In this document: in pieces, positions 1-64,000 of the stretch
How positions within the stretch are numbered: position 1 is the first letter of the stretch
How the letters are laid out: every line of letters starts with the position of its first letter
Assembly: GCF_008274585.1 (NCBI RefSeq)
Contig: NZ_VTRT01000004.1
Location: forward strand, 1-64,000
DNA from: Pedobacter sp. BS3
Lineage (GTDB): Bacteria > Bacteroidota > Bacteroidia > Sphingobacteriales > Sphingobacteriaceae
Length of the DNA stretch: 64,000 bases
Direction of reading: 5' to 3'
The notes under the pieces: model-generated
The model's database searches: none
The model's input: only the letters and a program-made list of their open reading frames with translations
Told to the model about the DNA's origin: nothing
Program-made: the position numbers and the translations under genes

Positions 1-58
1 TTAAGCCCGCCAGAGCCGATGGTACTGCCGTAACAGGTGGGAGAGTAGGTCGGTGCCA
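1..58 (+). rRNA. rrf: 5S ribosomal RNA, 3' end only
   Basis: The first ~58 bases match the conserved 3' half of bacterial 5S rRNA: the GCCGATGGTACTGCC segment, then a GGGAGAGTAGGTCGGTGCC-type 3' strand. The 5' part lies outside the window. A strong hairpin with a T run follows within 15 bases, as expected at the end of an rRNA operon. The exact 3' end is uncertain by a few bases. Confidence 0.9.
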
Positions 59-70
59 CCCCTTTTTTTG

Positions 71-104
71 AACGCCTTACAGCTAACCCTGTGAGGCGTT
101 TTTG
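71..104 (+). terminator. Intrinsic terminator of the rRNA operon
   Basis: A 12-bp stem (AACGCCTTACAG pairing with CTGTGAGGCGTT, one G-T pair) with a six-base loop is followed by a T run. It lies directly behind the 5S rRNA end. Confidence 0.9.
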
Positions 105-152
105 TTTGGTAAAAACGCTTTACCAAAAATCAGTTAAATAATGTTAATCACT

Positions 153-182
153 TTTGCGCTTTAACATATTTGTGTATCTTTC
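153..182 (+). promoter_or_regulatory. Putative Bacteroidota promoter of the subtilase gene
   Basis: TTTG at 153-156 lies 18 bases before TATCTTTC at 175-182, a 7/8 match to the TAnnTTTG -7 box. This predicts a leader of about 50 bases before the ATG at 238. The leader contains a small hairpin (CCTGAT/ATCAGG, 191-209). Called by pattern only. Confidence 0.45.
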
Positions 183-237
183 AATATTTTCCTGATAAAA
201 GAAATCAGGTTGTTAATAATACATTAAAACTATCATA

Positions 238-1851
238 ATGATACTATACAGGCGTTTACTGCTTCTTTTTTTACTAATATATAGTCCTTTTATAAGCCGT
301 TCACAAAGTAATGACTCGCCAAAACCAAACTGGCAGAATCTTGATCTTTCTCAGGATGGTGTTTTTGGTATCAGCACGGAAAAAGCCTATGAAACCTTGT
401 TAAAAGGTAAGAAAAGTAAAACGGTGATCGTTGCCGTAATAGATGGCGGTGTGGATGTAAATCACGAAGATTTAAAGAATATGATCTGGGTTAATCCGAA
501 AGAGGTTGCAAACGATGGTAAGGATAACGATAAGAATGGATATATAGATGATATTCATGGCTGGAACTTTATTGGTTCTGCTAAAGGCGATGTTCATTAT
601 GACAACCTGGAAATGACCCGCCTGGTTCGGAAGCTACAGCCTAAGTATGCCAGTGTGCTCAACTCAACTCCTCTTACTCCGGAAGAACGGAAAGAATTCG
701 GTGAATACAAAAAGATAGTTACCGAATACATGGATAAGCTACAGAACGCACAGTTGGGCGAGGCCAATATTTCTGCTTTAAAAAAGTATAGCGATGAAAT
801 TAAAGCTAAGATCGGTAAAGATGAGCCAACACTGGCAGATTTTGAGGCTTATACGCCGGCGAATGATCTGCAATCAAAAGCATTAAAAGTAATCAAGTCA
901 TCTTTAAAGAAAGACCCGAGCTATAAGAAATTCGAGGAAGATCTGAATGATGCCTACAAATATTACACTGCAGAGGTAAATTATCATCTCAACATGGATT
1001 TTGATCCGCGGGATGCCGTGGGAGATAATTACGATGATAAGCTGGAACGCTATTACGGTAATAACGATGTAAAAGGCCCCGATGCCATGCATGGTACACA
1101 TGTGGCCGGAATTATTGGCGCCGTACGCACCAACAACATCGGGATAAAAGGCGTTGCAGATAATGTGAAAATTATGTGCGTACGCACTGTTCCGGATGGT
1201 GACGAGCGGGATAAGGATGTTGCCAATGCCATTCGTTATGCTGTAGATAACGGGGCAAAAGTGATCAACATGAGTTTCGGTAAGTCCTATTCTCCCGATA
1301 AGGCCGTGGTTGATTCGGCGGTGAAGTATGCCGTATCGAAAGACGTGTTATTAGTGCATGCGGCGGGTAATGACACAAAAAATACCGATAAGGAATCTAA
1401 CTATCCTAACCGTAACTACCTGGATACGGCCGGTGTGGTGAAGGGAACAGTAAATGATTGGATCGAAGTAGGCGCCAGTAGCTGGAAGAATGATGACAGC
1501 TTAGTTGCCGGATTTTCTAACTATGGGAAACGGGCGGTAGACGTTTTTGCACCCGGTGTAAAAATTAACTCTACTATTCCCGATTCAAAATATAAAGAAC
1601 TGGAAGGAACCAGCATGGCCTCGCCGGTAGTAGCCGGATTAGCAGCGCTCATTCGGTCGTATTATCCAAAGCTCAGCGCAGCACAGGTTAAAGATATTAT
1701 CTTGAAATCGGTAGTGAAAGTTGATCATAAGGTTAAGGTTTCTATAGATGGTAGCAATCAGCGGGTAAACTTCTCTGATCTGTGTACTTCCGGCGGAATT
1801 GTTAATGCCTATAATGCCTTATTGCTGGCATCAAAAACCAAACCGGAGTAA
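238..1851 (+). CDS. Secreted S8 family serine peptidase (subtilase)
   Basis: This is an exported subtilisin-fold protease of 537 residues. A signal peptide covers about residues 1-24. The catalytic triad is visible: Asp69 in VIDGGVD, His285 in HGTHVAG and Ser459 in GTSMASP. The spacing between Asp and His is about 215 residues, whereas classical subtilisins have 30-40. The extra segment (about residues 115-275) is charged and predicted helical. There is no obvious T9SS sorting domain at the C-terminus, so the product is probably periplasmic or released by another route. It is transcribed alone behind the rRNA operon and converges on the phosphoesterase operon. The substrate is unknown. Confidence 0.92.
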   Translation: MILYRRLLLLFLLIYSPFISRSQSNDSPKPNWQNLDLSQDGVFGISTEKAYETLLKGKKSKTVIVAVIDGGVDVNHEDLKNMIWVNPKEVANDGKDNDKNGYIDDIHGWNFIGSAKGDVHYDNLEMTRLVRKLQPKYASVLNSTPLTPEERKEFGEYKKIVTEYMDKLQNAQLGEANISALKKYSDEIKAKIGKDEPTLADFEAYTPANDLQSKALKVIKSSLKKDPSYKKFEEDLNDAYKYYTAEVNYHLNMDFDPRDAVGDNYDDKLERYYGNNDVKGPDAMHGTHVAGIIGAVRTNNIGIKGVADNVKIMCVRTVPDGDERDKDVANAIRYAVDNGAKVINMSFGKSYSPDKAVVDSAVKYAVSKDVLLVHAAGNDTKNTDKESNYPNRNYLDTAGVVKGTVNDWIEVGASSWKNDDSLVAGFSNYGKRAVDVFAPGVKINSTIPDSKYKELEGTSMASPVVAGLAALIRSYYPKLSAAQVKDIILKSVVKVDHKVKVSIDGSNQRVNFSDLCTSGGIVNAYNALLLASKTKPE

Positions 1852-1914
1852 GTTCCTTTAGGTTCGGATGATAAATCCGCAGTTATACCATCCCAATTAT
1901 AAAATCCGGATGAG

Positions 1915-2070
1915 CAGTGTGTCAAAATTTTGGCGTCATTTCGACGATGAATGAGAAGACCACGAAGTAGCTACGAAGTAAATCTGCTGCAGAAGTGCAT
2001 TTGAATGAGATTTCTCACCGCTCCGCCAACTGCGGATCCGTTTCGAAATGAAGGCTTTTGGGACAGCCCC
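1915..2070. repeat. REP/MITE-like inverted-repeat element, copy 1
   Basis: The outer arms are imperfect inverted repeats (CAGTGTGTCAAAA on the left, CTTTTGGGACAGCCCC on the right). Inside them, GTCATTTCGA at 1935 pairs with TCGAAATGAA at 2043. The outer arms resemble the better-preserved 19-bp arms of the element at 43865-44005. It lies between two convergent genes and has no coding capacity. A small hairpin (CGGAT-GATAA-ATCCG, 1865-1879) precedes it. Confidence 0.55.
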
Positions 2071-2099
2071 TTTTATCGTTTTAATGTATCCTCCGGGTT

Positions 2100-5000
2100 T
2101 TAAAACCAGATGCCGGCTTTCACATTGATATATTTGCCTTCATTTGAGATACCATAAGATCCGGAGAGAATAAATAATTTGTACAGGTTTAGCCAGAGGC
2201 CAGGGCCATATCCCGAATGCCATTTGGCAGATTCGGGTACATCGCTGTAAACTCTTCCCGAATCAAAAAAGCCGAATATGCCGATGTTGCCGCTTAACAG
2301 GTAATTCCTGAAATCTGTTACCGGAAAACGCAGTTCGGCATTCTCATATAAATAGCTCCGGCCAGAGAACCGGTAATTGCGGTATCCCCTGAGGTTGGTA
2401 TTTCCGCCAAGTGCATTTGCCTGAAAGAATTTATAATTGCCAATATTGCCGGTACCGCCTAAACGAAGCGCTGCCGTTACCGGGAATTGAAAGTTTGGTG
2501 TAAAATAAAAGGATACAGCGCTTTTTAGCTGCAGGAAATGATTGTTGCTATGGCCTAATCCATGAAAATAGTTCACTTCATTGAGCCATTTTACGCCTGA
2601 GCCCGGAAACTGTGGATTATCCGTTACATCTAAAATAGCGTAATAACGACCAGTTAAGTATCGATGAGCGGATCCAACATCAGCTTTGTCGGGGAAAGTT
2701 TGAGCATTAACAAATCTGTTTGGCGTATTGATGATGTTAATATAATCAAATCCCGGCCCTATGCCCATACTAAAGGCTTTATTGAACCGGTATTGAATAT
2801 AAGGCGATATACTGAAATTTTTGGAGCGTACCCGGTAAAATAGATTGGGATCGCCGGGATTAGCCGTAGAATTTCCCTCGCCGTAATAGTTAAACACATT
2901 TTTAGGCCCGTTTAAATGCGCATTGATAACCAGATCGGTATTCTGGCCAAAGAGGGAATAGAATAGACTACTACCTTCTATCACATAAGATGCATTTTTC
3001 AGGGAGATCAATCCTTTCAGCTTATGGATTGCAACATAGGGTTTATCCCTGAAACCATATTTTTTATAATTGTAGCCCAGGCCAAGTATCAGGCCGTCAT
3101 CCTGGTTTAAATCGGCATCAGGAAGAATTGATGTCGCGTTGTACGAAAACGGATTAGTGGAATACTCAATAATATTCCGGTTGCTGGTTTTTACAATGCG
3201 GGTATCTGCTGTTTTCTGCAACGCCAGGTCTGCCGATTTTGAGGTGTAGACCATCATCCTGTTTTTATTTTCGGAAGTGATGATCTTACTCTTACCATCG
3301 CCGTCAACAATACGCACCTTAACGGGATGTGTATCAGAATACCCCTTAATAATAATGCTGTCTTTTCCTTTAAGCGGATAAATGTTCAATTGTGCGGTTT
3401 GCCGGTTTAGGAATGTCCGGTTATAAATTTCCCGGTCAACGTTTCTGTGCTTATCGATTTTATTTACGGTTAACTGCGTGGTACTGTCAGACCGGGTAAT
3501 TGTAAATAATTCATTTTTGTCCGTACCGGCAACAGTAACCTCGCGGGCTAAAATGTTATAATATATTTCCGCTACTTTATCCAACCCGTTCCGGCGTGAT
3601 TTCAGTTTCGTGATCAGTTCTTCGCCGGATAACCGGAATGCTTCTGCGGGCATTTTATGAACAGCATTACTGATCACTTCATCGGTGAGTTTGGTTTGCA
3701 TATCCCGGCTGATACGCTGCCAGTCTTCAAGTGATAATTTGTTCAGAAAGTTGCGGTCGAGGTTTCGGGCGGCAATGGACAGCTTAGCAGGATCTTTGAT
3801 CTCCGTTTCAAACGATTGCAGATCCGGAACAACATGGCTCATTAATCCGGGTAAAATGCCATCGTACTTTGCAAATGCCTGGTCTCTGTCGCGGGGTATC
3901 GGACGGTATATTGAACCTTTCTCCTTTTTAAATTCGGCCCAACGCCACTGATCTTCGTGCCGGTCCCAATCGCCAATCAGCATATCAAATAACCGGCATC
4001 GTAAAAACATTTCCTGGTCAACCTCGTCATCATTGTCATCCTGAAGCTTTTCGTACAGTTTGGGTGTTCCGATAGCGTTTTTGGCATTGCCGAATGAGTT
4101 GAAATCGGAAACATCTTCGTCCGGGCGGGCTTCGATATAGCCCAATTTACCCCCAACCTGTTGTATATAAGGACCCAGCAAAGGACTGTAAGGCATGTAT
4201 ACCAGCTTGGGTTCCGCATAGTAAATGCCGATTGCTTTTGCCATGTCGGGGATAATAAGCGCTCCATACGGGTGGGCTGACGATATCTGGTCTTGCATCA
4301 GGTCATCGGCAAATGTTTTACGTAAGCCCTCTGGTAAAAGCTGGGCCGGGTCTTTTTCAATCGAGCGGAACTGGTAAACATTGCCATCTTTTCCCTGCAA
4401 TTGTAAAGAAGTGGTTTGATGGCCGCCGCCCATTTTAATGGGAGTAAGTCCACCGGCATAAGTGCTTAAATCGAGGTAAGGTACATTCACCGGAGCCGCC
4501 CAAACATCACGATAGTGCTTGCCGAGCCAGCGTTGTTTGGCTTTGCCGGCTTTATATTCCTTGCCGGGCGCTAAAATTTTGGAACTGTCTGCATAGTTGA
4601 TGCTTTTTTCCTGTGCTATAGCCGTGGCTTTTTGTGGCGGTATGGCATACAGCGGAGCCCGGAATACCAGCTTGCCATCAGCGCCATCGCCAACAGGCTG
4701 CCAGAACTCTACCCAGCATTCGCCATTGTCGTAATAATTTAACCGTGAAAATCCTTTGGTGCCATAAGCGAATAAAGCGCCGTTGCCGTGAACTACATTG
4801 TTTGATTTGCTGCCGGCGCCACTAACAATATGGTTAATGGAACCGTAACGGTTTAGCTGTAAGGCATGCTCGTGGCCAGCCGCTATAACTATGCTTTTTT
4901 CGTCCTGCAAAGCGGCCAGTAATCCGCGTTTTAACTGCTGGTATTTTTTATTGGAAATATCCTGCCGTGAAACGCCATATTGACGCAGGAGCGGATAGAC

Positions 5001-5831
5001 GGAGCCTATTACAGGTAATGGAATATACAGGTTATCGCGAACCAGCGTTAAGGGAAATATCCAGTCTTTAACACTGAAATGTCCGCCGTGTATGCCGTTG
5101 CTGAACAAAGGGTGATGTTCCGCAAGCAGGATGTTTTTGCCTTTATTGCGTCGTACAATATCTTTTACCTGGTTAATAATGTCAATTGGCGTGGTTGCTG
5201 TGCAGTCTGTAGGTTTCTGTTGCTTGCTTAGCCACCATTCGCTGTCAAGAATAATGACTACAAGGTTATCATTTACCGCTAATTCTACCGGGCCGGGACA
5301 TCCGTTGAGCGGAAGAAAAACGTTTGGCTTATTGTTAAGGTAATTGGTGATAAATTCCTGCTCCCGAAGTACCGCTTCAAGACCTCCCGCCCGGCTTTCA
5401 TTCCAGTCATGGTTGCCCGGAATAAAAATAACCTGTCCGCCGAAATTTTTCACAGCGTCCATTTGAGCTACAATGCGACGTTCTTTCTCTTTACGGTCGG
5501 GCGCATTGGGTTCGGGCATGCCGGTTTCGTAAATGTTATCGCCCAAAAACAGTACTAAATTTTTATTCGCTGATTTTGCCTCCTGGCTTACCGAATCGCT
5601 ATAGCTAAGCTGATGCTGCAATAACTTTAATGTTGGCTCTTGTCTGCCTGCATCCGGATTACCGGCATCGCCGATAAGGAAAACAGAATATTTCAGATGA
5701 AGACTATCCGGGGGAACGGCCTGCTGCTGCCAGTGTTTATGGTTTTTATCATAATAGGGCTTCCGGCTGGCACAGGCACAGCATAGGCTGAGAAAAATGA
5801 TAACGATACAGCGGAGGGTATTACTACTCAT
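2100..5831 (-). CDS. Metallophosphoesterase / kinase-like / outer-membrane barrel fusion lipoprotein
   Basis: This 1243-residue protein has three parts. Residues ~1-22 form a lipoprotein-type signal with a Cys-rich lipobox (SLCCAC). Residues ~45-370 carry the calcineurin-like phosphoesterase motifs in order: GDAG, GDNIY, GNHDWN, EHHPLF and GHEH. Residues ~440-800 contain VYQFRSIEKDP, then GDWDRHEDQW and PRDRDQAF, which resemble the catalytic and metal-binding loops of atypical kinases such as the HipA, FAM20 and CotH groups; that likeness is my reading. From ~880 to the terminal Phe, repeated aromatic strands look like a BamA/surface-antigen barrel. Its start overlaps the upstream gene by 8 bases, so the two are probably translationally coupled. 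A phosphate-processing role at the outer membrane is inferred. Confidence 0.85.
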   Translation of the reverse strand: MSSNTLRCIVIIFLSLCCACASRKPYYDKNHKHWQQQAVPPDSLHLKYSVFLIGDAGNPDAGRQEPTLKLLQHQLSYSDSVSQEAKSANKNLVLFLGDNIYETGMPEPNAPDRKEKERRIVAQMDAVKNFGGQVIFIPGNHDWNESRAGGLEAVLREQEFITNYLNNKPNVFLPLNGCPGPVELAVNDNLVVIILDSEWWLSKQQKPTDCTATTPIDIINQVKDIVRRNKGKNILLAEHHPLFSNGIHGGHFSVKDWIFPLTLVRDNLYIPLPVIGSVYPLLRQYGVSRQDISNKKYQQLKRGLLAALQDEKSIVIAAGHEHALQLNRYGSINHIVSGAGSKSNNVVHGNGALFAYGTKGFSRLNYYDNGECWVEFWQPVGDGADGKLVFRAPLYAIPPQKATAIAQEKSINYADSSKILAPGKEYKAGKAKQRWLGKHYRDVWAAPVNVPYLDLSTYAGGLTPIKMGGGHQTTSLQLQGKDGNVYQFRSIEKDPAQLLPEGLRKTFADDLMQDQISSAHPYGALIIPDMAKAIGIYYAEPKLVYMPYSPLLGPYIQQVGGKLGYIEARPDEDVSDFNSFGNAKNAIGTPKLYEKLQDDNDDEVDQEMFLRCRLFDMLIGDWDRHEDQWRWAEFKKEKGSIYRPIPRDRDQAFAKYDGILPGLMSHVVPDLQSFETEIKDPAKLSIAARNLDRNFLNKLSLEDWQRISRDMQTKLTDEVISNAVHKMPAEAFRLSGEELITKLKSRRNGLDKVAEIYYNILAREVTVAGTDKNELFTITRSDSTTQLTVNKIDKHRNVDREIYNRTFLNRQTAQLNIYPLKGKDSIIIKGYSDTHPVKVRIVDGDGKSKIITSENKNRMMVYTSKSADLALQKTADTRIVKTSNRNIIEYSTNPFSYNATSILPDADLNQDDGLILGLGYNYKKYGFRDKPYVAIHKLKGLISLKNASYVIEGSSLFYSLFGQNTDLVINAHLNGPKNVFNYYGEGNSTANPGDPNLFYRVRSKNFSISPYIQYRFNKAFSMGIGPGFDYINIINTPNRFVNAQTFPDKADVGSAHRYLTGRYYAILDVTDNPQFPGSGVKWLNEVNYFHGLGHSNNHFLQLKSAVSFYFTPNFQFPVTAALRLGGTGNIGNYKFFQANALGGNTNLRGYRNYRFSGRSYLYENAELRFPVTDFRNYLLSGNIGIFGFFDSGRVYSDVPESAKWHSGYGPGLWLNLYKLFILSGSYGISNEGKYINVKAGIWF

Positions 5832-6747
5832 AGGCTATTTCAATAATATTTGCCGGATGCTTGTTGCCTTCATTAGAAATAAATAATCTTCCGTCTGAAG
5901 TAAACGCAATTCCTTCGGGCTGGCTAAATTCTTTGCCTGACAGTTTTATAATCTGATTGATGGTTCCATCGGGTTTCATTACTGCAATAATATTGTTAAT
6001 GGAAGACAATATGAAAAGCTGCTGGGTCTCAGGATGTACTGCCAGCGCTGATGTACGGAAAATCTTGTTCATATTTTCATTGCCCAGGGCCTTCAGGAAT
6101 TTTTTAGAAGCCTCTTCCAAACCGTCGCCTTTAAAAAAGGCGGCAATTTTATCCAGATCGATAGTATGTATCGGCGTAGTATTAACCTGATGCTGGGGCA
6201 GGCTGATCTCATAAACATCTTTTAATTCTTTCTTACCGGCAACCAGTCCCTTATCTTTCGGAGCAATTAACAGCCGGTTGCTGGCTCTATCGTATGTAAG
6301 TCCTTCAATATTGTTTTCATCGTTAAACGGAGTTTTAACCTCGGTGATCTCACTGTTGAACTTGCGAAAATCTTTAATCTGGTACAGCTTGCCATTGCTT
6401 TTTACCACGTAAATATCGTTGCCAACTACCGTCAAATCTTCATAATCGCCATCATTGGCAAAGGTTTTGGTGCCTGTAATTTTTTTGTCTTTGAGGTTAT
6501 AGAAGTAAATTATTCCGTTTTCGTCCTCAACCGCGGCAATAGTAATACTGTCAATGAACGCGATGCCTGATATCTCTTTTAGCTCGGCAGGCATTTCATA
6601 AAGCTGTAAAATACGGGCTTCTTTTACAGCGCTGTTGCTTTTGCCGGCGAATATATCCTGTTTGGTATCCTTGTTTTTAGATTTGCTGCGAACGCAGGCC
6701 CAACTGAGCAATATTGCCATCAGCAAAAAAGTAAAGAGTCTGTTCAT
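5824..6747 (-). CDS. SdiA-regulated family lipoprotein (YjiK-like beta-propeller)
   Basis: The product is 307 residues with a lipoprotein signal ending in LSWAC. The body shows propeller-like repeats typical of the SdiA-regulated family: KEISGIAFIDS, DYEDLTVVGNDIYVV, NNIEGLTYD and QPEGIAFTSDGRLFISNE, the last being an NHL-like strand. No catalytic residues can be assigned. Its stop codon lies inside the start region of the phosphoesterase fusion gene, an 8-base overlap that suggests co-translation and a shared function at the envelope. Members of this family resemble phytase-type propellers, so a phosphoester ligand is possible but only inferred. Confidence 0.82.
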   Translation of the reverse strand: MNRLFTFLLMAILLSWACVRSKSKNKDTKQDIFAGKSNSAVKEARILQLYEMPAELKEISGIAFIDSITIAAVEDENGIIYFYNLKDKKITGTKTFANDGDYEDLTVVGNDIYVVKSNGKLYQIKDFRKFNSEITEVKTPFNDENNIEGLTYDRASNRLLIAPKDKGLVAGKKELKDVYEISLPQHQVNTTPIHTIDLDKIAAFFKGDGLEEASKKFLKALGNENMNKIFRTSALAVHPETQQLFILSSINNIIAVMKPDGTINQIIKLSGKEFSQPEGIAFTSDGRLFISNEGNKHPANIIEIAYE

Positions 6748-6850
6748 AATACCTAAGTGTAACAGCTATAACCAAGTTATTATTTATTGGTTTGATATAT
6801 CAGCCTGATTTCTGAAAATAGTTGCCGTTGGGATATTTAACAAAAGCAAT

Positions 6851-6894
6851 ACCCTTATGATAAACTGATTGTCATATCAGGACATCATAAGGGT
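6851..6894 (-). terminator. Long hairpin downstream of the S9 peptidase gene
   Basis: ACCCTTATGAT (6851-6861) pairs perfectly with ATCATAAGGGT (6884-6894). An inner CTGAT/ATCAG stem extends the structure. On the minus strand it is followed by a T-rich stretch, which fits termination of the gene ending at 6943. Confidence 0.55.
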
Positions 6895-6942
6895 AATAAT
6901 ATCAGAATTTAACAGGCCGAATGAAACGATTACCGGATAAGC

Positions 6943-9351
6943 CTATTTGGCATTTTTAACATACTTCTCCAGCCATTCATTTTGTTCCCAGAGCATGTGC
7001 AGCAGGTTTTCTTTGCCACGGTAGCTGTGAGCTTCGTATGGTAGAAAAACAAAACGGACAATACCGCCATTTCCTTTTATGGCATTAAATAAACGTTCGC
7101 TGTTAATAGGGAATGTACCCGGATTATCGTCAGCATCACCATGGATTAAAAGGAGGGGCGTTTTTATTTTATCAGCATAGCTGAATGGACTCATTTCATA
7201 ATAGAGTTGGGGAGCTTCCCAATAGGTACGGTCTTCGTTCTGGAACCCAAACGGTGTTAATGTACGGTTGTAGGCGCCGCTTCTTGCTATTCCGGCTTTA
7301 AACAGGCTGGTGTGGGCCAGTAAGTTGGCGGTCATAAATGCGCCATAGCTGTGTCCGCCAATGGCCATTCGGTTTTTATCGCCAACGCCAAGCTCTGATA
7401 GTTTGTTAATGGCCGCTTCGGCATTTAACCGCAGCTGTTCAACAAAGGTATCGTTGGGTTTTTTGTTATCTTTTGCCACAATAGGCATTTCAGCATTATC
7501 CAGAACGGCATATCCCTGGGTTACCCAGAAAATGGGTGAGGCCCAGCTGATGGTGGTAAACCGGTATTTTGAGCCTCTGACCTGTGCCGCATCAGCCGCC
7601 GAATGAAATTCTCGGGGATAGGCCCATATCAGCGTGGGAAGGGGGCCATCTTTTTCTTTGGAATAACCTTTGGGCAAATACAGGTTCCCGGTCAGGTCAA
7701 CGCTATCGGTACGTTTGTATGAGATCTTTTGCCTGGTAACGCCTGCCAGTTGTGGATAAGGATTAGCAAAATCTGTTATAGGTTTGCCGGCTGCTCTTGA
7801 GCTTAAAGCCTTGATATAATAGTTGGGTACTTCGGTTTGCGATTCCTTCCTGGTAAGCAATACCAGTTTTTTAGGATCGATCACCTCGCTTACATACTCG
7901 TAATATCCTTCGGCACAACGCCACAGGATAGTATTTTTTTTAGTTTTTAAGTCAAACTTTGCCAGAAACGGAAGATCTCCCTTGGGCGAGGCGCCTGTAG
8001 TATTGTTCATTAGCAGCTTAGTATTGTTGTCGAGTGTTAAAATGACGTATCTGCCAAATTGATTTTTGGTTTTTACAGGCTCTCCCGGATCATGATAAGC
8101 ATCGGTGGTGTTACCTTCATAAAGTGTTTCGAGTTTGCCTGTTGAAGGATTATAGCGGCTAACGGTATACGTTTGTTTGCTTTGCAGTCCTTCTTCAACC
8201 AACGCAAGCGAGGCATTACCCCATTGAGTTCCACGGTAGCGGGTTGTAGTTTTAAATAGCTCTTTGGGTGGGCCTGTAAATGGGGCGGATAAAGCATAAA
8301 CCACATCATGGAACGGAACTTTTTGTTTTATCAGCCCGCTGTCTAAAGGCTGGCACCAGGTAATTGTTGCCGGTTCGTCATCACGCCAGTCGAAGCTGCG
8401 GGGTATATTCTGAACATTATCATATCCCGATGGTTTGCTTTCTGCAGAAGGAAGACGGGCCAGTGTTTTAACCGTCTTGCCGTTTATATCGGCTATGCTT
8501 ACCACCGATGAGAACCCGTAAGCGGTAACCAGGTATGAAAATGGTTTTTGAAGGGTGCGTATAAGCAAATAATTTTTATCCGGCGATAAGGTTACCGAAG
8601 AATACATAGCCGGATCGCCAATTTTTGTCTCGATGCCATTTTTGTTTTGCACCAGTTGCGATGTAGCGTAAAATTCAAATAACTGCTCGTCGTAAGGGTT
8701 TTTGATCAGATCCTGGTACGTTCTGCTCGGAGCGGCCTTGCCCAGGTTTTGCTGGATAGCAGGGCCTTGGGGTACCGGCGGCCTTGCCGGAGCTTCCGAA
8801 GCATCTTTTATCACGGTTCTGTATATCAGCGTGTTATCGTCTATCCACGAAATGCCGCTGCTTAAAACTATGTTTAGCGGTTGTTTATTTATCCGCGTGG
8901 CGGTATGGGCAGCCACATCAATAATATACAGGTCAACCCTGTTCCGGCTTGTATTGATAAAAGCTATTTTAGTTTCAGACGGGCTCCAGCTAATATTTCC
9001 TGCATACAGGGGCGAGGGAAGCCCGGTTACCTGGAATACGTTATTGCTTTTTATGTTTTTTAGCGAAAAGTTATTGATAAAGGTTTGCCGGCTGGGAGCA
9101 AAATTGCCGGGATTGATACGCAGGCCGGCAATCCGGTATTCGGGCCGGGCCAGTTCTTCAACCGAAGGATAAGAATTACGCTCACACAGCAACAGCCATT
9201 CGGCCTTGCTGCCCACGCTGATCGAGGGGGTGGGCGGTGCAAGTAACAGATCGGCAATAACCTTTGGAGGCATTTGATAATTAACTGCATCCTGGGCAAA
9301 TAAGCAGCTAAAAAAAAGCAGGAGAAATGTTGATAATATTGTTTTTTTCAT
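6943..9351 (-). CDS. Secreted S9 family peptidase (glutamyl endopeptidase-like prolyl oligopeptidase fold)
   Basis: This is an 802-residue exported serine peptidase. It has a signal peptide (~1-19), an N-terminal propeller-like region (~60-540) and a C-terminal alpha/beta-hydrolase domain. The nucleophile is Ser668 in GGHSYGA. The acid is probably Asp741 in HGDADDNPGTF and the base His775 in EAHSYRG. The HGDADDNPGTF stretch and the sequence around the nucleophile resemble the S9 branch related to plant glutamyl endopeptidase, so cleavage after Glu is possible but inferred. It is transcribed alone on the minus strand, with a hairpin downstream and a 453-base non-coding region upstream. Confidence 0.92.
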   Translation of the reverse strand: MKKTILSTFLLLFFSCLFAQDAVNYQMPPKVIADLLLAPPTPSISVGSKAEWLLLCERNSYPSVEELARPEYRIAGLRINPGNFAPSRQTFINNFSLKNIKSNNVFQVTGLPSPLYAGNISWSPSETKIAFINTSRNRVDLYIIDVAAHTATRINKQPLNIVLSSGISWIDDNTLIYRTVIKDASEAPARPPVPQGPAIQQNLGKAAPSRTYQDLIKNPYDEQLFEFYATSQLVQNKNGIETKIGDPAMYSSVTLSPDKNYLLIRTLQKPFSYLVTAYGFSSVVSIADINGKTVKTLARLPSAESKPSGYDNVQNIPRSFDWRDDEPATITWCQPLDSGLIKQKVPFHDVVYALSAPFTGPPKELFKTTTRYRGTQWGNASLALVEEGLQSKQTYTVSRYNPSTGKLETLYEGNTTDAYHDPGEPVKTKNQFGRYVILTLDNNTKLLMNNTTGASPKGDLPFLAKFDLKTKKNTILWRCAEGYYEYVSEVIDPKKLVLLTRKESQTEVPNYYIKALSSRAAGKPITDFANPYPQLAGVTRQKISYKRTDSVDLTGNLYLPKGYSKEKDGPLPTLIWAYPREFHSAADAAQVRGSKYRFTTISWASPIFWVTQGYAVLDNAEMPIVAKDNKKPNDTFVEQLRLNAEAAINKLSELGVGDKNRMAIGGHSYGAFMTANLLAHTSLFKAGIARSGAYNRTLTPFGFQNEDRTYWEAPQLYYEMSPFSYADKIKTPLLLIHGDADDNPGTFPINSERLFNAIKGNGGIVRFVFLPYEAHSYRGKENLLHMLWEQNEWLEKYVKNAK

Positions 9352-9804
9352 AACACCGAATTAAATTATTCTAATAAAAAAAGTCCCGGAGTAAAGTACA
9401 GAATTGATATTTTTTAATAAGAAGCAGGATGTATTTTTAATACATCGTAAGCAGCGCTGTGCGATAAAAAGACTAAAGCATATCCGGCTAAACGTTACTG
9501 TTGCCCTGGCAGACTAACCGTAACAGCATGCAATTATACTAATTATTTCGTCCTGATAAAATGCACGGCGGAAAAAGGAATAAAAAGCGCTAATATCCAG
9601 GTTGTTCGTGGTGAACGTAATACGTTTTGGAGCATGTTTCAATTTCATAGATGCGGTTTGTGCATGGACGGTGAGAACATGATCTCATAAAATTTAAACA
9701 GTTTCTAAATACTATGCGGATATTGCTTTTTTTAGAATAAATAGTCATATTGCAGTGAGTATTTGTCCATTTAATGATTCAGCGGACTAAAGAGTGAGGT
9801 TAAG
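9352..9804. other. Intergenic region between divergent genes
   Basis: There is no convincing ORF. A perfect short hairpin (GATGTATT/AATACATC, 9428-9446) is present. The region must hold the promoters of the S9 peptidase (minus) and the sigma-factor operon (plus), but I could not identify a clear TAnnTTTG box for either. Confidence 0.6.
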
Positions 9805-10392
9805 ATGGGAGTTTATAATTTAACATTTGAAAAAAAACTCCTTGAACAGATTGCAGCAGGTGATCAGGCTGCATTTAAGCTTGTTTTTGATACCTATAAA
9901 GGCAAGATCTACACCTTTGTACTCAGCTTCATCCACTCGCCGGTAGATGCAGAAGAAATTGTACAGGAGGCTTTTGTATCGTTATGGCAACAGCGGGATA
10001 AGCTGCTTGCGGTTGAGCATCCCAGAAATTATATCTACACCCTGGTGCGCAATAAAACCCTGCGTTATATTGATAATGTTATACGGGATGAAAAAGCCCA
10101 GCGGGTGATCTGGGCCAATATGCAAATGGAGGTTAATTATACGCAGGAGGCCATAGAATTCCAGGAAAGTATGCGGTTAATTAACCAGGCCTTATCCATG
10201 CTGCCCGAGCAGAAGCAGAAAATTTTTAGAATGTGCCGTAACGAGGGGCTAAGTCATGAAGAGATAGCGGCACAAACCGGGCTCTCCAAAAGCCGGGTTA
10301 AAAACATCATGGTAGAGGTGTTAAAGTATCTTAAAGTCTTCATTGCAGATTCAGCAAAGCTGTTAGTCATCCTGCTGTTGAAATTTTTTTAA
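9805..10392 (+). CDS. ECF RNA polymerase sigma factor, FecI-like
   Basis: The 195-residue product has a sigma region 2 (about residues 24-65, with DAEEIVQEAFVSLWQQR) and a region 4 helix-turn-helix (about 133-177, LPEQKQKIF...HEEIAAQTGLSKSRVKNIM). There is no region 3, as is typical of extracytoplasmic-function sigma factors. It heads a run with the FecR-like anti-sigma gene and an STN-bearing SusC, the standard trans-envelope surface-signalling arrangement. Occupancy of the receptor would release this sigma factor to transcribe the SusC/SusD operon. A GAGGTT stretch 6-11 bases before the ATG may serve as a weak ribosome-binding site. Confidence 0.93.
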   Translation: MGVYNLTFEKKLLEQIAAGDQAAFKLVFDTYKGKIYTFVLSFIHSPVDAEEIVQEAFVSLWQQRDKLLAVEHPRNYIYTLVRNKTLRYIDNVIRDEKAQRVIWANMQMEVNYTQEAIEFQESMRLINQALSMLPEQKQKIFRMCRNEGLSHEEIAAQTGLSKSRVKNIMVEVLKYLKVFIADSAKLLVILLLKFF

Positions 10393-10478
10393 AAATATTT
10401 TCCTGCACCCGGTCCTTTCCCTAAGGTTATGTAACTATAAAAAACAGGTACATCAACGCAAGTTGTTATAGCGCAATT

Positions 10479-11678
10479 ATGGATACACAACAGGAAAGGT
10501 TTACATTTCTTTTAGACAGGTATTTGAAGAAAGCATCGACCCTGGATGAACTGCGGGAGTTTTTTTCGTTGCTTAAACAGCAAAGGTTCAGGGACGAGTT
10601 TGAAGCTGCAATGAAAAACGGTTTTGATGCTGCCGTTCCCTGTGCCGAAGTGCATGCTGTTGACTGGGATGAAATGTACGCCAGCATCATATCTCAACCA
10701 CATAAAACCGTGAAACCCGTATGGGGTAATTGGGCCAGGGTAGCAGCCGTGCTCCTGGTAATATGCGCTACATCCATAGTATTATGGCGTGTAAGGCAAA
10801 ACACCGGACCGGTGAAAAAAGATATGGCCTCTGTACAAACGGATATAGAACCCAGTAATAAAAAAGCGATACTCCGTTTAGACAATGGGCAAACTATTAT
10901 GCTTGATGGTAAGGGGGTGCTGGAGAGCCGGGGCGGAAACAAGGTCAGGAAAACAGCTTTAGGGATACAACTTTATTTTGATAACACTGCAGATAACAAG
11001 TTGGCCGAAGTGCATACCGTTACGTTAACCACGGCTACAGGAGGGCAGTATATGCTTATTTTGCCCGATAACAGTAAGGTGTGGTTAAATGCCAACTCTT
11101 CCATTTCATTCCCGTCGGCTTTTACCGGCAATGAACGCGATGTAGAGGTTAGGGGCGAGGCCTATTTTGAGGTTAGTAAAGATAAGGAGCATCCTTTCAG
11201 GGTAAAAAGCGGTAATTCTACTGTTACCGTTCTGGGAACACATTTTAATGTTATGACCTATGATGATGAGCCAAGGTCGGAAGTTGCCCTTGCCGAGGGT
11301 TCTGTCAGGTTAGATCTGGGTACAAGTTCATGTGTTCTTAAGCCCGGGCAGCAGGCATCGTTCAGTAACCGGTCCGATCATATCAGGATCAGCCCGGTTA
11401 GTATAGAGGATATTGCCGGGTGGAAAGACGGGTTATTCCAGTTTGATAATACGCCGGTAACACAGGTAATGCGCCAGCTACAAAGGTGGTATGATGTAAA
11501 AGTGGCCTACGAAGGTGGCCAGCCCGACATTGCAATTACTGCGATGATATCCAAAACCAACAAGATCTCTAAGATACTTGATCTGCTTACTGAATCCAGC
11601 GGATTAACTTTCGAAGTAAAAAATAAGATAGTCACAGTAAAATCACAAGCACGAAGGGAGGCCGGAATGAAAAAATAA
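10479..11678 (+). CDS. FecR family anti-sigma factor
   Basis: A 399-residue single-pass membrane protein. The cytoplasmic N-terminus (~1-80) would bind the sigma factor. One transmembrane segment lies near residues 85-105 (WARVAAVLLVICATSIVLW). The periplasmic FecR domain (~180-300) includes LPDNSKVWLNANSSISFPSAF and GEAYFEV, and the C-terminal DUF4974-type domain (~315-390) includes FDNTPVTQVMRQLQRWYDVKV. It follows the sigma gene by 86 bases and precedes the SusC gene, whose STN domain is the expected periplasmic partner. Confidence 0.93.
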   Translation: MDTQQERFTFLLDRYLKKASTLDELREFFSLLKQQRFRDEFEAAMKNGFDAAVPCAEVHAVDWDEMYASIISQPHKTVKPVWGNWARVAAVLLVICATSIVLWRVRQNTGPVKKDMASVQTDIEPSNKKAILRLDNGQTIMLDGKGVLESRGGNKVRKTALGIQLYFDNTADNKLAEVHTVTLTTATGGQYMLILPDNSKVWLNANSSISFPSAFTGNERDVEVRGEAYFEVSKDKEHPFRVKSGNSTVTVLGTHFNVMTYDDEPRSEVALAEGSVRLDLGTSSCVLKPGQQASFSNRSDHIRISPVSIEDIAGWKDGLFQFDNTPVTQVMRQLQRWYDVKVAYEGGQPDIAITAMISKTNKISKILDLLTESSGLTFEVKNKIVTVKSQARREAGMKK

Positions 11679-11862
11679 ATACATGGAAGCAATAGCGCTT
11701 TGCCTTATCATGAACCGATGAGCATGACATAGGCTGATCTATAAAACAGGAGCAAGTAATAAAAAACAAAGGGAGCGCTGGCACGCCCCCCTGAACAATT
11801 TGAGCCTGTTTACCTACAAGCAATTAACGGCATAATAAACTTTAACTCAAACAGTCAAATGT

Positions 11863-14800
11863 ATGAAAATTTACACGCATTGTAAATGTGGCTTACGGTA
11901 CAATAAACCAAACAAAACACTGCTGATTATGAAATTAACCCTTGTTTTTATGGTCGCGGTATTCTTACAGGCGCATGCCATAGGATATGCCCAAAAGGTG
12001 ACCATTTCAAAGGAAAATACCAGCTTAAGAGACCTGTTCAAAGAAATAAGAAAACAGACCGGCTACGATTTCATTTTTAATAGTGAAGTAATTAACGAAA
12101 AAGGCTTATTCTCCGTACAGGTAAAGAACAAAGATCTTTCAGAAATGCTTACAGACCTGTTAGCGCCAAGTCATCTTACGTTCTCCATTAAAGATAAAAA
12201 TATTATTGTAAAGCAGGCTTCGTATGTACAGCCCGATCGTGTTATTTCGGGTAGAGTGGTTTCAGAGAGCGATGGTTTGCCGCTGCCGGGCGTTTCTGTT
12301 AAAATAAAGGGAACCCTTACCGGAACGTCTACCAATGCTAACGGGGAGTTTAGCATCCGGGTATCAGATAACGATGTGCTGGTGATCACCATGATCGGTT
12401 TTAAAACCAAAGAAGTGCTAACTGCAAATGTAAACACGTTTAACATTAAGCTGGCAGAAGAATCTAAGGCCCTGTCTGAAGTGGTTATTACAGGGTATCA
12501 GAATATCGAGAAAAAACTGTTTACCGGGGCCGCCACAAGTATTAAAGGTGCCGATGTAAAGCAAGACGGTGTTGTAGATATAAGCCGTATGCTGGAAGGC
12601 AAGGTAGCCGGGGTATCGGTACAAAATGTTTCAGGAACATTTGGCACGGCTCCTAAGATACGCGTTCGTGGGGCAACATCCATTTCCGGCGAGAATAAGC
12701 CCTTGTGGGTAGTTGACGGCGTGGTGCTTGAAGATATAGTCAATATATCGAACGATCAGCTTTCGAGTGGCGATGCCCTTACCCTGATCGGCTCATCGGT
12801 TGCCGGTATCAATGCCAATGATATTGAGAGCCTAAATATCCTGAAAGATGCCTCGGCAACTGCCTTATACGGTGCAAGGGCCATGAATGGTGTAGTAGTT
12901 ATTACCACTAAAAAAGGCCGTTCAGGTAATACCCAGATCAACTATAACGGAAATTATTCTACATTTCTTAAGCCCGACTACAGTACCTACAACATCATGA
13001 ACTCTGCAGACCAGATGTCTTTATATGCAGAAATTTATCGTAAAGGCGGGTTAACAGCAAATATTGTAAATGGAAGAGACGGAGGCGTATTTGCCAAAAT
13101 GTACCAGGAAATTAACCGTTACGATGCTACTACCGGCCAGTTTGGTGTAGAAAACACGCCCGAGGCCAGGGCCGCATTTTTGCAGCGTTATGCCAGGGCC
13201 AATACCGACTGGTTTGGCTTACTTTTCAGAAATTCATTTGTGCAGGAACACTCGCTAAGTATTACATCAGGTTCTGAAAAATCACAGCATTATTTCTCTA
13301 TGGGATATTATGATGACAACGGGTGGTCTATTGCAGATAAAGTTAAACGCTATACCATGAACCTGCGGGGAAACTATAACGTGTCTCCTAAAATAAACGC
13401 CGGTATACTGGCAACAGGGGCCTTCAGGCAGCAGCGGGCTCCCGGTACGCTGGGCAGAACAAGCAATGTGGTAGAAGGTAAATACACCCGCGATTTTGAT
13501 ATAAACCCCTTTAGCTATGCCCTGAATACCAGCCGTACCATGACCGCCTACGATGAAAATGGTAACCTGGAATATTTTACCCTGAACTATGCCCCCTTTA
13601 ACATCATCAATGAACTGAACAATAACTACATTGACCTGGATATGCTGGATATGAAGCTTCAGGGAGAGCTCAGCTATAAATTTATTAAAGATTTCCAGTT
13701 CAGGTCGCTGGGCGCCATCCGTTACGTAAAAACCACGCGTGAGCATAAGATCACCGAATATTCTAACATGGCTACAGCATACCGGTATGCACCAAACAGT
13801 ACCATTGCCAATGCCAATATCTTCCTGTACGATGATCCCGATCACCCGGAAATTACCGACCGTGAAAGTGTATTGCCAAAGGGTGGCTTTTACAATCGTA
13901 ATGATGATAACCTGCTTAATTTCAATGTGCGCAACCAGGTTGACTGGAGCCATAAATACGGCAAAAATTATGTAAGCGGATTTATAGGGCAGGAAATAAA
14001 GTTTACTAACCGCCAGAACTCTTTTAACAACGGGTATGGTTACCAGTATGATAAAGGCGGTATTCCGTTTACAGATTATAGAATTATCAAGATGCTTTTA
14101 GAGGCAAACTATAATTATTACGGAATGAGCCAGCTTTATGACCGGTATGCGGCTTTTTTCCTGAACGGGCAGTATGCCTATAACTCGAAATATATATTTA
14201 ACGGAACGTTCAGGTACGATGGCAGTAACCGTATGGGCGAAAGCCGTACCGCAAGATGGTTGCCAACCTGGACAATAAGCGCTGCCTGGAATGCCGATGA
14301 AGAGCCGTTCATAAAGAAGATCAAACAGATAAGCTACCTTAAAATAAGGGCTGGTTATGGTTTAACGGCCAGCATGGGTAGTGCCACAAACTCTTCTGTT
14401 GTGCTTACCAACAGTACTACGCTGCGCCCTAACCTGTCTGAAGTTGAGCCCCGTATTGTGCTTAGCAACTTAGAGAACTCTGAGCTAACCTGGGAAAAGC
14501 AATATGAAGCTAATGCGGGTTTTGATATGGGATTGTTAAACAGCCGCTTAACACTCAGTGTAGATTATTATAACCGCCGTGGTTTTGACCTGATCGGCGA
14601 TGTGCGAACATCGGGAATAGGAGGCGAATATACCAAAGCAGCTAACTATGCCGATATGAGATCGCATGGTATTGAATTTACAGTGGGAGGCACAGCCGTA
14701 AAATCGGCCAATTTTAGCTGGTCGCCGCAAATAACCTTTGGTTACAATACCAATAAAATAACCAACCTGAAAAGCACACCGCGTATTTATGATCTGATCA

Positions 14801-15489
14801 TCCCGGAAGGGGGAGCAAAAGAAGGCGGCGCTGTCCGCGGATTATACTCCATCAATTTTCAGAAACTACAGCAGGTTGGAGTGCCTACATTTATTGATGA
14901 GAACGGCGATATCTCAAGCAATGTATACGTACAAAGTGTAAACACAGATTACCTGATCTACGAGGGGCCGGTTGATCCTACCATTACAGGCGGATTTAAC
15001 AATAGCCTGAAGTATAAAAATTTTTCACTGTTGTTCAATATCAGCTACCAGGCCGGTAATAAGATCAGGCTGAACAATGTATACAGCACCAGTTACGACG
15101 ATGTGGATGCATTGCCCAGGGAATTTTTAAACCGGTGGACGCTTCCACTGGACGAAAATTATACCAACTCGCCTTCGCTGGCAGATTACCTGCTGAAAAA
15201 GGAATTGAAGGACATCTATCCGTATACAGCTTATAACTATTCGAGCGATCGTGTTGCCGATGGGTCTTTTGTCCGGTTAAAATCAGCAGCGCTGATGTAT
15301 AATTTCCCCGCCAAATTCACTAACCGTATTGGTTTACATACCGCCTCGCTTAAATTTCAGGGTAATAACATCTGGCTGATCTATGCAGATAAGAAGCTGA
15401 AAGGACAGGATCCCGAATTCTTTAGTTCTGGTGGAGTAGCCTTGCCTGTTCCGCGTCAGTTTACCTTAACGCTAAATGTTGGAATTTAA
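11863..15489 (+). CDS. SusC/RagA TonB-dependent receptor with STN signalling domain
   Basis: This 1208-residue outer-membrane transporter reads, in order: an N-terminal export region (~1-44), an STN secretin/TonB short domain (~48-125), a carboxypeptidase-regulatory-like beta domain (~128-205, ISGRVVSESDGLPLPGVSVKIKG), a plug (~215-335, with ILKDASATALYGARAMNGVVVITTKKG) and the barrel. The STN domain is what makes it a signalling receptor for the FecR protein encoded just upstream. The start at 11863 gives a long N-terminus; an internal Met at residue 23 (MKLTLVFMVAVFLQ) is an equally plausible start. SusD follows 12 bases after the stop. Confidence 0.95.
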   Translation: MKIYTHCKCGLRYNKPNKTLLIMKLTLVFMVAVFLQAHAIGYAQKVTISKENTSLRDLFKEIRKQTGYDFIFNSEVINEKGLFSVQVKNKDLSEMLTDLLAPSHLTFSIKDKNIIVKQASYVQPDRVISGRVVSESDGLPLPGVSVKIKGTLTGTSTNANGEFSIRVSDNDVLVITMIGFKTKEVLTANVNTFNIKLAEESKALSEVVITGYQNIEKKLFTGAATSIKGADVKQDGVVDISRMLEGKVAGVSVQNVSGTFGTAPKIRVRGATSISGENKPLWVVDGVVLEDIVNISNDQLSSGDALTLIGSSVAGINANDIESLNILKDASATALYGARAMNGVVVITTKKGRSGNTQINYNGNYSTFLKPDYSTYNIMNSADQMSLYAEIYRKGGLTANIVNGRDGGVFAKMYQEINRYDATTGQFGVENTPEARAAFLQRYARANTDWFGLLFRNSFVQEHSLSITSGSEKSQHYFSMGYYDDNGWSIADKVKRYTMNLRGNYNVSPKINAGILATGAFRQQRAPGTLGRTSNVVEGKYTRDFDINPFSYALNTSRTMTAYDENGNLEYFTLNYAPFNIINELNNNYIDLDMLDMKLQGELSYKFIKDFQFRSLGAIRYVKTTREHKITEYSNMATAYRYAPNSTIANANIFLYDDPDHPEITDRESVLPKGGFYNRNDDNLLNFNVRNQVDWSHKYGKNYVSGFIGQEIKFTNRQNSFNNGYGYQYDKGGIPFTDYRIIKMLLEANYNYYGMSQLYDRYAAFFLNGQYAYNSKYIFNGTFRYDGSNRMGESRTARWLPTWTISAAWNADEEPFIKKIKQISYLKIRAGYGLTASMGSATNSSVVLTNSTTLRPNLSEVEPRIVLSNLENSELTWEKQYEANAGFDMGLLNSRLTLSVDYYNRRGFDLIGDVRTSGIGGEYTKAANYADMRSHGIEFTVGGTAVKSANFSWSPQITFGYNTNKITNLKSTPRIYDLIIPEGGAKEGGAVRGLYSINFQKLQQVGVPTFIDENGDISSNVYVQSVNTDYLIYEGPVDPTITGGFNNSLKYKNFSLLFNISYQAGNKIRLNNVYSTSYDDVDALPREFLNRWTLPLDENYTNSPSLADYLLKKELKDIYPYTAYNYSSDRVADGSFVRLKSAALMYNFPAKFTNRIGLHTASLKFQGNNIWLIYADKKLKGQDPEFFSSGGVALPVPRQFTLTLNVGI

Positions 15490-15501
15490 AACTAAAAGAA
15501 A

Positions 15502-16956
15502 ATGAAAAAAACAGCGCTATATATTCTTGTCATCATGGCCTCTTTTAGTACAGGATGTGAAAAATATCTTGAACATGCGCCAGATCAGCGTACTAAATTA
15601 AATACGCCCGAAAAGGTATCTGAGCTATTGGTTACAGCCTATCCGTACGGAAGTTATATTTTACTTGCCGAGTCTATGTCAGACAATCCTTCATTTAACA
15701 GTACATCGGGCGATGACCGTGAAGTTATCCGTGAGGGTTATTTCTGGAGAGATATTTCAAGCACAGCACAAGATACCCCAACGTATTACTGGAACGGCTG
15801 CTATGACGCTATAGCAGCAGCCAACCAGGCCCTGGACGCCATCAGTAAGGCTCCCGATCCTGAAAATTATACGGCACAAAAAGGTGAGGCCCTGGTTGCA
15901 AGAGCCTACGCCCATTTTATGCTGGTAACATTTTATGCAAAAGTGTACGATCCTGAAACTGCAGCCACCGATCCGGGTATACCCTATGTGCTTACGCCAG
16001 AGTCGGTTGTGTTTAAGCGTTACGACCGTAAAACCGTGGCTTATGTATATGAGCAAATTGAAAAAGATCTGCTGGAAGGTATTCCCCTTATCCGGGATAA
16101 TAGTTACACCGTGCCGGCATATCATTTTACCAAAAAAGCTGCTTACGCCTTTGCCACACGTTTTTATCTCTTTAAAAGGCAGCCTGAAAAAGTGATAGAA
16201 TATGCTAACCTGGCTTATCCCGGTAACAATTTTGCAGCCAATGTAAGGCCGTGGTTATCGTATGCCGGTTTTGCCGGCTCAACAGAGATCAAGCAGGCCT
16301 TTACCAGTGCCAGTAATCCCGGTAATATTTTGCTGGGCGAAACAATTTCATGGGCGTCCAGGTATTATCCGCAAGCGATATATTCATTCTCACAAAACAG
16401 GTTAAACAGCATTACAGCCCCGGTAGGTGTGTCGTTCTCAGCTTACCGTAAATATTCATATTCCAGTACCTTTTACTATGTACCTAAGCTGTATGAGCAT
16501 TTTGTTCGTACCAGCATTAACGCTACTACCGGTAAAGGGTATAATATGATACCACTGTTAACAACCGAAGAAGTATTGATGAACCGGGCCGAAGCATATA
16601 TTATGCAGGGAAATTATAGCGATGCTTTAACTGATTTCAACACACTGATCAGCACCCGCGTAACAAATTACTCGCCAGGCACGCACAACCTTACCGATGC
16701 GAAGATAAAAAGTTATTATGCCTCAAAAACAGAAGATACCAAAGAGGCTTATACCATGGCTTTGCTGGATATTAAACGGGCAGAATTTATATCAGAAGGT
16801 ATGCGGTGGATGGATATACTGCGCCATAAGCTGCCGGTAACCCATATTATTGACCCGGATGGTCATTCCATTGAGTTAGGTGCCAATGATAACAGGCGGT
16901 TATGGCAGTTGCCGGCAGAAGTAGTATTATCTGGTGTTGCCCAGAATCCACGTTAA
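15502..16956 (+). CDS. SusD/RagB family nutrient-binding outer-membrane lipoprotein
   Basis: A 484-residue lipoprotein (signal ending in FSTGC). It has the alpha-helical TPR-like SusD fold: an early YWNGCYDAIAAANQALDAI helix, ARAYAHFMLVTFYAKVY, then EEVLMNRAEAYIMQGNYSDALTDFNTLI and IKRAEFISEGMRWMDILRH near the C-terminus. It pairs with the SusC encoded 12 bases upstream to form the lid of the transporter. Its neighbours suggest a peptide or protein-derived ligand rather than a glycan; that is inference. Confidence 0.94.
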   Translation: MKKTALYILVIMASFSTGCEKYLEHAPDQRTKLNTPEKVSELLVTAYPYGSYILLAESMSDNPSFNSTSGDDREVIREGYFWRDISSTAQDTPTYYWNGCYDAIAAANQALDAISKAPDPENYTAQKGEALVARAYAHFMLVTFYAKVYDPETAATDPGIPYVLTPESVVFKRYDRKTVAYVYEQIEKDLLEGIPLIRDNSYTVPAYHFTKKAAYAFATRFYLFKRQPEKVIEYANLAYPGNNFAANVRPWLSYAGFAGSTEIKQAFTSASNPGNILLGETISWASRYYPQAIYSFSQNRLNSITAPVGVSFSAYRKYSYSSTFYYVPKLYEHFVRTSINATTGKGYNMIPLLTTEEVLMNRAEAYIMQGNYSDALTDFNTLISTRVTNYSPGTHNLTDAKIKSYYASKTEDTKEAYTMALLDIKRAEFISEGMRWMDILRHKLPVTHIIDPDGHSIELGANDNRRLWQLPAEVVLSGVAQNPR

Positions 16957-16981
16957 TTATTAATCGTTAACTTAAATAGTA

Positions 16982-18283
16982 ATGAAAAGATTTAGCTTAA
17001 TATTCGCGGCAGTGGCCATACTGGTTTTTCATGGCTGTAAAAAAGATGAAAATCTTGATCGTGAAATAGTAGGCCTTGGCGGCGATACCTGGCCGCAAAC
17101 GCCGCTTGATGAATGGTTATATGCCAATTTTACCCAGCCTTACAATATTGGTGTCAAGTATCGCTGGGATGGTACAGAATATGATAACAGCAAAACCCTG
17201 GTGCCCCCAGAGGTATCAAGAGTACAACCGTTAATGGAATTGGTAAAAACAGCCTGGATCGATCCCTATGTTGATCAGGTTAATCCCGATTTTATTAAAA
17301 CATACGCTCCTAAAAACTATGTGTTGGTTGGCAGTTTACAATATAATGCAGGTGGTACGGTAACGCTGGGAGAGGCTGAGGGAGGCATCAAGGTTACATT
17401 ATATAATGTAAATAACTTTACAAACACTGATCGAGCAGTTTCCAAGCGTGTGCTTAAAACCATTCATCACGAATTTACACACATATTAAATCAAACCATT
17501 ATGTATCAGAAGGAGTTTCCTTACATTACTCCCACAGGATACACTGCAGATTGGAACAATAGTTCTGCTTATGCGGCAAATGGCTTTATTTCACAGTATT
17601 CGCAGGCATCTCCTGTAGAAGATTTTGCCGAGATGACCTCGATTATGCTTACAGAAGGGAAATTAGGTTACGAAACGCTCATAAAATCATATTCATCTAC
17701 AGCATTAGCTTCTGTCAGGAAAAAAGAAGAGCTGGTAATAACTTATTTTAAACAAGTTTGGGGAATTGATTTTTACGCACTGCAGAACCGGGTGCAGGCA
17801 GCTTTGAACAGCACCGCTCCCGAAGATATTACCGCCTATTTGGGAGCAGGCAAAATGTACACACTGCTAACGCCTAATACCACCATTGGTATGTCGGCAG
17901 ACTTCACACAAGTATATAATGCGACTAAAACCGGTTTATTTGGCTATGGGAGCCGGGTATTCAACAACTTTACCCTGGTTTATAGTAATGCCGGCCAGGT
18001 AATATTGCGGATAAATTATACCAACTCTTCCGGCTCAGTTTTAAATGCCAACTTTACGTACGATATAACAACCAATGCCAATGGTCGCTTTACGTTAACA
18101 TTAAACAGCCGGGATGGTAATGCCAACGGTATTGCCCCGTATGTTACGGCCCTGACCGATTATTTAACGCAAAACCAGTTCGTATACCGGTACTTCTACA
18201 GTAACGATTATGTGAACATGTACATAGGTTTGGCAAAAGCCAATGACAGCAGCTCATATTTTTACGGAACAGCAGGAAATTAA
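16982..18283 (+). CDS. Putative zinc-binding metallopeptidase lipoprotein of the SusC/SusD-associated (Peptidase_Mx1-like) type
   Basis: The product has 433 residues with a lipoprotein signal ending in HGC. A metallopeptidase motif HEFTH spans residues 163-167 (His163, Glu164, His167); a downstream EDFAEMTSIM segment may supply a third metal ligand. This architecture matches the substrate-import-associated zinc metallohydrolase lipoproteins that sit beside SusC/SusD pairs. The C-terminal ~135 residues are clearly related to the C-terminus of the next gene's product, sharing SADF, then a strand region, then YVTALTDY and the closing SSYFYG/SSFFYG. The gene is 25 bases after SusD and is surely in the same operon. 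Confidence 0.88.
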   Translation: MKRFSLIFAAVAILVFHGCKKDENLDREIVGLGGDTWPQTPLDEWLYANFTQPYNIGVKYRWDGTEYDNSKTLVPPEVSRVQPLMELVKTAWIDPYVDQVNPDFIKTYAPKNYVLVGSLQYNAGGTVTLGEAEGGIKVTLYNVNNFTNTDRAVSKRVLKTIHHEFTHILNQTIMYQKEFPYITPTGYTADWNNSSAYAANGFISQYSQASPVEDFAEMTSIMLTEGKLGYETLIKSYSSTALASVRKKEELVITYFKQVWGIDFYALQNRVQAALNSTAPEDITAYLGAGKMYTLLTPNTTIGMSADFTQVYNATKTGLFGYGSRVFNNFTLVYSNAGQVILRINYTNSSGSVLNANFTYDITTNANGRFTLTLNSRDGNANGIAPYVTALTDYLTQNQFVYRYFYSNDYVNMYIGLAKANDSSSYFYGTAGN

Positions 18284-18293
18284 ACAGGTTATT

Positions 18294-19610
18294 ATGAAAA
18301 AATTAATATATATCATGCTGGCTCTATTTGGTTTTATAGCCGGCTGCAAAAAAGATGAAGATCCGATATTTGACGACCCGGATACCAGGCTGGCTGCGGC
18401 TCTTGCCGATCACCAGGCAGAACTGCTGTCTGCTTCAAACGGCTGGAAAGCTACTATTTATCCCAAAGGAGGGAAAGGGTTCTTCTATTACTTTAAGTTC
18501 ACGGCCGATGGTAAAGTAACCATGCTTTCTGATTTTAATACCACTACGGCCACTACCCCGAAAGAAAGTACATACCGGTTAAAAGCGCTGCAGCGCCCCA
18601 CCCTGATCTTTGATACCTACAATTATATTCACCTCATTGCCGACCCCGACGCGAATGTGAGCGGCGGAAGCAATGCCACCGGGCTGACCTCCGATTTTGA
18701 ATTTGCCTTTACCGGCAGCTCCGGCGACAGCCTGAAGTTTGAAGGTACGTTTAATAAAAATGCTATGGTAATGGTTAAGCTCAGCAGTGCCGAAGAACAA
18801 AATATTCTTGGTGGAGGGATTAAGAAGATACTGGATGAAAGCACTTTGGCGGTTTCAGGTAAAATACTTTACATTATGCTTAATAACAAGCAGGTGCCCG
18901 TTTCTATGAGCATGACCGGCAAAAGCTTTTCCATTGCCGGGCAATCCAGTTCTCCATTCTCATTTACGCTTGACGGATTAGAATTAAAAACACCTGTTAC
19001 TTATAGTGGTATTACATTCAATAAAGTTTATTGGAATGCAAGCGGTAAATATTTCTATTTGTTAAATGGAACAACGGAAATTAAAATAGAGATATCTCCG
19101 TCGCCATTACCTTTAGATATTACACCTGCCCTGCATACGGTAATAAAAACTCGGTGGACTTCTATGCGAATAAATGTTGCTGATCTTCCGGATCTGTCAG
19201 CAGATTTTATGACCAAGTATAATACAGCAAATGCCAGTCTGGGTACATATCAGAATAATGCCGGCAGATATATTGAGTATATCAATATTCTTTTTAATGC
19301 TGATGGAACGGTTACGTTTGAAATACGTTACAAAAACCCGGCGTCGCCTTCATCTTATTATCTGGCAGATTTTATCTATAACATGACATTGAACACAACG
19401 ACGGGAATTGCCCGATTTACATTAGCCGCGGCACCAACCGGAAATGCCAATACCATTAAGAGTTATGTTACCGCGTTAACAGATTATTTTGCTAATAATG
19501 ATTTCAAGATAGTCTACATCTCTGCTGCCGCCCCGGCCGGTTCAACAGTTGGCGGTTTCTTGAGTCAGAATGATCCATCATCGTTCTTTTACGGTATACT
19601 GTTACAATGA
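18294..19610 (+). CDS. DUF4302-type lipoprotein
   Basis: I chose the ATG at 18294 because it gives a proper lipoprotein signal (MKKLIYIMLALFGFIAGC) just after the upstream stop; an in-frame Met at 18243 would overlap the metallopeptidase gene. The product is 438 residues. The N-terminal half (LAAALADHQAELLSASNGWKATIYPKGGKGFFYYFKF) looks like the DUF4302 family that accompanies Mx1-type metallopeptidases. The C-terminal ~150 residues repeat the domain at the end of the metallopeptidase. It is probably a surface-exposed substrate-binding partner; the function is unknown. Confidence 0.85.
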   Translation: MKKLIYIMLALFGFIAGCKKDEDPIFDDPDTRLAAALADHQAELLSASNGWKATIYPKGGKGFFYYFKFTADGKVTMLSDFNTTTATTPKESTYRLKALQRPTLIFDTYNYIHLIADPDANVSGGSNATGLTSDFEFAFTGSSGDSLKFEGTFNKNAMVMVKLSSAEEQNILGGGIKKILDESTLAVSGKILYIMLNNKQVPVSMSMTGKSFSIAGQSSSPFSFTLDGLELKTPVTYSGITFNKVYWNASGKYFYLLNGTTEIKIEISPSPLPLDITPALHTVIKTRWTSMRINVADLPDLSADFMTKYNTANASLGTYQNNAGRYIEYINILFNADGTVTFEIRYKNPASPSSYYLADFIYNMTLNTTTGIARFTLAAAPTGNANTIKSYVTALTDYFANNDFKIVYISAAAPAGSTVGGFLSQNDPSSFFYGILLQ

Positions 19611-19635
19611 GATGGGGTGTAGGTTGATCTGATAA

Positions 19636-19677
19636 GATCGTCTCCGGTGCTTACGTAGTTAAACGCCGGAGACGATC
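19636..19677 (+). terminator. Terminator-like hairpin after the SusC/SusD peptidase operon
   Basis: GATCGTCTCCGG (19636-19647) pairs perfectly with CCGGAGACGATC (19666-19677) across an 18-base loop. A short T/C-rich tail follows. It lies 26 bases behind the stop of the last operon gene. Confidence 0.65.
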
Positions 19678-19727
19678 ATTCTCTCACCTGGATCCAATGT
19701 AAATTCATGTATCTCAGATCTTAATCA

Positions 19728-20024
19728 ATGGGTATGATCTCCTTGGAATTATTAATCTATATACTCCTGGCTTGCTGGCTCGTAAGCTTCGGTTTCGGAA
19801 GGTTTGAATGGTCTGTAGTTAGAGGCAAACGTAAATTTTATAAAATTTACCTGGCTTTAGCGCTTTCTTTTTATGCGGTCTTACTGATCTGTTTTTGCCA
19901 GGATCTGTCAAATTTCAGAAGAGTTATTATCGGGATAATGATTTTTACTCTTGGTATTTTAAGATTGATCAGGATCAATTACCTGGTACATAACAGGCCT
20001 TTGCCGGGATCTTTTAACGGGTAA
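19728..20024 (+). CDS. Small hypothetical membrane protein
   Basis: The 98-residue product appears to have three hydrophobic segments (about residues 4-22, 40-60 and 65-82) separated by basic loops (VRGKRKFYK, RRVI). I do not recognise the family. It follows the operon terminator by about 50 bases, so it may have its own promoter, though none is obvious. The charge pattern is consistent with a real inner-membrane protein. Confidence 0.5.
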   Translation: MGMISLELLIYILLACWLVSFGFGRFEWSVVRGKRKFYKIYLALALSFYAVLLICFCQDLSNFRRVIIGIMIFTLGILRLIRINYLVHNRPLPGSFNG

Positions 20025-20070
20025 ACAAAGCCGTTATGTATGGTGGCGTTATCGTAGTTATTCACCTTTG

Positions 20071-20298
20071 CTATGATATTTTCAGCCCGCTGCTAAAATA
20101 AGCAGGTCTTTCAGGAAACCGTCTAAAAAACGGCTCATCGTCATTGTCACTTTTTGCCCATGCTTCCCGGTTAAAGATATAGCAGGTTTTACGCATTAGT
20201 GATTTTGCTGATAACCGGCAGATTTGCCCTGCACTTGCCTGAGGGTATTTCTTAAGCCATTTGAGGGGATAATGTGCAGGAAGCCGGCTAAGTATAAA
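20071..20298 (-). pseudogene. Open coding-like fragment without a proper start
   Basis: On the minus strand 75 sense codons run without a stop between in-frame stops at 20299-20301 and 20071-20073. The translation has normal protein composition (…LKWLKKYPQASAGQICRLSAKS…DNDDEPFFRRFPERPAYF). The only in-frame ATG is at 20196, which would give just 41 residues, and there is no GTG or TTG further upstream. It may be the decayed tail of a gene or a small gene of unknown family. The remaining bases of this 344-base gap show nothing else apart from the terminator at 20321. Confidence 0.3.
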
Positions 20299-20320
20299 CT
20301 ACACAAAATCTTCCGGCATA

Positions 20321-20347
20321 AAAAAACCGCCCTGTTGGGGCGGCTTT
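20321..20347 (-). terminator. Intrinsic terminator of the barrel-protein gene
   Basis: A GC-rich stem (GGGCGG/CCGCCC) with a four-base loop is followed on the minus strand by six T residues. It lies about 20 bases behind the stop of the gene at 20369-20842. Confidence 0.85.
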
Positions 20348-20368
20348 ATAATAAATTTTTTTTAATCC

Positions 20369-20842
20369 TTAAAAAGTGAAGCGGATGGCCAGACCCACAT
20401 CGCCGGTCCAGAAATCCACATCATCAACCAGTTGTAATCTGGGGCGCCAATCTAAGGCCAGGTTAATAGGAGCACCGGTAAATTTATAGTCCAAGCCTAA
20501 TACGCCATCGGCGCTTAAAAAGAAACTTCCATCAGCATACTTGGGTTTAGAAGAGCCAAGTGAAGCACCACCTCCATAATACCATCTTAACCCTGGAGCA
20601 TTCTGTATATTGTTATGTATTTCATACAGACCAGTGATAAAAACGTACTTGTAATCATCGTGGCTTCGGAAGTTCAGGTTGAAATCCAGCGCATTTTGCG
20701 CATTAAGGAAAGTCTTAAAATTGATGCCATTATACGCTCCTACGCGTACACCAAGCGCATGTTTGTAATCCTGTGCCTGGGTTTTGTTTACCAATAAAAA
20801 TGCAAATACTGCGATAAATGATAATGAAGTAATTTTTTTCAT
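20369..20842 (-). CDS. Small outer-membrane beta-barrel protein
   Basis: The 157-residue product starts at the ATG at 20842, which begins a clean signal peptide (MKKITSLSFIAVFAFLLVNKTQAQ). A longer reading from 20887 would add 15 residues before it and is unlikely. The mature part has alternating short strands rich in Gly and aromatics and ends in IRFTF, the C-terminal Phe expected for a barrel assembled by the BAM complex. It is similar in style to the 8-stranded porin-family proteins of Bacteroidota. Its role is unknown. Confidence 0.75.
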   Translation of the reverse strand: MKKITSLSFIAVFAFLLVNKTQAQDYKHALGVRVGAYNGINFKTFLNAQNALDFNLNFRSHDDYKYVFITGLYEIHNNIQNAPGLRWYYGGGASLGSSKPKYADGSFFLSADGVLGLDYKFTGAPINLALDWRPRLQLVDDVDFWTGDVGLAIRFTF

Positions 20843-21188
20843 GTCGAATAATAATTGTTTGTTGCCAAATAACAAATACAATGCCATAACGTCTGTAAAG
20901 GTTAAATTATTATCGTTTTATTGGTATTTTTAACCTAAAAAATCCAAAAAATATCTTATGAAACCGCATGATTAAACTCCGCAAAGTTTCATTGATACTA
21001 TTAAAAAATAAGAGGGTATTGTAAACATTAAACTCCGAATTACTCGGAACAAGTGTTGGGATTTGCCCGTACTGCCTGTCCCGAGAGGAATGATTCGGGA
21101 TACGGACTCAACTTTTGACTTATCAGTAGTACAACTCTAAAATATAATTCGTTAATTAGACATAACCAATAACACGTTAAATAATATA
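20843..21188. other. Intergenic region with stem-loops between divergent genes
   Basis: There is no ORF. The region contains CCGAATTACTCGG-type and TCCCGA/TCGGGA inverted repeats around 21034-21102. A TTTG at 21114-21117 is followed at a plausible distance only by a poor -7 match, so I do not call a promoter for the acyl-CoA ligase. Confidence 0.5.
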
Positions 21189-22961
21189 ATGCACACCCTG
21201 AATCGCATCATTGATTTACTGGATAACCTGGACACTGTATACAAAAATGAACCTGTTGTTGCGGGTAAACGGCGGGGCGAATGGCAACATTATACCGCGA
21301 CCAGGTTCAAAGATCACGTTAATATACTGAGCCGCGGCCTGCTGGCCCTGGGTATTAGTCCGAAGGACAAAGTGGCGATCATGTCGGAAAACCGGCCTGA
21401 ATGGAATATATGCGATTTTGCAATTATGCAGATCGGCATTACCCAGGTACCGATGTACCCCACGCTTTCAGAGCACGACATCGAGTTCATCCTGCAGGAT
21501 GCCGGTATCAGGCTGTTATTTGTATCGGGCAGCGATACACTGTATAAAGTGCAGGACGTTTGTCGTAAAACAGGCACACAGATCTATACATTTGATAAAA
21601 TTGCCGGCGTTCCGCATTGGCTGGATATAACAGAGGCCGGTAAAAAGCATACAGATGCAAACTTACAGGAATACCGTAACCGCATTACGCCGGATGATCT
21701 GCTTACCCTGATATATACCTCCGGCACAACCGGTACGCCCAAAGGAGTAATGCTAACCCATCAGAATGTGGCGAGCAACGTGGCAACCTGCGCCCGGTTA
21801 TATCCTGCGGGCTTCACCCGTGCATTGAGCTTTCTGCCCATATCGCACATTTTTGAGCGTATGGTTATTTATATGTATTTGTACCAGGGCATTTCCGTGT
21901 ATTATGCCGAAAGTATGGATACCATTGTTGCCGATATTAATACCGTGAAACCGCATGGTTTTACCACGGTGCCGCGTTTGCTTGAAAAGGTATACGATAA
22001 GATCGTTGCCAAAGGCGAAGTGCTGCCCGGTATTAAACGCCGTATATTTTTCTGGGCACTGTATTTGGCATTACGTTATGAGATGGACGGTAAGAACGGC
22101 TGGTGGTATGAAATGCAGCTTTTAATTGCCAGTAAGCTGGTTTTTAACCAGTGGCGCAAAGCGCTTGGCGGAAACATTAAAGCCATTATATCTGGCGGAG
22201 CCGCTTTGCAGCCCCGGTTGGCACGGGTATTCTGGGCAGCCCGGATGCCGGTATTGGAAGGTTACGGGTTAACCGAGACCTCGCCGGTTATAGCTGTTAA
22301 TTTCCTGGGTAAAGGGAATGCCGCTTTCGGTACGGTAGGTAAACCCATAAAAAATGCCGTTATAAAAATTGCCGAAGATGGTGAGATCCTGTATAAAGGG
22401 CCTAACCTGATGAAAGGTTACTATAACCGGCCCGACCTGACAGCCGAGGTAATTGATACCGAAGGCTTTTACCACACGGGTGATATCGGTAAGCTGGATG
22501 AGGCCGGCTTTTTAATCATTACCGACCGTAAGAAAGAGATGTTTAAAACGGCAGGAGGTAAATATATAGCGCCGCAGGTGCTTGAAAATAAGTTTAAAGA
22601 ATCTGTACTCATTGAGCATATCATGGTGCTTGGCGAAAACCGGCGTTTTCCATCTGCCTTGATCGTACCCGCCTTTGACGAGCTGAAAGCCTGGTGCGCT
22701 AAAAAAGGTATTCCATACACCTCTGATGAAGAAATGGTTAAAAATGAGCAGGTCATTGCCGAATACCAGCGTATAGTTGACCAGTACAATACAAATTTCG
22801 GGCACTGGGAGCAGGTGAAGAAATTTGTGCTGATGCCCCATGAATGGAGTATTGATACCGGTGAGCTCACCCCGAAGTTAAGTTTCAGGCGGAAAGTAAT
22901 TCTCGAAAAGCACAAAGACCTCATTGAAGAAATATACGCCGAAGAACATCATGAGGAATAA
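21189..22961 (+). CDS. Long-chain fatty acid-CoA ligase (AMP-forming)
   Basis: A 590-residue acyl-adenylate-forming enzyme that would activate fatty acids to acyl-CoA with ATP. The signature motifs are all present: the P-loop YTSGTTGTPKG near residue 180, LPISHIFERM, the adenine-binding YGLTETSP, TGDIG and the C-terminal hinge with RKKEMFKTAGGKYIAPQ. Its length and the ERM motif match the FadD15/long-chain group. It stands alone, followed by a REP-like element and the convergent lpxH. Confidence 0.94.
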   Translation: MHTLNRIIDLLDNLDTVYKNEPVVAGKRRGEWQHYTATRFKDHVNILSRGLLALGISPKDKVAIMSENRPEWNICDFAIMQIGITQVPMYPTLSEHDIEFILQDAGIRLLFVSGSDTLYKVQDVCRKTGTQIYTFDKIAGVPHWLDITEAGKKHTDANLQEYRNRITPDDLLTLIYTSGTTGTPKGVMLTHQNVASNVATCARLYPAGFTRALSFLPISHIFERMVIYMYLYQGISVYYAESMDTIVADINTVKPHGFTTVPRLLEKVYDKIVAKGEVLPGIKRRIFFWALYLALRYEMDGKNGWWYEMQLLIASKLVFNQWRKALGGNIKAIISGGAALQPRLARVFWAARMPVLEGYGLTETSPVIAVNFLGKGNAAFGTVGKPIKNAVIKIAEDGEILYKGPNLMKGYYNRPDLTAEVIDTEGFYHTGDIGKLDEAGFLIITDRKKEMFKTAGGKYIAPQVLENKFKESVLIEHIMVLGENRRFPSALIVPAFDELKAWCAKKGIPYTSDEEMVKNEQVIAEYQRIVDQYNTNFGHWEQVKKFVLMPHEWSIDTGELTPKLSFRRKVILEKHKDLIEEIYAEEHHEE

Positions 22962-22996
22962 GGGATGCCATTAGTGTATTAAATCACGATTCATCT

Positions 22997-23049
22997 GTGC
23001 GTCATCCTGACGCAGGTCATCCCGAAGCCTCGTGGCAATGACGTCACAT
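22997..23049. repeat. REP-like palindromic element
   Basis: TGTGCGTCAT on the left pairs with ATGACGTCACA on the right. The interior holds GTCATCCTGA and GGTCATCCCGAAG, typical of short intergenic REP-like elements in Bacteroidota. It sits between the convergent acyl-CoA ligase and lpxH genes and may act as a bidirectional stop. Confidence 0.5.
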
Positions 23050-23084
23050 TTTTTAAATACGTTTGCCTGAAGAACCTCCCGCTG

Positions 23085-23834
23085 CTAAGAAAAATACTTC
23101 AGCTCCACCGTCTCGCCGTCAAAAACCGCGTAGGAATTATAGCTCAGCCATTCGCCGAGATTGATATAGCGGCTGCCCCGGCTTAACGGAATATCGAGCG
23201 GTAAATGCCGGTGACCGAAGATCATGTAATCAAAATATTCTGTTTGCAGCAATTGCTCGCAGTAGACAACCAGCCATTCCTGTTCCTTGCTTTTAAATTC
23301 CGTTGTGCGTTTTCCGCCCGCCGCCCGGCTGCTTTGCGACCATTTCAACGCTATGCCAATACCCAGGTTAGGATGTATGCGGGCAAACAGCCACTGGCAG
23401 AAACGACTTCTGAATATCTTTTTTAGCAGCTTGTATTTGGCATCGCCAGGACCAAGGCCATCGCCGTGATGCAGGTAGAAGCGTTTGTTATTTCGTTCTA
23501 TGATTAATTCATCCGGTACAATGGTGATACCCATTTCTCGGGTAAAATACCCGAACATCCACATGTCATGATTACCCTTAAAGAAGGTGATTTTAATGCC
23601 CTCGTCAGATAATTCGGCCAGCTTTCCCTGGAAACGGATAAAACCCTTTGGTACAACCGTTTCATATTCAAACCAGAAATCAAAGATGTCTCCCATCAGG
23701 TAAATCTCGGCGGCATCGGTTTTAATCATGTCGAGCCACCGCACAATGCGGTCTTCGCGTTCACGGCTTTGCGCATAACCGGGAGCCCCCAAATGGAAAT
23801 CGGATGCGAAATAGATTTTGTGGCCTGCAGACAT
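23085..23834 (-). CDS. lpxH: UDP-2,3-diacylglucosamine diphosphatase (lipid A biosynthesis)
   Basis: LpxH removes UMP from UDP-2,3-diacylglucosamine at the membrane during lipid A synthesis. The 249-residue product has the full set of metallophosphoesterase motifs: SDFHLG, GDIFDFWFEY, GNHDMW, HHGDG and GHRHLPL. The FDFWFEY and HGDGLGPGD segments are specific for this group. The ATG at 23834 puts the SDFHLG motif at the usual distance from the N-terminus; an upstream Met at 23873 would add 13 odd residues. A 35-nt repeat containing TAATTTTG on this strand lies about 40 bases upstream and may be its promoter. Confidence 0.88.
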   Translation of the reverse strand: MSAGHKIYFASDFHLGAPGYAQSREREDRIVRWLDMIKTDAAEIYLMGDIFDFWFEYETVVPKGFIRFQGKLAELSDEGIKITFFKGNHDMWMFGYFTREMGITIVPDELIIERNNKRFYLHHGDGLGPGDAKYKLLKKIFRSRFCQWLFARIHPNLGIGIALKWSQSSRAAGGKRTTEFKSKEQEWLVVYCEQLLQTEYFDYMIFGHRHLPLDIPLSRGSRYINLGEWLSYNSYAVFDGETVELKYFS

Positions 23835-23855
23835 GGCCGTAAAAATACATATTAG

Positions 23856-23890
23856 TGTTAAGTCAAAAGCCAAAATTAAAAATTAAAAAA
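23856..23890 (-). repeat. 35-nt AT-rich dispersed repeat carrying a -7 box, copy 1
   Basis: It matches 58054-58088 at 33 of 35 positions. On the minus strand it contains TAATTTTG (23871-23878), an exact TAnnTTTG promoter box, about 37 bases before the lpxH start. Confidence 0.6.
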
Positions 23891-23903
23891 AACCATGCAA
23901 TCG

Positions 23904-23922
23904 TCCACGTTTATAACGTGGA
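23904..23922. repeat. Stem-loop of the TTGTA-loop hairpin family
   Basis: TCCACGT and ACGTGGA flank a five-base TTATA loop. Similar hairpins with different stems occur at 39122, 39154, 55707 and 57277. Confidence 0.5.
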
Positions 23923-23959
23923 TTGACGGAGAACAGAGATTGTATCGCTTTACGCCCTG

Positions 23960-23990
23960 TTGTTTAAATATCAACGTTCAAATAGTTTTG
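23960..23990 (+). promoter_or_regulatory. Bacteroidota-type promoter of the prolyl oligopeptidase gene
   Basis: TTG at 23960-23962 is followed after 20 bases by TAGTTTTG at 23983-23990, an exact TAnnTTTG -7 box. The leader would be about 20 bases before the ATG at 24017. Confidence 0.6.
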
Positions 23991-24016
23991 TAAATTAGCC
24001 CAAACACATATTAAAC

Positions 24017-26140
24017 ATGAAAACCGCCATCGTTACATCAGCCATTTTTGTAATTGTTTACAGCGGTTATAGCCAGACTATGAATACTATTGCTTATCCC
24101 CAAACAAAGAAAGAACCCGTAACCGATACCTATTTTGGAACCGCAGTTTCCGACCCGTACCGCTGGCTGGAAGACGACCGGTCTGCCGAAACCAAAGCCT
24201 GGGTACAGGCCGAAAATAAAGTAACACAGCATTATCTCGAAGCCATTCCTTACCGGCAGGATATCAAAAAGCGCCTGGAAACCCTGTGGAACTACGAAAA
24301 ATACAGCGCTCCTTTTAAGGAAAGCAAATACACCTATTTCTACAAAAACGACGGTCTGCAAAACCAGGCTGTATTGTACCGGCAGGTTGATGACGGAGAG
24401 CCGGAAGTTTTCCTCGACCCCAACACTTTTTCTGCCGATGGAACTACATCACTGGCCGGCATCAGCTTTACCAAAGATGGTAGCCTGGCAGCCTATCAGC
24501 TATCAGAAGGAGGTTCCGACTGGCGCAAGGTTATCGTGATAAAAACCGGAGACAAAGCTATCGTGGGCGATACACTCATCGATGTTAAATTTTCCGATAT
24601 CGCCTGGCATGGTAACGACGGCTTTTATTACAGCAGCTACGATAAGCCCAAAGAAGGCAGCCAGCTATCAGGCATGACCCAGCATCATAAGCTCTATTAC
24701 CATAAGCTCGGAACGTCGCAACGCGAAGACAAGCTGGTGTTTGGCGGCGAAACCACGCCCCGCCGTTATATTGGCGCCTGGCTTACCGAAGACCAGCGTT
24801 TCCTGGCCATAACGGCGGCAAATTCCACCTCCGGAAATGAGCTGTACATTCGCGATTTAAGCAAGCCCGGCAGCCCGATAGTTCCGGTCATTACCGGTTT
24901 TGATACCAATAACGAGCTGGTAGATAACCAGGGAAGTACGCTGTACATCTACACCAACCTGAATGCGCCTAATTACCGCCTGGTTACCGTTGATGCCGCT
25001 AATCCCGGTCAGCAAAACTGGAAAGACCTCATTCCGCAAACCAGGCAGGTGCTTACTATCAGCACCGGCGGCGGCAAGCTGTTTACACATTACCTCAAAG
25101 ATGCCATATCGCAGGTAAAGCAGTACGATATGAACGGCAAGCTGGAGCACGAGATTCAGTTACCCGGAGTGGGAACCGCATCTGGATTCCATGCCAAAAA
25201 ACATGAAAAGAATTTGTATTTTACCTTCACCTCGTACATTTATCCGGCAACCATTTTTAAATACGATATCGCCACCGGCCGCTCCGTGCTGTATAAAAAA
25301 TCAGGAGTAAAGTTTAATCCCGGTTTGTACGAATCCAAACAGGTATTTTATACATCGAAGGACGGAACCCGCATCCCGATGATCATTACCCACAAAAAAG
25401 GTATCCCGCTAAACGGGAAAAACCCAACGCTGCTGTACGGCTATGGCGGTTTTAATGTCAGCCTGACACCGGCGTTCAGCGTATCAACCATCATTTTACT
25501 GGAGCAGGGTGGCGTGTATGCCGTGCCCAACCTGCGTGGCGGCGGCGAGTACGGTGAAGAATGGCATATTGCCGGAACCAAGCTGCACAAGCAAAACGTG
25601 TTCGACGATTTTATTGCCGCGGCCGAATATCTTATCAGCAATCACTACACGTCGTCCGCTTACCTGGCTATTTCCGGCGGTTCCAACGGCGGCTTGCTGG
25701 TGGGCGCCGCCATGACACAGCGTCCCGAACTGTTCCGCGTGGCTTTGCCCGCCGTAGGCGTTTTAGACATGTTGCGGTATCATCAGTTTACTGCCGGCGC
25801 CGGCTGGGCTTACGATTACGGCACGGCCGAAGATTCCAAAGAGATGTTTGACTACCTATACCGGTATTCGCCCTATCATGCGCTCAAAAACGGCGTTTCT
25901 TATCCCGCCACGCTGGTTACCACTGCCGACCACGACGACCGGGTAGTGCCGGCGCATTCCTTTAAGTTTGCTGCCCGCTTGCAGGAATACCAGCACGGAA
26001 CGGCTCCCGTACTTATCCGCATAGAAACCAAAGCCGGGCACGGCGCCGGTAAATCCACCGCACAAATCATCGACGAGCAAACCGATAAATGGGCCTTTAT
26101 GCTGCACAATATGGGCCTTGATTTTAAACAGCAGGATTAA
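24017..26140 (+). CDS. Secreted prolyl oligopeptidase (S9A family)
   Basis: A 707-residue exported endopeptidase that would cut short peptides after proline. It has a signal peptide (~1-20), the family's entry motif DPYRWLEDDRSAETKAWV, a seven-bladed propeller (~85-440) and a C-terminal hydrolase domain. The catalytic residues are Ser556 in GGSNGG, Asp641 in DHDDRV and His675 in GHGAGKS. The NLRGGGEYGEEWH segment is also typical of the family. It is monocistronic and is one of three secreted serine peptidases in the window, alongside the subtilase and the other S9 enzyme. Confidence 0.95.
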   Translation: MKTAIVTSAIFVIVYSGYSQTMNTIAYPQTKKEPVTDTYFGTAVSDPYRWLEDDRSAETKAWVQAENKVTQHYLEAIPYRQDIKKRLETLWNYEKYSAPFKESKYTYFYKNDGLQNQAVLYRQVDDGEPEVFLDPNTFSADGTTSLAGISFTKDGSLAAYQLSEGGSDWRKVIVIKTGDKAIVGDTLIDVKFSDIAWHGNDGFYYSSYDKPKEGSQLSGMTQHHKLYYHKLGTSQREDKLVFGGETTPRRYIGAWLTEDQRFLAITAANSTSGNELYIRDLSKPGSPIVPVITGFDTNNELVDNQGSTLYIYTNLNAPNYRLVTVDAANPGQQNWKDLIPQTRQVLTISTGGGKLFTHYLKDAISQVKQYDMNGKLEHEIQLPGVGTASGFHAKKHEKNLYFTFTSYIYPATIFKYDIATGRSVLYKKSGVKFNPGLYESKQVFYTSKDGTRIPMIITHKKGIPLNGKNPTLLYGYGGFNVSLTPAFSVSTIILLEQGGVYAVPNLRGGGEYGEEWHIAGTKLHKQNVFDDFIAAAEYLISNHYTSSAYLAISGGSNGGLLVGAAMTQRPELFRVALPAVGVLDMLRYHQFTAGAGWAYDYGTAEDSKEMFDYLYRYSPYHALKNGVSYPATLVTTADHDDRVVPAHSFKFAARLQEYQHGTAPVLIRIETKAGHGAGKSTAQIIDEQTDKWAFMLHNMGLDFKQQD

Positions 26141-26319
26141 GATTTGAAGCGGAACGGTTTCTGCAGCTATCGGGCTTTCCTCCCGCTGTCCATTCATACG
26201 CCTGCAGCCTTAGCCACAGGCCGGTATCCATTCCCATCGGGGCTATGGTGAGAGGTTAGTGGTATAAAGTATTTTCGTAAATGATGTTAGGCAGGGGCCT
26301 CTCATAAGCACTACGCATT

Positions 26320-26387
26320 TATGATAACATCCTACAAAAATTGGCTAATAACTCACAAAATCCGGACATAGTTGCAGGTTAATTTTG
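26320..26387 (+). promoter_or_regulatory. Shared operator-like site A plus -7 box (sialidase-fold gene)
   Basis: TATGATAACATCCTACAAAA begins at 26320 and continues as ATTGGCTAATAA. The -7 box TAATTTTG lies at 26380-26387, exactly 60 bases from the start of the site. No TTTG -33 box is present, as expected for an activator-dependent promoter. The same arrangement occurs at 29969 and 39201. The GC-rich stretch between 26141 and 26260 before it has no ORF. Confidence 0.75.
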
Positions 26388-26412
26388 ATCTAACCAATGC
26401 TAAACCGGTTTT

Positions 26413-29400
26413 ATGAAATTTCAGAGATACCTTTATCGTCTTGCAGCAATTGTTTGTTTATTGTGCCTGTTTGGTGGTAACCTGGCAGCACAGGTGCCCT
26501 TTCCCGGAACGGTAATAGCGCAAAGTCCGGCGCCGTTAACAAACAGCTATGCATCGCCAAGTATAGTCATCCTGCCGGATAGAAGCTATGTAGCTTCGCA
26601 TGATATCAGCGGTACAATTACGGCGATATACCGTTCTGCAGATAGCGGGGCGCACTGGAGCTTCGTTGCCCTGGTATCCGACAGCCACTGGGCGACGCTT
26701 TTTGTGCATAACAACATCCTCTACCTGATGGGCGTTGCAAAATCTTTCGGCAATATCGTTATTCATAAATCGCTTGACGGCGGGTATAGCTGGACAAAAC
26801 CAGACGATGCCAATACGGGGTTGCTGGTATCGGGTAGATTTCATACGGCACCTGTCCCGGTAGTAAGGCACAACGGACGTATATGGCGAGCTTACGAGGA
26901 AAGTCCCGACCCGGATAACGAGCGGGATTTTCACGCTTTTGTGATGTCTGCTCCCGAAGATGCAGATCTGTTAAAAGCCTCCAGCTGGACAAGGACGAAT
27001 ACGGTAGCGTTAAATCCGGCCTGGCTTAACGCGGATATACCCGAATGGTGCGAAGGTAACGTGGTAGTTACTCCCGATGGTAAGATCGTGGATTTCATCC
27101 GCCTGAAGACCGACCAGGCCGTAAACGGAACATTGGAAATGCAGGGGCCGGCTGCCGGTATCCCACGTTACGAGGTGGGTGCCAAAATAGAAATCTCTGA
27201 TGACGGACAAACGGCAGCATTTAATACATCAACCGGTTTTGTTCATTTTCCGGGAGCAATGACCAAGTTTACCATTCGTTATGATCCCGTTTCGGGCAAA
27301 TATTGGTCGTTGGTAAATAAAATCACTACGGTGTTTTCCGGGTGGGGTAACGGCTCAAGCAATGCGCCGTGGAACCAGCGTAATGTACTGATGTTATCCA
27401 GCTCTTCAGACTTGTTGAATTGGGAAGAACGTTATAAAATAATACGCTGGAACGAAGGTGAAATAATAACCCGGCGGGCAAACTTTGGCTTTCAGTATGC
27501 CGACTGGCAGTTTGATGGCAACGATATTGTAGCGGCAGTGCGTACCTCATGGTATGGCGCCGACTGGCACGATGCCAACACCATTACGTTTCACCGGCTT
27601 ACTGATTTTCGTAATTTAACCATGGCCGATTCGCCTGCTGATATAGGCCCGCTGACACAAAGTCCCGGTAATATCCTGTCGTGGCAATTTGGGGTACCGC
27701 AAGCTACGGGTTCTGAAACTTTGGTAAACTCAACGGAAACCAATCCGGGGTTAAATGTTTCGGTGTTATCCCGCGGCAGCGGACTTAATGCGGCCGGTTT
27801 TGTACGTTCGTTTAACTCCACCTGTGGCACGCAGCATAATTCAAAAGATAATGCTATTGCCCGCAACGAATATCTCCAGTTCGAGGTTCAGGCAAAAAGC
27901 GGATACAGCGTATCGCTGGCTACTATTGACGCTAAACTCTCAAGAACTTCAGCCGGGGCGAAGAGCTACCAGTGGGCTTACAGTAAAGACGGCGTTAACT
28001 TTACCGATATCGGTACGGGCCCTGTTTTCAATTTAACAGATACCGATGGCGAAGGCGTTGTGCAGTCTGCCATCCACCTGGAAATGTATAAGGATTTGCA
28101 AAACGTGCCGTCGCCGGTAAAAATTACCTTCCGGATGTATATATGGGGCTCTACCAGCTTGTCGGGGAGATTCTCCGTTGGCCGGTATACTTCCGGCGAT
28201 ACAACGCCCAGCCTGGTTGTCGGCGGAGCTGTGGTGCCGACCCCGGTAAAAGAAACACCGCTGGCGGGTTGGACATTATCAGCAATTACCGGTAATACCA
28301 CGGGCAGCTTAAACGCCGAGGTCAATAGCGGCAATCTGCTTAGCTCAACCTTATCCCGCGGCGGCGGTTTAACGGCAGCCGCACTTAACTACGGCTACTA
28401 TTCCACGCTGAATCCAGGTAACAGCAGTGCGGAGGCTATTGCGAATAATGCTTATTATACATTCAGCATTCAGCCGGCATCAGGGCATTATGTATCCTTA
28501 TCACGGCTCGAAGCCAAATTGCGGCGAAACAGTGCCGGGCCGGTTATTTACCGGTGGTATTACAGTAAAGACGGTGTGAATTTTGCACCCATAGGCGATA
28601 CCGGCGATGTGCCTTTCCTGAGTACAGAGAATAATGGCCTGGTGCAGGCTCCTGTAGATTTATCGTCTATCGCGGAAATGCAGCATGTGGCCTCTACGCA
28701 AAGTATAACCTTTAGATTATATACCTGGGGCGCAGCAACATCAAGCGGGGGCTTTGGTTTTGCACGGTATACGGCTGATGATGATTATTGCCTGGCGGTT
28801 TATGGAACCACTTCGGATGACATTGTTACCGGCTGGAAGTTTGACACGGGTATTAACGGGAAAGAAGTTAGCAGTAACGCGACCACGGTAAATGCCGGAA
28901 TTGAACAACCTGTTTTAACCCGTGGCAATCATGTTGCGGCAACCGAAGGCTCGACGGTATCGTTTGTAGGTAATTTTCCGGTAATGGCTACCAAAAGCGC
29001 TGCCATAGCCGACGGCAATTATTTCCAGTTTGTGCTGAAAGCCAAACCCGGTTTTGCCGTGTCGCTTACATCATTAGATGCCCGTATCCGGATACAGGAA
29101 AATGCTCCGCATCATTACTGCTGGCGGTATAGCCTGGATGGAACAACGTTCAGTGATCTTGGCCCTGCAGATATTACGGCGGCTACAACAGTGAATAATG
29201 GCGAAGCGCAGCCGCAGATCAACCTTTCGGCTTATACAGATCTGCAGAATGTGTCTTCTGATAAAAGTATTACCATCCGGTTATATGCCTGGGGCGGTAC
29301 GGCAACCACCAGCAATTCGTTTGGGATTGGTAAATCATTATCCGGCGCAAATGCGCTGGTTATCGGCGGAACGGTAACAAACGCACTTCCTGTAACGCTA

Positions 29401-29931
29401 TTGTCTTTTACCGGCAGGCCGGAAGGTAAACGGGTAAGACTGGATTGGACAACCGCGTCAGAGCAGAACAATTCTCATTTTGAAGTGCTGCGGAGTAAGG
29501 ATGGTCAGCAATTTTATGCATTGGGAACCGTTGGCGGCCGGGGAACAACAACAAACCTAAGTAAATACAATTATGTAGATAATGATCCGGGTACAGGCAT
29601 AAATTATTACCGGTTAAAACAGGTGGATCTTAACGCCAGCATAAGCTTATCGGATATTGTACCGGTAAAAATGGACTTAGTGGATTATAGCTTTAAAATT
29701 CATGCTGCTGCCGGCGATACACTAACATCGTTTTTTATCAATAGTCCATATACACAGCATGCGGTTATTTCTATAACAGACCTTACGGGAAGGCAATTGG
29801 CCGGTCAGCCTGTTATCCTGCAGCAAGGTAGCACGGTTTTCCGGTGGAATTTGCTGTTATCAGCAGGTGTTTATATCGCCAGGCTTGTACCCATAAATGA
29901 AAAAGCATTGACCGTAAAGTTTGTGAAATAA
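26413..29931 (+). CDS. T9SS-exported sialidase-fold (BNR/Asp-box) protein with three jelly-roll-like modules
   Basis: The product is 1172 residues. After a signal peptide (~1-26), residues ~30-415 look like a six-bladed sialidase-type propeller with Asp boxes (SADSGAHW, SLDGGYSW). SPSIVILPDRS stands where GH33 sialidases have the FRIP motif, so classical sialidase chemistry is doubtful. Three copies of a ~185-residue module follow (about 420-610, 616-801 and 804-990), each running from a W.F strand through YSKDG or YSLDG to a WG-containing strand. The C-terminus (~992-1172) has LPVTLLSFTG and a type A T9SS sorting domain ending GVYIARLVP…VKFVK. It is probably a secreted or surface-anchored glycan-active enzyme; the substrate is unknown. 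Confidence 0.85.
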   Translation: MKFQRYLYRLAAIVCLLCLFGGNLAAQVPFPGTVIAQSPAPLTNSYASPSIVILPDRSYVASHDISGTITAIYRSADSGAHWSFVALVSDSHWATLFVHNNILYLMGVAKSFGNIVIHKSLDGGYSWTKPDDANTGLLVSGRFHTAPVPVVRHNGRIWRAYEESPDPDNERDFHAFVMSAPEDADLLKASSWTRTNTVALNPAWLNADIPEWCEGNVVVTPDGKIVDFIRLKTDQAVNGTLEMQGPAAGIPRYEVGAKIEISDDGQTAAFNTSTGFVHFPGAMTKFTIRYDPVSGKYWSLVNKITTVFSGWGNGSSNAPWNQRNVLMLSSSSDLLNWEERYKIIRWNEGEIITRRANFGFQYADWQFDGNDIVAAVRTSWYGADWHDANTITFHRLTDFRNLTMADSPADIGPLTQSPGNILSWQFGVPQATGSETLVNSTETNPGLNVSVLSRGSGLNAAGFVRSFNSTCGTQHNSKDNAIARNEYLQFEVQAKSGYSVSLATIDAKLSRTSAGAKSYQWAYSKDGVNFTDIGTGPVFNLTDTDGEGVVQSAIHLEMYKDLQNVPSPVKITFRMYIWGSTSLSGRFSVGRYTSGDTTPSLVVGGAVVPTPVKETPLAGWTLSAITGNTTGSLNAEVNSGNLLSSTLSRGGGLTAAALNYGYYSTLNPGNSSAEAIANNAYYTFSIQPASGHYVSLSRLEAKLRRNSAGPVIYRWYYSKDGVNFAPIGDTGDVPFLSTENNGLVQAPVDLSSIAEMQHVASTQSITFRLYTWGAATSSGGFGFARYTADDDYCLAVYGTTSDDIVTGWKFDTGINGKEVSSNATTVNAGIEQPVLTRGNHVAATEGSTVSFVGNFPVMATKSAAIADGNYFQFVLKAKPGFAVSLTSLDARIRIQENAPHHYCWRYSLDGTTFSDLGPADITAATTVNNGEAQPQINLSAYTDLQNVSSDKSITIRLYAWGGTATTSNSFGIGKSLSGANALVIGGTVTNALPVTLLSFTGRPEGKRVRLDWTTASEQNNSHFEVLRSKDGQQFYALGTVGGRGTTTNLSKYNYVDNDPGTGINYYRLKQVDLNASISLSDIVPVKMDLVDYSFKIHAAAGDTLTSFFINSPYTQHAVISITDLTGRQLAGQPVILQQGSTVFRWNLLLSAGVYIARLVPINEKALTVKFVK

Positions 29932-29968
29932 AACATATCCCAAACACGCATATACAAACACCCAATAC

Positions 29969-30036
29969 TATGATAATATCCTACAAAAATTAGGTAATAA
30001 TCGCCAATATATGGGTTAAAAAGCGCCGTAATTTTA
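29969..30036 (+). promoter_or_regulatory. Shared operator-like site B plus -7 box (module/SusC operon)
   Basis: TATGATAATATCCTACAAAA begins at 29969 and continues ATTAGGTAATAA. The -7 box TAATTTTA is at 30029-30036, 60 bases from the start of the site. The leader to the ATG at 30157 is about 115 bases. It would drive the module genes and probably SusC/SusD behind them. Confidence 0.75.
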
Positions 30037-30156
30037 GATAACCAATTATCAGGAATACTAACGCTTTACCTGGAGATAGGTTATGATTTAAGTGTTTTCA
30101 AGGCAGATGTATAACATCCTGGTAAGAAAGAGTTAACCAATTAAACTAAACGAAAT

Positions 30157-30810
30157 ATGAAGCCGGTTTATTATTATGTTTTTGCCTTAATTGTTTCTGT
30201 ATGTTTAACTAATGAGGGTTTCGGGCAGATAGTTGCCTGGCAATTCGCCTTGCCGGAACCATCTACAGGAAGAGAGAAAACGGCAGCAGCCACCACCAAT
30301 CATGCCAATTTAGAACAGTCGGTTTTAAGTCGTGGTCCGGGCGCCGTGCCCAAGCAGGGAAATCTACGCGGTTTTAGCGGTAATTTCCCGGTAAATGCTG
30401 ATCAGGAAGCTGCAAAAATCTCGGGAGCTTATTACCAGTTTACAGTCAAAGCCAAACCGGGGTACCAGGTATCGCTGAGTTCGCTCGAAGCTACCTTACG
30501 GCGCCAGGCAGAATCGGCACATATCTACCGTTGGATGTACAGCCTGGATGGCAAGACATTCAAGGAAATTGGCGATCAGGATATTACCATTACCGATTTA
30601 ACGAATAATGGAGTGAAGCAACCTGCAATCAGTTTAACAGGATATAACGATCTGCAGCATGTTTCGTCTTCAAAAACAATTACGTTCAGAATATACGCAT
30701 GGGGCGGTACTGCGACCGAGGGCAGTGCCAGGGCTTTTGGTTTTGGTAAATCAGATAGCAAAGGCAGTAATGCCCTGGCACTTGATGGAACGGTAAGCCC
30801 GGTTAAATAA
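30157..30810 (+). CDS. Secreted single-module protein of the locus-specific jelly-roll-like family
   Basis: The 217-residue product consists of a signal peptide (~1-24) and one copy of the module found three times in the gene upstream. It is closest to that protein's third copy: GNFPV, YYQFTVKAKPGYQVSLSSLEA, RWMYSLDGKTF, LQHVSSSKTITFRIYAWGGTAT and GFGKS all have counterparts there. It has no T9SS sorting domain and no catalytic motif, so it may remain periplasmic or bind a ligand. It is first in the operon behind operator B, 49 bases before the next module gene. Confidence 0.75.
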   Translation: MKPVYYYVFALIVSVCLTNEGFGQIVAWQFALPEPSTGREKTAAATTNHANLEQSVLSRGPGAVPKQGNLRGFSGNFPVNADQEAAKISGAYYQFTVKAKPGYQVSLSSLEATLRRQAESAHIYRWMYSLDGKTFKEIGDQDITITDLTNNGVKQPAISLTGYNDLQHVSSSKTITFRIYAWGGTATEGSARAFGFGKSDSKGSNALALDGTVSPVK

Positions 30811-30859
30811 AAGCAGGCTTTTTATAAACTGATTAATAAAATACTTAAAACGAAAGATT

Positions 30860-32128
30860 ATGAAAAAGATTTACTTTATTACAATGGCACTCATTGCAGG
30901 GTTAAGCAATGCCCTCAGTGCGCAAGATTTATTAGCTGGCTGGAGTTTTAGAAATCCAACCGTTTTTACGGGGAAGGAAACGGAAGCAACCGCAAATAGC
31001 AGTACCGGTACCACGTTTCAAACTCAGCCAAAAATAACCTTTGGGCCAAATCTAACTACTGCCGGTACGGGTAATTCTGGTGGTTTTGGAGGGGATATAA
31101 GCAGTGCAGGAACAATACCAACTACATTTGCCCAGGCGGTTAGTACAGGTACTTATTATGAAATCATATTACAGCCAAAAACCGGGACAACGGTTTCCTT
31201 AGGTACTCTTGATTTTAGAATCAGGCGAGAATTCAACAAATCGCCAAATATGTATGTCTGGACATATAGTATAAATAATACAGATGCAGCATCTTTCCTG
31301 GCGAATAAATTGCATACTGAAAAAGATATATCTAATGAATATTATAATCAGGTAAGTGGGGATGCCTCAAATAACGGTGTTATCCAAACAACAGTAGCAT
31401 TAACCGGGCTAACTAACCTTACATCGACCTCTACTGTATATTTACGTTTGTATTTTTGGAATACATTAGACTTGACAGGTATTACCACATCAACAGCGAA
31501 AGGCTATAATTTTGCTTTGGGTAAAACAACAACAGCTACAGAAGGCAATTATGAAGCACTTAATATAAAAGGTACCACCACCCTCCCCGTAAAACTCACC
31601 TCCTTTACTGCTCAAAAAGAATTAAACGGGGTGAAATTAAACTGGCAAACCGCATCAGAAGAAAATAATTCTCATTTCGAAATTTACAGGTCAGGAAATG
31701 GTAAGCCTGATGAATTATTAGGAACCGTAAAAGGTAATGGTACAAGCTCATCGGTTAATGTCTATCATTTTACAGATTATGCACCTCTGGCAGGCACAAA
31801 TTATTACCAGTTACGCCAGGTAGATGCAGATGGTAAGTACGAAGAATCAGCTATCCTGCCTGTAAATACATCCTTACAGGGAAATGTCCTGAAAGTATAT
31901 GCAGGGGCAAGCGGATCGGAAGTGAAAATATGGGTTACACAGGCAGATGCAGGCAAAAGCGAATTGCAGATAACCGATCTGTCTGGGCGCAGCATCTACA
32001 AACAAGCGGTTGATCTGCATGCGGGGGAAAACCTGTTCAGTGTACCATTTAACAGTAACAAAGGAATTTATGTGGTTTCTCTCATTTCCGGTAAAGGAGA
32101 GCATTTGAATACAAAATTTATGAGGTGA
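30860..32128 (+). CDS. T9SS-exported protein with one jelly-roll-like module
   Basis: A 422-residue protein. The signal peptide (~1-21) is followed by a diverged copy of the module (~24-240, LLAGWSFRNP…VSLGTLDFRIRREFNKSPNMYVWTYSIN…TVYLRLYFWN). Residues ~243-335 form an FnIII-like linker (LPVKLTSFTAQKELNGVKLNWQTASEENNSHFEI) close to the one in the sialidase-fold protein. The C-terminal ~80 residues are a type A T9SS sorting domain (LQITDLSGRSIY…GIYVVSLISG). It is likely exported and attached to the surface as a glycan-binding or adhesin-like partner. Binding is inferred. Confidence 0.8.
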   Translation: MKKIYFITMALIAGLSNALSAQDLLAGWSFRNPTVFTGKETEATANSSTGTTFQTQPKITFGPNLTTAGTGNSGGFGGDISSAGTIPTTFAQAVSTGTYYEIILQPKTGTTVSLGTLDFRIRREFNKSPNMYVWTYSINNTDAASFLANKLHTEKDISNEYYNQVSGDASNNGVIQTTVALTGLTNLTSTSTVYLRLYFWNTLDLTGITTSTAKGYNFALGKTTTATEGNYEALNIKGTTTLPVKLTSFTAQKELNGVKLNWQTASEENNSHFEIYRSGNGKPDELLGTVKGNGTSSSVNVYHFTDYAPLAGTNYYQLRQVDADGKYEESAILPVNTSLQGNVLKVYAGASGSEVKIWVTQADAGKSELQITDLSGRSIYKQAVDLHAGENLFSVPFNSNKGIYVVSLISGKGEHLNTKFMR

Positions 32129-32264
32129 GATTGCACGGATTAAAGGGATTACACAGATAAAGGGGATTACACAGATTGAATGGCATGCACAGATATTGGT
32201 TGATGTAACCTCTTTAATCCATGTAATCTAAGCAATCCGTGTAATCATTTTAATCGGTGTAATC
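32129..32264. repeat. Inverted array of GATTACACAGATT-like units
   Basis: The repeat starts at the base after the stop codon of the preceding gene. Three units of the form GATTRCACRGAT on the left arm (from 32129) are mirrored by three units of the form ATCCGTGTAATC on the right arm (to 32264). The RNA could fold into a long imperfect hairpin in front of the SusC gene. No clear promoter box is visible between the array and the SusC start at 32281, so SusC may depend on read-through. Confidence 0.6.
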
Positions 32265-32280
32265 AATTAATAAACTAAAT

Positions 32281-35200
32281 ATGCAGGTAAAAAACAAAGT
32301 ACAGGCTGCTATATTGCTGTTACTGTTCATATTACCCCATTTTACGGTACAGGCACAGCAGGCGGGCCGTAAGCTGGTAAGTGGTATTGTAGTAGACAGC
32401 GAGGACAACGAGCCTCTTATAGGAGCGCACATTCGTGTCAGAGGAGACGAAAAAAGAGCGGCAGTTACGGATAAAGATGGCAAATTCAGCATCCGGGCCG
32501 CCAATACGGAAGTATTGATCTTTAATTATGTGGGTTATAATTCCCGGCAAATATCGGTCAGCAATCTTACAGGTACTATAAAACTGACATCCAGTACAAC
32601 CGCATTGAAAGAAGTGGTTGTTATAGGCTACGGTACGGTAAACAAAAAGGATTTTACAGGCTCGCTTTCGGAGGTAAAGGTAGAAGATATCAACAAAGCA
32701 CCTGTACCCAATATTGCCCAGGCTCTCGCCGGCAGGGTAGCCGGTTTACAGGTAAATGCCTTGTCGGGGCAACCCGGAGAAGAATCGGATATTGTCATCA
32801 GGGGAGGCAATTCTATTACCCAGGATAACTCGCCTCTTTATGTCGTGGACGGATTTCCTATAGAAGGATTTAGCCTTTCATCTATTAACCCCGAAGAAAT
32901 TGAAGATTTCAGGATACTGAAAGATGCTTCCGCGACCTCTATTTACGGTAGCAGAGCTGCGAACGGTGTTATTATTATTGAGACAAAAAAGGGGAAAGAA
33001 GGACTTCCTACTGTTACCTACAATATGAACCTGAGCCTGCAACAGGCTAACAAGTTCATGGATATGATGAACCCTTATGAATTTGTCAAATACCAGCTGG
33101 AATTAGATCCGGCAGATGCACAAACAATCTATTTAGATAAACCGGGCCGTACGTTGGACGATTACAAGAGTATACCAGGGCACGATTGGCAGGATATGCT
33201 GTTCAGAACGGCGCTCATGCACAATCATAACCTGTCCTTAAGAGGAGGAAGTAAATCAACTAAATATGCCTTTTCAGGTAACGTGATTAACCAGGACGGG
33301 GTTATCATTAATTCCGGTTTTGCCAGATACCAGGGACGGGCAAGGGTTGACCAGGAAATTAATAAGAATTTAAAGGTTAATTTGAATCTGAGTTACTCAA
33401 AAGATAAAAATTATGGCCAGTTAACTAATCAGCAGGCATCCGGCAATAACTCTTATGCTACATACATCATGTACAGAACCTGGGGTTACAGACCGGTATC
33501 TACCTCCGGAGACCTGACCGATATGTTGTTTGACGATGATGAGGAAGGAAGTGAGACACTGCTTGTTATGAACCCCATTATTTCAACCAAAAATGAATTC
33601 AGGCAGCAGAATCGGACATTTTTTACCGGTAACCTGGGCATTGATTATACGTTGCCCTGGAACCTGAAACTGAATATCAGGGGTGGTTACACCTCAAGGA
33701 TGACGAGAGACGAATCTTTTAACAATTCCAATACCTATAGGGGATACCCTTCGGCGAATAATGCAAACGGCGTAAACGGTGGATTTTCTGAAAAGACAGT
33801 GGTAGACTGGATGAATGAAAACACTCTTACGTACACTAAAAAATTTAATAAAAATCATCAATTAGATGCTTTGATGGGTATTACCGTGCAGGGGCAGAAC
33901 TCAGATCAATACGGCTTTACATCTATCCAGATTCCCAATGAGGAATTGGGAATCAGGGCATTGAGTTCGGGTTATATCAAAGATCCTATCTCTCTCGCCT
34001 CAGCCAATATGCTTTTATCTTACCTGGCCCGCGTAAACTATAATTACCGGGGAAAATACCTGTTGACTGCAAATTTCAGAACAGATGGCTCATCAAAGTT
34101 TGCTCCGCAGAACAGGTGGGGATATTTTCCGTCGTTTGCCGCGGCTTGGAGGTTAGGTAAGGAGGAGTTTTTTAAGAACATCCCTTTTATCAGCGATTCC
34201 AAGCTTAGGGCAAGCTGGGGAGCTACCGGTAATAACCGCGTAAACGATCTGGTTACTTCTGATATAGTGACACTGGGTGATTATTACGGTATCGGCACAG
34301 GAAGCGCTATTCCCGATTTTGCACTTATCATGTCGAATTTTGGAAATAAAGATCTGAAATGGGAAACTACTTATCAGTTGGATGTTGGTTATGAGTTGTC
34401 GTTATTTAAAAGCAGGTTAAACTTTGTTTTCGATTACTATAATAAAGACACCAAAGACCTATTGCTGTATTCAAATGCGCCTTATACCAGCGGATATGCA
34501 AAAATATACAGGAATGTAGGTTCTATCCGCAACAGAGGTTTCGAAGTGGAGATCAACTCGGTAAATATCAATACCAAAAACTTTAAATGGAGCTCTAATT
34601 TTAATATCTCATTTAACAAAAATACCGTATTGGGCTTAACAGACGACGAAAAAACGATGTTCTCTAACCCGGCCTTTACAGCAACCTGGAACTCATCCAA
34701 TCTTTACATTACACAGGTTGGTATGCCGGTTTCATCATTTTATGGCCTGATATGGGATGGCGTGTACCAGCTATCAGACTTTGATCAATTGTCAAATGGT
34801 AATCGTGTGCTTAAAGATGGCGTAGTGTCCCTGTACGAAGACAGAAATCTTACCCAACCGGGCGATATTAAGTATAGGGATATTAATGGCGATGGTATCA
34901 TTGATGATAAAGATAAAATTGTTATGGGGCGTACCCTGCCCATACATTATGGCGGTTTCAATAATAATTTCCAGTATAAAAATATCAGCCTGAATGTGTT
35001 TTTCCAATGGAATTATGGAAATGATATCATGAACGCCAACCGTTTGATGTTTGAAGGTAACAGTACGGGAAGAATAGCCTTGAATCAGTTTGCGTCTTAC
35101 ACAGACAGGTGGACAGTAGATAACCCTTCCAACGAACAGTTCAGAACACGTGGATATGGGCCAGCAGGTTATTTTTCAACCAAACAGTTAGAAGATGGGT

Positions 35201-35433
35201 CATATCTTCGTCTCAAGACCGTTGAATTGACCTATCGTCTGCCTAAAAAATGGTTGGGCAAAATATCGGGTATTGATTTGAGTGTAGCCGCTCAAAACCT
35301 GTATACCTGGAGCAAGTATTCGGGATTGGATCCGGAGGTGTCCACACGGAACTCTATATTGACACCGGGCTTCGATTATTCGGCTTATGCCCAGAATTTC
35401 ACCATTGCTTTTGGAGCTAAGGTTGTTTTCTAA
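32281..35433 (+). CDS. SusC/RagA family TonB-linked outer-membrane transporter
   Basis: A 1050-residue transporter: signal peptide (~1-27), carboxypeptidase-regulatory-like domain (~35-110), a plug with DNSPLYVVDGFPIEG and ILKDASATSIYGSRAANGVIIIETKKG (~120-240), then the barrel ending in FTIAFGAKVVF. Unlike the SusC at 11863 it has no STN domain, which agrees with the absence of a sigma/anti-sigma pair here. SusD follows 20 bases downstream. In context it would import oligosaccharides released by the exported proteins of this locus. Confidence 0.95.
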   Translation: MQVKNKVQAAILLLLFILPHFTVQAQQAGRKLVSGIVVDSEDNEPLIGAHIRVRGDEKRAAVTDKDGKFSIRAANTEVLIFNYVGYNSRQISVSNLTGTIKLTSSTTALKEVVVIGYGTVNKKDFTGSLSEVKVEDINKAPVPNIAQALAGRVAGLQVNALSGQPGEESDIVIRGGNSITQDNSPLYVVDGFPIEGFSLSSINPEEIEDFRILKDASATSIYGSRAANGVIIIETKKGKEGLPTVTYNMNLSLQQANKFMDMMNPYEFVKYQLELDPADAQTIYLDKPGRTLDDYKSIPGHDWQDMLFRTALMHNHNLSLRGGSKSTKYAFSGNVINQDGVIINSGFARYQGRARVDQEINKNLKVNLNLSYSKDKNYGQLTNQQASGNNSYATYIMYRTWGYRPVSTSGDLTDMLFDDDEEGSETLLVMNPIISTKNEFRQQNRTFFTGNLGIDYTLPWNLKLNIRGGYTSRMTRDESFNNSNTYRGYPSANNANGVNGGFSEKTVVDWMNENTLTYTKKFNKNHQLDALMGITVQGQNSDQYGFTSIQIPNEELGIRALSSGYIKDPISLASANMLLSYLARVNYNYRGKYLLTANFRTDGSSKFAPQNRWGYFPSFAAAWRLGKEEFFKNIPFISDSKLRASWGATGNNRVNDLVTSDIVTLGDYYGIGTGSAIPDFALIMSNFGNKDLKWETTYQLDVGYELSLFKSRLNFVFDYYNKDTKDLLLYSNAPYTSGYAKIYRNVGSIRNRGFEVEINSVNINTKNFKWSSNFNISFNKNTVLGLTDDEKTMFSNPAFTATWNSSNLYITQVGMPVSSFYGLIWDGVYQLSDFDQLSNGNRVLKDGVVSLYEDRNLTQPGDIKYRDINGDGIIDDKDKIVMGRTLPIHYGGFNNNFQYKNISLNVFFQWNYGNDIMNANRLMFEGNSTGRIALNQFASYTDRWTVDNPSNEQFRTRGYGPAGYFSTKQLEDGSYLRLKTVELTYRLPKKWLGKISGIDLSVAAQNLYTWSKYSGLDPEVSTRNSILTPGFDYSAYAQNFTIAFGAKVVF

Positions 35434-35453
35434 ATATCTAAATAGGTACAGAA

Positions 35454-37055
35454 ATGAAAAATATATTTAAAAAAATAGCCATAATAGGGAGTCTTTTTTT
35501 AACAGCCTCCTGCAACGATATTTTGGACGTAAATCCTTCCAAATACGTGATGGAGAAAGATACGTACTACAGTACGGAAGCCGAACTGAATTACGCCTTA
35601 AATGGTGTTTACGCGGCATTGGCAGATGGTAACCTGTATGGCAATAATATGCTGGGCAGAATGGGACTTGAAGCCGACGAGGCTTATGAAGATTACAGCT
35701 CGGATGAAAATTCCGTGGGCGATTACAACGTGGAGTCTACAGAACCCAAGATACAGAATTACTGGCGATCATGTTATACCGGTATTGACCGGGCCAATAA
35801 TTTGCTGGCTAATGTAGATAACGCTGATATTGCTATTGATAATAGTAAACGTGATGACATCAGAGGGCAGGCATTATTCCTGCGTGCTTATTATTATTTG
35901 ATGCTGGTCACCCGTTTTCAGGGCGTTCCCATAATTTTAAAGCCAATTGCAAATGCGAATGCAGCAGAGCTGCAGCAACCACGGGCCACAGGGAGGGAAG
36001 TGTATGCCCAGATTCTGGAAGATATGGAAAAAGCGGCAGCCTGGGTAAAGCCGGCCAGTCAGGTAGGTACAGGCGGACGCGTTTCTAAATCTGCTGTATG
36101 GGGGCTGTTGGCCAGGGTAAACCTGTACCTGGCCGGATATCCCTACAATGAACAGGAGCGTTATAAAGATGCGATGGTATATGCAGGCCGGGTTATTGAT
36201 GAGCATTTTCATGCGCTGAACCCTTCGTATCAGCAGGTTTTTATCAATTACGCCCAGGATAAATATGATATCCGCGAAAGTATTTTCGAAGTAGAATTCT
36301 TTAGTGATGGTACAGGAGTATATCCTGCATCCGGTATGGTAGGAAGAAATAACGGGATAAGAAATCCCGTTATTGATGATGTTATTGGCTATGCCCAGGG
36401 TGTTTTGCGGTCTACAGATTACCTGTATGGTTTGTATTCCGCTTCAGATGTGCGGAGAGATTGGAATGTGGCGCCGTTCTACTACGTAAATAATAATGAT
36501 GTTGCAACCGTTACAAATTGGGGAGCTACAGATTCGAAATATCAGCGGTTTTGTGGGAAATTCAGAAGAGAATACGAAACCGTTCTGCCAAAGCTGCAAT
36601 CGCAAACCCCTCAAAACTTCCCGATCTTACGGTATTCAGATGTACTGCTGATGTATGCCGAAGCGTATAACGAATATTTTAAAGGTGCTGATAATAATGC
36701 GCTGGAATACCTGAATATGGTAAAAAGAAGAGGACTTGGATTAAATCCGACAACGGCAAGTCCAGGCACAGACTTTACAGATAGAAGTTATACCGCTTTT
36801 CAACGGGAGGTTAGAGAAGAAAGACCTCGTGAATTATGCTTCGAAATGCTTCGGAAAAATGATGTGGTTCGTTGGAATGTGTTTTACGATAATATGGTTG
36901 TACGGGAAGCGGAGACACCTCAAACCTTTACCTCTTCATACTATGTCAGGGCAAGAAGATATTTCAGGAGTGTAGAGCCTAAAGATATGTGGTGGCCAAT
37001 TCCTTCGTATGAAATGGGAGTTAACAAAAAATTAGTTCAAAATCAGGGATGGTAA
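35454..37055 (+). CDS. SusD/RagB family glycan-binding outer-membrane lipoprotein
   Basis: A 533-residue lipoprotein (signal ending in FLTASC). It shows the SusD fold landmarks: the N-terminal YYSTEAELNYALNGVYAAL helix, YWRSCYTGIDRANNLLANV, ALFLRAYYYLMLVTRFQGVPII, then RYSDVLLMYAEAYNEY and EERPRELCFEMLRKNDVVRW near the C-terminus. It is the lid partner of the SusC encoded just upstream. The two DUF5017 lipoproteins downstream probably complete the surface complex in place of SusE/SusF. Confidence 0.94.
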   Translation: MKNIFKKIAIIGSLFLTASCNDILDVNPSKYVMEKDTYYSTEAELNYALNGVYAALADGNLYGNNMLGRMGLEADEAYEDYSSDENSVGDYNVESTEPKIQNYWRSCYTGIDRANNLLANVDNADIAIDNSKRDDIRGQALFLRAYYYLMLVTRFQGVPIILKPIANANAAELQQPRATGREVYAQILEDMEKAAAWVKPASQVGTGGRVSKSAVWGLLARVNLYLAGYPYNEQERYKDAMVYAGRVIDEHFHALNPSYQQVFINYAQDKYDIRESIFEVEFFSDGTGVYPASGMVGRNNGIRNPVIDDVIGYAQGVLRSTDYLYGLYSASDVRRDWNVAPFYYVNNNDVATVTNWGATDSKYQRFCGKFRREYETVLPKLQSQTPQNFPILRYSDVLLMYAEAYNEYFKGADNNALEYLNMVKRRGLGLNPTTASPGTDFTDRSYTAFQREVREERPRELCFEMLRKNDVVRWNVFYDNMVVREAETPQTFTSSYYVRARRYFRSVEPKDMWWPIPSYEMGVNKKLVQNQGW

Positions 37056-37152
37056 TGATGAGCCCGGCATTGATCAACATAAGCATTAAAACACAGATAA
37101 ATGTTTATCGTGATCATCAGAGGTTCCATCAACCAAATAAAATAATAAACGG

Positions 37153-38082
37153 ATGAAAAAGTATTTAACAGTTGTAAGCATGTTGCTTACCATGGCTGCA
37201 TGTAAAGATCCTTACGAAGTAACAGAGCCCGTTTTCAATGTATCCACAGAGCAGACGGTTTATGCGGTAGGCGAAAGGATCAAATTCACGATAGAAGGCA
37301 GTCCGGATATGATCAACTTCTATTCGGGCAGTAATGGCAACGATTATGCCTATCATGATAAAGAGCGCATTTATGATATTGTGCCCAAGCTGAGTTTCAG
37401 AGCGGCAAAGTTTGCAGGAAATAATAGCGATTGCGCCGAATTGCTGTACACAACCGATTTTGACGGAAATTATACCTATGATAACGTTAAAGCGGTAAAC
37501 TGGATCAATATATCAAACAGGTTTACTATTCCGCCTATTGTGGGTACGGCCGCTTCTTTTTCTGATGCAGGCACTGCAGATATTTCTGACTTAGTAGTAG
37601 AAGGAAAACCGATCTGTTTTGCCTGGCATTGCAAAACCAATGAAGCTTCGCAGCGTACCAGATTCCAGGTTACAGATTTTAATGTAAACGGTGAGAACCA
37701 GAACGATAGTGATCTTTCAGGCGTGTTATATTCCCAGGCTCAGCTTAGTTTTCAATGGGTTTTAAACGCAGATGCAGCAAATCAGGCATCCAACAAACCC
37801 AGCGTTACAAACACATTGGTTTATTGGGATGGAATATTCGACAATACGGCAGGTCCTTTAAAAGAGGGATATGCGGTTAGCGCTCCCGTTACTATCTCCG
37901 ATCAGATAAACTTAGGGCTTGATAAACCCCAGGTTATTAAAAGTATACAAAACGAAAACATGACCGAATTTTATTACACGTTTGATAAAGCCGGGGAATA
38001 TGAAGTAGCCTTTGTTGGATACAATGTAAACTACAAAGGAAAGAAGGAAGCCGTTAAAAAAATAAAGCTAACCATTCAGTAA
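37153..38082 (+). CDS. DUF5017 family lipoprotein, copy 1
   Basis: The 309-residue product has a short lipoprotein signal (…MLLTMAAC). The body matches the DUF5017 pattern: VYAVGERIKFTIEGSPDMINFYSGSNGNDYAY, followed by DCAELLYTTDFDGNY, FAWHC and a C-terminal GEYEVAFVGYNV PKD-like strand. It is probably a surface glycan-binding protein in the SusE/SusF position. It is a tandem paralogue of the next gene, 8 bases away; the two align along nearly their whole length. No catalytic residues can be assigned. Confidence 0.85.
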   Translation: MKKYLTVVSMLLTMAACKDPYEVTEPVFNVSTEQTVYAVGERIKFTIEGSPDMINFYSGSNGNDYAYHDKERIYDIVPKLSFRAAKFAGNNSDCAELLYTTDFDGNYTYDNVKAVNWINISNRFTIPPIVGTAASFSDAGTADISDLVVEGKPICFAWHCKTNEASQRTRFQVTDFNVNGENQNDSDLSGVLYSQAQLSFQWVLNADAANQASNKPSVTNTLVYWDGIFDNTAGPLKEGYAVSAPVTISDQINLGLDKPQVIKSIQNENMTEFYYTFDKAGEYEVAFVGYNVNYKGKKEAVKKIKLTIQ

Positions 38083-38090
38083 AAGCTATT

Positions 38091-39107
38091 ATGAAAGATC
38101 TTATAAAAATATACCTCATTGCGGGGCTATGCGTATCAGCTATGGTAGCCTCATGTAATAAAGATCCGGAAGGAGTTATGGATCGTCCTAAGATCGATGT
38201 TGAAGATCCAACCAGCCAGGGGCCGATGAGCTTTGATGTGCGGGTAGATGAAAGCAGCACGTTAAAAGTAGGTGATACCGTTAAATTTATCATGGAAGGT
38301 AACCCGGATATGGTTAGTTTCTATTCAGGAGCCATTGGTAATGATTATGCTTATAAAGATACAGAGCGTTTTTATGATATTGTCGCCAATCTGAGCTTTA
38401 GGTCAGGGAAAGCCCCTAACAATAATACGGAAGCTAACTGGGATTGCGCCCAGTTGGTATACTCTACGGATTTCAATGGAGACCGAAGCAGCGGGAATGC
38501 GTACACTAACGTACAAGCAGCAACATGGACAAATATTACAAACCGCTTCGCTTTGCCAACTGTACCAGGTGACATCGCTAATTATGTAAATTCAGGTGCG
38601 GGGGATATATCCGATATTTTTGCAGCAGGAAAACCGGTTTATTTAGCCTGGCACTGTACTACACAAGCGGCTTCTAACAGGGTACAGTTCAGAGTTATCG
38701 AATCCAGTATTCAAGGTATTGTGATAGGCAATAGCTCTTTATCCAGGGAGTTGTATACACAGAGCCAGCTGGGCTTTCAATGGGTAGAGAATCCGGCATC
38801 AGCAGCACAGGCAAGTAACAGGCCTACTGTTTCCTCTACGCAGGTAATGTGGAATGGCATATTCAATAACCTGACCGGTCCATTTAAAGAAGGCTATGCC
38901 ATCAGCGGGCCTTTAACGTTGCCTCAGTTCAACGCCGGGAAGGATATGCCAACGGTTATTATCACCAAACAAAATAAAAATGCGCTGGTGCACAAATTTG
39001 TTTATAGCAAAGCTGGTAACTACGAGGTTGTCTTTATTGCTGCCAACACTCATGTCAATGAGCAACCGGAGATCATTAAGAAGCTCAATATAACCATTAC
39101 ACCATAA
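38091..39107 (+). CDS. DUF5017 family lipoprotein, copy 2
   Basis: A 338-residue paralogue of the preceding gene product, with its own lipoprotein signal (…AMVASC) and a longer N-terminal linker. The shared blocks are VKFIMEGNPDMVSFYSGAIGNDYAY, DCAQLVYSTDFNGD, LAWHC, LGFQWV, GPFKEGYAISGP and NYEVVFIAAN. The arrangement suggests a tandem duplication followed by divergence, perhaps to bind different parts of the same ligand. It is the last gene of the operon; hairpins at 39122-39172 follow. Confidence 0.85.
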   Translation: MKDLIKIYLIAGLCVSAMVASCNKDPEGVMDRPKIDVEDPTSQGPMSFDVRVDESSTLKVGDTVKFIMEGNPDMVSFYSGAIGNDYAYKDTERFYDIVANLSFRSGKAPNNNTEANWDCAQLVYSTDFNGDRSSGNAYTNVQAATWTNITNRFALPTVPGDIANYVNSGAGDISDIFAAGKPVYLAWHCTTQAASNRVQFRVIESSIQGIVIGNSSLSRELYTQSQLGFQWVENPASAAQASNRPTVSSTQVMWNGIFNNLTGPFKEGYAISGPLTLPQFNAGKDMPTVIITKQNKNALVHKFVYSKAGNYEVVFIAANTHVNEQPEIIKKLNITITP

Positions 39108-39121
39108 GAACATTCTCTGCT

Positions 39122-39172
39122 GTTCGGGATCTGTAATCCCGAACCCGTTAATGCCGGATTTGTAATCCGGTA
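39122..39172. repeat. Two adjacent stem-loops of the TTGTA-loop family
   Basis: GTTCGGGAT-CTGTA-ATCCCGAAC (39122-39144) is followed by CCGGAT-TTGTA-ATCCGG (39154-39170). They lie directly behind the second DUF5017 gene and could end its transcript, although no T run follows. Confidence 0.6.
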
Positions 39173-39200
39173 AGTCTAATTGAAAATAATAAGGTTGTAA

Positions 39201-39267
39201 TATGCTAATATCCTACAGTAATTAGATAATTATCACCAGTATACGCACATAGTAAGCGTTAACTTTG
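39201..39267 (+). promoter_or_regulatory. Shared operator-like site C plus -7 box (esterase gene)
   Basis: TATGCTAATATCCTACAGTA begins at 39201 and continues ATTAGATAATTATC. The -7 box TAACTTTG lies at 39260-39267, 59 bases from the start of the site. The leader to the ATG at 39340 is about 70 bases. It would control the esterase and probably the FG-GAP protein behind it. Confidence 0.75.
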
Positions 39268-39339
39268 CATACAGTTTACTATCTTGGTTTAAGAATTATA
39301 AACTATTAACCAATTTTTAATTTAACAGAAATCATCAAA

Positions 39340-40776
39340 ATGAAGCCCAGAATCAGTTTATTGTTAGTATTAATTGCAGCTTTTTCCATCCGTGTACAGG
39401 CTAACGTTACGTTGCCGGCCATATTTTCTGATGGTATGGTTTTACAGCAACAGTCAGATGTGGCCCTGTGGGGTAAATCCGACGCCGGTAAATCCGTAAC
39501 CGTCACCACATCATGGAATAACAAAACGTACCAGGTCAATCCTGCTAAGGGCGGCAGGTGGAAGGTAAAAGTTAAAACTCCGGCCGCAGGTGGCCCTTAT
39601 ACTGTCCGTATCAGCGATGGCAGTGAGATCGTGTTATCCGACGTTTTGATTGGTGAGGTATGGCTGGCATCCGGCCAGTCCAATATGGAAATGCCCTTAA
39701 AAGGCTTTAAGAATCAGCCGGTAGCCAATTCAGAGCAAGTGATCAGCGCATCAGAAAATCCGCAGATCCGTTTTTTCAATGTAGAGAATGTGAGCTGGAA
39801 AAAGCCGCTTACCGGTTGCCAGGGCTCCTGGAAAAAGGCTTCGCCTGCTAACACGTCCAATTTTAGTGCAACAGCTTATTTCTACGCAAAGGCACTGCAG
39901 GAAAAATTAAAGGTTCCTGTTGGTATTGTAGAATCCGACTGGGGCGGAACCCGCGTACAGGCCTGGATGAGTGCCGATGCGTTAAAAGCATTTCCAGAAG
40001 TTAAGGTAGCGGCAGAAGCTAATACAGCCTTTAAAGATAAAAATGAGGCTACCGGTCTGTTTAACGGGATGATCAATCCTATCCTCGGTTATGGCATTAA
40101 AGGCGCTATCTGGTACCAGGGAGAGCAGAACAGGAACGAGCCTGAATTATACGGCCGGCTGTTTCCGTCTATGGTGAAACAGTGGCGTCAGGATTGGGGA
40201 ATTGGTAAATTTCCGTTCTATTATGTACAGATTGCACCTTACATTTCGGGTACTGCAACCTTGTCGGCATCGCTTAAAAAACTGGAACCTTTTGTACCTG
40301 TTTTACGCGAAGCACAGTTACAGGCAGAAAATAAAATCCCCAATTCAGGTATGGCGGTGTTAACCGATATAGGTGCGCAAAATACCATCCACCCGCCCGA
40401 TAAAGAAAGCGTCGGCAAACGCTTGTCTTACCTGGCGCTGGCTAAAACCTATGGTCAGAAGGATGTAGCCTATTCAGGACCAGTATACAAAAAAATGAAA
40501 ATTGAAGGGAACAGTATCCTGTTAAAGTTTGATCATGCAGAAGGATTAAAATTCAATAATGGTCAGTCCGGTAACTTTGAAGTAGCCGGTAGCGATAAGG
40601 TGTTTCATCCTGCCAAAGCTGAGATCACCAAAGATGGTATTAAAGTGTCATCGGCACAGGTTAATAAACCGGTAGCAGCCCGCTATGCCTTTAAAGCATG
40701 GGTAAAAGGCGATTTATTTAATCAGGATGGTTTGCCGGCATCGTCGTTCAGAACGGATAGCTGGCCGGTAAAATAA
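39340..40776 (+). CDS. Sialate O-acetylesterase family carbohydrate esterase
   Basis: A 478-residue exported enzyme of the SASA/SGNH group that would remove O-acetyl groups from sugars. The signal peptide covers ~1-21. The catalytic Ser114 lies in WLASGQSNME. The second conserved block is WYQGEQNRNEPELY, and the Asp/His pair is in DIGAQNTIHPPDKESVGKRL. Enzymes of this family act on several acetylated glycans besides sialic acid, so the name does not prove the substrate. It has its own copy of the locus operator (site C), which ties it to the sialidase-fold and SusC units. Confidence 0.92.
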   Translation: MKPRISLLLVLIAAFSIRVQANVTLPAIFSDGMVLQQQSDVALWGKSDAGKSVTVTTSWNNKTYQVNPAKGGRWKVKVKTPAAGGPYTVRISDGSEIVLSDVLIGEVWLASGQSNMEMPLKGFKNQPVANSEQVISASENPQIRFFNVENVSWKKPLTGCQGSWKKASPANTSNFSATAYFYAKALQEKLKVPVGIVESDWGGTRVQAWMSADALKAFPEVKVAAEANTAFKDKNEATGLFNGMINPILGYGIKGAIWYQGEQNRNEPELYGRLFPSMVKQWRQDWGIGKFPFYYVQIAPYISGTATLSASLKKLEPFVPVLREAQLQAENKIPNSGMAVLTDIGAQNTIHPPDKESVGKRLSYLALAKTYGQKDVAYSGPVYKKMKIEGNSILLKFDHAEGLKFNNGQSGNFEVAGSDKVFHPAKAEITKDGIKVSSAQVNKPVAARYAFKAWVKGDLFNQDGLPASSFRTDSWPVK

Positions 40777-40783
40777 CAAATGT

Positions 40784-40863
40784 GCGTCATTGCGAAGAAC
40801 GAAATGCAGTGGAGTGATGAAGCAATCTTTTCGATAAGGTTGCTTTACATTGCCATTCTTCAT
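40784..40863. repeat. REP-like element of the GTCATTGCGAAGAACGAA type
   Basis: GCGTCATTGCGAAGAACGAA starts the element. An internal hairpin is formed by AAGCAATCTT and AAGGTTGCTT around a TTCGAT loop, and TTGCCATTCTTC closes it. It separates the esterase from the FG-GAP gene. Confidence 0.5.
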
Positions 40864-40950
40864 TGATAATAGCGATAAACTTAGTGTAAATATTTCAGAA
40901 GAATATTTTTATATAAGCTAAATCTAAGCCTTAACTATCCATTCCATATC

Positions 40951-42957
40951 ATGAAACAAAACCGTCATAATAAATTTCTACTTCTGTCAGGCGTTGTATT
41001 GCTTACGTTATCGGCATTTAATTTACAGCGGGATAATCCTGTAAAAAAAGCAGATGAAAAGCCGGATTTTAAACTGTTAAAATACAATAATCCCGGCCTG
41101 GTAGTTGATTTAGGTGTAGGATTATGGGGCTGGCCCATTCCGCTTGATTATGATAACGATGGCGATATGGATTTGCTGGTTTCCAGTCAGGGAAAGCCAT
41201 ACAATGGAGTTTACCTGTTTGAAAATACCAGTGGCGATGCTAACCCGGTATTTGCCAAACCCGTATGGCTGGCCAAGTCGGTAAAAGACATCCAGGTATC
41301 ATACATTAATGAAAAGCCCCGTATAACAGTTCCAGGGGCCGAGTTGCTTAATTTCACTAAAAGTTTCGGTAAAGAAAAGAAGGAGCTGTTTCCGGCAGAT
41401 TCTATTTTGAAAGATATCAAAGGAAGAAACCGTTTTAACCAGTGGAAACTGGTGGATTATGACGATGATGGTGATGTGGATATTGTTGTGGGGGTTGACG
41501 ACTGGAACGATTACGGCTGGGATAACGCCTATAACGCGAAAGGAGAGTGGATTAACGGGCCGCTTCATGGATACGTTTACCTGATTGAGAACCAGAATGG
41601 AAAATATGTCAACAAAGGCCGTATCCAGGTTGAAGGTAAAGATCTGGATGTTTTTGGAGCGCCTACCCCCAATCTGGCAGATTTTGACGGTGATGGTGAC
41701 TTAGATCTGGTGTGCGGCGAGTTCCTGGATAAGCTGACTTACTTTGAGAATACCGGCACGCGGGAGAAGCCGGTATATGCTAAGGGCCGTTACCTGGAAA
41801 ATGAATCGGGCATCATTAAGATGGATCTGGAGATGATCGTTCCGGTAGCCGTAGACTGGAATAAGGATGGATATGTTGATTTAGTGGTAGGTGACGAGGA
41901 TGGTCGTGTTGCATTGATTGAAAATACAGGGAAAGTGAAAAACGGTATGCCGGTATTTAAGTCGCCGGCGTATTTCAGGCAGCAGGCCGGTGATGTAAAG
42001 TTTGGTGCTTTGGTAACACCCTATAGTGTTGACTGGGATAACGATGGTGATGAAGACCTCATCTGCGGCAATTCGGCAGGCTACATCGGTTTTATTGAAA
42101 ATCTGGGTATGAATGGCGATATGCCTAAATGGGCCGCTCCAAAATTGCTGGAGGTTAATGGTAAGCCCATCCGGATACAGGCAGGGAGTAATGCATCTAT
42201 TCAGGGGCCGGCAGAAGCGAAATGGGGATATACTACTTTGTCGGTAGCAGATTGGGACGGAGACGGATTGAAAGATATTGTGATTAATTCGATATGGGGT
42301 AAGGTAGAATGGTATAAAAACATCGGTACAAAGAAAGTGCCTAAGCTGGCGGATGCGGCTCCTGTAAAAGTGGATTGGGAAAAAATGAATCCGCCAAAGC
42401 CGGAATGGATTTGGTGGACACCCAAGCCCAATACCTTATCTCCCGAATGGCGCACTACACCTTATGTGATCGACTGGAATAAAGATGGCCTTGCAGATTT
42501 GGTTATGCTGGACCATGAAGGTTATCTGTGCTATTTTGAACGGTTTAAAAAAGGAGCTGAGCTTTGGCTGAAACCGGGTAAACGGATTTTCTATGGAACA
42601 GACTATAGCGGCTACGATGGCAACCATGCCGTAAAAGACAGCCTTCCCGGGTTGCTGCGCATGAATGTAAATAAATATGGCGCCAGCGGCCGGCGTAAAT
42701 TCTGCATTACCGATTGGGATGGCGATGGTAAGCTGGATATACTGGTAAATAGCAAAAATGTAACCTTAATGAAAAATACCGGGACTAAAAATGGATCAGT
42801 GCAACTTGAAAATAAAGGTCTGTTGGGTAAGCTGATACTGGCCGGTCACGATACCAGCCCTACAGCGGTAGACTGGAATAAAGATGGCATCCCGGATCTG
42901 CTGGTAGGAGCGGAAGACGGGTATCTGTATTATTTGCCGAATGGAAGGAAAAAATAA
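40951..42957 (+). CDS. Exported FG-GAP/VCBS repeat beta-propeller protein
   Basis: A 668-residue protein with a signal-like N-terminus (~1-27). It contains nine calcium-binding-type repeats of the form DxDxDGxxDL: DYDNDGDMDL, DYDDDGDVDI, DFDGDGDLDL, DWNKDGYVDL, DWDNDGDEDL, DWDGDGLKDI, DWNKDGLADL, DWDGDGKLDI and DWNKDGIPDL. Many are followed by a YFENTG or LIENTG-type strand, giving propeller blades. No enzyme motif is recognisable, so it could bind or cut a polysaccharide. It is the last gene of the glycan-related locus and ends in a strong terminator. Confidence 0.88.
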   Translation: MKQNRHNKFLLLSGVVLLTLSAFNLQRDNPVKKADEKPDFKLLKYNNPGLVVDLGVGLWGWPIPLDYDNDGDMDLLVSSQGKPYNGVYLFENTSGDANPVFAKPVWLAKSVKDIQVSYINEKPRITVPGAELLNFTKSFGKEKKELFPADSILKDIKGRNRFNQWKLVDYDDDGDVDIVVGVDDWNDYGWDNAYNAKGEWINGPLHGYVYLIENQNGKYVNKGRIQVEGKDLDVFGAPTPNLADFDGDGDLDLVCGEFLDKLTYFENTGTREKPVYAKGRYLENESGIIKMDLEMIVPVAVDWNKDGYVDLVVGDEDGRVALIENTGKVKNGMPVFKSPAYFRQQAGDVKFGALVTPYSVDWDNDGDEDLICGNSAGYIGFIENLGMNGDMPKWAAPKLLEVNGKPIRIQAGSNASIQGPAEAKWGYTTLSVADWDGDGLKDIVINSIWGKVEWYKNIGTKKVPKLADAAPVKVDWEKMNPPKPEWIWWTPKPNTLSPEWRTTPYVIDWNKDGLADLVMLDHEGYLCYFERFKKGAELWLKPGKRIFYGTDYSGYDGNHAVKDSLPGLLRMNVNKYGASGRRKFCITDWDGDGKLDILVNSKNVTLMKNTGTKNGSVQLENKGLLGKLILAGHDTSPTAVDWNKDGIPDLLVGAEDGYLYYLPNGRKK

Positions 42958-42965
42958 TACGGTTG

Positions 42966-43004
42966 AAATAATTAAGGCTGCCTAATAGGGAGCCTTAATT
43001 ATTT
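42966..43004 (+). terminator. Terminator at the end of the glycan-related locus
   Basis: AAATAATTAAGGCT (42966-42979) and AGCCTTAATTATTT (42991-43004) form a perfect 14-bp stem with an 11-base loop, 8 bases after the stop codon. It could work in both directions. Confidence 0.8.
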
Positions 43005-43166
43005 AAGAAGTTTATCATTGAAATCATCACATATCCTGGATTAGAAATAATCGATAGTGCAAGGATAACTGTAAGCTGCTCTGTTTGATCCCTTATGCAG
43101 GAAGGGTTTTATAGTGGAAGCTAATGGTTTTTGCAATCTCTTGAACTGAATTCCTGTAAGAGAAAC

Positions 43167-43445
43167 TTAGAATATATCGGAATGGGTGCCCAAACGGATT
43201 AACTTAATATTTTTATCATCTACCTCAAACCATATAACTAATAGATCAGGCTTAATGTGGGCCTCCCAATCTCCATTATATTCACCCTTTAAAATATGGG
43301 GTTTAAATTTTTTATCCAACAGATGTCCTTTTATAGACAATTCATTTAACAAAAAATCTGAAACTACTTCAAAATCTTTTTCGGAGCGTTTTTTAATAAG
43401 TTTTAAGTCTTTTTTAAACTGATTGGTATATTCAAGATTAAACAT
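43167..43445 (-). CDS. YafQ/RelE family mRNA interferase toxin
   Basis: A 92-residue toxin of the RelE superfamily, expected to cut mRNA on the ribosome. It has the YafQ-like order: N-terminal YTNQFKKDLKLIKKR, a central HILKGEYNGDWEAHIKPDLLVIWF with the catalytic-type His, and a closing IRLGTHSDIF. The antitoxin is encoded just upstream, and the stop and start codons overlap by one base (TGATG), so synthesis is coupled. Confidence 0.88.
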   Translation of the reverse strand: MFNLEYTNQFKKDLKLIKKRSEKDFEVVSDFLLNELSIKGHLLDKKFKPHILKGEYNGDWEAHIKPDLLVIWFEVDDKNIKLIRLGTHSDIF

Positions 43446-43654
43446 CAGATGCTTTTTAAAAACGCTTCCAAATCATTGATTTTTTTTGTTTTCCCGTTAT
43501 GTGCATCTTGTATAGCTTTTAGTGTGGTGGCATTAGGTGTGCGGTGTACCGGTTTCGCGGCCTTTACCGAAATAGTTACAGCGCCCAAGTCTCGCAAAAA
43601 TTCTTTTGCTATAGCTAATTTTTTATCAGGTAGTTGTACAATTAAAGTTTTCAT
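43445..43654 (-). CDS. Antitoxin partner of the YafQ-like toxin
   Basis: A 69-residue protein in the usual antitoxin position. It has no recognisable RHH motif. An N-terminal strand (MKTLIVQLPDKKLAIAKEFLRDLG) may form the DNA-binding or dimer part, and the charged C-terminal helix (KTKKINDLEAFLKSI) would wrap the toxin. AT-rich near-palindromes upstream (43665-43700) could be the autoregulatory operator. The identification rests mainly on context. Confidence 0.8.
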   Translation of the reverse strand: MKTLIVQLPDKKLAIAKEFLRDLGAVTISVKAAKPVHRTPNATTLKAIQDAHNGKTKKINDLEAFLKSI

Positions 43655-43864
43655 TATATAGGCCGTTTAAATATACAAATATATACACAATTGTAAATAA
43701 TGTATAAATCTCTTAACAGCTTTCTCAAGCAACAACGGCTTGACCTGGTTGGGCTGGGCATTTTTAAGCGTTTGTTTTACCGGTAAGAGAAGAAGTAACT
43801 GTTAATCAGAATGATGGATCACCAATCAGGTTACAGCAAGACGTGAAAATTATCATGCACTAAA

Positions 43865-44005
43865 AGAGGGTGTCTCGAAAGTCCCCTATGGTCATCCTGA
43901 GCCTGTCGAAGGATTGGTTCATTATGGCTACAGGCGCTTCCCCCGAGACTTCGGGGTCAGCGTGACTGTAAATAGATGGTTTTACTGACTTTTGAGACAC
44001 CCTCT
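43865..44005. repeat. MITE-like element with 19-bp terminal inverted repeats, copy 2
   Basis: AGAGGGTGTCTCGAAAGTC (43865-43883) and GACTTTTGAGACACCCTCT (43987-44005) are inverted repeats with one mismatch in 19. Inside are GTCATCCTGA and TCAGCGTGAC half-sites and a CCCCGAGACTTCGGGG hairpin. The element is 141 bp and non-coding. The rest of the gap 43655-44061 holds only the putative antitoxin operator and no ORF. Confidence 0.7.
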
Positions 44006-44061
44006 CCTGTTTCTGCATTGTAATCCTTAAAAATAACACAGAGAACTATATATATGTTGAG

Positions 44062-44541
44062 TTAGGAGCGGTGTTGTGGCCTTGCCTGTTCAGGGCGGTT
44101 ATTTCCTTTCCGGGAATCTGGTGTATGGCGATTGTGATCATTACGTTCTGTATAACGTTCATTACGACTATCACGAATAGTTGCCTGGTTACTGCGACCT
44201 CTGAAAGAGGCGTACCTGGACCTGATCTCGTTAGCCCGTAACCAGGGAGTAGGCTCATTGATCACAACCTTATAGCCTTTGTACAGGTTGTAATGGCTAT
44301 ACCGTGCGGGAAGTACAGTACGTGTAACCCAGCGGTTGCCTTCCTGGTAAATGTAGGTACGGTCGGGTATATGGTAATATACGTCAATATCCGGCAGGTA
44401 ATAATAATCGGCATTGGTATACCCGGCAGGGCCCCATTCAGGTTGATTACCTATGCTGATATTTATATTGATCTGAGCGTCTGCTGCTTTATATATAAAG
44501 CTGGCGAAAACCAAAACAGACAGAATAACTAACTTTTTCAT
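44062..44541 (-). CDS. Small secreted basic protein of unknown function
   Basis: The 159-residue product has a signal peptide (~1-22, MKKLVILSVLVFASFIYKAADA). A central Tyr/Pro-rich part follows (PEWGPAGYTNADYYYLPDIDVYYHIPDRTYIYQEGNRWV). The last ~50 residues are disordered, rich in Arg, Asn and His (RDSRNERYTERNDHNRHTPDSRKGNNRPEQ). Proteins of this look are common in Bacteroidota but I cannot name a function. It is transcribed alone. Confidence 0.75.
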   Translation of the reverse strand: MKKLVILSVLVFASFIYKAADAQININISIGNQPEWGPAGYTNADYYYLPDIDVYYHIPDRTYIYQEGNRWVTRTVLPARYSHYNLYKGYKVVINEPTPWLRANEIRSRYASFRGRSNQATIRDSRNERYTERNDHNRHTPDSRKGNNRPEQARPQHRS

Positions 44542-44680
44542 TTTCGTATCAGTTTTGTTTATATGACTGTCTGTATGCCGAAAAGTTAACGGAGAAGAAT
44601 GTTAAAAAAGGTTAAATGGAGTATAAGAGGATTGTACGTTATGTTTCCGCATGTGGGATAAATACATAAACGCCTGGTTT

Positions 44681-44783
44681 GTGTCTTCATGAACCGGTAT
44701 AAGGGAAGCTTCGTGAAGACACGAAGCTTGGCATAGTCGAGTCGTCGGTCGTTTAGGCTTGCTTATAGCTATGAACTATAAGC
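44681..44783 (+). other. Chain of strong, partly competing hairpins upstream of a small membrane-protein gene
   Basis: AAGCTTCGTG (44706-44715) and CACGAAGCTT (44720-44729) form a perfect 10-bp stem with loop AAGA. The overlapping GTGTCTTCA (44681-44689) can instead pair with TGAAGACAC (44714-44722). GCTTATAG (44761-44768) and CTATAAGC (44776-44783) form a third stem. The rest of the gap 44542-44806 shows nothing else. Confidence 0.6.
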
Positions 44784-44794
44784 ACAATTATTCT

Positions 44795-44802
44795 TAGCTT
44801 TG
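44795..44802 (+). promoter_or_regulatory. Putative -7 promoter box very close to the small-protein start
   Basis: TAGCTTTG is an exact TAnnTTTG match ending five bases before the ATG at 44807. If it is used, the transcript would be leaderless or nearly so. No -33 TTTG lies at the right distance. Confidence 0.35.
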
Positions 44803-44806
44803 ATAA

Positions 44807-44977
44807 ATGAAGAAAAAATACCGTGGATTAAGTTTTGCCGTTCCGTTACTGGCAGTATATATTCTGGCTAAATTTATAGTGCACGTTCAATACAGCGTGG
44901 AAGTTATGTTGTTAGGCGCATTGGTACTATCAATTATATTTGCTGTAGGGCAATATTATCAGTATAAAGACAAATAA
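44807..44977 (+). CDS. 56-residue two-helix membrane protein
   Basis: The ATG at 44807 opens a 56-residue frame: a basic start (MKKKYRG), a first hydrophobic helix (~8-24, LSFAVPLLAVYILAKF), a short linker (IVHVQYSVE), a second helix (~34-48, LLGALVLSIIFAVGQ) and a polar tail (YYQYKDK). The topology and codon use look genuine. A strong terminator follows 16 bases after the stop. I do not recognise a family; small proteins of this type often modulate membrane complexes, but nothing here shows which. Confidence 0.6.
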   Translation: MKKKYRGLSFAVPLLAVYILAKFIVHVQYSVEVMLLGALVLSIIFAVGQYYQYKDK

Positions 44978-44992
44978 TTAAAGCCTAATTAA

Positions 44993-45027
44993 ACAAAAAA
45001 AGCTGCCTTCGTAGCAGCTTCTTTTGT
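44993..45027. terminator. Bidirectional terminator between the small membrane protein and dnaA
   Basis: AAGCTGC (45000-45006) and GCAGCTT (45014-45020) form the core. A-rich and T-rich arms extend it on both sides, so it can serve both convergent genes. Confidence 0.88.
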
Positions 45028-45049
45028 TATAAAGTCATGAGCACAAGGT

Positions 45050-46477
45050 TTAGCTCATTTTAAGTTTTTTCTGGATATCCTGAACGTAGGCTTTAAATTT
45101 CTTATCGGTATCAATCAGGTCTTCTACGGTTTGGCAGGCATAAATTACGGTAGAGTGGTCGCGACCGCCAAAAAATGCGCCAATAGATTTTAAAGAGGTT
45201 TTGGTATGGTTTTTTGCCAGGTACATGGATATTTGCCGGGCCTGAACAATTTCGCGTTTACGGGTTTGTGATTTTACCATTTCTACGGGCACTTCAAAAT
45301 ATTCGCATACCAGCTTTTGAATGTATTCCATCGATATCTCCTTGGAAGAGTTTTTGATGAAATTCTTCAGCATTGATTTAGCAAGTGGCAGGTCTATCTC
45401 TTTTTTATTGAGCGTGGACTGGGCCAGCAAAGATACCATGGCGCCTTCAAGCTCACGTACGTTGTTATCGATATTGTGGGCCACATATTCTATTACTTCG
45501 CCGGGCAGGTCGATACCATCGGTATACATTTTCTTTTTCAGGATAGCCATCCGGGTTTCCAGGTCCGGAACCTGTAAATCGGCTGATAGGCCCCATTTAA
45601 ACCTGCTGAGCAGGCGCTCTTCCAGGCCAGCCAAATCTTTGGGGGCTTTATCAGAAGTGAGGATGATTTGTTTGCCCGATTGGTGCAGGTGGTTGAAGAT
45701 ATGGAAGAAAATATCCTGTGTTTTTTCTTTACCGGCAAAGTTGTGTACGTCATCCATGATAATAACGTCCATAGCCTGGTAAAAATTCACAAAATCATTA
45801 ATGGTATTGTTCTTTAATGAATCAACAAACTGCTGGCAGAATTTTTCGCACGAAACGTAAATAACCAGCTTATCGGGCAGGCTGCGTTTAATTTCATTTC
45901 CGATAGCCTGGGCAAGATGCGTTTTCCCCAAACCTACACCGCCATAAATCATTAGCGGGTTAAACGATGTCCCTCCCGGTTTTCCGGCAACGGCAAACCC
46001 GGCAGAACGTGCAAGCCGGTTGCAATCGCCTTCAATAAAGTTATCAAACGTGTAATTGGTGTTTAATTGCGGATCAACCTGCAATTTCTTTAAACCAGGT
46101 ATTACAAACGGATTTTTAATATCTTTATTCAGGGCCACAGGCATAGGTATAGATTGATTTTTGCCCTCGGCCCCATTACCGTTAGACGGCATATTGGTGG
46201 TAAAAGGCTTTACATTAGACGATTTATCTACCACAATATTGTATTCCAGGCGTCCATCTTCGCCTAATTGATTTTTAACGGTTTTGCGCAGCAATCCTAC
46301 ATAATGCTCCTCAAGCCATTCGTAAAAAAATAAACTCGGTACCTGAATGGTTAATACATTCCCTTCTAAACGTAAAGCGGTAATAGGCTCGAACCATGTT
46401 TTAAAACTCTGGGCCGGAATATTATCTTTTATAATTTGAAGGCAATTATTCCATATCGTGGTACTGTTTTTTTCCAT
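45050..46477 (-). CDS. dnaA: Chromosomal replication initiator protein DnaA
   Basis: A 475-residue AAA+ initiator that binds DnaA boxes and opens oriC. Domain I is at ~1-85. The AAA+ core has Walker A GGVGLGKT (179-186) and Walker B IIMDDVH (239-245). The C-terminal DNA-binding domain carries the signature GGRDHSTV (437-444). The length and order are standard. No cluster of TTATCCACA boxes is visible on either side, and dnaN and recF are not adjacent, so the replication origin is not obviously here. The upstream 171 bases are AT-rich. Confidence 0.97.
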   Translation of the reverse strand: MEKNSTTIWNNCLQIIKDNIPAQSFKTWFEPITALRLEGNVLTIQVPSLFFYEWLEEHYVGLLRKTVKNQLGEDGRLEYNIVVDKSSNVKPFTTNMPSNGNGAEGKNQSIPMPVALNKDIKNPFVIPGLKKLQVDPQLNTNYTFDNFIEGDCNRLARSAGFAVAGKPGGTSFNPLMIYGGVGLGKTHLAQAIGNEIKRSLPDKLVIYVSCEKFCQQFVDSLKNNTINDFVNFYQAMDVIIMDDVHNFAGKEKTQDIFFHIFNHLHQSGKQIILTSDKAPKDLAGLEERLLSRFKWGLSADLQVPDLETRMAILKKKMYTDGIDLPGEVIEYVAHNIDNNVRELEGAMVSLLAQSTLNKKEIDLPLAKSMLKNFIKNSSKEISMEYIQKLVCEYFEVPVEMVKSQTRKREIVQARQISMYLAKNHTKTSLKSIGAFFGGRDHSTVIYACQTVEDLIDTDKKFKAYVQDIQKKLKMS

Positions 46478-46648
46478 ATAGCTTCTTCTAAAAATCTGAT
46501 TTTCAAGTCCTGGGAGGGGATTTTTACATCACCTTTTGGAACATCGAATATTCGAAAAAAAAACTATTAAAAAAACTAAATTTTAAAATTAACGGCAAGT
46601 GGTTGTAAGGCAGGGTTATATAATTTTTTCTTCGGCGTGTTTTCTCCG

Positions 46649-46975
46649 TTATCGTAGTTTTTTATTTTGTTGATGCCGTTCAGCATCGCGGATGTTTTTC
46701 TTTGCAAGATTTTTATGAAAAGCTTCGGTTAAGTTGATGCCGGTTTGATTGGCCAGGCAGATCAGCACAAACAACACATCGGCCATTTCGTCGCCCAAAT
46801 CAACTTTCTTGTCGGATTCTTTGAAAGATTGCTCGCCGTATTTTCGCGACATAATGCGGGCAACTTCGCCGACTTCTTCCATCAGGATTGCCGTATTGGT
46901 TAGTTCATTAAAATAACGTACACCGGTGGTATTAATCCAGTTGTCAACTACTTTTTGGGCTTCTTCTATTGTCAT
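46649..46975 (-). CDS. MazG-like nucleotide pyrophosphohydrolase
   Basis: A 108-residue all-alpha NTP pyrophosphohydrolase that would hydrolyse non-canonical or excess nucleotides. The metal-binding motif is split as in the family: EEVGEVARI (about residues 33-41), then DLGDEMADVLFVLICLAN (about 60-77). It is a single-domain form. It lies upstream of dnaA on the same strand, but the 171-base AT-rich gap argues for separate promoters. Confidence 0.9.
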   Translation of the reverse strand: MTIEEAQKVVDNWINTTGVRYFNELTNTAILMEEVGEVARIMSRKYGEQSFKESDKKVDLGDEMADVLFVLICLANQTGINLTEAFHKNLAKKNIRDAERHQQNKKLR

Positions 46976-47003
46976 GTTTAGTTGGTTTGTTAGCCCACCT
47001 TAG

Positions 47004-47020
47004 CCCTCCCTAAGGGAGGG
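47004..47020. repeat. CCCTCCCT palindrome
   Basis: CCCTCCCT-A-AGGGAGGG is a perfect hairpin, flanked by CTTA and TAAG that lengthen it. It lies behind the alpha/beta hydrolase gene on the minus strand. No T run follows, so termination is only possible. Confidence 0.5.
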
Positions 47021-47054
47021 AGTAAGGTTGTGCTGTCTATCTTGTTTCTTTTCT

Positions 47055-47873
47055 CTATTTAGTTGCTTCCGCTTTCCTTTTAATCACTGAAATCACTTTA
47101 TCAGTTTCTTCGATGTGCGGATAATGGCCTGCGTGTTCCAGTTCTACAATTTCAACGTTGCTAAGGTACTCATGTATCGCTTTAATTTCATCCGGTATGG
47201 AGATAATACGATCATGTTTGCCATAGATAACTACGGCCGGAATATCCGTTTTAAACGCAGGTTCGCTTATTTGCGCCCGTACATTAAAAAAGCTTTCAGG
47301 GTCAATGCTGTATTCATCCTGATAATATTGCAGGTATTGCTGCATCAACTGCTCATCGTGCCAATAAAAATTGAACAGATAGGGGCAGCTGGCAGCTAAT
47401 TCCCAGCCTTTTTCCGTATTTGCGTCGTATTTACCCGAATAGTTTGCTATTATTTCCTCCATCTGACTGGCTTTGCCGGTTTCCTGGTGAAGCCTGAACT
47501 CATTAAGCAGATTATTGAAAATGCTGCGTTCTGATTTCTCTATATGGAAATCAGGGCTGATAATGCATAGCAGTTTTATTCTTTCAGCGTGTGTGGCAAT
47601 GAGATGGTTTATAATATAAGAGCTGAAACAGTAGATTATTACGATAGCGGGATCTTCATTGCTGGCATGACTGTTCAGGAATTCCGCAGCGCTTAACCGG
47701 TAATTTTCAAACGCTTTTTCCGGCTCAAACGGGTAACCGCCAGGACGCAAAGATGAAGGCTCATCCCAGCATAGCAGTTCAAACCCGGCTTTTTTTAAAG
47801 GTTCGGTGAGTAAGTGCCTTTCCGGGTTGCCATTCATTCCGGGACCGCCGTGGTAGAATATAATTTTTTGCAT
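47055..47873 (-). CDS. Alpha/beta hydrolase family protein with atypical nucleophile elbow
   Basis: The 272-residue protein begins with an HGGPGMNG oxyanion-type loop, as in proline iminopeptidase relatives. The likely acid is in VIYGKHDRIISIPDE and the base in ELEHAGHYPHIEE. Where the family normally has GxSxG, this protein has IIYCFSSYI, so the nucleophile elbow lacks both glycines. It may be a diverged hydrolase or a non-catalytic relative. A degenerate copy of an AT-rich promoter-like repeat lies just upstream (47882-47910). Confidence 0.75.
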   Translation of the reverse strand: MQKIIFYHGGPGMNGNPERHLLTEPLKKAGFELLCWDEPSSLRPGGYPFEPEKAFENYRLSAAEFLNSHASNEDPAIVIIYCFSSYIINHLIATHAERIKLLCIISPDFHIEKSERSIFNNLLNEFRLHQETGKASQMEEIIANYSGKYDANTEKGWELAASCPYLFNFYWHDEQLMQQYLQYYQDEYSIDPESFFNVRAQISEPAFKTDIPAVVIYGKHDRIISIPDEIKAIHEYLSNVEIVELEHAGHYPHIEETDKVISVIKRKAEATK

Positions 47874-47993
47874 GGTTTGAAAAAGTCAAAATTTAAAAAT
47901 CAAAAGTTTACAAAGGTTATCAGAAGCTGATGGTTTTGAAAAATGAATAAATAAATGTTGCGGTGTTTGTTATATATAATAAGGTATAAATTA

Positions 47994-48038
47994 TTTTAAA
48001 TCTCATGTCTTAAATCTCACATCTTATATCTATAATCA
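47994..48038. repeat. Three degenerate tandem 14-mers related to the TTAGATA array
   Basis: Units TTTTAAATCTCATG, TCTTAAATCTCACA and TCTTATATCTATAA follow one another just behind the stop of the LuxR-type gene. On the minus strand they contain AGATGTGAGATTT, also found at the edge of the array at 55344-55454. Confidence 0.45.
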
Positions 48039-48041
48039 ATG

Positions 48042-48845
48042 TCAAATCAGGTTGCTTCTGCATGCAAAGGCTATTAATTCGGCCACGTTTTTAGTATTGG
48101 TTTTCTTAAGCATATTCTTCCGGTGATTAGCTATGGTGTTTTCGCTTAATTTCAATTTAGAGGCTATCTGTTTACTGCTCCATCCTTCGGCCATATACTC
48201 TAAAATGCAACGTTCATGTTCGGTTAGCAGCTTGTCCTCTTCGTAAGGATAAAAATAATTGGTTTCAATGGTCTGTTTGGTAATATAGCCATTTACTTCT
48301 TCGGTTTTTTCTATGGTATGATAAATTGTCCGGTCGGTTTTAAAATGCGAAATATCTATTACCATTCCCAGGCTGTATAGAGGCAGGTGGGTTTCTTTGG
48401 ATGTGATATAACATCCCCGTTGTAAAATAGGTACGTACCGTCCGTTTTTATGTCGCACACGGTAATTGTATGAAAAAATATATTGATGATGTTCTTCCCT
48501 CGGCCGGCCCTGCAGAAATCGAAGATTAGCTGTAAAAACCTGTTCGTTATATATTCTGAAATCGTCTTTCTGAAAAACATCAATCAGTAATGGAATGCCG
48601 CCTTCCAGGAATTCGCGGGGATCATAATCGGTGATCATTTTGGCAGCTTTGGTCATGACAATATATTGCGATTTAGTATAATCTATCAGGAAAAGCATAG
48701 GTACTGTATAATGCATGGCTACGCTTAACCGTTCAAATTTTGAAAGCAGCTCCATGAGCTCCCGGTCCTCGATCATGTCGTTAGCGTAGTATATATTCTG
48801 CAGGTGCTTTTGGTATGTAAAATCAATAGGTCGGCCGAGCTGCAT
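48042..48845 (-). CDS. LuxR-type response regulator with PAS-like sensor domain, copy 1
   Basis: A 267-residue regulator. Residues ~45-185 look like a PAS fold: VPMLFLIDYTKSQYIVMTKAAKMITDYDPREFLEGG, then YRVRHKNGRYVPILQRGCYIT and YSLGMVIDISHFK. Residues ~205-267 form a LuxR-type helix-turn-helix (LLTEHERCILEYMAEGWSSKQIASKLKLSENTIANHRKNMLKKTNTKN). There is no receiver domain, so the signal is probably sensed directly in the cytoplasm. It is a tandem paralogue of the gene at 49101, 255 bases away. Targets are unknown. Confidence 0.88.
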   Translation of the reverse strand: MQLGRPIDFTYQKHLQNIYYANDMIEDRELMELLSKFERLSVAMHYTVPMLFLIDYTKSQYIVMTKAAKMITDYDPREFLEGGIPLLIDVFQKDDFRIYNEQVFTANLRFLQGRPREEHHQYIFSYNYRVRHKNGRYVPILQRGCYITSKETHLPLYSLGMVIDISHFKTDRTIYHTIEKTEEVNGYITKQTIETNYFYPYEEDKLLTEHERCILEYMAEGWSSKQIASKLKLSENTIANHRKNMLKKTNTKNVAELIAFACRSNLI

Positions 48846-48878
48846 AGGTAAAGGTTAAAAGTTGAGTTAAGCGAAATC

Positions 48879-48924
48879 CCCCGAGTAGTTCGGGGTCCGG
48901 GATTAAACCCCGCCAACTGGCGGG
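48879..48924. repeat. Two short GC-rich hairpins between the LuxR-type paralogues
   Basis: CCCCGA-GTAGT-TCGGGG (48879-48895) is followed by CCCGCC-AACT-GGCGGG (48909-48924). They separate the two tandem regulator genes and may reduce read-through. Confidence 0.5.
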
Positions 48925-49100
48925 CTCATTTATACCTTAGTAAAAAAATAAAAAAGCATCAATAATTCAAAGTTAAAATCCGCATAAATTTAAATATCTC
49001 CATTGCCAAAAGCCTTTCCTCATGTCAAAAAGGCCTCCGTTAGCCCTTCGCAACGGCTTGTCCTGGTAATGCGGGGGAAGTAAATAATTTGTTGCCATAT

Positions 49101-49898
49101 TCATATTATTTTTTTTCTGATACAATAGGTTGCCAGTTCGATACCATTTTTAGTGTTCGTTTTTTTCATCATATTTTTCCGGTGACAAATAACGGTGGCT
49201 TCAGAAATTTTAAGTTTGTCGGCAATTTCTTTTGTGGCCAGGCCTTCTGTCATATATAATAGTACCTGCTTTTCTTTGCTGGTGAGCAAGGTGTCTTCCT
49301 GGTTTGGAAAAAAATAATTACAGGCGATGGTTTGAAAAAATAGTTTTTGTCCTGTTCCTTTTTCTATGGTATGAAGTATACTGGTTTCGGTTTTTAATGG
49401 TGTAATATCCATGCACATACCTAATGAATATAGCGGTAAACCAGTTTGATGTGAAGTGATATACCCGCCTCTTTGGAGTAATACCAGTTCCTGGGCATTC
49501 CGTGATGCTTTGACTCTATACGTATGCGAAAAGATATAATTTCCATGCTCTTGTTGCGGCACAGCCTTTAATACCTGGCAGTTATGGGAGAAAATCTCAC
49601 GGTTGTAGATGTTAAAGTCGTCTTTATTGCAGACATATTTAAGTATATCCATACCGCCATCCAGGAAATCTTCGGGCTGATATCCGGGCAGCACGTTATT
49701 GGTTCCCGCATGTACCAGGTATTGCTGCCTGGTATAATCTATAACAAAAAAAAGCGGCATGGTTCCATGATATAAGCCGTTGAATTGCTTAAAATAGTGT
49801 AGTTTTTCTAAAACCTCATTCTCGTCAATAAGATCCTTATTGAAATAGATATCTTTCAGGTAGCTTTCAAAAGTTTGGGTTAATTTTTTTGAAGCCAT
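49101..49898 (-). CDS. LuxR-type response regulator with PAS-like sensor domain, copy 2
   Basis: A 265-residue paralogue of the regulator at 48042-48845, with the same layout: N-terminal helical part (YLKDIYFNKDLIDENEVLEKLHYFKQFNGLYHGTMPLFFVIDYTRQQYLVHAG), PAS-like middle (HTYRVKASRNAQELVLLQRGGYITSHQTGLPLYSLGMCMDITPLK) and C-terminal helix-turn-helix (LLTSKEKQVLLYMTEGLATKEIADKLKISEATVICHRKNMMKKTNTKN). The recognition helix differs (EATVICHRKNM against ENTIANHRKNM), so the targets may have diverged. Confidence 0.88.
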   Translation of the reverse strand: MASKKLTQTFESYLKDIYFNKDLIDENEVLEKLHYFKQFNGLYHGTMPLFFVIDYTRQQYLVHAGTNNVLPGYQPEDFLDGGMDILKYVCNKDDFNIYNREIFSHNCQVLKAVPQQEHGNYIFSHTYRVKASRNAQELVLLQRGGYITSHQTGLPLYSLGMCMDITPLKTETSILHTIEKGTGQKLFFQTIACNYFFPNQEDTLLTSKEKQVLLYMTEGLATKEIADKLKISEATVICHRKNMMKKTNTKNGIELATYCIRKKII

Positions 49899-50439
49899 GA
49901 TTTAGGATGACTTTTAAATAACTTCACAATAAAGTTATTGGGTTTTCCAATAATATCCTAAGAAATAAAAGCATAATTTTTATTGTATTTTTCTGACTTT
50001 AATACCAAAGCTTTCTAAGAATAGAAAATATTAAAGCACAATAGCTAAGCGGCTTTCTTTATACATGCTTATCCTGTACACGGCTTAATCCATCTAAACA
50101 TATCTCAATACGCTACACTAATTTATACAGCTATTATTTCTACCTGTTGAGTGTATTCGGGATATTTTGTCCCGAGATACCTTTTTATGAAAAATCGGAC
50201 GGGGGAATTCGAAAAGTTGATTAATGATGAAGCTAAGGGTGATTTTCTGATAGTTGGGCCGATTTTATCGGCAAAAAAAATGAAAAAATCAATAGCCATT
50301 TATGGCTATTGATGGGGGTATAATGCCTGTGTAATTTAGTTCAAAAATAGGTTAAGACTAATGAGAAAGGTGCATGTTATCAGTCGCGTATTTATCATCT
50401 CAGATTTTAGGGGTTTAATTCAATGCTAATAATAAAAAT
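49899..50439. other. Long intergenic region with hairpins and a tiny ORF
   Basis: This 541-base stretch separates divergent genes. It contains a hairpin (GTATTCGGG with CCCGAGATAC, 50153-50180), a GCCGAT-TTT-ATCGGC stem (50258-50272) and a nearly perfect palindrome (ATCAATAGCCAT/ATGGCTATTGAT, 50288-50313). A 41-codon ORF spans the last two. No tRNA or other RNA gene was recognised. Confidence 0.5.
50187..50312 (+). CDS. Possible 41-residue peptide
   Basis: An ATG follows a hairpin and opens 41 codons with a charged N-terminal half (MKNRTGEFEKLINDEAKGD) and a hydrophobic, Lys-rich second half (FLIVGP…KKMKKSIAIYGY). The 3' end of the frame coincides with a 12-bp palindrome. The layout recalls small peptide precursors, but there are no processing or transport genes next to it and no recognisable cleavage motif. 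It could be chance. Confidence 0.25.
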   Translation: MKNRTGEFEKLINDEAKGDFLIVGPILSAKKMKKSIAIYGY

Positions 50440-51300
50440 ATGAATAAAACATTACTTTTTGTGTTTTGTAGCATGATATGCTATAACGTTTTTGCCCAGG
50501 ATGTTATCATTAAAAATGATAAAACAGAAATTAAAGCCAAAGTACTGGAAGTGCAGGAAAATGTAATTAAGTATAAAAGTTTTGATTTCCAGGATGGCCC
50601 TACCTATAATATTAACAAGCGTGATGTGTTTATGATTATTTACAAAAACGGTAAGCGTGAAACGTTTAATAGTACTGCAGAATTACCAAAATCGGCTCAG
50701 GTAACCCATAATGATGCAAATAGTATAAAACCTGTGTCACAGCTTTCATCAACAACCGATTTGGTGGATTACCGGCCTGTAAGATTACTCGCCTCGTTGG
50801 GCAAAACAGATGAGAATGTTACAACTAATTTTACCATAGAGTTATCTGGTGAAAAGAGACTATTGAAAAATTTTAACTATTTAAATTGGGGAGTGTCCGT
50901 GTTTTATGGTCGTTTAGAATCTTCTTATGGATGGAATGAAGGGTGGAATGACACGTATCCTCAAACTGTAAATGAGCTTAATACATTTGGCGGACGAGCC
51001 TTTTTAAGCGGTTATTTACCTATAAACTTGTTATGGGGGAAAACGGAGCAAAAGAATAAAGGCCCATTTCCATTTTTTAGGGCAGGGGTAGCGATGGCTA
51101 GTACATCGGGTACAACATATATTACCATGTCGGCCGGAGACGATCAAACCAGCACGAGCGTGTCTGGAAGTAATACCGATTTTGATTATGCAGCGGGGCT
51201 TGATTATAAAATAGGAAATGGGTTTGGAATTACTGTATTAACTGAAAAGTTTAAGGCATTCTGGTGGGGCGTAAATTTCCAATTTGGAAACAAGAAATAG
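50440..51300 (+). CDS. Outer-membrane beta-barrel protein of unknown function
   Basis: A 286-residue exported protein. The signal peptide (~1-19) is followed by a small beta domain (~20-70, DVIIKNDKTEIKAKVLEVQENVIKYKSFDFQDGPTYNINKRDVFMIIYKNGKRETF) seen at the N-terminus of many Bacteroidota secreted proteins. After a linker, residues ~105-286 form alternating aromatic strands ending in VNFQFGNKK, consistent with a small barrel. The next gene starts 52 bases later and encodes a large Sel1-repeat protein, so the two probably form an operon. Confidence 0.75.
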   Translation: MNKTLLFVFCSMICYNVFAQDVIIKNDKTEIKAKVLEVQENVIKYKSFDFQDGPTYNINKRDVFMIIYKNGKRETFNSTAELPKSAQVTHNDANSIKPVSQLSSTTDLVDYRPVRLLASLGKTDENVTTNFTIELSGEKRLLKNFNYLNWGVSVFYGRLESSYGWNEGWNDTYPQTVNELNTFGGRAFLSGYLPINLLWGKTEQKNKGPFPFFRAGVAMASTSGTTYITMSAGDDQTSTSVSGSNTDFDYAAGLDYKIGNGFGITVLTEKFKAFWWGVNFQFGNKK

Positions 51301-51351
51301 AGAGCTGCTTGTGGGGTATAGTATTAAGGTTTGATCAAATTTAAGTAAGCA

Positions 51352-53853
51352 ATGAAATTCTTCCTGACTTTTGTATTTGCAACTTCAGTCTGGAGCCTTA
51401 TCCATGCTCAGGATGCCAAGGAAAATGAATATTATGTATCTACATTTCCTAACCAATCCAATACACAAGTTCATGTGCAGATGTACACGCGTAAGCGTTC
51501 ATGGGGAATGGGGCAGCAATTTTTTGGTATACAAATCCGTAATCTTACACAACATAAATTGAAAATAACCGGTTATTATTATGCCAAATTAACCTGCGGT
51601 AACCAAACAAATGCTGATATTGATATTACGTTAAATCCCGGCGAGACTAAAGGCGGAAACAGCTTTATAATGGACGCTACCGGTCTTACAGCTTCTGCCG
51701 AAAGTGAAGCTTGTCCCGGTAATCCTATCTATCAAAATGGTAAACAGATAGGTGTAAACCGCATTAGTAATGTGGGCTTTCAATTTACCTCGGTTAAAAA
51801 CCTTGATGCCGTAAGTACAACTAACGCAGTTCACCAAAACACAACAGCTTCTACTGTTAGTTCCTCAAGTCCGGGACGGGGCAGTACAACATCTTACACA
51901 CCCTCATATACGCCCAAAAGCACCTATTCTCCATCGGCAGGATTGCTTGCTTTACAGCAAACGCAAAATTACATTAATCAGCAGAACCAGCAGCGGGAAC
52001 AGTTAACCCAAACCATAACAGACGGTATCCAGTCTATTGGAAACATTTTAATAGAAGCACAGGAAAGGAAGGCCCGGGAGCGTGAAGAACGTGCACAACG
52101 GGAGGCCGAACGAAGGGAACAGGCAAGGAAAAGTGCAGAAGAGCGAAAAGAACGTCTTGAACGCAACGCAGCCAAAGGGTATATCGATGATATTGTTTCA
52201 TTAGCAGATATCAAAGTTGCAGAAGGGTACGATTTAACTACAGCTCATTCCATGTACGAAAGGGTAGCTAAGCTAAATAATGCAAAGGCCATGTTTGGCT
52301 TAGCAATGGACTATGCCCAGGGACGTGGAACTTTCAAAAATGACAGCTTAGCAACATATTGGCTCAATAAAGCTGCCAAATATGGCAATACAGATGCAAT
52401 GATGCGGATTAATACTCCCAAATGGAGAAGTTACGCGTTGTTTTTGGATGGTAAGTTAAAGGTAAACGGCAATGATAGGGAAGTTTTAGAAGCCAGCGCC
52501 AAGTTTTATGAAACACAAGGTACGTTACAGGGTTTACAGGCGGCAAAAGTATGGTGGCAAAAATATGCCGACTGGGGCGAATCGCATCGTGGATATAATT
52601 ACGTCAGAAAATATGGAAATTATAATGTCAAAAGAATTGATAAGCTCATTAAGGAACATAAATACAAAAAAGATGAAGAAGCTACACCAAAGACGTTTAC
52701 CGCTGAGGATTGGTTTGTGAAAGGTATAGATAATTACGCGTTACTTGGAAAGCCTGATTCGGCATTGGTATTTTTTAATAAGGCGGCGGGTATGGGAGAT
52801 GAAGAGGCCATGATTGTGATTGCAAAACTTTATCTTGAAAAACAGCAGCATACGCCTGAAAACGATGAACAGTTAATCAACCTGTATTTAAAGGCAGATA
52901 GTAGCAGGAAAGCCTATGCCTGTCAATATGCTATTCAGGTTTTGAATAACCGGTCGGTTGAATACCTGAAAAATGATAAAAATGATGTGGCGATAGATTA
53001 TCTAAAAAAGGCTGCGTCAATGGACGATGTGCAGGCGCTGATGCGGGTAACAACTTTATATAAAACCGGTAATTTTGAGTACTACGACAGCAACTATAAC
53101 CGGCTTACAAAGAAAGTAGCAGATATAAACGCTAAGGAGGCAGAAAAATGGGAAAGACGCTGGAATATAGCTTTAGAGGAGCGGAAATTGCCTGAATTTA
53201 GAACAGATTATGCGCTTAACAGGATAATTTATAATGGCATTACGCCCGCTTTATCTCAGCAGATTGACTACCTGAAAGAAGAACATAAAATCACCGGAAT
53301 AACCATGAGCCCTAATGGTGGATATTGTATGGTATACGATGGTAGTAAAATAAAAGCTAATAAGATAAATGCGGAGGCAATAAATAAATTAAATTCGCTG
53401 GTGCGTGAAAACAGAAGCATTAATCAGGTGCTAATTACAAGTAAAGGATACGTTTTTATAATAGATAACAATAAAGGTTATTCTTATAATAATATTCCAA
53501 TGGCTATGGCGGCAGCAATTCAGAAATGTTATAAATCAAATCTTCGTATATCCAATGTTGCTATTTCCCCTTCAGGAGGCTGGGTAGTTATTAATGGCTC
53601 TAATGGATGTGATTTTGATGGTATCCCGAATCAACTGGCCAATAAAATCAGAGAACTGAATGCCAGCAAATCAACTATTAATTACATAACATTTACCACC
53701 AATGGTGGCTGGGTAATTGTTTTTGATGACTATGGATATATGTTTGATAATATTTCTAAACAGGCTGCAGAAGAATTGAAAAGATTTAATGATAATGCGA
53801 CAAAGGTTAATTTTATCAGCTTCGATAGTCATGGAAATTTTGTCATGAATTAG
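51352..53853 (+). CDS. Exported Sel1-repeat protein with a C-terminal 43-residue repeat
   Basis: The 833-residue protein has a signal peptide (~1-19), a beta-rich N-domain (~25-160), a Ser/Thr/Tyr-rich linker, and a Gln- and then Glu/Arg-rich coiled coil (~205-280). Sel1/TPR-type repeats follow (~290-590), for example AKAMFGLAMDYAQGRGTFKNDSLATYWLNKAAKYGNTDAM. From ~643 to the end there are four copies and a fragment of a ~43-residue unit of the form IxxVxISPxGGWVVIxDxxGYxFDxIPxxLAxxIxxLN. I know no name for that repeat. The protein probably scaffolds something in the periplasm with its barrel neighbour. Confidence 0.82.
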   Translation: MKFFLTFVFATSVWSLIHAQDAKENEYYVSTFPNQSNTQVHVQMYTRKRSWGMGQQFFGIQIRNLTQHKLKITGYYYAKLTCGNQTNADIDITLNPGETKGGNSFIMDATGLTASAESEACPGNPIYQNGKQIGVNRISNVGFQFTSVKNLDAVSTTNAVHQNTTASTVSSSSPGRGSTTSYTPSYTPKSTYSPSAGLLALQQTQNYINQQNQQREQLTQTITDGIQSIGNILIEAQERKAREREERAQREAERREQARKSAEERKERLERNAAKGYIDDIVSLADIKVAEGYDLTTAHSMYERVAKLNNAKAMFGLAMDYAQGRGTFKNDSLATYWLNKAAKYGNTDAMMRINTPKWRSYALFLDGKLKVNGNDREVLEASAKFYETQGTLQGLQAAKVWWQKYADWGESHRGYNYVRKYGNYNVKRIDKLIKEHKYKKDEEATPKTFTAEDWFVKGIDNYALLGKPDSALVFFNKAAGMGDEEAMIVIAKLYLEKQQHTPENDEQLINLYLKADSSRKAYACQYAIQVLNNRSVEYLKNDKNDVAIDYLKKAASMDDVQALMRVTTLYKTGNFEYYDSNYNRLTKKVADINAKEAEKWERRWNIALEERKLPEFRTDYALNRIIYNGITPALSQQIDYLKEEHKITGITMSPNGGYCMVYDGSKIKANKINAEAINKLNSLVRENRSINQVLITSKGYVFIIDNNKGYSYNNIPMAMAAAIQKCYKSNLRISNVAISPSGGWVVINGSNGCDFDGIPNQLANKIRELNASKSTINYITFTTNGGWVIVFDDYGYMFDNISKQAAEELKRFNDNATKVNFISFDSHGNFVMN

Positions 53854-53887
53854 CTGGACTATATGTTAACCATCAAGCCTACTATCC

Positions 53888-53965
53888 ATGGAGAAAAAAC
53901 AACTCTACCTGTTTTTCATTATAGTTTGTGTATTGCATGGTCTGATACTGGCTTTGTTGGTTTAA
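53888..53965 (+). CDS. Possible 25-residue membrane peptide
   Basis: An ATG 35 bases after the preceding stop opens 25 codons: a basic start (MEKKQ) and one hydrophobic helix (LYLFFIIVCVLHGLILALLV). This is a plausible tiny membrane protein, but at this length chance cannot be excluded. The rest of the 344-base gap to 54198 shows nothing definite. Confidence 0.25.
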   Translation: MEKKQLYLFFIIVCVLHGLILALLV

Positions 53966-54197
53966 CGTGTTAAAAATACCTATAAGATTTTAAAAAACAC
54001 TATTTTTTAGGATAGCTTTGTACTTGCATGGCTTTAAACTGGCATAGCTGATTTTTGAGGTGTAATGCCATCAATAAATAATAAACAACGACACTGCCGG
54101 ACTATGTGAGACCTACCTTGTGCCCCAGGCTTTCTGTTCTGTGAGAGAAAGCGTGTACGGGAAATGTTTATTTTTGAGAAAGACAAAAGTGGAAATT

Positions 54198-54431
54198 ATG
54201 AGAACAGTATTAAATGATTCGCATTTAAATGAACAACAACTGGATATGCTACGATTGTTGCGCAAGCCTTTGCCGGAAGAGTATTTCAAACAATTAAAAC
54301 ACCTGGCTGTGCAACTTTTAGGCAGGCAGTTGGACGATGTGGTTGAACGTTGGGAACAGGAAAAAAATATCACAGAAGAAGATTATGATAAGATGATCCA
54401 TGCCCACCACAGAACACAGCATAAAAAATAA
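54198..54431 (+). CDS. Antitoxin-like protein paired with a PIN toxin
   Basis: A 77-residue mostly helical, charged protein (MRTVLNDSHLNEQQLDMLRLLRKPLPEEYFKQLKHLAVQLL…WEQEKNITEEDYDKMIHAHHR). I chose the ATG at 54198 because the 26 residues of a longer frame from 54120 look non-coding. It sits 2 bases before the start of a PIN-domain gene, the usual order of a PIN toxin-antitoxin operon. The N-terminal DNA-binding type cannot be assigned. The context makes an antitoxin likely. Confidence 0.7.
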   Translation: MRTVLNDSHLNEQQLDMLRLLRKPLPEEYFKQLKHLAVQLLGRQLDDVVERWEQEKNITEEDYDKMIHAHHRTQHKK

Positions 54432-54433
54432 GC

Positions 54434-54849
54434 ATGCAGGTTGTTATAGATTCAAACGTATTGCTCGTTGCATTGGAAAGCGAAGCCGTTTTAGGCCCAT
54501 TTGGAATGCTTTTATTAATGGAGATTTTCAATTGATTATATCTGAAGAAATTATTCATGAATATGAAGAAATATTAAATGAATATTCTGCTCCCGGTGCC
54601 GCAGATTTGGTAATGGGAATTTTGTCCGAATCGCCGGATGTTGTTTACAAGCGTATCTTTTATGCCTGGCGTGTGATTAAATCCGATGCTGATGGTAATA
54701 AGTTTTTTGACGCCGCTATCGCAGGTAGTGCCGATTATTTAATAACGAATGACGCACACTTCAATGAGGCAAAAGATTTAACCTTTCCTGCCATGAGGAT
54801 AATTAACGCAGATAAATTTTTAGAGATAATTGAAAATTTAAAGAAATAA
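54434..54849 (+). pseudogene. PIN-domain toxin gene with an internal -1 frameshift
   Basis: The ATG at 54434 starts the canonical PIN N-terminus (MQVVIDSNVLLVALE) with its catalytic Asp6, but that frame stops after 33 codons. From about 54478 the frame one base back continues perfectly as KRSRFRPIWNAFINGDFQLIISEEIIHEYEEIL and ends after FFDAAIAGSADYLITNDAHF, the C-terminal PIN motif. The join falls at GGAAAGC; one extra A there would restore a 139-residue COG-type PIN toxin. It is either inactivated, a sequencing error or a programmed frameshift. Any product starting in the second frame would lack the first Asp. Confidence 0.75.
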
Positions 54850-54888
54850 CCTAATCCTGTTGTCTGAAGCGCTCGCTTCACATCCATC

Positions 54889-55341
54889 TCATTCCTTATT
54901 CTTTGTGTCTATTACGATGGTTACCGGGCCGTCATTAATAAGCTGAACTTTCATGTCGGCACCAAAAATGCCGGTGGAGATGTTTTTATGAGTAAGCGAT
55001 TCAAGGGTCTTGATCATAAGCTCATACAGTGGAATAGCTTTATCGGGTCTCGCGGCACGTATAAAGGATGGGCGGTTTCCCTTTCTTGTTTGTGCAAATA
55101 AAGTAAACTGAGATATCAGGAGGATACGCCCATCAACATCGGCGAGGGCTTTGTTCATTAATCCCTGTTCATCGCTAAAAATACGAAGGTTTACAATTTT
55201 CTGAGCCAGCCATTCCACGTCTTGCGGAGTGTCGGCATCTTCAATGCCCAACAATACCACAAAGCCGTGCTCGATAGACCCGGTAGCCATATTGTTTACA
55301 ATGACCGATGCTTCGCTTACCCGTTGTATTACTGCCCGCAT
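54889..55341 (-). CDS. dtd: D-aminoacyl-tRNA deacylase
   Basis: DTD removes D-amino acids wrongly attached to tRNA. The 150-residue product is full length, starting with the invariant MRAVIQRVSEASV. It carries the substrate motif SQFTLFA (77-83) and the Gly-cisPro motif in NDGPVT (136-141). The gene has an odd 5' side: a perfect TTAGATA tandem array begins three bases upstream of its start codon, so its ribosome-binding region and probably its promoter lie inside or beyond the microsatellite. Confidence 0.96.
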   Translation of the reverse strand: MRAVIQRVSEASVIVNNMATGSIEHGFVVLLGIEDADTPQDVEWLAQKIVNLRIFSDEQGLMNKALADVDGRILLISQFTLFAQTRKGNRPSFIRAARPDKAIPLYELMIKTLESLTHKNISTGIFGADMKVQLINDGPVTIVIDTKNKE

Positions 55342-55343
55342 AG

Positions 55344-55454
55344 TTAGATATTAGATATTAGATATTAGATATTAGATATTAGATATTAGATATTAGATAT
55401 TAGATATTAGATATTAGATATTAGATATTAGATATTAGATATTAGATATTAGAT
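55344..55454. repeat. Perfect 7-bp microsatellite, (TTAGATA) x 15.9
   Basis: Fifteen exact TTAGATA units plus six bases run without a mismatch. The array starts two bases from the dtd start codon (dtd is on the minus strand, where the unit reads TATCTAA). Beyond it lies a decayed part, GTGAGATTTTAGATTTTAGAC. The rest of the gap to 55794 has no ORF and holds a hairpin and a second heptamer array. Confidence 0.98.
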
Positions 55455-55706
55455 GTGAGATTTTAGATTTTAGACAAAGATAGGTAAAAGGTGGGAAGGT
55501 AGGAGTTGGCTTATAGTTCATGGTTCATTAGCCGGATAGTCCGGAAGACGGGAAGATCCGAAAAGACAGAACGAATAAATGTGTTACGAGTTGTGAGTTA
55601 TAAGTTATGTGGCCCGTAATACGTAACTCATAACAATATAGCAATGCAACAATTAAACAATCTGAACTCTGCTTGCGCTCGTTTGCAAAACGGGTGCATA
55701 GATCTC

Positions 55707-55723
55707 CGGCGTTTGTAACGCCG
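55707..55723. repeat. Stem-loop of the TTGTA-loop family
   Basis: CGGCGT and ACGCCG flank the loop TTGTA. It is on the downstream side of the membrane-protein gene at 55795-56739. Confidence 0.55.
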
Positions 55724-55753
55724 TAAACGCTATAAAAGTTCCAAAAACCGTAA

Positions 55754-55788
55754 ACTAACCACTAATCACTAATCACTAATCACTAATC
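55754..55788. repeat. Second heptamer array, ACTAATC x 4 plus one variant
   Basis: ACTAACC is followed by four exact ACTAATC units. It ends six bases before the stop codon of the minus-strand gene at 55795, so it lies in that gene's 3' region. Confidence 0.9.
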
Positions 55789-55794
55789 AACCAG

Positions 55795-56739
55795 CTAATA
55801 CCGTTCAATCTCGTAGTCAGACAGGCCACCTTTTAGCCGGATGATGATCTTTTTGGTAGCCGATGCATAATTCGCGGTAGTATATGAGCCGTCGGCTTGT
55901 TTGGTAAAACCATCAAAATCGCGTGAGCTGATACCGGTTTTTACCCATATCTGGCAACCTGCTTCTTTCGGGACAGATACTTTCACTTCGGCCATGCCGG
56001 TTTCTGCCGTAATGTTGGTTACGGTTTGAGGCATACCCAGCTTAAGCTCGAATGACGCAGCGCCACCTTTTATAGTGATATTCTCAACCTTAAACGGCCG
56101 AAGGTCAAGCTCAGCTTCACCGGCGCCCAGTTTCAGGTTAATATTCCAAAGCGGATCGGTATTTAGCAGCATGGTTACGTTGTTTTCGTCCATGTCGCTC
56201 ATGTTCCAGTTGTGGTTTTTGCCCTGCATCCTAAATTCCAGTATTTCCAACGAATCCCTGCTCGTACGTTGTAACGAATAATTACCGATATGCTGTTTTA
56301 CATCGGCCTTAAATAAATCGGTGGTAGTATCTTTTAATTTATAATCAGAAGCGCCGCCCGTTACAGTTAGTTCGGCACGTTTAACCTGGACATCGAAAGG
56401 TTCGGCAAAGGTTTGATGGGTAGATTTACGTAACGTATCGTTATCGTTCCAGTTGCCATTATCCTCATACCTGAACCATAAAGGTGAGCGGTATTTATTG
56501 GTGAGGCCCTGATAAGCGACAAAGGCTAACACACATACGGTAGCAACAACGGCCAATGCGGCGCCGGCAGCTGAGTGCGATCGCGAGAACAGCATATTCG
56601 CTCCTGCCAGGATCAATATCACGGGCCAGAATTGCCATATAGCTCCCCAGCTAAAATCAATTACACCAAAGTTATTGAGCAGCATAATACCGCCAACAAA
56701 CAATAAAACAAGTCCCCAAATTACATTCTCTGTTCTCAT
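55795..56739 (-). CDS. LiaF/LiaI-like membrane protein with C-terminal beta-helix-like domain
   Basis: A 314-residue protein. Residues ~1-85 hold about four membrane segments with the LiaI/LiaF-type pattern (IWGLVLLFVGGIMLLNNFGVIDFSWGAIWQFWPVILILAGANMLF). Residues ~115-314 form a repetitive beta domain: AELTVTGGASDYKLKD, LKLGAGEAELDLRPFKVENITIKGGAASFELKLGM and AETGMAEVKVSVP, like the putative adhesin/toast-rack domains of this family. It is 6 bases from the PspC gene and surely co-transcribed with it, which suggests envelope-stress sensing. Confidence 0.85.
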   Translation of the reverse strand: MRTENVIWGLVLLFVGGIMLLNNFGVIDFSWGAIWQFWPVILILAGANMLFSRSHSAAGAALAVVATVCVLAFVAYQGLTNKYRSPLWFRYEDNGNWNDNDTLRKSTHQTFAEPFDVQVKRAELTVTGGASDYKLKDTTTDLFKADVKQHIGNYSLQRTSRDSLEILEFRMQGKNHNWNMSDMDENNVTMLLNTDPLWNINLKLGAGEAELDLRPFKVENITIKGGAASFELKLGMPQTVTNITAETGMAEVKVSVPKEAGCQIWVKTGISSRDFDGFTKQADGSYTTANYASATKKIIIRLKGGLSDYEIERY

Positions 56740-56745
56740 AACGTT

Positions 56746-57174
56746 TTAATTTATTGGTTTGCTGCCATTGTTTTTTCCTGCTTTAAGCAGGATGATAATT
56801 CCCGGTATGATCAGCACCAGCGGCCACAATTTTTCAAACGTGAACCAAAACGGCAGAATATCAAACTGATCGGTAAGGAAATAAAGTCCTAAAAATATCA
56901 GGATACATCCGCCGATAACCCGGCCCTTAGATGGCTTATTGGGCAGGTTGGGCTGCGTTTCGGCAGTTTTCTGTCCGGTAAACGGTGTGTACGGCCTAAC
57001 GGGAACCACGATCCACATCGCTATATAGATCCAGAAACCTAACAGCCCGGCCAGTGTGGTAATAACAAAGGCAAGCCGTATCCATGTGGGGTCAATGTCG
57101 AAATATTCTCCCAGCCCGGCAGCTACCCCGGCAATCATCTTATTATTCTCATCACGCTGAAGTTTCTTTTCCAT
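56746..57174 (-). CDS. PspC domain protein with LiaI-like membrane tail
   Basis: The start at 57174 (MEKKLQRDENNKMIAGVAAGLGEYFDIDPTWIRLAF) matches the normal PspC N-terminus; a Met nine codons upstream would add an unlikely leader. The PspC domain (~1-62) has one membrane helix (LAGLLGFWIYIAMWIVVP). The C-terminal part (~85-135) has the FLGLYFLTDQF and WPLVLIIPGIIILL helices typical of LiaI/LiaF proteins, also seen in the next gene. The pair is probably a phage-shock-like membrane-stress module. Confidence 0.88.
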   Translation of the reverse strand: MEKKLQRDENNKMIAGVAAGLGEYFDIDPTWIRLAFVITTLAGLLGFWIYIAMWIVVPVRPYTPFTGQKTAETQPNLPNKPSKGRVIGGCILIFLGLYFLTDQFDILPFWFTFEKLWPLVLIIPGIIILLKAGKNNGSKPIN

Positions 57175-57230
57175 AATTTTTTTATTTTCATGCAAAGCCA
57201 TTGCCTTCGGTTTCCGGCTTTACGGTTAAA

Positions 57231-57297
57231 GCGATGCACGTGTCCCGACCATTCGGGAATCGCTGTTTTCTGCCATCCGCGTTACAAACGCGGGCAG
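57231..57297. repeat. Double hairpin including a TTGTA-family stem-loop
   Basis: GCGAT…TCCCGA-CCAT-TCGGGA-ATCGC (57231-57263) is followed by CCGCGTT-ACA-AACGCGG (57277-57293), which on the minus strand reads CCGCGT-TTGTA-ACGCGG. CTGC/GCAG flanks extend the second stem. It lies just behind the SDR gene (minus strand). Confidence 0.6.
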
Positions 57298-57304
57298 TCT
57301 GTTA

Positions 57305-58006
57305 TCAAACCTCGCCTTTAACAGGCTGTATTATTATTTCATCTACATTGCAGCCAACGCTCATAGTTAAACAGCCGGACACCGCCAACGCCACATCCTC
57401 GGCCTGCACAAAGCGCTCTGCCGGAATTTCAGTGCCTTTCCACGAATCGGTTAACGTTGAACCGGGCAGAATTGCCGTAACTTTTATTCCGTGAGGCATC
57501 AGCTCCTGTCGCAATGCTTTTGTTAGACTCAGCAAGGCCGCCTTTGTTACAGAATATGAACCGGCCCGGGTAACCGGGTTTAGCGCAGCTACAGAAACAA
57601 TGTTTATAATGTGGCCCCGCCGCCATGACCGCATTATTTTACCAAACTGTTTTGACAGGTAGTACGGCGCCAGCAGGTTGACAGCCAGTTGCTGGTTGAG
57701 AATGTCGTCATCTTCATCCAGCAATGTTGCCGGAACATACATTCCCGCGTTATTTATCAAAACATCCACCTGCTTAAAATGTTGTTGTACCAGGTTTACA
57801 AACTGCTCCAATTGTTGTTTTTTAGCACAATCGGCCGGAAAGCCAATTACTGTTGCCTGATTATTTATGGATAAAAGTTCATCCTTTAGCCTTGCAATTT
57901 CTGCCTCGTTCCGGGCACAAAAAGCCAGGTCATATCCTTGTCGTGCCAATTTTACGGCAATGGCCCTGCCCATACCTTTGGTTGCCCCTGTAATAACCGC
58001 GTTCAT
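57305..58006 (-). CDS. Short-chain dehydrogenase/reductase
   Basis: A 233-residue NAD(P)-dependent oxidoreductase with the classical SDR motifs: TGATKGMGRA (cofactor binding, residues 7-16), NNAGM, and the catalytic YSVTK. The CARNE segment after the second strand suggests NADPH preference. The substrate cannot be read from sequence. A 35-nt AT-rich repeat with a TAATTTTG box on this strand lies about 50 bases upstream and may be its promoter. Confidence 0.9.
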   Translation of the reverse strand: MNAVITGATKGMGRAIAVKLARQGYDLAFCARNEAEIARLKDELLSINNQATVIGFPADCAKKQQLEQFVNLVQQHFKQVDVLINNAGMYVPATLLDEDDDILNQQLAVNLLAPYYLSKQFGKIMRSWRRGHIINIVSVAALNPVTRAGSYSVTKAALLSLTKALRQELMPHGIKVTAILPGSTLTDSWKGTEIPAERFVQAEDVALAVSGCLTMSVGCNVDEIIIQPVKGEV

Positions 58007-58053
58007 AAAAATTCAATTTATATACTATCAAAAACTTATTTTTACCAAACTAA

Positions 58054-58088
58054 TGTTAAGTCAAAATTCAAAATTAAAAATTAAAAAA
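58054..58088 (-). repeat. 35-nt AT-rich dispersed repeat carrying a -7 box, copy 2
   Basis: It matches 23856-23890 at 33 of 35 positions and contains TAATTTTG on the minus strand (58069-58076), about 63 bases before the SDR start. Confidence 0.6.
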
Positions 58089-58214
58089 TCCGGCAAGGGG
58101 TTTATTGATGTATTGATGAAAATTAAAAATATATTAATAATCCGGTCGACAGGCCAACCTGTATTTTTGAACGTTTGAATAAATATTATTTTGTTGACAT
58201 TACACTAAAAAAAG

Positions 58215-58946
58215 ATGTTTTACAATTTCGGAAGATATATTCTTTTACTCAAATCTGTTTTCAGGAAGCCTGAAAAGTGGAAAATTTACTGGAAGCAGAT
58301 CATCAGCCAGATGAATTACATTGGTGTAGGTTCGCTGGGGCTTATTGCCATTATATCTACATTCATCGGGGCGGTTATGACCCTGCAAATTGCGTTTCAG
58401 TTAGTTAGCGATTTTATACCGAAAACGATAATCGGCTCGGTAAACCGCGACTCTACCATCCTGGAACTGAGCCCTACCATCAGCGCTATTGTGCTTGCCG
58501 GTAAGATCGGTTCGTCCATTTCATCAGAGATTGGAACCATGCGAGTTTCAGAGCAGATCGATGCCCTGGAAATTATGGGCATCAATGCGCCGGGATACCT
58601 CATTCTGCCTAAAATTATCAGCGGGGTCACCATGGTTCCCTTGCTGGTTATTTTTGCCATGTTCCTGAGCATTACCGGCGGTTACCTGGGCGGTACTATT
58701 TCCGGCGCTGTTACTCCCGCAGAATATATGCAGGGTATTACCACCGATTTTAATCCGTATACCATTAACGTAGCTTTGGTAAAGGCGGTTGTATTCGGGT
58801 TTTTGATCACATCGGTATCAGCATATCATGGCTTTTACGTTAAAGGAGGCGCATTGGAAGTGGCCCAGGCAAGTACCAAAGCCGTTGTAATTAACTGTAT
58901 CTCTATTTTAGCTGCCGACTACGTAATTACGCAATTGATGTTATGA
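58215..58946 (+). CDS. MlaE-type ABC transporter permease
   Basis: A 243-residue inner-membrane permease of the Mla lipid-trafficking family. It has the family signature region (GLIAIISTFIGAVMTLQIAFQL, then LAGKIGSSISSEIGTMRVSEQIDALEIMGINAPGYLILPKI) and about five hydrophobic segments. The ATP-binding subunit starts in an ATGA overlap at its stop codon. The pair would move phospholipids between the membranes, with the MlaD-type substrate-binding protein encoded elsewhere. A TATTTTTG box at 58162-58169 is a possible promoter. Confidence 0.92.
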   Translation: MFYNFGRYILLLKSVFRKPEKWKIYWKQIISQMNYIGVGSLGLIAIISTFIGAVMTLQIAFQLVSDFIPKTIIGSVNRDSTILELSPTISAIVLAGKIGSSISSEIGTMRVSEQIDALEIMGINAPGYLILPKIISGVTMVPLLVIFAMFLSITGGYLGGTISGAVTPAEYMQGITTDFNPYTINVALVKAVVFGFLITSVSAYHGFYVKGGALEVAQASTKAVVINCISILAADYVITQLML

Positions 58947-59695
58947 TTGAGATTAAAGATATTTACAAATCATTTGACGACCATGAGGTGCTGAAAGGTA
59001 TTTCGGGGAAATTCGAAGCAGGCATAACCAATCTCATTATTGGCGGTTCCGGTTCGGGAAAAACCACTTTACTGAAATGTATGGTTGGTTTACATGCGCC
59101 TACACATGGTACGGTTCTTTACGATGGCCGCGATTTTACCCGGATGAATTTTGAGCAGCGCATCGATATCCGTAAAGAAATCGGGATGCTTTTCCAGGGG
59201 TCGGCGCTGTTTGATTCCATGACGGTTGAGGAAAATGTGATGTTCCCTCTTAATATGTTCACCGAACAAAAGCATAAGGAAAAGCTTGACCGTGTAAATT
59301 TTTGTTTAGAGCGGGTTAACCTGGAAGGTAAGAATAAGCTTTATCCTGCCGAATTATCTGGCGGGATGAAAAAGCGGGTAGGTATTGCACGGGCCATCGC
59401 CATGAATCCCAAATATCTGTTTTGCGATGAGCCAAACTCCGGGCTTGACCCTAAAACATCTATTGTGATCGATGAGCTGATCAAGGAAATTACCGAAGAA
59501 TATAACACCACTACCATTGTGGTTACCCACGATATGAACTCGGTAATGGGCATTGGCGATTATATCATCTTTTTACACGAGGGTAAAAAATATTGGGAAG
59601 GCTCAAACAAGGAAATTGCTCATACAGATAATAAAGAGCTCAATGACTTTGTATTTGCCAGCCGGTTTATGAAAGCTGCAAAAGAGAAGTTTTAG
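58943..59695 (+). CDS. MlaF-type ABC transporter ATP-binding protein
   Basis: A 250-residue ABC ATPase that energises the MlaE permease encoded by the overlapping gene. It carries Walker A GGSGSGKTT (residues ~32-40), the Q-loop in LFQGSALFDSMTVEENV, the signature LSGGMKKRVGIARAIA, Walker B YLFCDEPNSGLDP and the H-loop VVTHD. The SALFDSMTVEENVMFPL stretch is typical of MlaF-group proteins. Start and stop codons overlap by four bases, indicating translational coupling. Confidence 0.94.
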   Translation: MIEIKDIYKSFDDHEVLKGISGKFEAGITNLIIGGSGSGKTTLLKCMVGLHAPTHGTVLYDGRDFTRMNFEQRIDIRKEIGMLFQGSALFDSMTVEENVMFPLNMFTEQKHKEKLDRVNFCLERVNLEGKNKLYPAELSGGMKKRVGIARAIAMNPKYLFCDEPNSGLDPKTSIVIDELIKEITEEYNTTTIVVTHDMNSVMGIGDYIIFLHEGKKYWEGSNKEIAHTDNKELNDFVFASRFMKAAKEKF

Positions 59696-59749
59696 AATTA
59701 AACGATCATATTAAAAGCTATCCTTCGCTCAACTTATTGTAATATATAA

Positions 59750-60640
59750 ATGATTCAACTGCTTACGCCACAACACTGGAAAGATTACGAACTGATTGAT
59801 TGTGGAGATTTTGAAAAACTGGAACGTTTTGGCCATATCATTCTTATCCGGCCCGAACCGCAGGCAGTCTGGGGCAAACAACTATCCGAAAGTGAATGGC
59901 AGCGCTTGCATCATATCCGGTTTAAAGGCCGTTCGGCAACAGCGGGCGACTGGATAAAGAAAAATCCGAAAACTCCCGATCGCTGGCATATTTCCTATCG
60001 TAACAACGATGTTGAGATACGTTTCAGGCTGGCGCTAACATCCTTTAAACACGTGGGCATTTTTCCGGAGCAGGCCGTTAACTGGGATTATATTTTGTCC
60101 TGCATCAAAACGTTTAAAACATCGCAGCCGCGGGTGCTGAACCTGTTTGCCTATACGGGTGGCGCTTCGCTCATTGCCCGTGCTGCCGGAGCCGATACCA
60201 CGCATGTTGACTCCATTAAACAGGTAGTGACCTGGGCCAATGAGAATCAGGAATTATCCGGCTTAAAAGATATTCGCTGGGTAGTTGAGGATGCCCTGAA
60301 ATTTGTAAAACGGGAGCTGAAACGTGGTAAAACCTATCATGGCATCATCCTCGATCCGCCTGCATACGGACACGGGCCTAACGGCGAAAAATGGAAGCTG
60401 GAAGACAATATCCGCGAAATGATGCAGGATGTAGTACAGTTGCTTGACCGTGAAGAGCACTTCCTCATATTAAACACCTATTCCTTAGGATTTTCGTCGG
60501 TTATTGTTGAAAATCTTATCCGGCAGGCTCAGCCACAAGCTGATCAGTTAGAAACCGGGGAGCTGTATTTACAGGCAAAAGCCGGCAGTAAATTACCGCT
60601 TGGCGTATTCGGAAAATTCTGTAAAACGGGCAGTAAATAG
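59750..60640 (+). CDS. Class I SAM-dependent methyltransferase (RlmI/RlmK-like)
   Basis: A 296-residue methyltransferase. An N-terminal region (~1-95) precedes the catalytic fold, with motif I NLFAYTGGASL (near residue 131) and the acidic loop VDSIKQVVTWANENQELSG. Motif IV is DPPAYGHGPNG, a DPPxxG form used by the rRNA m5C and related RNA methyltransferases. The likely substrate is rRNA or another nucleic acid, but the exact base is not shown. It follows the ABC transporter genes by 54 bases and may share their transcript. Confidence 0.88.
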   Translation: MIQLLTPQHWKDYELIDCGDFEKLERFGHIILIRPEPQAVWGKQLSESEWQRLHHIRFKGRSATAGDWIKKNPKTPDRWHISYRNNDVEIRFRLALTSFKHVGIFPEQAVNWDYILSCIKTFKTSQPRVLNLFAYTGGASLIARAAGADTTHVDSIKQVVTWANENQELSGLKDIRWVVEDALKFVKRELKRGKTYHGIILDPPAYGHGPNGEKWKLEDNIREMMQDVVQLLDREEHFLILNTYSLGFSSVIVENLIRQAQPQADQLETGELYLQAKAGSKLPLGVFGKFCKTGSK

Positions 60641-60702
60641 ATGAATTTTTTATCGTAAACTTGCCGGTTAATAACAACATCGTTACAATAGCAATAAACA
60701 GC

Positions 60703-61758
60703 ATGATCAGGACTAAACGGTTACTAAAAAATATCATTTTAGCAACAGTCGCAATTGTACTTTTTACCAATTGCAAGGGCAATAATACGGCAAAATCTGC
60801 CGGAAAAGTTAAAAATTCTGCCGATAGTACCAAAGCAGATACCGTACAGGCTGCTGCACCGGCAAATTATCCGCCTATTGACACTGCCGATTATAATAAA
60901 CGGGTTAAGGCCCTGGCTAACGGCGATACTACCGGAAAATGGCCCGTAAAAAATCAGCCATACCCGCTTCCGGGCGCTATACTTCCGTTTAAACGGATTG
61001 TTGCCTATTACGGAAACCTGTACTCCAAGCGTATGGGTATTTTAGGAGAGCTTCCGCCTACAGAGATGCTCGCAAAATTGAAGACTGAAATAAGGAGATG
61101 GGAGAAAGACGATCCGCAAACACCAGTGCAGCCTGCATTGCACTATATTGCCGTAGTGGCGCAGGGCGATCCCGGCAAAGATGGCAAGCACCGTTTCCGC
61201 ATGCCCGATAAGCAGGTAGATTCTGTGCTTTCGATAGCTAAGCGTATCAATGCTATTGTGTTTCTGGATATACAGGTGGCGCTTAGTAACATTCATACCG
61301 AATTACCACTGTTAGAAAAATATCTGAAATTACCCAATGTGCATTTAGGCATAGACCCTGAATTTTCGATGAAAGACGGTACGCTGCCCGGTAAAAAAAT
61401 CGGGACGTATGATGCGGCTGATGTAAACTATTGTTCTAATTACCTGGTAAACCTGGTAAAAAAATACAACCTTCCGCCAAAAGTTTTTGTGGTTCACCGG
61501 TTTACCAAAAAAATGCTTACCAATGCCGAGAATATCAAGCTGCATCCTGAAGTGCAGATGGTGATAAATATGGATGGCTGGGGCGAGCCTGATCTGAAAA
61601 AGGGAAGCTACCGCTATTTTGTACGCGATCATCCGGTGCAATTCACCGGGTTCAAGCTTTTTTATAAAAATGATCTGAAGAAAGCACCTAACCGGATGAT
61701 GACTCCCGAAGAACTGTTAAAACTTACACCAAAACCGATTTACATTCAATATCAATAG
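60703..61758 (+). CDS. Lipoprotein of unknown function, possible TIM-barrel fold
   Basis: The ATG at 60703 gives a lipoprotein signal (MIRTKRLLKNIILATVAIVLFTNC); a TTG 42 bases upstream is unlikely. The 351-residue product has a low-complexity linker (~25-70) and then a domain with FKRIVAYYGNLYSKRMGILGE, ALHYIAVVAQGDPGKDGKHRFRMP, IVFLDIQVALSNIHTELPLLEKYLKLPNVHLGIDPEFSMKD and VQMVINMDGWGEP. The alternating strands and helices with acidic ends resemble a glycoside-hydrolase-like barrel. I recognise the family only as widespread and uncharacterised. Confidence 0.75.
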   Translation: MIRTKRLLKNIILATVAIVLFTNCKGNNTAKSAGKVKNSADSTKADTVQAAAPANYPPIDTADYNKRVKALANGDTTGKWPVKNQPYPLPGAILPFKRIVAYYGNLYSKRMGILGELPPTEMLAKLKTEIRRWEKDDPQTPVQPALHYIAVVAQGDPGKDGKHRFRMPDKQVDSVLSIAKRINAIVFLDIQVALSNIHTELPLLEKYLKLPNVHLGIDPEFSMKDGTLPGKKIGTYDAADVNYCSNYLVNLVKKYNLPPKVFVVHRFTKKMLTNAENIKLHPEVQMVINMDGWGEPDLKKGSYRYFVRDHPVQFTGFKLFYKNDLKKAPNRMMTPEELLKLTPKPIYIQYQ

Positions 61759-61761
61759 TTC

Positions 61762-61800
61762 AATAGACCCGTCAAAAACCAATGGCGGGTTTATTCGTTT
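61762..61800 (+). terminator. Intrinsic terminator behind the lipoprotein gene
   Basis: AATAGACCCG (61762-61771) pairs with CGGGTTTATT (61786-61795), with one G-T pair, followed by CGTTTTT. It ends only 10 bases before the msrA start, so msrA may depend on read-through or on a promoter inside this hairpin. Confidence 0.75.
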
Positions 61801-61810
61801 TTACAGGGAT

Positions 61811-62356
61811 ATGGAAATGCAGAGAGCAACATTTGGAGCAGGCTGCTTCTGGTGCACCGAAGCTGTTTTTCAAACGTTAAAAGGTGTGGAAAAAGTTGTT
61901 TCGGGGTATATGGGCGGTCATAAAGAAAACCCGACATACCCGGAAGTATGTACCGGAGATACCGGCCATGCAGAAGTGATAGATATAACATTTGATCCCC
62001 AGGTGATCAGCTATGAGGAGCTTTTGCTGATATTCTTTAAAACCCATAATCCAACCACGCTTAACCGGCAGGGTAATGATGTGGGTACGCAGTATCGCTC
62101 GGTAATATTCTATTATTCCGATGAGCAAAAACAGCAGGCTGAGGATATGATAGCGCAATTAGAACAGGCGCACGTATTCGATCAGCCCATTATGACCCAA
62201 ATAGAGCCTGCAAGTATATTTTATAAAGCCGAGGATTATCATCAGAATTATTTTAACGATAATGCCGATAAGCCCTACTGCTCGTTTGTTATCCAGCCTA
62301 AGCTTAACAAGTTTGCCCGCGAGTTTGCCGACAAAATAAAGCCGGAATTATTGTAA
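61811..62356 (+). CDS. msrA: Peptide-methionine (S)-S-oxide reductase
   Basis: MsrA repairs oxidised methionine using thioredoxin. The 181-residue product has the catalytic GCFWC motif with Cys12, then SGYMGG, YPEVCTGDTGHAEV and HNPTTLNRQGNDVGTQYRS. There is no fused MsrB domain and no signal peptide, so it is cytoplasmic. It is convergent with the PfpI gene and shares a bidirectional terminator with it. Confidence 0.96.
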   Translation: MEMQRATFGAGCFWCTEAVFQTLKGVEKVVSGYMGGHKENPTYPEVCTGDTGHAEVIDITFDPQVISYEELLLIFFKTHNPTTLNRQGNDVGTQYRSVIFYYSDEQKQQAEDMIAQLEQAHVFDQPIMTQIEPASIFYKAEDYHQNYFNDNADKPYCSFVIQPKLNKFAREFADKIKPELL

Positions 62357-62446
62357 ATTTCAATCAGGCCGTACCAGTTATAATTTTTGTCTTTGTTTTT
62401 GATAATTGTAGCAGAAACTGGTTACAAAATTGTTGAGGAAATTAAT

Positions 62447-62481
62447 ACCGGCAGTTTCAATTAACTATGCCAACTGCCGGT
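62447..62481. terminator. Bidirectional terminator between msrA and the PfpI gene
   Basis: ACCGGCAGTT (62447-62456) and AACTGCCGGT (62472-62481) form a perfect 10-bp stem. TATTTT follows on the plus strand and TATTAATTT on the minus strand. Confidence 0.85.
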
Positions 62482-62491
62482 TATTTTAGAT

Positions 62492-63061
62492 TTAAGCATG
62501 CTGCTCCGCATGCACGCCTTCGGCGAATTCCTCGCACATCTTTCTGTTAAAAGCCGGTAAGTCTGCCGGAGTTCTGCTGGTAACCAGGCCGTGATCGGTC
62601 ACCACTTCCTCATCAGTCCAGGTTGCACCGGCATTAATGAGGTCTGGTTTGATCGATGGATATGAGGTTACACGACGTCCGTGCAATACATCCGCAGTAA
62701 TTAACGTTTGCGGGCCATGACAGATGGCTGCAACCGGTTTTCCACTTTCAAAAAACTCACGTACAAAGCGTACAGCATCCTCATTTAGCCGCAACTGATC
62801 CGGGTTCATTACTCCTCCCGGAAGCATTAAGCCGTCATATTCGCTGGCGCTAACTTCGGAGATATGCCGGTCTACCGGAACTTCAACAGACCAGTTGTGA
62901 TTTTTCATTGCCCTTATTTTATCCCGTTGGGGAGATACCACCTGAACGGTAGCGCCTGCCTGTTCCAGCGCTTCTTTCGGGCTGGTAAGTTCATCTTCTT
63001 CAAATCCGTTTTCAGACAGAATTGCAATTTTCTTTCCACTCAGCTTTTCCATGTTTTTCAA
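62492..63061 (-). CDS. PfpI/DJ-1 family protein (type 1 glutamine amidotransferase-like)
   Basis: The 189-residue product belongs to the PfpI/YhbO branch of the DJ-1 superfamily: KKIAILSENGFEEDELTSP with the conserved Glu, DGLMLPGG, and the nucleophile Cys in AAICHGPQ followed by His. The C-terminal TSRTPADLPAFNRKMCEEF matches the general stress protein type. Such proteins have been linked to repair of glycated proteins or to stress defence; the exact activity is not shown here. The start may be either Met1 or Met4, three codons apart. Confidence 0.93.
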   Translation of the reverse strand: MKNMEKLSGKKIAILSENGFEEDELTSPKEALEQAGATVQVVSPQRDKIRAMKNHNWSVEVPVDRHISEVSASEYDGLMLPGGVMNPDQLRLNEDAVRFVREFFESGKPVAAICHGPQTLITADVLHGRRVTSYPSIKPDLINAGATWTDEEVVTDHGLVTSRTPADLPAFNRKMCEEFAEGVHAEQHA

Positions 63062-63190
63062 TTATTAAGGTATATAGAATAATAATACAACTGCATGAAA
63101 TTTGTTTAAGGATTTATAAAATAGGAGCAATTTGGCGGTATTACTGCGCCGGAATTGTACCAATGTAACAAAAACAATATATTTGGACAA

Positions 63191-63196
63191 AGGAGG
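63191..63196 (+). promoter_or_regulatory. Strong Shine-Dalgarno sequence for purN
   Basis: AGGAGG lies seven bases before a TTG start codon. It is the clearest ribosome-binding site in a window where most genes have none, and it decides the start. Confidence 0.8.
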
Positions 63197-63203
63197 TTAA
63201 AGT

Positions 63204-63782
63204 TTGAAAAAGAGGATAGCCATATTCGCGTCGGGTTCGGGGTCTAATGCCCAAAAAATTATGGAATATTTTAAGCGGCATCATGAAGGTGAGGTTGTTA
63301 TTGTTTTAAGCAACAATCCCGATGCCTATGTATTGCAGCGTGCCGATAATTTTGAGATACCCTCGCATGTGTTCGACCGGCAAGAGTTTTATCATACCGA
63401 TAACATTGTTAACCTCCTTAAAAACCTGCAGGTTGATATTGTAGTGCTGGCCGGATTTTTATGGCTGGTTCCCGATAATCTTTTAAAAGCATATCCAAAT
63501 AAAATCATCAATATTCATCCGGCATTGTTGCCTAAATATGGCGGCAAAGGCATGTATGGCGACCATGTACATAAGGCAGTGCTGGCTAACAATGAAGAAG
63601 AAACAGGCATTACCATTCATTTTGTGAATGAAAATTTTGATGAAGGTGAGTTTATTCATCAGTCGCGATGCAAAATTGATAAAACTGACGACCTGGAAAT
63701 GGTGAAGTTTAAAATTCAGCAGTTGGAACATACGCATTACCCCAAAGTGGTGGAGTCGCTGCTGAAGAAAATGAAGAGTTAG
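63204..63782 (+). CDS. purN: Phosphoribosylglycinamide formyltransferase (purine synthesis)
   Basis: PurN transfers a formyl group from 10-formyl-tetrahydrofolate to GAR in de novo purine synthesis. The 192-residue product has the N-terminal FASGSGSN phosphate-binding loop and all three catalytic residues: Asn103 and His105 in NIHPALLPKYGGKGMYG, and Asp146 in FDEGEF. It starts at TTG, supported by an AGGAGG seven bases upstream and by the invariant N-terminal strand (KKRIAIFASGSGSN) that begins right there. It has the only strong SD and rare start I noticed in the window. Confidence 0.95.
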   Translation: MKKRIAIFASGSGSNAQKIMEYFKRHHEGEVVIVLSNNPDAYVLQRADNFEIPSHVFDRQEFYHTDNIVNLLKNLQVDIVVLAGFLWLVPDNLLKAYPNKIINIHPALLPKYGGKGMYGDHVHKAVLANNEEETGITIHFVNENFDEGEFIHQSRCKIDKTDDLEMVKFKIQQLEHTHYPKVVESLLKKMKS

Positions 63783-63924
63783 AGTCATATCAGAATAATC
63801 TACCCACTCTAAGATTACTTACCTAACAGTTACAAATTATGGAGTATTAGTAACAATAACAGTATATTTTCGTCAAATAGCCATCATAAAACAGTCACGT
63901 TATTTTAAATGTTAATCGTTTGAT

Positions 63925-63932
63925 TAATTTTG
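63925..63932 (+). promoter_or_regulatory. -7 promoter box of the gene at the window's right edge
   Basis: TAATTTTG exactly fits TAnnTTTG and lies 23 bases before the ATG at 63956. No convincing -33 box is visible. Confidence 0.4.
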
Positions 63933-63955
63933 TGACGTTAAATTTTTGTTAACAA

Positions 63956-64000
63956 ATGGCTATAAAACTTACCCCCATCGATGTAGTTGATGACATAAGT
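63956..64000 (+). CDS. 5' end of a gene continuing beyond the window
   Basis: An ATG opens 15 codons (MAIKLTPIDVVDDIS) running off the right edge without a stop. Such starts occur in cupin/JmjC-like proteins of Bacteroidota, but this is far too little to name it. Confidence 0.55.
   Translation, partial: MAIKLTPIDVVDDIS

Follow-up and report, generated by a model that had tools for sequence, protein, structure and literature searches.

A predicted periplasm-facing kinase-like domain between a phosphatase domain and an Omp85 barrel in an exported Bacteroidota protein

In 2014, Heinz and Lithgow described the 'Metallo' subfamily of Omp85 proteins, in which PF00149 and an Omp85 barrel are found in a single chain (PMC4104836). 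According to the main text of that paper, the 'Metallo' barrels resemble barrels without an N-terminal extension, PF00149 was taken as a metalloprotease and the class was conserved at genus level only (PMC4104836). The words 'kinase' and 'phosphatase' are both absent from this main text, so a kinase domain was not described there (PMC4104836). The spore-coat kinase CotH of B. subtilis is reported to have D228 as its catalytic residue (PMC7821199). In animals, osteopontin is reported as a substrate of Fam20C (PMC5865150), and TRAP as active on osteopontin (PMC5486932).

We analysed a window of 64,000 nucleotides from Pedobacter sp. BS3 (contig NZ_VTRT01000004.1, positions 1 to 64,000), in which positions 2100-5831 of the minus strand encode an exported protein of 1243 amino acids. 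Computation shows its domain order (a lipoprotein-type signal, a purple-acid-phosphatase-like domain, a middle domain and a 16-strand Omp85 barrel), the export signal, the barrel, the kinase fold of the middle domain and the conservation of its catalytic and metal aspartates. Judged by domain content, it is like the 'Metallo' proteins in combining PF00149 with an Omp85 barrel. The phosphatase-kinase-barrel layout occurs in many families of the phylum, whereas the main text of the 2014 paper gives its class as genus-level (PMC4104836). The phosphatase-barrel class was thus already noted in 2014, while the kinase domain appears undescribed within the literature searched: the open-access literature, with most subscription papers outside it, held no paper describing a kinase domain in this context. 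The 2014 metalloprotease annotation of a whole Omp85 class is corrected here.

Domain architecture and membrane topology

The protein is encoded in a single open frame and close relatives are equally long, ruling out a pseudogene or frame artefact. A phage origin was ruled out by the absence of any phage match, and a plasmid origin likewise, with only 5 plasmid records, all non-mobilizable. As a plain query, the full 1243-residue protein gave zero matches in a PDB sequence search. Its parts are as follows, in window coordinates.

5772..5831, minus strand: export signal with candidate lipid-attachment Cys20, residues 1-20 (from sequence)
4632..5699, minus strand: purple-acid-phosphatase-like metallophosphoesterase, residues 45-400 (PF00149 and TRAP matches)
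3507..4550, minus strand: kinase-like core, residues 428-775 (AlphaFold2 model; PI4KII, CotH and CtkA fold matches)
3273..3542, minus strand: beta-rich linker domain from kinase core to barrel, residues 764-853 (model strands 351-440)
2109..3137, minus strand: 16-strand Omp85-type outer-membrane barrel with LRGY loop motif, residues 899-1241 (PF01103, model, BamA matches)

The lipobox, LCCAC, is an imperfect one, and a regular-expression lipobox scan did not pick it up. Close relatives, for example at loci L002, L051 and L052, carry C-x-S-x-K-P-Y/F-Y/F at the same position after a hydrophobic stretch.

A preliminary description had assigned an N-terminal phosphoesterase with complete metal motifs, which holds for this protein. 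Metallophos PF00149 (Pfam) matches residues 51-258 at 36.8 bits (cut-off 21.5), and all five metal-ligand motifs of TRAP-type purple acid phosphatases, which we take to be GDxG, GDxxY, GNH(D/E), xxxH and GHxH, are present: GDAG (54-57), GDNIY (97-101), GNHDW (139-143), HHP (239-241) and GHEH (319-322). It does not hold throughout the family: of 78 distinct relatives that share the three-part layout, 52 retain the full set of five motifs but 16 retain three or fewer. Tartrate-resistant acid phosphatase was the only PDB sequence match of the phosphatase domain at E up to 1 (1ute, E 0.0054; 7ov8, E 0.0067), and fold matches of the full model include Plasmodium GAP50 (3tgh).

The proposed BamA-like C-terminal barrel was borne out. 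Omp85 PF01103 (Pfam) matches residues 992-1228 at 45.4 bits (cut-off 24), and a second AlphaFold2 model contains 16 long barrel strands whose best fold matches are BamA; the NCBIfam search of the protein names the barrel only, below cut-off. LRGY is a barrel-loop motif. POTRA domains gave no Pfam match in the protein, where the N-terminal region is occupied by phosphatase and kinase. The linker domain is matched in barrel forms and in forms of ~530-590 amino acids, and is absent from stand-alone kinases of ~430 amino acids.

In Omp85 proteins the N-terminal part, comprising the POTRA domains in BamA, is periplasmic. Because of this topology, and because a 16-strand barrel has both ends on the same side, both enzyme domains are predicted to face the periplasm, which argues against the cell-surface location first suggested for them.

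Fold and active site of the kinase-like domain

Neither Pfam nor NCBIfam gave a match for the middle domain. Its AlphaFold2 model (pLDDT 93.7, pTM 0.93) adopts a two-lobed kinase fold, with Foldseek and VIA matches covering model residues 1-349. Foldseek placed CtkA at the top (E 6e-6), with PI4KIIalpha at E 2e-5. In the VIA fold comparison, type II PI4-kinases scored Z 14.6-15.6 (PI4KIIbeta, Z 15.6, 256 aligned, rmsd 4.9), CotH (5jd9) Z 15.0 (252 aligned, rmsd 3.9), CtkA Z 13.7 (235 aligned, rmsd 4.4) and Fam20A Z 10.8 (232 aligned, rmsd 4.9), with VPS34 and HipA also at about 11.

Sequence similarity to known kinases is weak, which counts against a kinase. A PDB profile search ranked the kinase CtkA first and aligned its catalytic loop, at an E value (0.063) that is weak alone. 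CotH PF08757 (Pfam) did not match the middle domain, with a best E of 0.012 among 36 members (two members), and HipA PF07804 stayed below its curated cut-off, matching 1 of 36 members (E 0.19). A search with 36 members at E up to 10, in which HMMER filters drop weak matches, listed 17 families, and neither the PI3_PI4_kinase nor the Fam20C profile was among them. Profile-profile comparison took in two families, CotH and HipA. Against CotH the score was 34.6, equalled by 0 of 60 column shuffles, with a probability of only 25%. Against HipA it was 20.4 (1/60 shuffles equally high; 36-row profile) or 23.4 (0/60; 138-row profile), and HipA was set aside as the closest family on this weaker comparison.

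The conserved elements of the active site are listed below.

4404..4430, minus strand: Gly-rich loop GGGHQTTSL (468-476), beginning the N-lobe sheet of the model (G468 125/138, G469 127/138, Q472 121/138)
4353..4367, minus strand: candidate nucleotide-binding basic residues R489 and K493 (conserved in 126/138 and 131/138)
3939..3974, minus strand: catalytic-loop candidate GDWDRHEDQWRW (620-631), with D623 as predicted catalytic Asp (CtkA loop alignment; CotH and HipA profile alignment)
3873..3902, minus strand: metal-loop candidate PIPRDRDQAF (644-653), with D648 and D650 (conservation; aligned to the conserved double-Asp loop of CotH)

Conservation was counted in 138 distinct domains from a phylum-wide search, for which the whole domain was the query and the motif was not used for selection. 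All eight predicted active-site residues are kept in 116 of them; besides R489 and K493, these are D616 (136), D621 (134), E567 (129), D648 (127), D623 (126) and D650 (125). Loci L051-L130 had been scanned with DWDR[HR]x[DGE]QW, so their D621-D623 counts are biased and were excluded as evidence for those residues. In other kinases the nucleotide-binding lysine sits in the third N-lobe strand; here that position seems to be Arg489. In the model, R489 lies within the strand and K493 directly after it, four residues on.

The kinase-like character of the middle domain had been read from GDWDRHEDQW (620-629), PRDRDQAF (646-653) and a candidate ATP-lysine strand, YQFRSIEKDP. All three are present where they had been placed, both Asp motifs are conserved in homologues, and structure prediction with comparison to HipA, FAM20 and CotH found kinase topology. 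The reading is supported by the fold, the profile similarity to CotH, the profile match to CtkA and the conservation of both Asp motifs; the model, fold matches and residue conservation rule out a chance motif or the lack of a kinase topology. These results support a middle domain that is kinase-like by fold and conservation, with phosphate transfer as its predicted activity.

Among known kinases, CotH shares the fold and outscores HipA, the other family compared, in profile similarity, and its catalytic and double-Asp metal loops align; unlike CotH, the middle domain has no Pfam CotH match and occurs in exported fusions with phosphatase and barrel. Type II phosphatidylinositol 4-kinases share the fold, but a PI3_PI4_kinase Pfam match is lacking here. 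CtkA of Helicobacter pylori is the top Foldseek and PDB profile match and its catalytic loop aligns, whereas its metal loop is offset by one residue in the alignment and it has no fused phosphatase or barrel. The likeness to Fam20C/Fam20A and TRAP lies in an exported kinase, a partner copy without an active-site residue (PMC5865150) and a TRAP-like phosphatase. The fold match to Fam20 is weaker, however, there is no Fam20C Pfam match, and here kinase and phosphatase form a single chain.

Distribution and gene neighbourhood

The kinase-like domain was found in 113 of 296 sampled Bacteroidota genomes, in three layouts: phosphatase-kinase-barrel, kinase-barrel and kinase alone. A tree of 128 implies at least 8 layout changes. 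An N-terminal hydrophobic segment, paralleling the secretory location of Fam20, is present in 130/132 kinase-like genes, compared with 0/22 polyphosphate kinase genes, and stand-alone kinases include copies with just an N-terminal membrane-spanning stretch. This is apparently a widespread, undescribed family of exported kinase-like proteins, through which genes labelled hypothetical protein gain a testable function. To our knowledge, there are hardly any descriptions of enzymatic phosphorylation beyond the bacterial cytoplasm; the family offers named residues, tractable hosts and natural dead-copy controls for studying it and the question of its donor.

Directly upstream lies a candidate operon partner.

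5824..6747, minus strand: gene for an exported SdiA-regulated / phytase-like propeller protein, overlapping by 8 bases (PF06977, 39.8 bits, cut-off 21)

Of 80 related loci, 28 have a propeller homologue upstream in the same orientation, with a hydrophobic N-terminus in 28/28. In the fetched flanks, PPK1 polyphosphate kinase is near in 23/80 loci and a SixA-type phosphatase (a His_Phos_1 neighbour that we take to be SixA) in 17/80, in varying positions and orientations. These neighbours hint at phosphate or polyphosphate. In the source genome, PPK1 (contig C21) and an HD-PycTM gene (C27) are not near the kinase-like gene (C22).

Proposed activity and alternatives

The explanation that we favour, with some confidence, is a periplasm-facing kinase of the atypical superfamily (PI4KII/CotH/CtkA fold), tethered to the outer membrane and paired with a phosphatase, the two predicted activities acting on phosphate groups of the envelope. 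Lipid and Omp85 barrel would fix the protein to the outer membrane, and the kinase would phosphorylate a protein, glycan or lipid of the envelope. The phosphatase may take phosphate off that substrate or a related one, or free it for use, and the adjacent propeller protein may be a partner or substrate. The kinase would be the core of this system, because its motifs persist in many relatives whose phosphatase has decayed or disappeared. We know of no established periplasmic ATP pool, which makes the phosphate donor problematic. The absence of D623 or a degenerate phosphatase in some members also counts against the proposal, as does the apparent Arg489 at the canonical lysine position.

A narrower form of this explanation, possible if somewhat doubtful, is a kinase for envelope lipids or glycans rather than proteins, acting for example on lipid A, the head group of a lipid or a sugar of the cell wall; the phosphatase would then trim these same groups. 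No structure matches better than PI4KII (Z 15.6), and by the model and Omp85 topology the soluble part would sit on the inner side of the outer membrane; yet CotH, a protein kinase, is tied with it within 1 Z unit (15.0), and of the two families in the profile comparison, CotH and HipA, the former matches better. We think it unlikely that the kinase fold serves other chemistry or none, such as sensing of nucleotide, phosphate or polyphosphate, AMP transfer or another non-kinase reaction, leaving the phosphatase, where intact, as the sole enzyme. A common fold does not prove function, the usual lysine strand position carries Arg, and D623 is lost in copies that keep everything else (GDWSRR in L035/L036, GDWSRH in L088/L094). 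Retention of all eight residues in most domains nevertheless exceeds what binding usually requires, and degenerate copies often adjoin intact ones.

The neighbourhood counts for PPK1, SixA-type phosphatase and propeller would also fit a phosphate-scavenging or polyphosphate module, in which the kinase consumes or synthesises polyphosphate and phosphate for uptake is freed by the phosphatase. This seems improbable given the separate contigs in the source genome, neighbourhoods from related genomes that are not independent, and the lack of a linked transporter among those seen. Least probable, and in our view very unlikely, is surface display, with the barrel secreting the enzyme part to act on extracellular material. 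N-terminal lipidation is compatible with surface lipoproteins of the phylum as generally understood, but their export signal is an acidic run after the lipidated Cys, and none follows Cys20. The N-terminal domains of BamA and TamA are, moreover, established as periplasmic, and the membrane-spanning stretch of some stand-alone forms speaks against display as well. Such secretion has been put forward for PlpD, an Omp85 protein of the patatin type, which is said to bring an enzyme to the surface (PMC4104836).

Extending the favoured periplasmic kinase-phosphatase reading, one may speculate, rather doubtfully, that a phylum-wide family of exported bacterial kinases reversibly phosphorylates envelope molecules, with writer, TRAP-like eraser and outer-membrane anchor on one chain, activation by catalytically dead copies and a donor from outside the cytoplasm such as polyphosphate, as a counterpart of Fam20C/Fam20A/TRAP. 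The occurrence of kinase-barrel forms lacking the phosphatase counts against a shared substrate of kinase and phosphatase. Of 9 multi-kinase loci, 5 contain an intact copy alongside a D623-lacking one, an arrangement like that of Fam20C and Fam20A.

Architecture and predicted location

The protein encoded at 2100–5831 is most likely an outer-membrane-tethered periplasmic kinase: its kinase domain, held at the outer membrane and facing the periplasm, is predicted to act on envelope phosphate groups, and would have gained a phosphatase domain in many lineages. Its gene forms a two-gene unit:

2100–5831 (−), phosphatase-kinase-barrel gene, 1243 aa
5824–6747 (−), upstream gene, SdiA-regulated/phytase-like propeller protein (Pfam)

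The start of the first overlaps the end of the second by 8 bases. Within this open reading frame, Pfam identified the calcineurin-type phosphoesterase (residues 51–258) and Omp85 barrel (992–1228) noted in the preliminary description, and matched no family between residues 258 and 992. A candidate lipid-attachment Cys20 closes the signal region; C-x-S-x-K-P-Y/F-Y/F at this position is common to relatives, and the lipobox of the protein itself is imperfect. Of 132 kinase genes, 130 encode a hydrophobic stretch at the N-terminus (cut-off 1.9 across 11 residues) and the other two reach 1.8, compared with 0/22 polyphosphate kinase and 3/45 HD genes. A full model (residues 45–1243; pLDDT 85.9) contains 16 long barrel strands with BamA as fold match, its domain–domain placement being unreliable (pTM 0.70). 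In Omp85 proteins the soluble part is periplasmic. By this topology, the soluble part here would also be periplasmic, and the cell-surface location first proposed is therefore unlikely.

The unit is flanked by a subtilase gene (238–1851 (+)) and a prolyl-oligopeptidase-type S9 peptidase gene (6943–9351 (−)). Consecutive genes at 9805–19610 (+) encode an ECF sigma factor, FecR anti-sigma, TonB receptor with STN domain, SusD, Mx1 zinc peptidase and DUF4302, an arrangement resembling the regulated nutrient-uptake loci typical of this phylum.

Heinz and Lithgow (2014) based a 'Metallo' Omp85 subfamily on the combination of PF00149 with a barrel and treated it as a metalloprotease; their main text contains neither the word kinase nor the word phosphatase (PMC4104836). 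Neither is mentioned in the accessible text of a 2025 Bacteroidota BAM paper (PMC12611786) or the TamL paper (PMC12045153). Four of five plasmid copies are labelled hypothetical protein, the fifth carrying no listed feature, and our searches of the openly licensed literature turned up no account of this kinase domain.

Kinase fold and predicted active site

An AlphaFold2 model of the middle domain (residues 414–860; 75 input sequences) reached pLDDT 93.7 and pTM 0.93. In Foldseek the top match was CtkA (E = 6e-6), with PI4KIIalpha in sixth place (2e-5); TM-scores were modest (0.3–0.5). VIA-align gave Z-scores of 15.6 for PI4KIIbeta, 15.0 for CotH and 13.7 for CtkA, followed by VPS34 (~11.5), HipA (11.2) and Fam20A (10.8); 206 of 996 chains reached Z 8. 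As modelled, the middle domain has a kinase fold. Sequence evidence, though weak alone, points the same way. The best match in a PDB profile search was CtkA (E 0.063); in that alignment the predicted catalytic loop is in register and the metal loop is shifted by one residue. Pfam CotH matched 2 of 36 family members (best E 0.012) and HipA_C one (E 0.19). Profile–profile comparison with 24 CotH domains scored 34.6 (probability 25%), exceeding all 60 column shuffles (maximum 26.0) and the reversed profile (17.5); it paired D623, the predicted catalytic Asp, with the Asp in the equivalent CotH loop, and D648/D650, the predicted metal Asps, with the double-Asp loop. HipA (23 domains) scored 20.4, equalled by 1/60 shuffles, and 23.4 with a wider profile (0/60). 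In two sampled genomes, CotH-family genes (G019:C15:16534-17403 and G070:C10:23802-24674) sit only a few kb from members of this family with the kinase-barrel layout.

The phylum sample, chosen without reference to the motif, gave 138 distinct domains in which to assess conservation. Predicted active-site residues were kept as follows: R489 126, K493 131, E567 129, D616 136, D621 134, D623 126, D648 127 and D650 125, with all eight together in 116. Among the 22 that do not keep all eight are a truncated copy, clearly dead copies and a group in which only D623 is missing. The preliminary observation is confirmed, and model matches and conserved residues support its kinase reading as a fold and likely active site.

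Nine of the loci L001–L130 carry two or three kinase genes. Five (L035, L036, L039, L088 and L094) combine an intact with a D623-lacking copy, resembling Fam20C and its pseudokinase partner Fam20A (PMC5865150); in the other four, every copy is intact. L035:4129-9148 and L036:3436-6775 hold two or three stand-alone kinase genes, tandem or divergent, one without D623, and at L039:3452-8687 an intact kinase-barrel gene has a strongly degenerate one immediately upstream, both on one strand. A subgroup (L048, L049, L192, L210) keeps D621/D623, its double-Asp metal loop being replaced by RHY or RQY.

Family spread and the phosphatase domain

The middle domain defines a separate family. Used alone as query, it is single-copy in its own genome and matched 113 of 296 genomes and 62 of 140 genera in the phylum sample. 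Three layouts occur: phosphatase-kinase-barrel (~1250 aa), kinase-barrel (~880 aa) and kinase with little else (~430–590 aa). A tree of 128 domains (78, 30 and 20, respectively), built by a quick method with strong support on 57 of 125 inner branches, requires at least eight layout changes and places Sphingobacteriaceae as nearest named relatives.

By sequence, the phosphatase appears to be of the purple acid type: a PDB search with residues 41–410 matched only tartrate-resistant acid phosphatases (TRAPs; E 0.0054 and 0.0067). Among 78 distinct three-part proteins, 52 retain all five phosphatase motifs, 10 four and 16 three or fewer, counted with strict regular expressions, so that four-motif cases may be intact. 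The eight kinase residues are kept in every three-part protein with a degraded phosphatase, D621/D623 partly by selection in named loci. The phosphatase is the more dispensable part of the protein. In animals, TRAP acts on osteopontin (PMC5486932), also a Fam20C substrate (PMC5865150); because these share a substrate, the protein links in one chain bacterial enzymes that would behave like a known writer and eraser, a likeness of working rather than a claim of Fam20 membership.

Gene neighbourhood

In 80 named loci (flanks up to 6 kb, some ended by contig ends), neighbours were grouped by single-linkage clustering of open frames, with Pfam run on one representative each and three for the propeller. 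They included an HD-PycTM protein (49 loci), propeller (28), PPK1 (23), nucleotide cyclase (22), a His_Phos_1 phosphatase, which we take to be SixA-type (17), and DUF2652 (8). By chance, a given gene would be expected within 7 kb in an estimated ~0.3% of genomes (14 kb of ~5 Mb). The position of PPK1 differs between families, being downstream and oppositely oriented in some, upstream and co-oriented in others; the link was therefore probably retained or arose repeatedly. In Pedobacter sp. BS3, PPK1 and the PycTM gene are both on other contigs, so the propeller is the only one of these links seen in this genome.

The HD proteins carry a PycTM (Pycsar effector) region and are encoded next to the kinase gene (L051–L130 flanks, for example L055:2224-4745), and the cyclase and DUF2652 genes occur besides them; these flanks give Pycsar-like components a conserved place in the chromosome.

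Follow-up and report, generated by a model that had tools for sequence, protein, structure and literature searches.

What is the domain of about 185 residues that recurs five times in three adjacent + strand genes (26413-32128) of the 64,000-nucleotide stretch of Pedobacter sp. BS3 DNA analysed here (the window), and what might its copies do? The first-pass annotation had described three tandem copies in a protein with a sialidase fold, a fourth copy alone in the next protein and a diverged fifth joined to a T9SS domain, and this arrangement is borne out (Table 1).

Five modules in three adjacent proteins

Table 1. Module proteins, modules and downstream genes of the locus, in window coordinates.
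Feature	Position	Strand	Composition, location or basis
Protein 1, 1172 aa	26413..29931	+	signal peptide, predicted sialidase-fold propeller (aa ~26-416), M1-M3, fn3-like linker, T9SS tail
Module M1	27673..28239	+	protein 1 aa 421-609; 8e-74 against profile A3
Module M2	28261..28815	+	protein 1 aa 617-801
Module M3	28825..29382	+	protein 1 aa 805-990
Protein 2, 217 aa	30157..30810	+	signal peptide and single module M4, nothing more
Module M4	within 30157..30810	+	protein 2 aa 25-217
Protein 3, 422 aa	30860..32128	+	signal peptide, M5, fn3-like linker, T9SS type A tail
Diverged module M5	30929 to about 31582-31585	+	protein 3 aa 24-242
SusC-like TonB-dependent transporter	32281..35433	+	BLAST cluster shared with the second SusC of the window
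SusD-like lipoprotein	35454..37055	+	sequence and gene order; cluster adjoins SusC in 15 loci
Two DUF5017 surface proteins	37153..39107	+	Pfam PF16409, 131 and 124 bits
SASA-family esterase, putative sialate or other glycan O-acetylesterase	39340..40776	+	Pfam PF03629, 60.5 bits
FG-GAP repeat protein	40951..42957	+	Pfam FG-GAP_3, 116 bits; cluster present in 15 loci

The five copies can be aligned over their full length and all ten pairs are found by BLASTP (E-values from about 1e-60 to 2e-9), which confirms the earlier claim that they are homologous. M3 and M4 share 51% identity and M1 and M2 43%; M4 is 32-51% identical to the other four copies, and M5 is the outlier (26-34%). The limits given previously for the array are correct, with M1 starting at 27673 and M5 ending at about 31582, and the landmark motifs are present in the modules. 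The signal peptides and fn3-like linkers of the three proteins were assigned by reading the sequence. The C-terminal type A sorting domain of protein 3 passes the TIGR04183 model (26.4 against a cut-off of 23) and the tail of protein 1 falls just under it (20.7); neither a lipobox nor a T9SS tail was found in protein 2. In one-module proteins as a group the signal peptide ends in an AQ/GQ-type site, and lipobox and T9SS tail are likewise missing, which, from what is known of such signals, suggests that these proteins are soluble and perhaps periplasmic.

The model of the N-terminal domain of protein 1 is all-beta (pLDDT 85) and matches the P. gingivalis sialidase, other GH33 sialidases and GH93 arabinanases (TM about 0.6). 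The domain contains the Asp-box motifs SADSGAHW and SLDGGYSW and has a BNR_2 match of 24.3 bits, under the cut-off. As modelled, it is a sialidase-superfamily propeller, and the predicted fold supports the sialidase-fold label that it had been given. The FRIP arginine of the GH33 arginine triad is absent, however, with all nine homologues reading (A/G)SP(S/A)I at this position and protein 1 itself ASPSI (motif placed by eye), and the name sialidase is therefore not justified.

Relation to known families and predicted fold

No family exceeds its cut-off on the modules in hmmscan searches of Pfam (three proteins and 76 modules) or NCBIfam (three proteins), so the description of the module as unnamed stands, and no solved structure is matched by the protein sequence or by a five-row profile. 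A literature search found no paper on this module, the DUF5689 and DUF5017 papers being concerned only with transformation and a porin. With a 15-row profile the PDB sequences give insignificant matches only, and a profile of 76 modules has one match below E 1, the B. thetaiotaomicron CBM32 7blg (E 0.018), in an alignment spanning the stretch with a YSxDG hairpin. Similarly, F5/8 type C (PF00754) is the sole recurrent sub-threshold Pfam match (17 of the 76 modules, best E 5e-4), every other family matching at most three. By profile score, membership of PF00754 is rejected, all modules scanned lying under its cut-off; M1-M3 of protein 1 sum to 25.7 bits against the 28.2 bits of the gathering threshold. 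Against about 20 genuine F5/8C domains from Bacteroidota genomes, profile-profile comparison yields a weak match over 51 columns with a probability of 7.6%, compared with 0.1-0.4% for unrelated controls.

An AlphaFold2 model of M4, built from an alignment with the other four copies, is mainly beta (pLDDT 88, pTM 0.88). Only two Foldseek matches in the PDB fall below E 1e-3, both of them C-terminal domains of Bacteroides chitobiases and one carrying F5/8 type in its title; further matches include a PNGase C-terminal domain, IFT25, CBM32, CBM15, CBM4, CBM22, CBM28, discoidin and factor VIII domains. We take these to be mostly galactose-binding-like folds. Because TM-scores to the solved galactose-binding-like domains are low (0.3-0.5), the assignment of the module to a galactose-binding-like beta-sandwich is moderate and not firm; within that limit the structure prediction agrees with the jelly-roll-like fold proposed earlier. 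The best explanation of the profile and fold comparisons is that the modules form a family of their own, distantly related to F5/8C/CBM32.

Across 76 modules from many genomes the near-invariant positions are L33, R35, G36, Y68, R91, W102, Y104, S105, R154, Y156, W158 and G173, with K/R174 joining R35, R91, R154 and S105 as the polar set and Y68, W102, Y104, Y156 and W158 as the aromatic one. Along the strand 151-158, positions 151, 153, 155 and 157 carry hydrophobic residues and vary more, and this alternation suggests that they face the core and that R154, Y156 and W158 lie on the opposite face.

Distribution, descent and gene neighbourhood

The module is patchily distributed, being present in six of 60 relatives at E 1e-10 (the window's genome counted among the six) and in 17 of 395 Bacteroidota genomes at E 1e-15. 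A scan of genome contigs with an alignment of six closer rows found 71 loci, mainly in Sphingobacteriaceae, Flavobacteriaceae and Bacteroidales, together with a few in Patescibacteria and one Verrucomicrobia MAG, for which MAG binning may be at fault. The strong modules number 109, in 76 proteins of 47 loci, a count that takes in three loci of the window's genome; more than one module protein is encoded in 16 of the 47, and both tandem arrangement and T9SS tails are frequent. The window's genome alone has 13 strong copies at three places (five here, five on contig C3 and three on contig C21), each adjoined by SusC and SusD genes. The earlier view of a single cluster was thus right as to the cluster and too narrow as to its extent. 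The C3 and C21 loci (L016:8103-13498 and L017:8627-12454) are Sus loci that include DUF5689-module lipoproteins and a BNR_2-module lipoprotein. At L017:7308-7742 (- strand) lies a 144-aa ORF corresponding to positions 1-51 of the 225 of PF03372 (EEP nuclease), which looks truncated or frameshifted, and a close module copy (L098, G372:C3:748852-749403) contains one in-frame TGA, perhaps because the gene is decaying or the sequence has an error.

In a tree of 108 modules, M1 clusters with the first modules of orthologous proteins (support 100/98) and M2 with second modules or their counterparts, both being placed with positional equivalents from other genomes, and the sister of M3 is a module of P. 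arcticus (98/89). M4 belongs to a clade of one-module proteins from Pedobacter, Nubsella and a Porphyromonadaceae MAG, together with a module fused to a SASA esterase (L029; 91/99). It is 71% identical to its Pedobacter arcticus relative as against 51% to M3, and M4-type single-module proteins hold a conserved gene position in other genera. Constraint (AU) tests on a quick tree of 50 rows reject the union of M3 and M4 (a cost of 88 log-likelihood units, p-AU 1.6e-8) as well as that of all five window modules (p-AU 0.001). The suggestion that M4 arose from M3 by duplication within the window is therefore rejected, and the tree and the AU tests together indicate that the copies had already diverged when these genera separated and did not arise here. 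Local duplication is seen elsewhere, the two modules of L016:10095-11822 being sisters (100/93), as are the pair in L037 (100/98).

The SusC-SusD pair of the window (32281-37055), in which SusD is recognised by similarity and gene order, lies on the same strand as the three module genes and adjoins them, and its members fall into the BLAST clusters that contain the SusC and SusD genes of many loci; the second SusC of the window (11863-15489) has Pfam Plug and CarbopepD_reg_2 domains. The SASA esterase matches PDB entries 9h4u, 9ega and 7kmm, each with an E-value of 1e-84 or better, and its homologue in L029 is fused to the module. In scans for promoters and terminators the counts were near the shuffled expectation. 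SusC or SusD is within reach in 25 of the 47 loci (a raw count). In a gene set that recurs, SusC and SusD are joined by DUF5017 or a DUF5689-module lipoprotein, by a protein of 207-242 aa with a single module, by a T9SS protein carrying one module or two, and by sialidase-fold and FG-GAP proteins, a SASA esterase being present in some cases. The module is also fused to enzyme domains, namely a BNR_2 propeller (L016), a SASA esterase (L029), an EEP-like domain (L041) and a PLD-like domain (L056). Neighbours in some loci include an SSF symporter, DHDPS-family aldolases, GH20, FGGY and 2-keto-3-deoxygalactonate (DGOK) kinases, GDPD and a nucleoside hydrolase, the last two in L037 and L043.

The locus was also considered as a sialic-acid PUL, to which the sialidase-fold protein, the SASA esterase, a DHDPS-family aldolase and an SSF symporter would be suited; this reading was set aside, given the missing FRIP arginine, the equally good match of the propeller to GH93 arabinanases, and aldolases that score far below the NanA cut-off.

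In L056, L058 and L062 (8210-11137), a gene located 3' of SusC, SusD and a DUF5689-cluster protein encodes a PLD-like domain (by Pfam on L056), two modules and a C-terminal tail, and its substrate is possibly a phosphodiester. The 1202-aa T9SS protein at L018:5368-8976 (- strand) has diverged module-like repeats at its N-terminus and a middle part that by eye resembles a pectate-lyase-type beta-helix, with no Pfam match there. A second Sus-type locus in the window (10479-19610) encodes FecR, SusC, SusD, a Peptidase_Mx1 zinc metallopeptidase and DUF4302, and is devoid of the module.

Function and likeness to known systems

Our preferred reading, held with moderate confidence, is that the modules are a new galactose-binding-like, glycan-binding family holding substrate in a T9SS/Sus-type glycan locus. 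The module is probably non-catalytic, extracellular and glycan-binding, and the binding role that had been ascribed to it is kept as the best inference from the fold, the varied enzyme partners and the lack of a catalytic set. The partners of the module range from sialidase-fold propellers and a SASA esterase to DUF5689 lipoproteins and phosphodiesterase-like domains, a variety that points to an accessory binding module. Besides glycan binding, we infer an active propeller enzyme and the following order of localisation, deacetylation and import: the type IX system would carry protein 1 to the cell surface, where M1-M3 would hold polymer close to its sialidase-fold domain; protein 3 would be a binding protein displayed on the surface, and protein 2 a soluble single module that might be periplasmic; and the SASA esterase would trim acetyl groups off the released pieces, which SusC/SusD would import.

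A glycan ligand is not assured, because Sus genes are out of reach in about half of the loci, and the module there is usually the leading domain of large surface proteins (800-3500 aa, most with T9SS tails, some with fn3, BACON, Calx-beta or InlB-type repeats, and Patescibacteria MAG contigs included). Such proteins would suit a general surface-attachment or spacer module, used for adhesion or structural spacing and not tied to glycans, but we consider this unlikely, as in Sphingobacteriaceae and related genomes the module recurs within Sus loci and in direct fusions to enzymes, and a spacer role does not readily account for a one-module protein that stands alone. Binding of phosphodiester or nucleic-acid polymers (extracellular DNA, teichoic-type) in place of neutral or sialylated glycans is decidedly improbable: the fusions to EEP nuclease-like and PLD-like domains, the GDPD and nucleoside-hydrolase genes and the four near-invariant basic residues speak for it, as does the requirement for a DUF5689/DUF5017 protein, encoded beside a TonB-receptor-like gene, in natural transformation of Riemerella anatipestifer (PMC8459023), whereas the window locus combines a sialidase-fold protein with a SASA esterase and has no nuclease among its scanned genes, and the majority of enzyme partners seen are of carbohydrate type.

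Galactosidase activity has been reported for SusE-like proteins bearing a CBM32-like domain (PMC8211771), so that the modules could conceivably be enzymes, a novel hydrolase or esterase with a jelly-roll fold. Yet no Glu, His or Cys is conserved across the 76 modules, which argues against catalysis and agrees with the first-pass observation that no catalytic residues repeat; the sole conserved acid, D107, sits in the YSxDG hairpin that is found in F5/8C domains too, and the tandem repeats lie alongside a propeller domain. We regard catalytic modules as very improbable. With the modules taken as glycan-binding, a more specific proposal is that they are a new CBM family binding acidic sugars (nonulosonic or other keto-deoxy acids) through the conserved arginines and the Y/W strand, with the stand-alone soluble form working between the surface and the transporter as a carrier or scavenger; this we think doubtful, an acidic sugar as ligand being a guess.

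The finding is of a sizeable new unnamed family of a familiar extracellular module type and not of a new type of system. At least 109 copies in 47 loci, 13 of them in one genome, are yet without a Pfam or NCBIfam entry, and a name for the family would allow many T9SS and Sus-locus proteins to be annotated in part; protein 2, with its single module in 217 residues, is a handy test piece for the ligand, and hence for the substrate of a recurrent glycan locus.

Among known systems, the module loci resemble Sus-type PULs with SusE/F-like glycan-binding proteins in their SusC, SusD, DUF5017/DUF5689 surface proteins and enzymes, and in the sigma/anti-sigma genes of some of them, but differ in that most binding modules belong to T9SS cargo or soluble proteins and fewer to lipoproteins, and in that the module is repeated, with several copies per locus. 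The joining of a sialidase-fold propeller to beta-sandwich modules recalls the multimodular sialidases with CBM32 or lectin-like domains, although the GH33 FRIP arginine is absent and the profile searches do not place the modules in CBM32. To F5/8 type C/discoidin domains (PF00754), including CBM32, the module is likened by its predicted beta-sandwich, YSxDG hairpin, secreted context and fusion to glycan enzymes, and F5/8C-type domains are among its best fold matches; it differs in being longer (about 185 aa against a 127-position model), in scoring below the Pfam cut-off, in having little profile similarity outside one 50-column stretch, and in its own conserved set of LSRG, RLYAWG and FxIGK.
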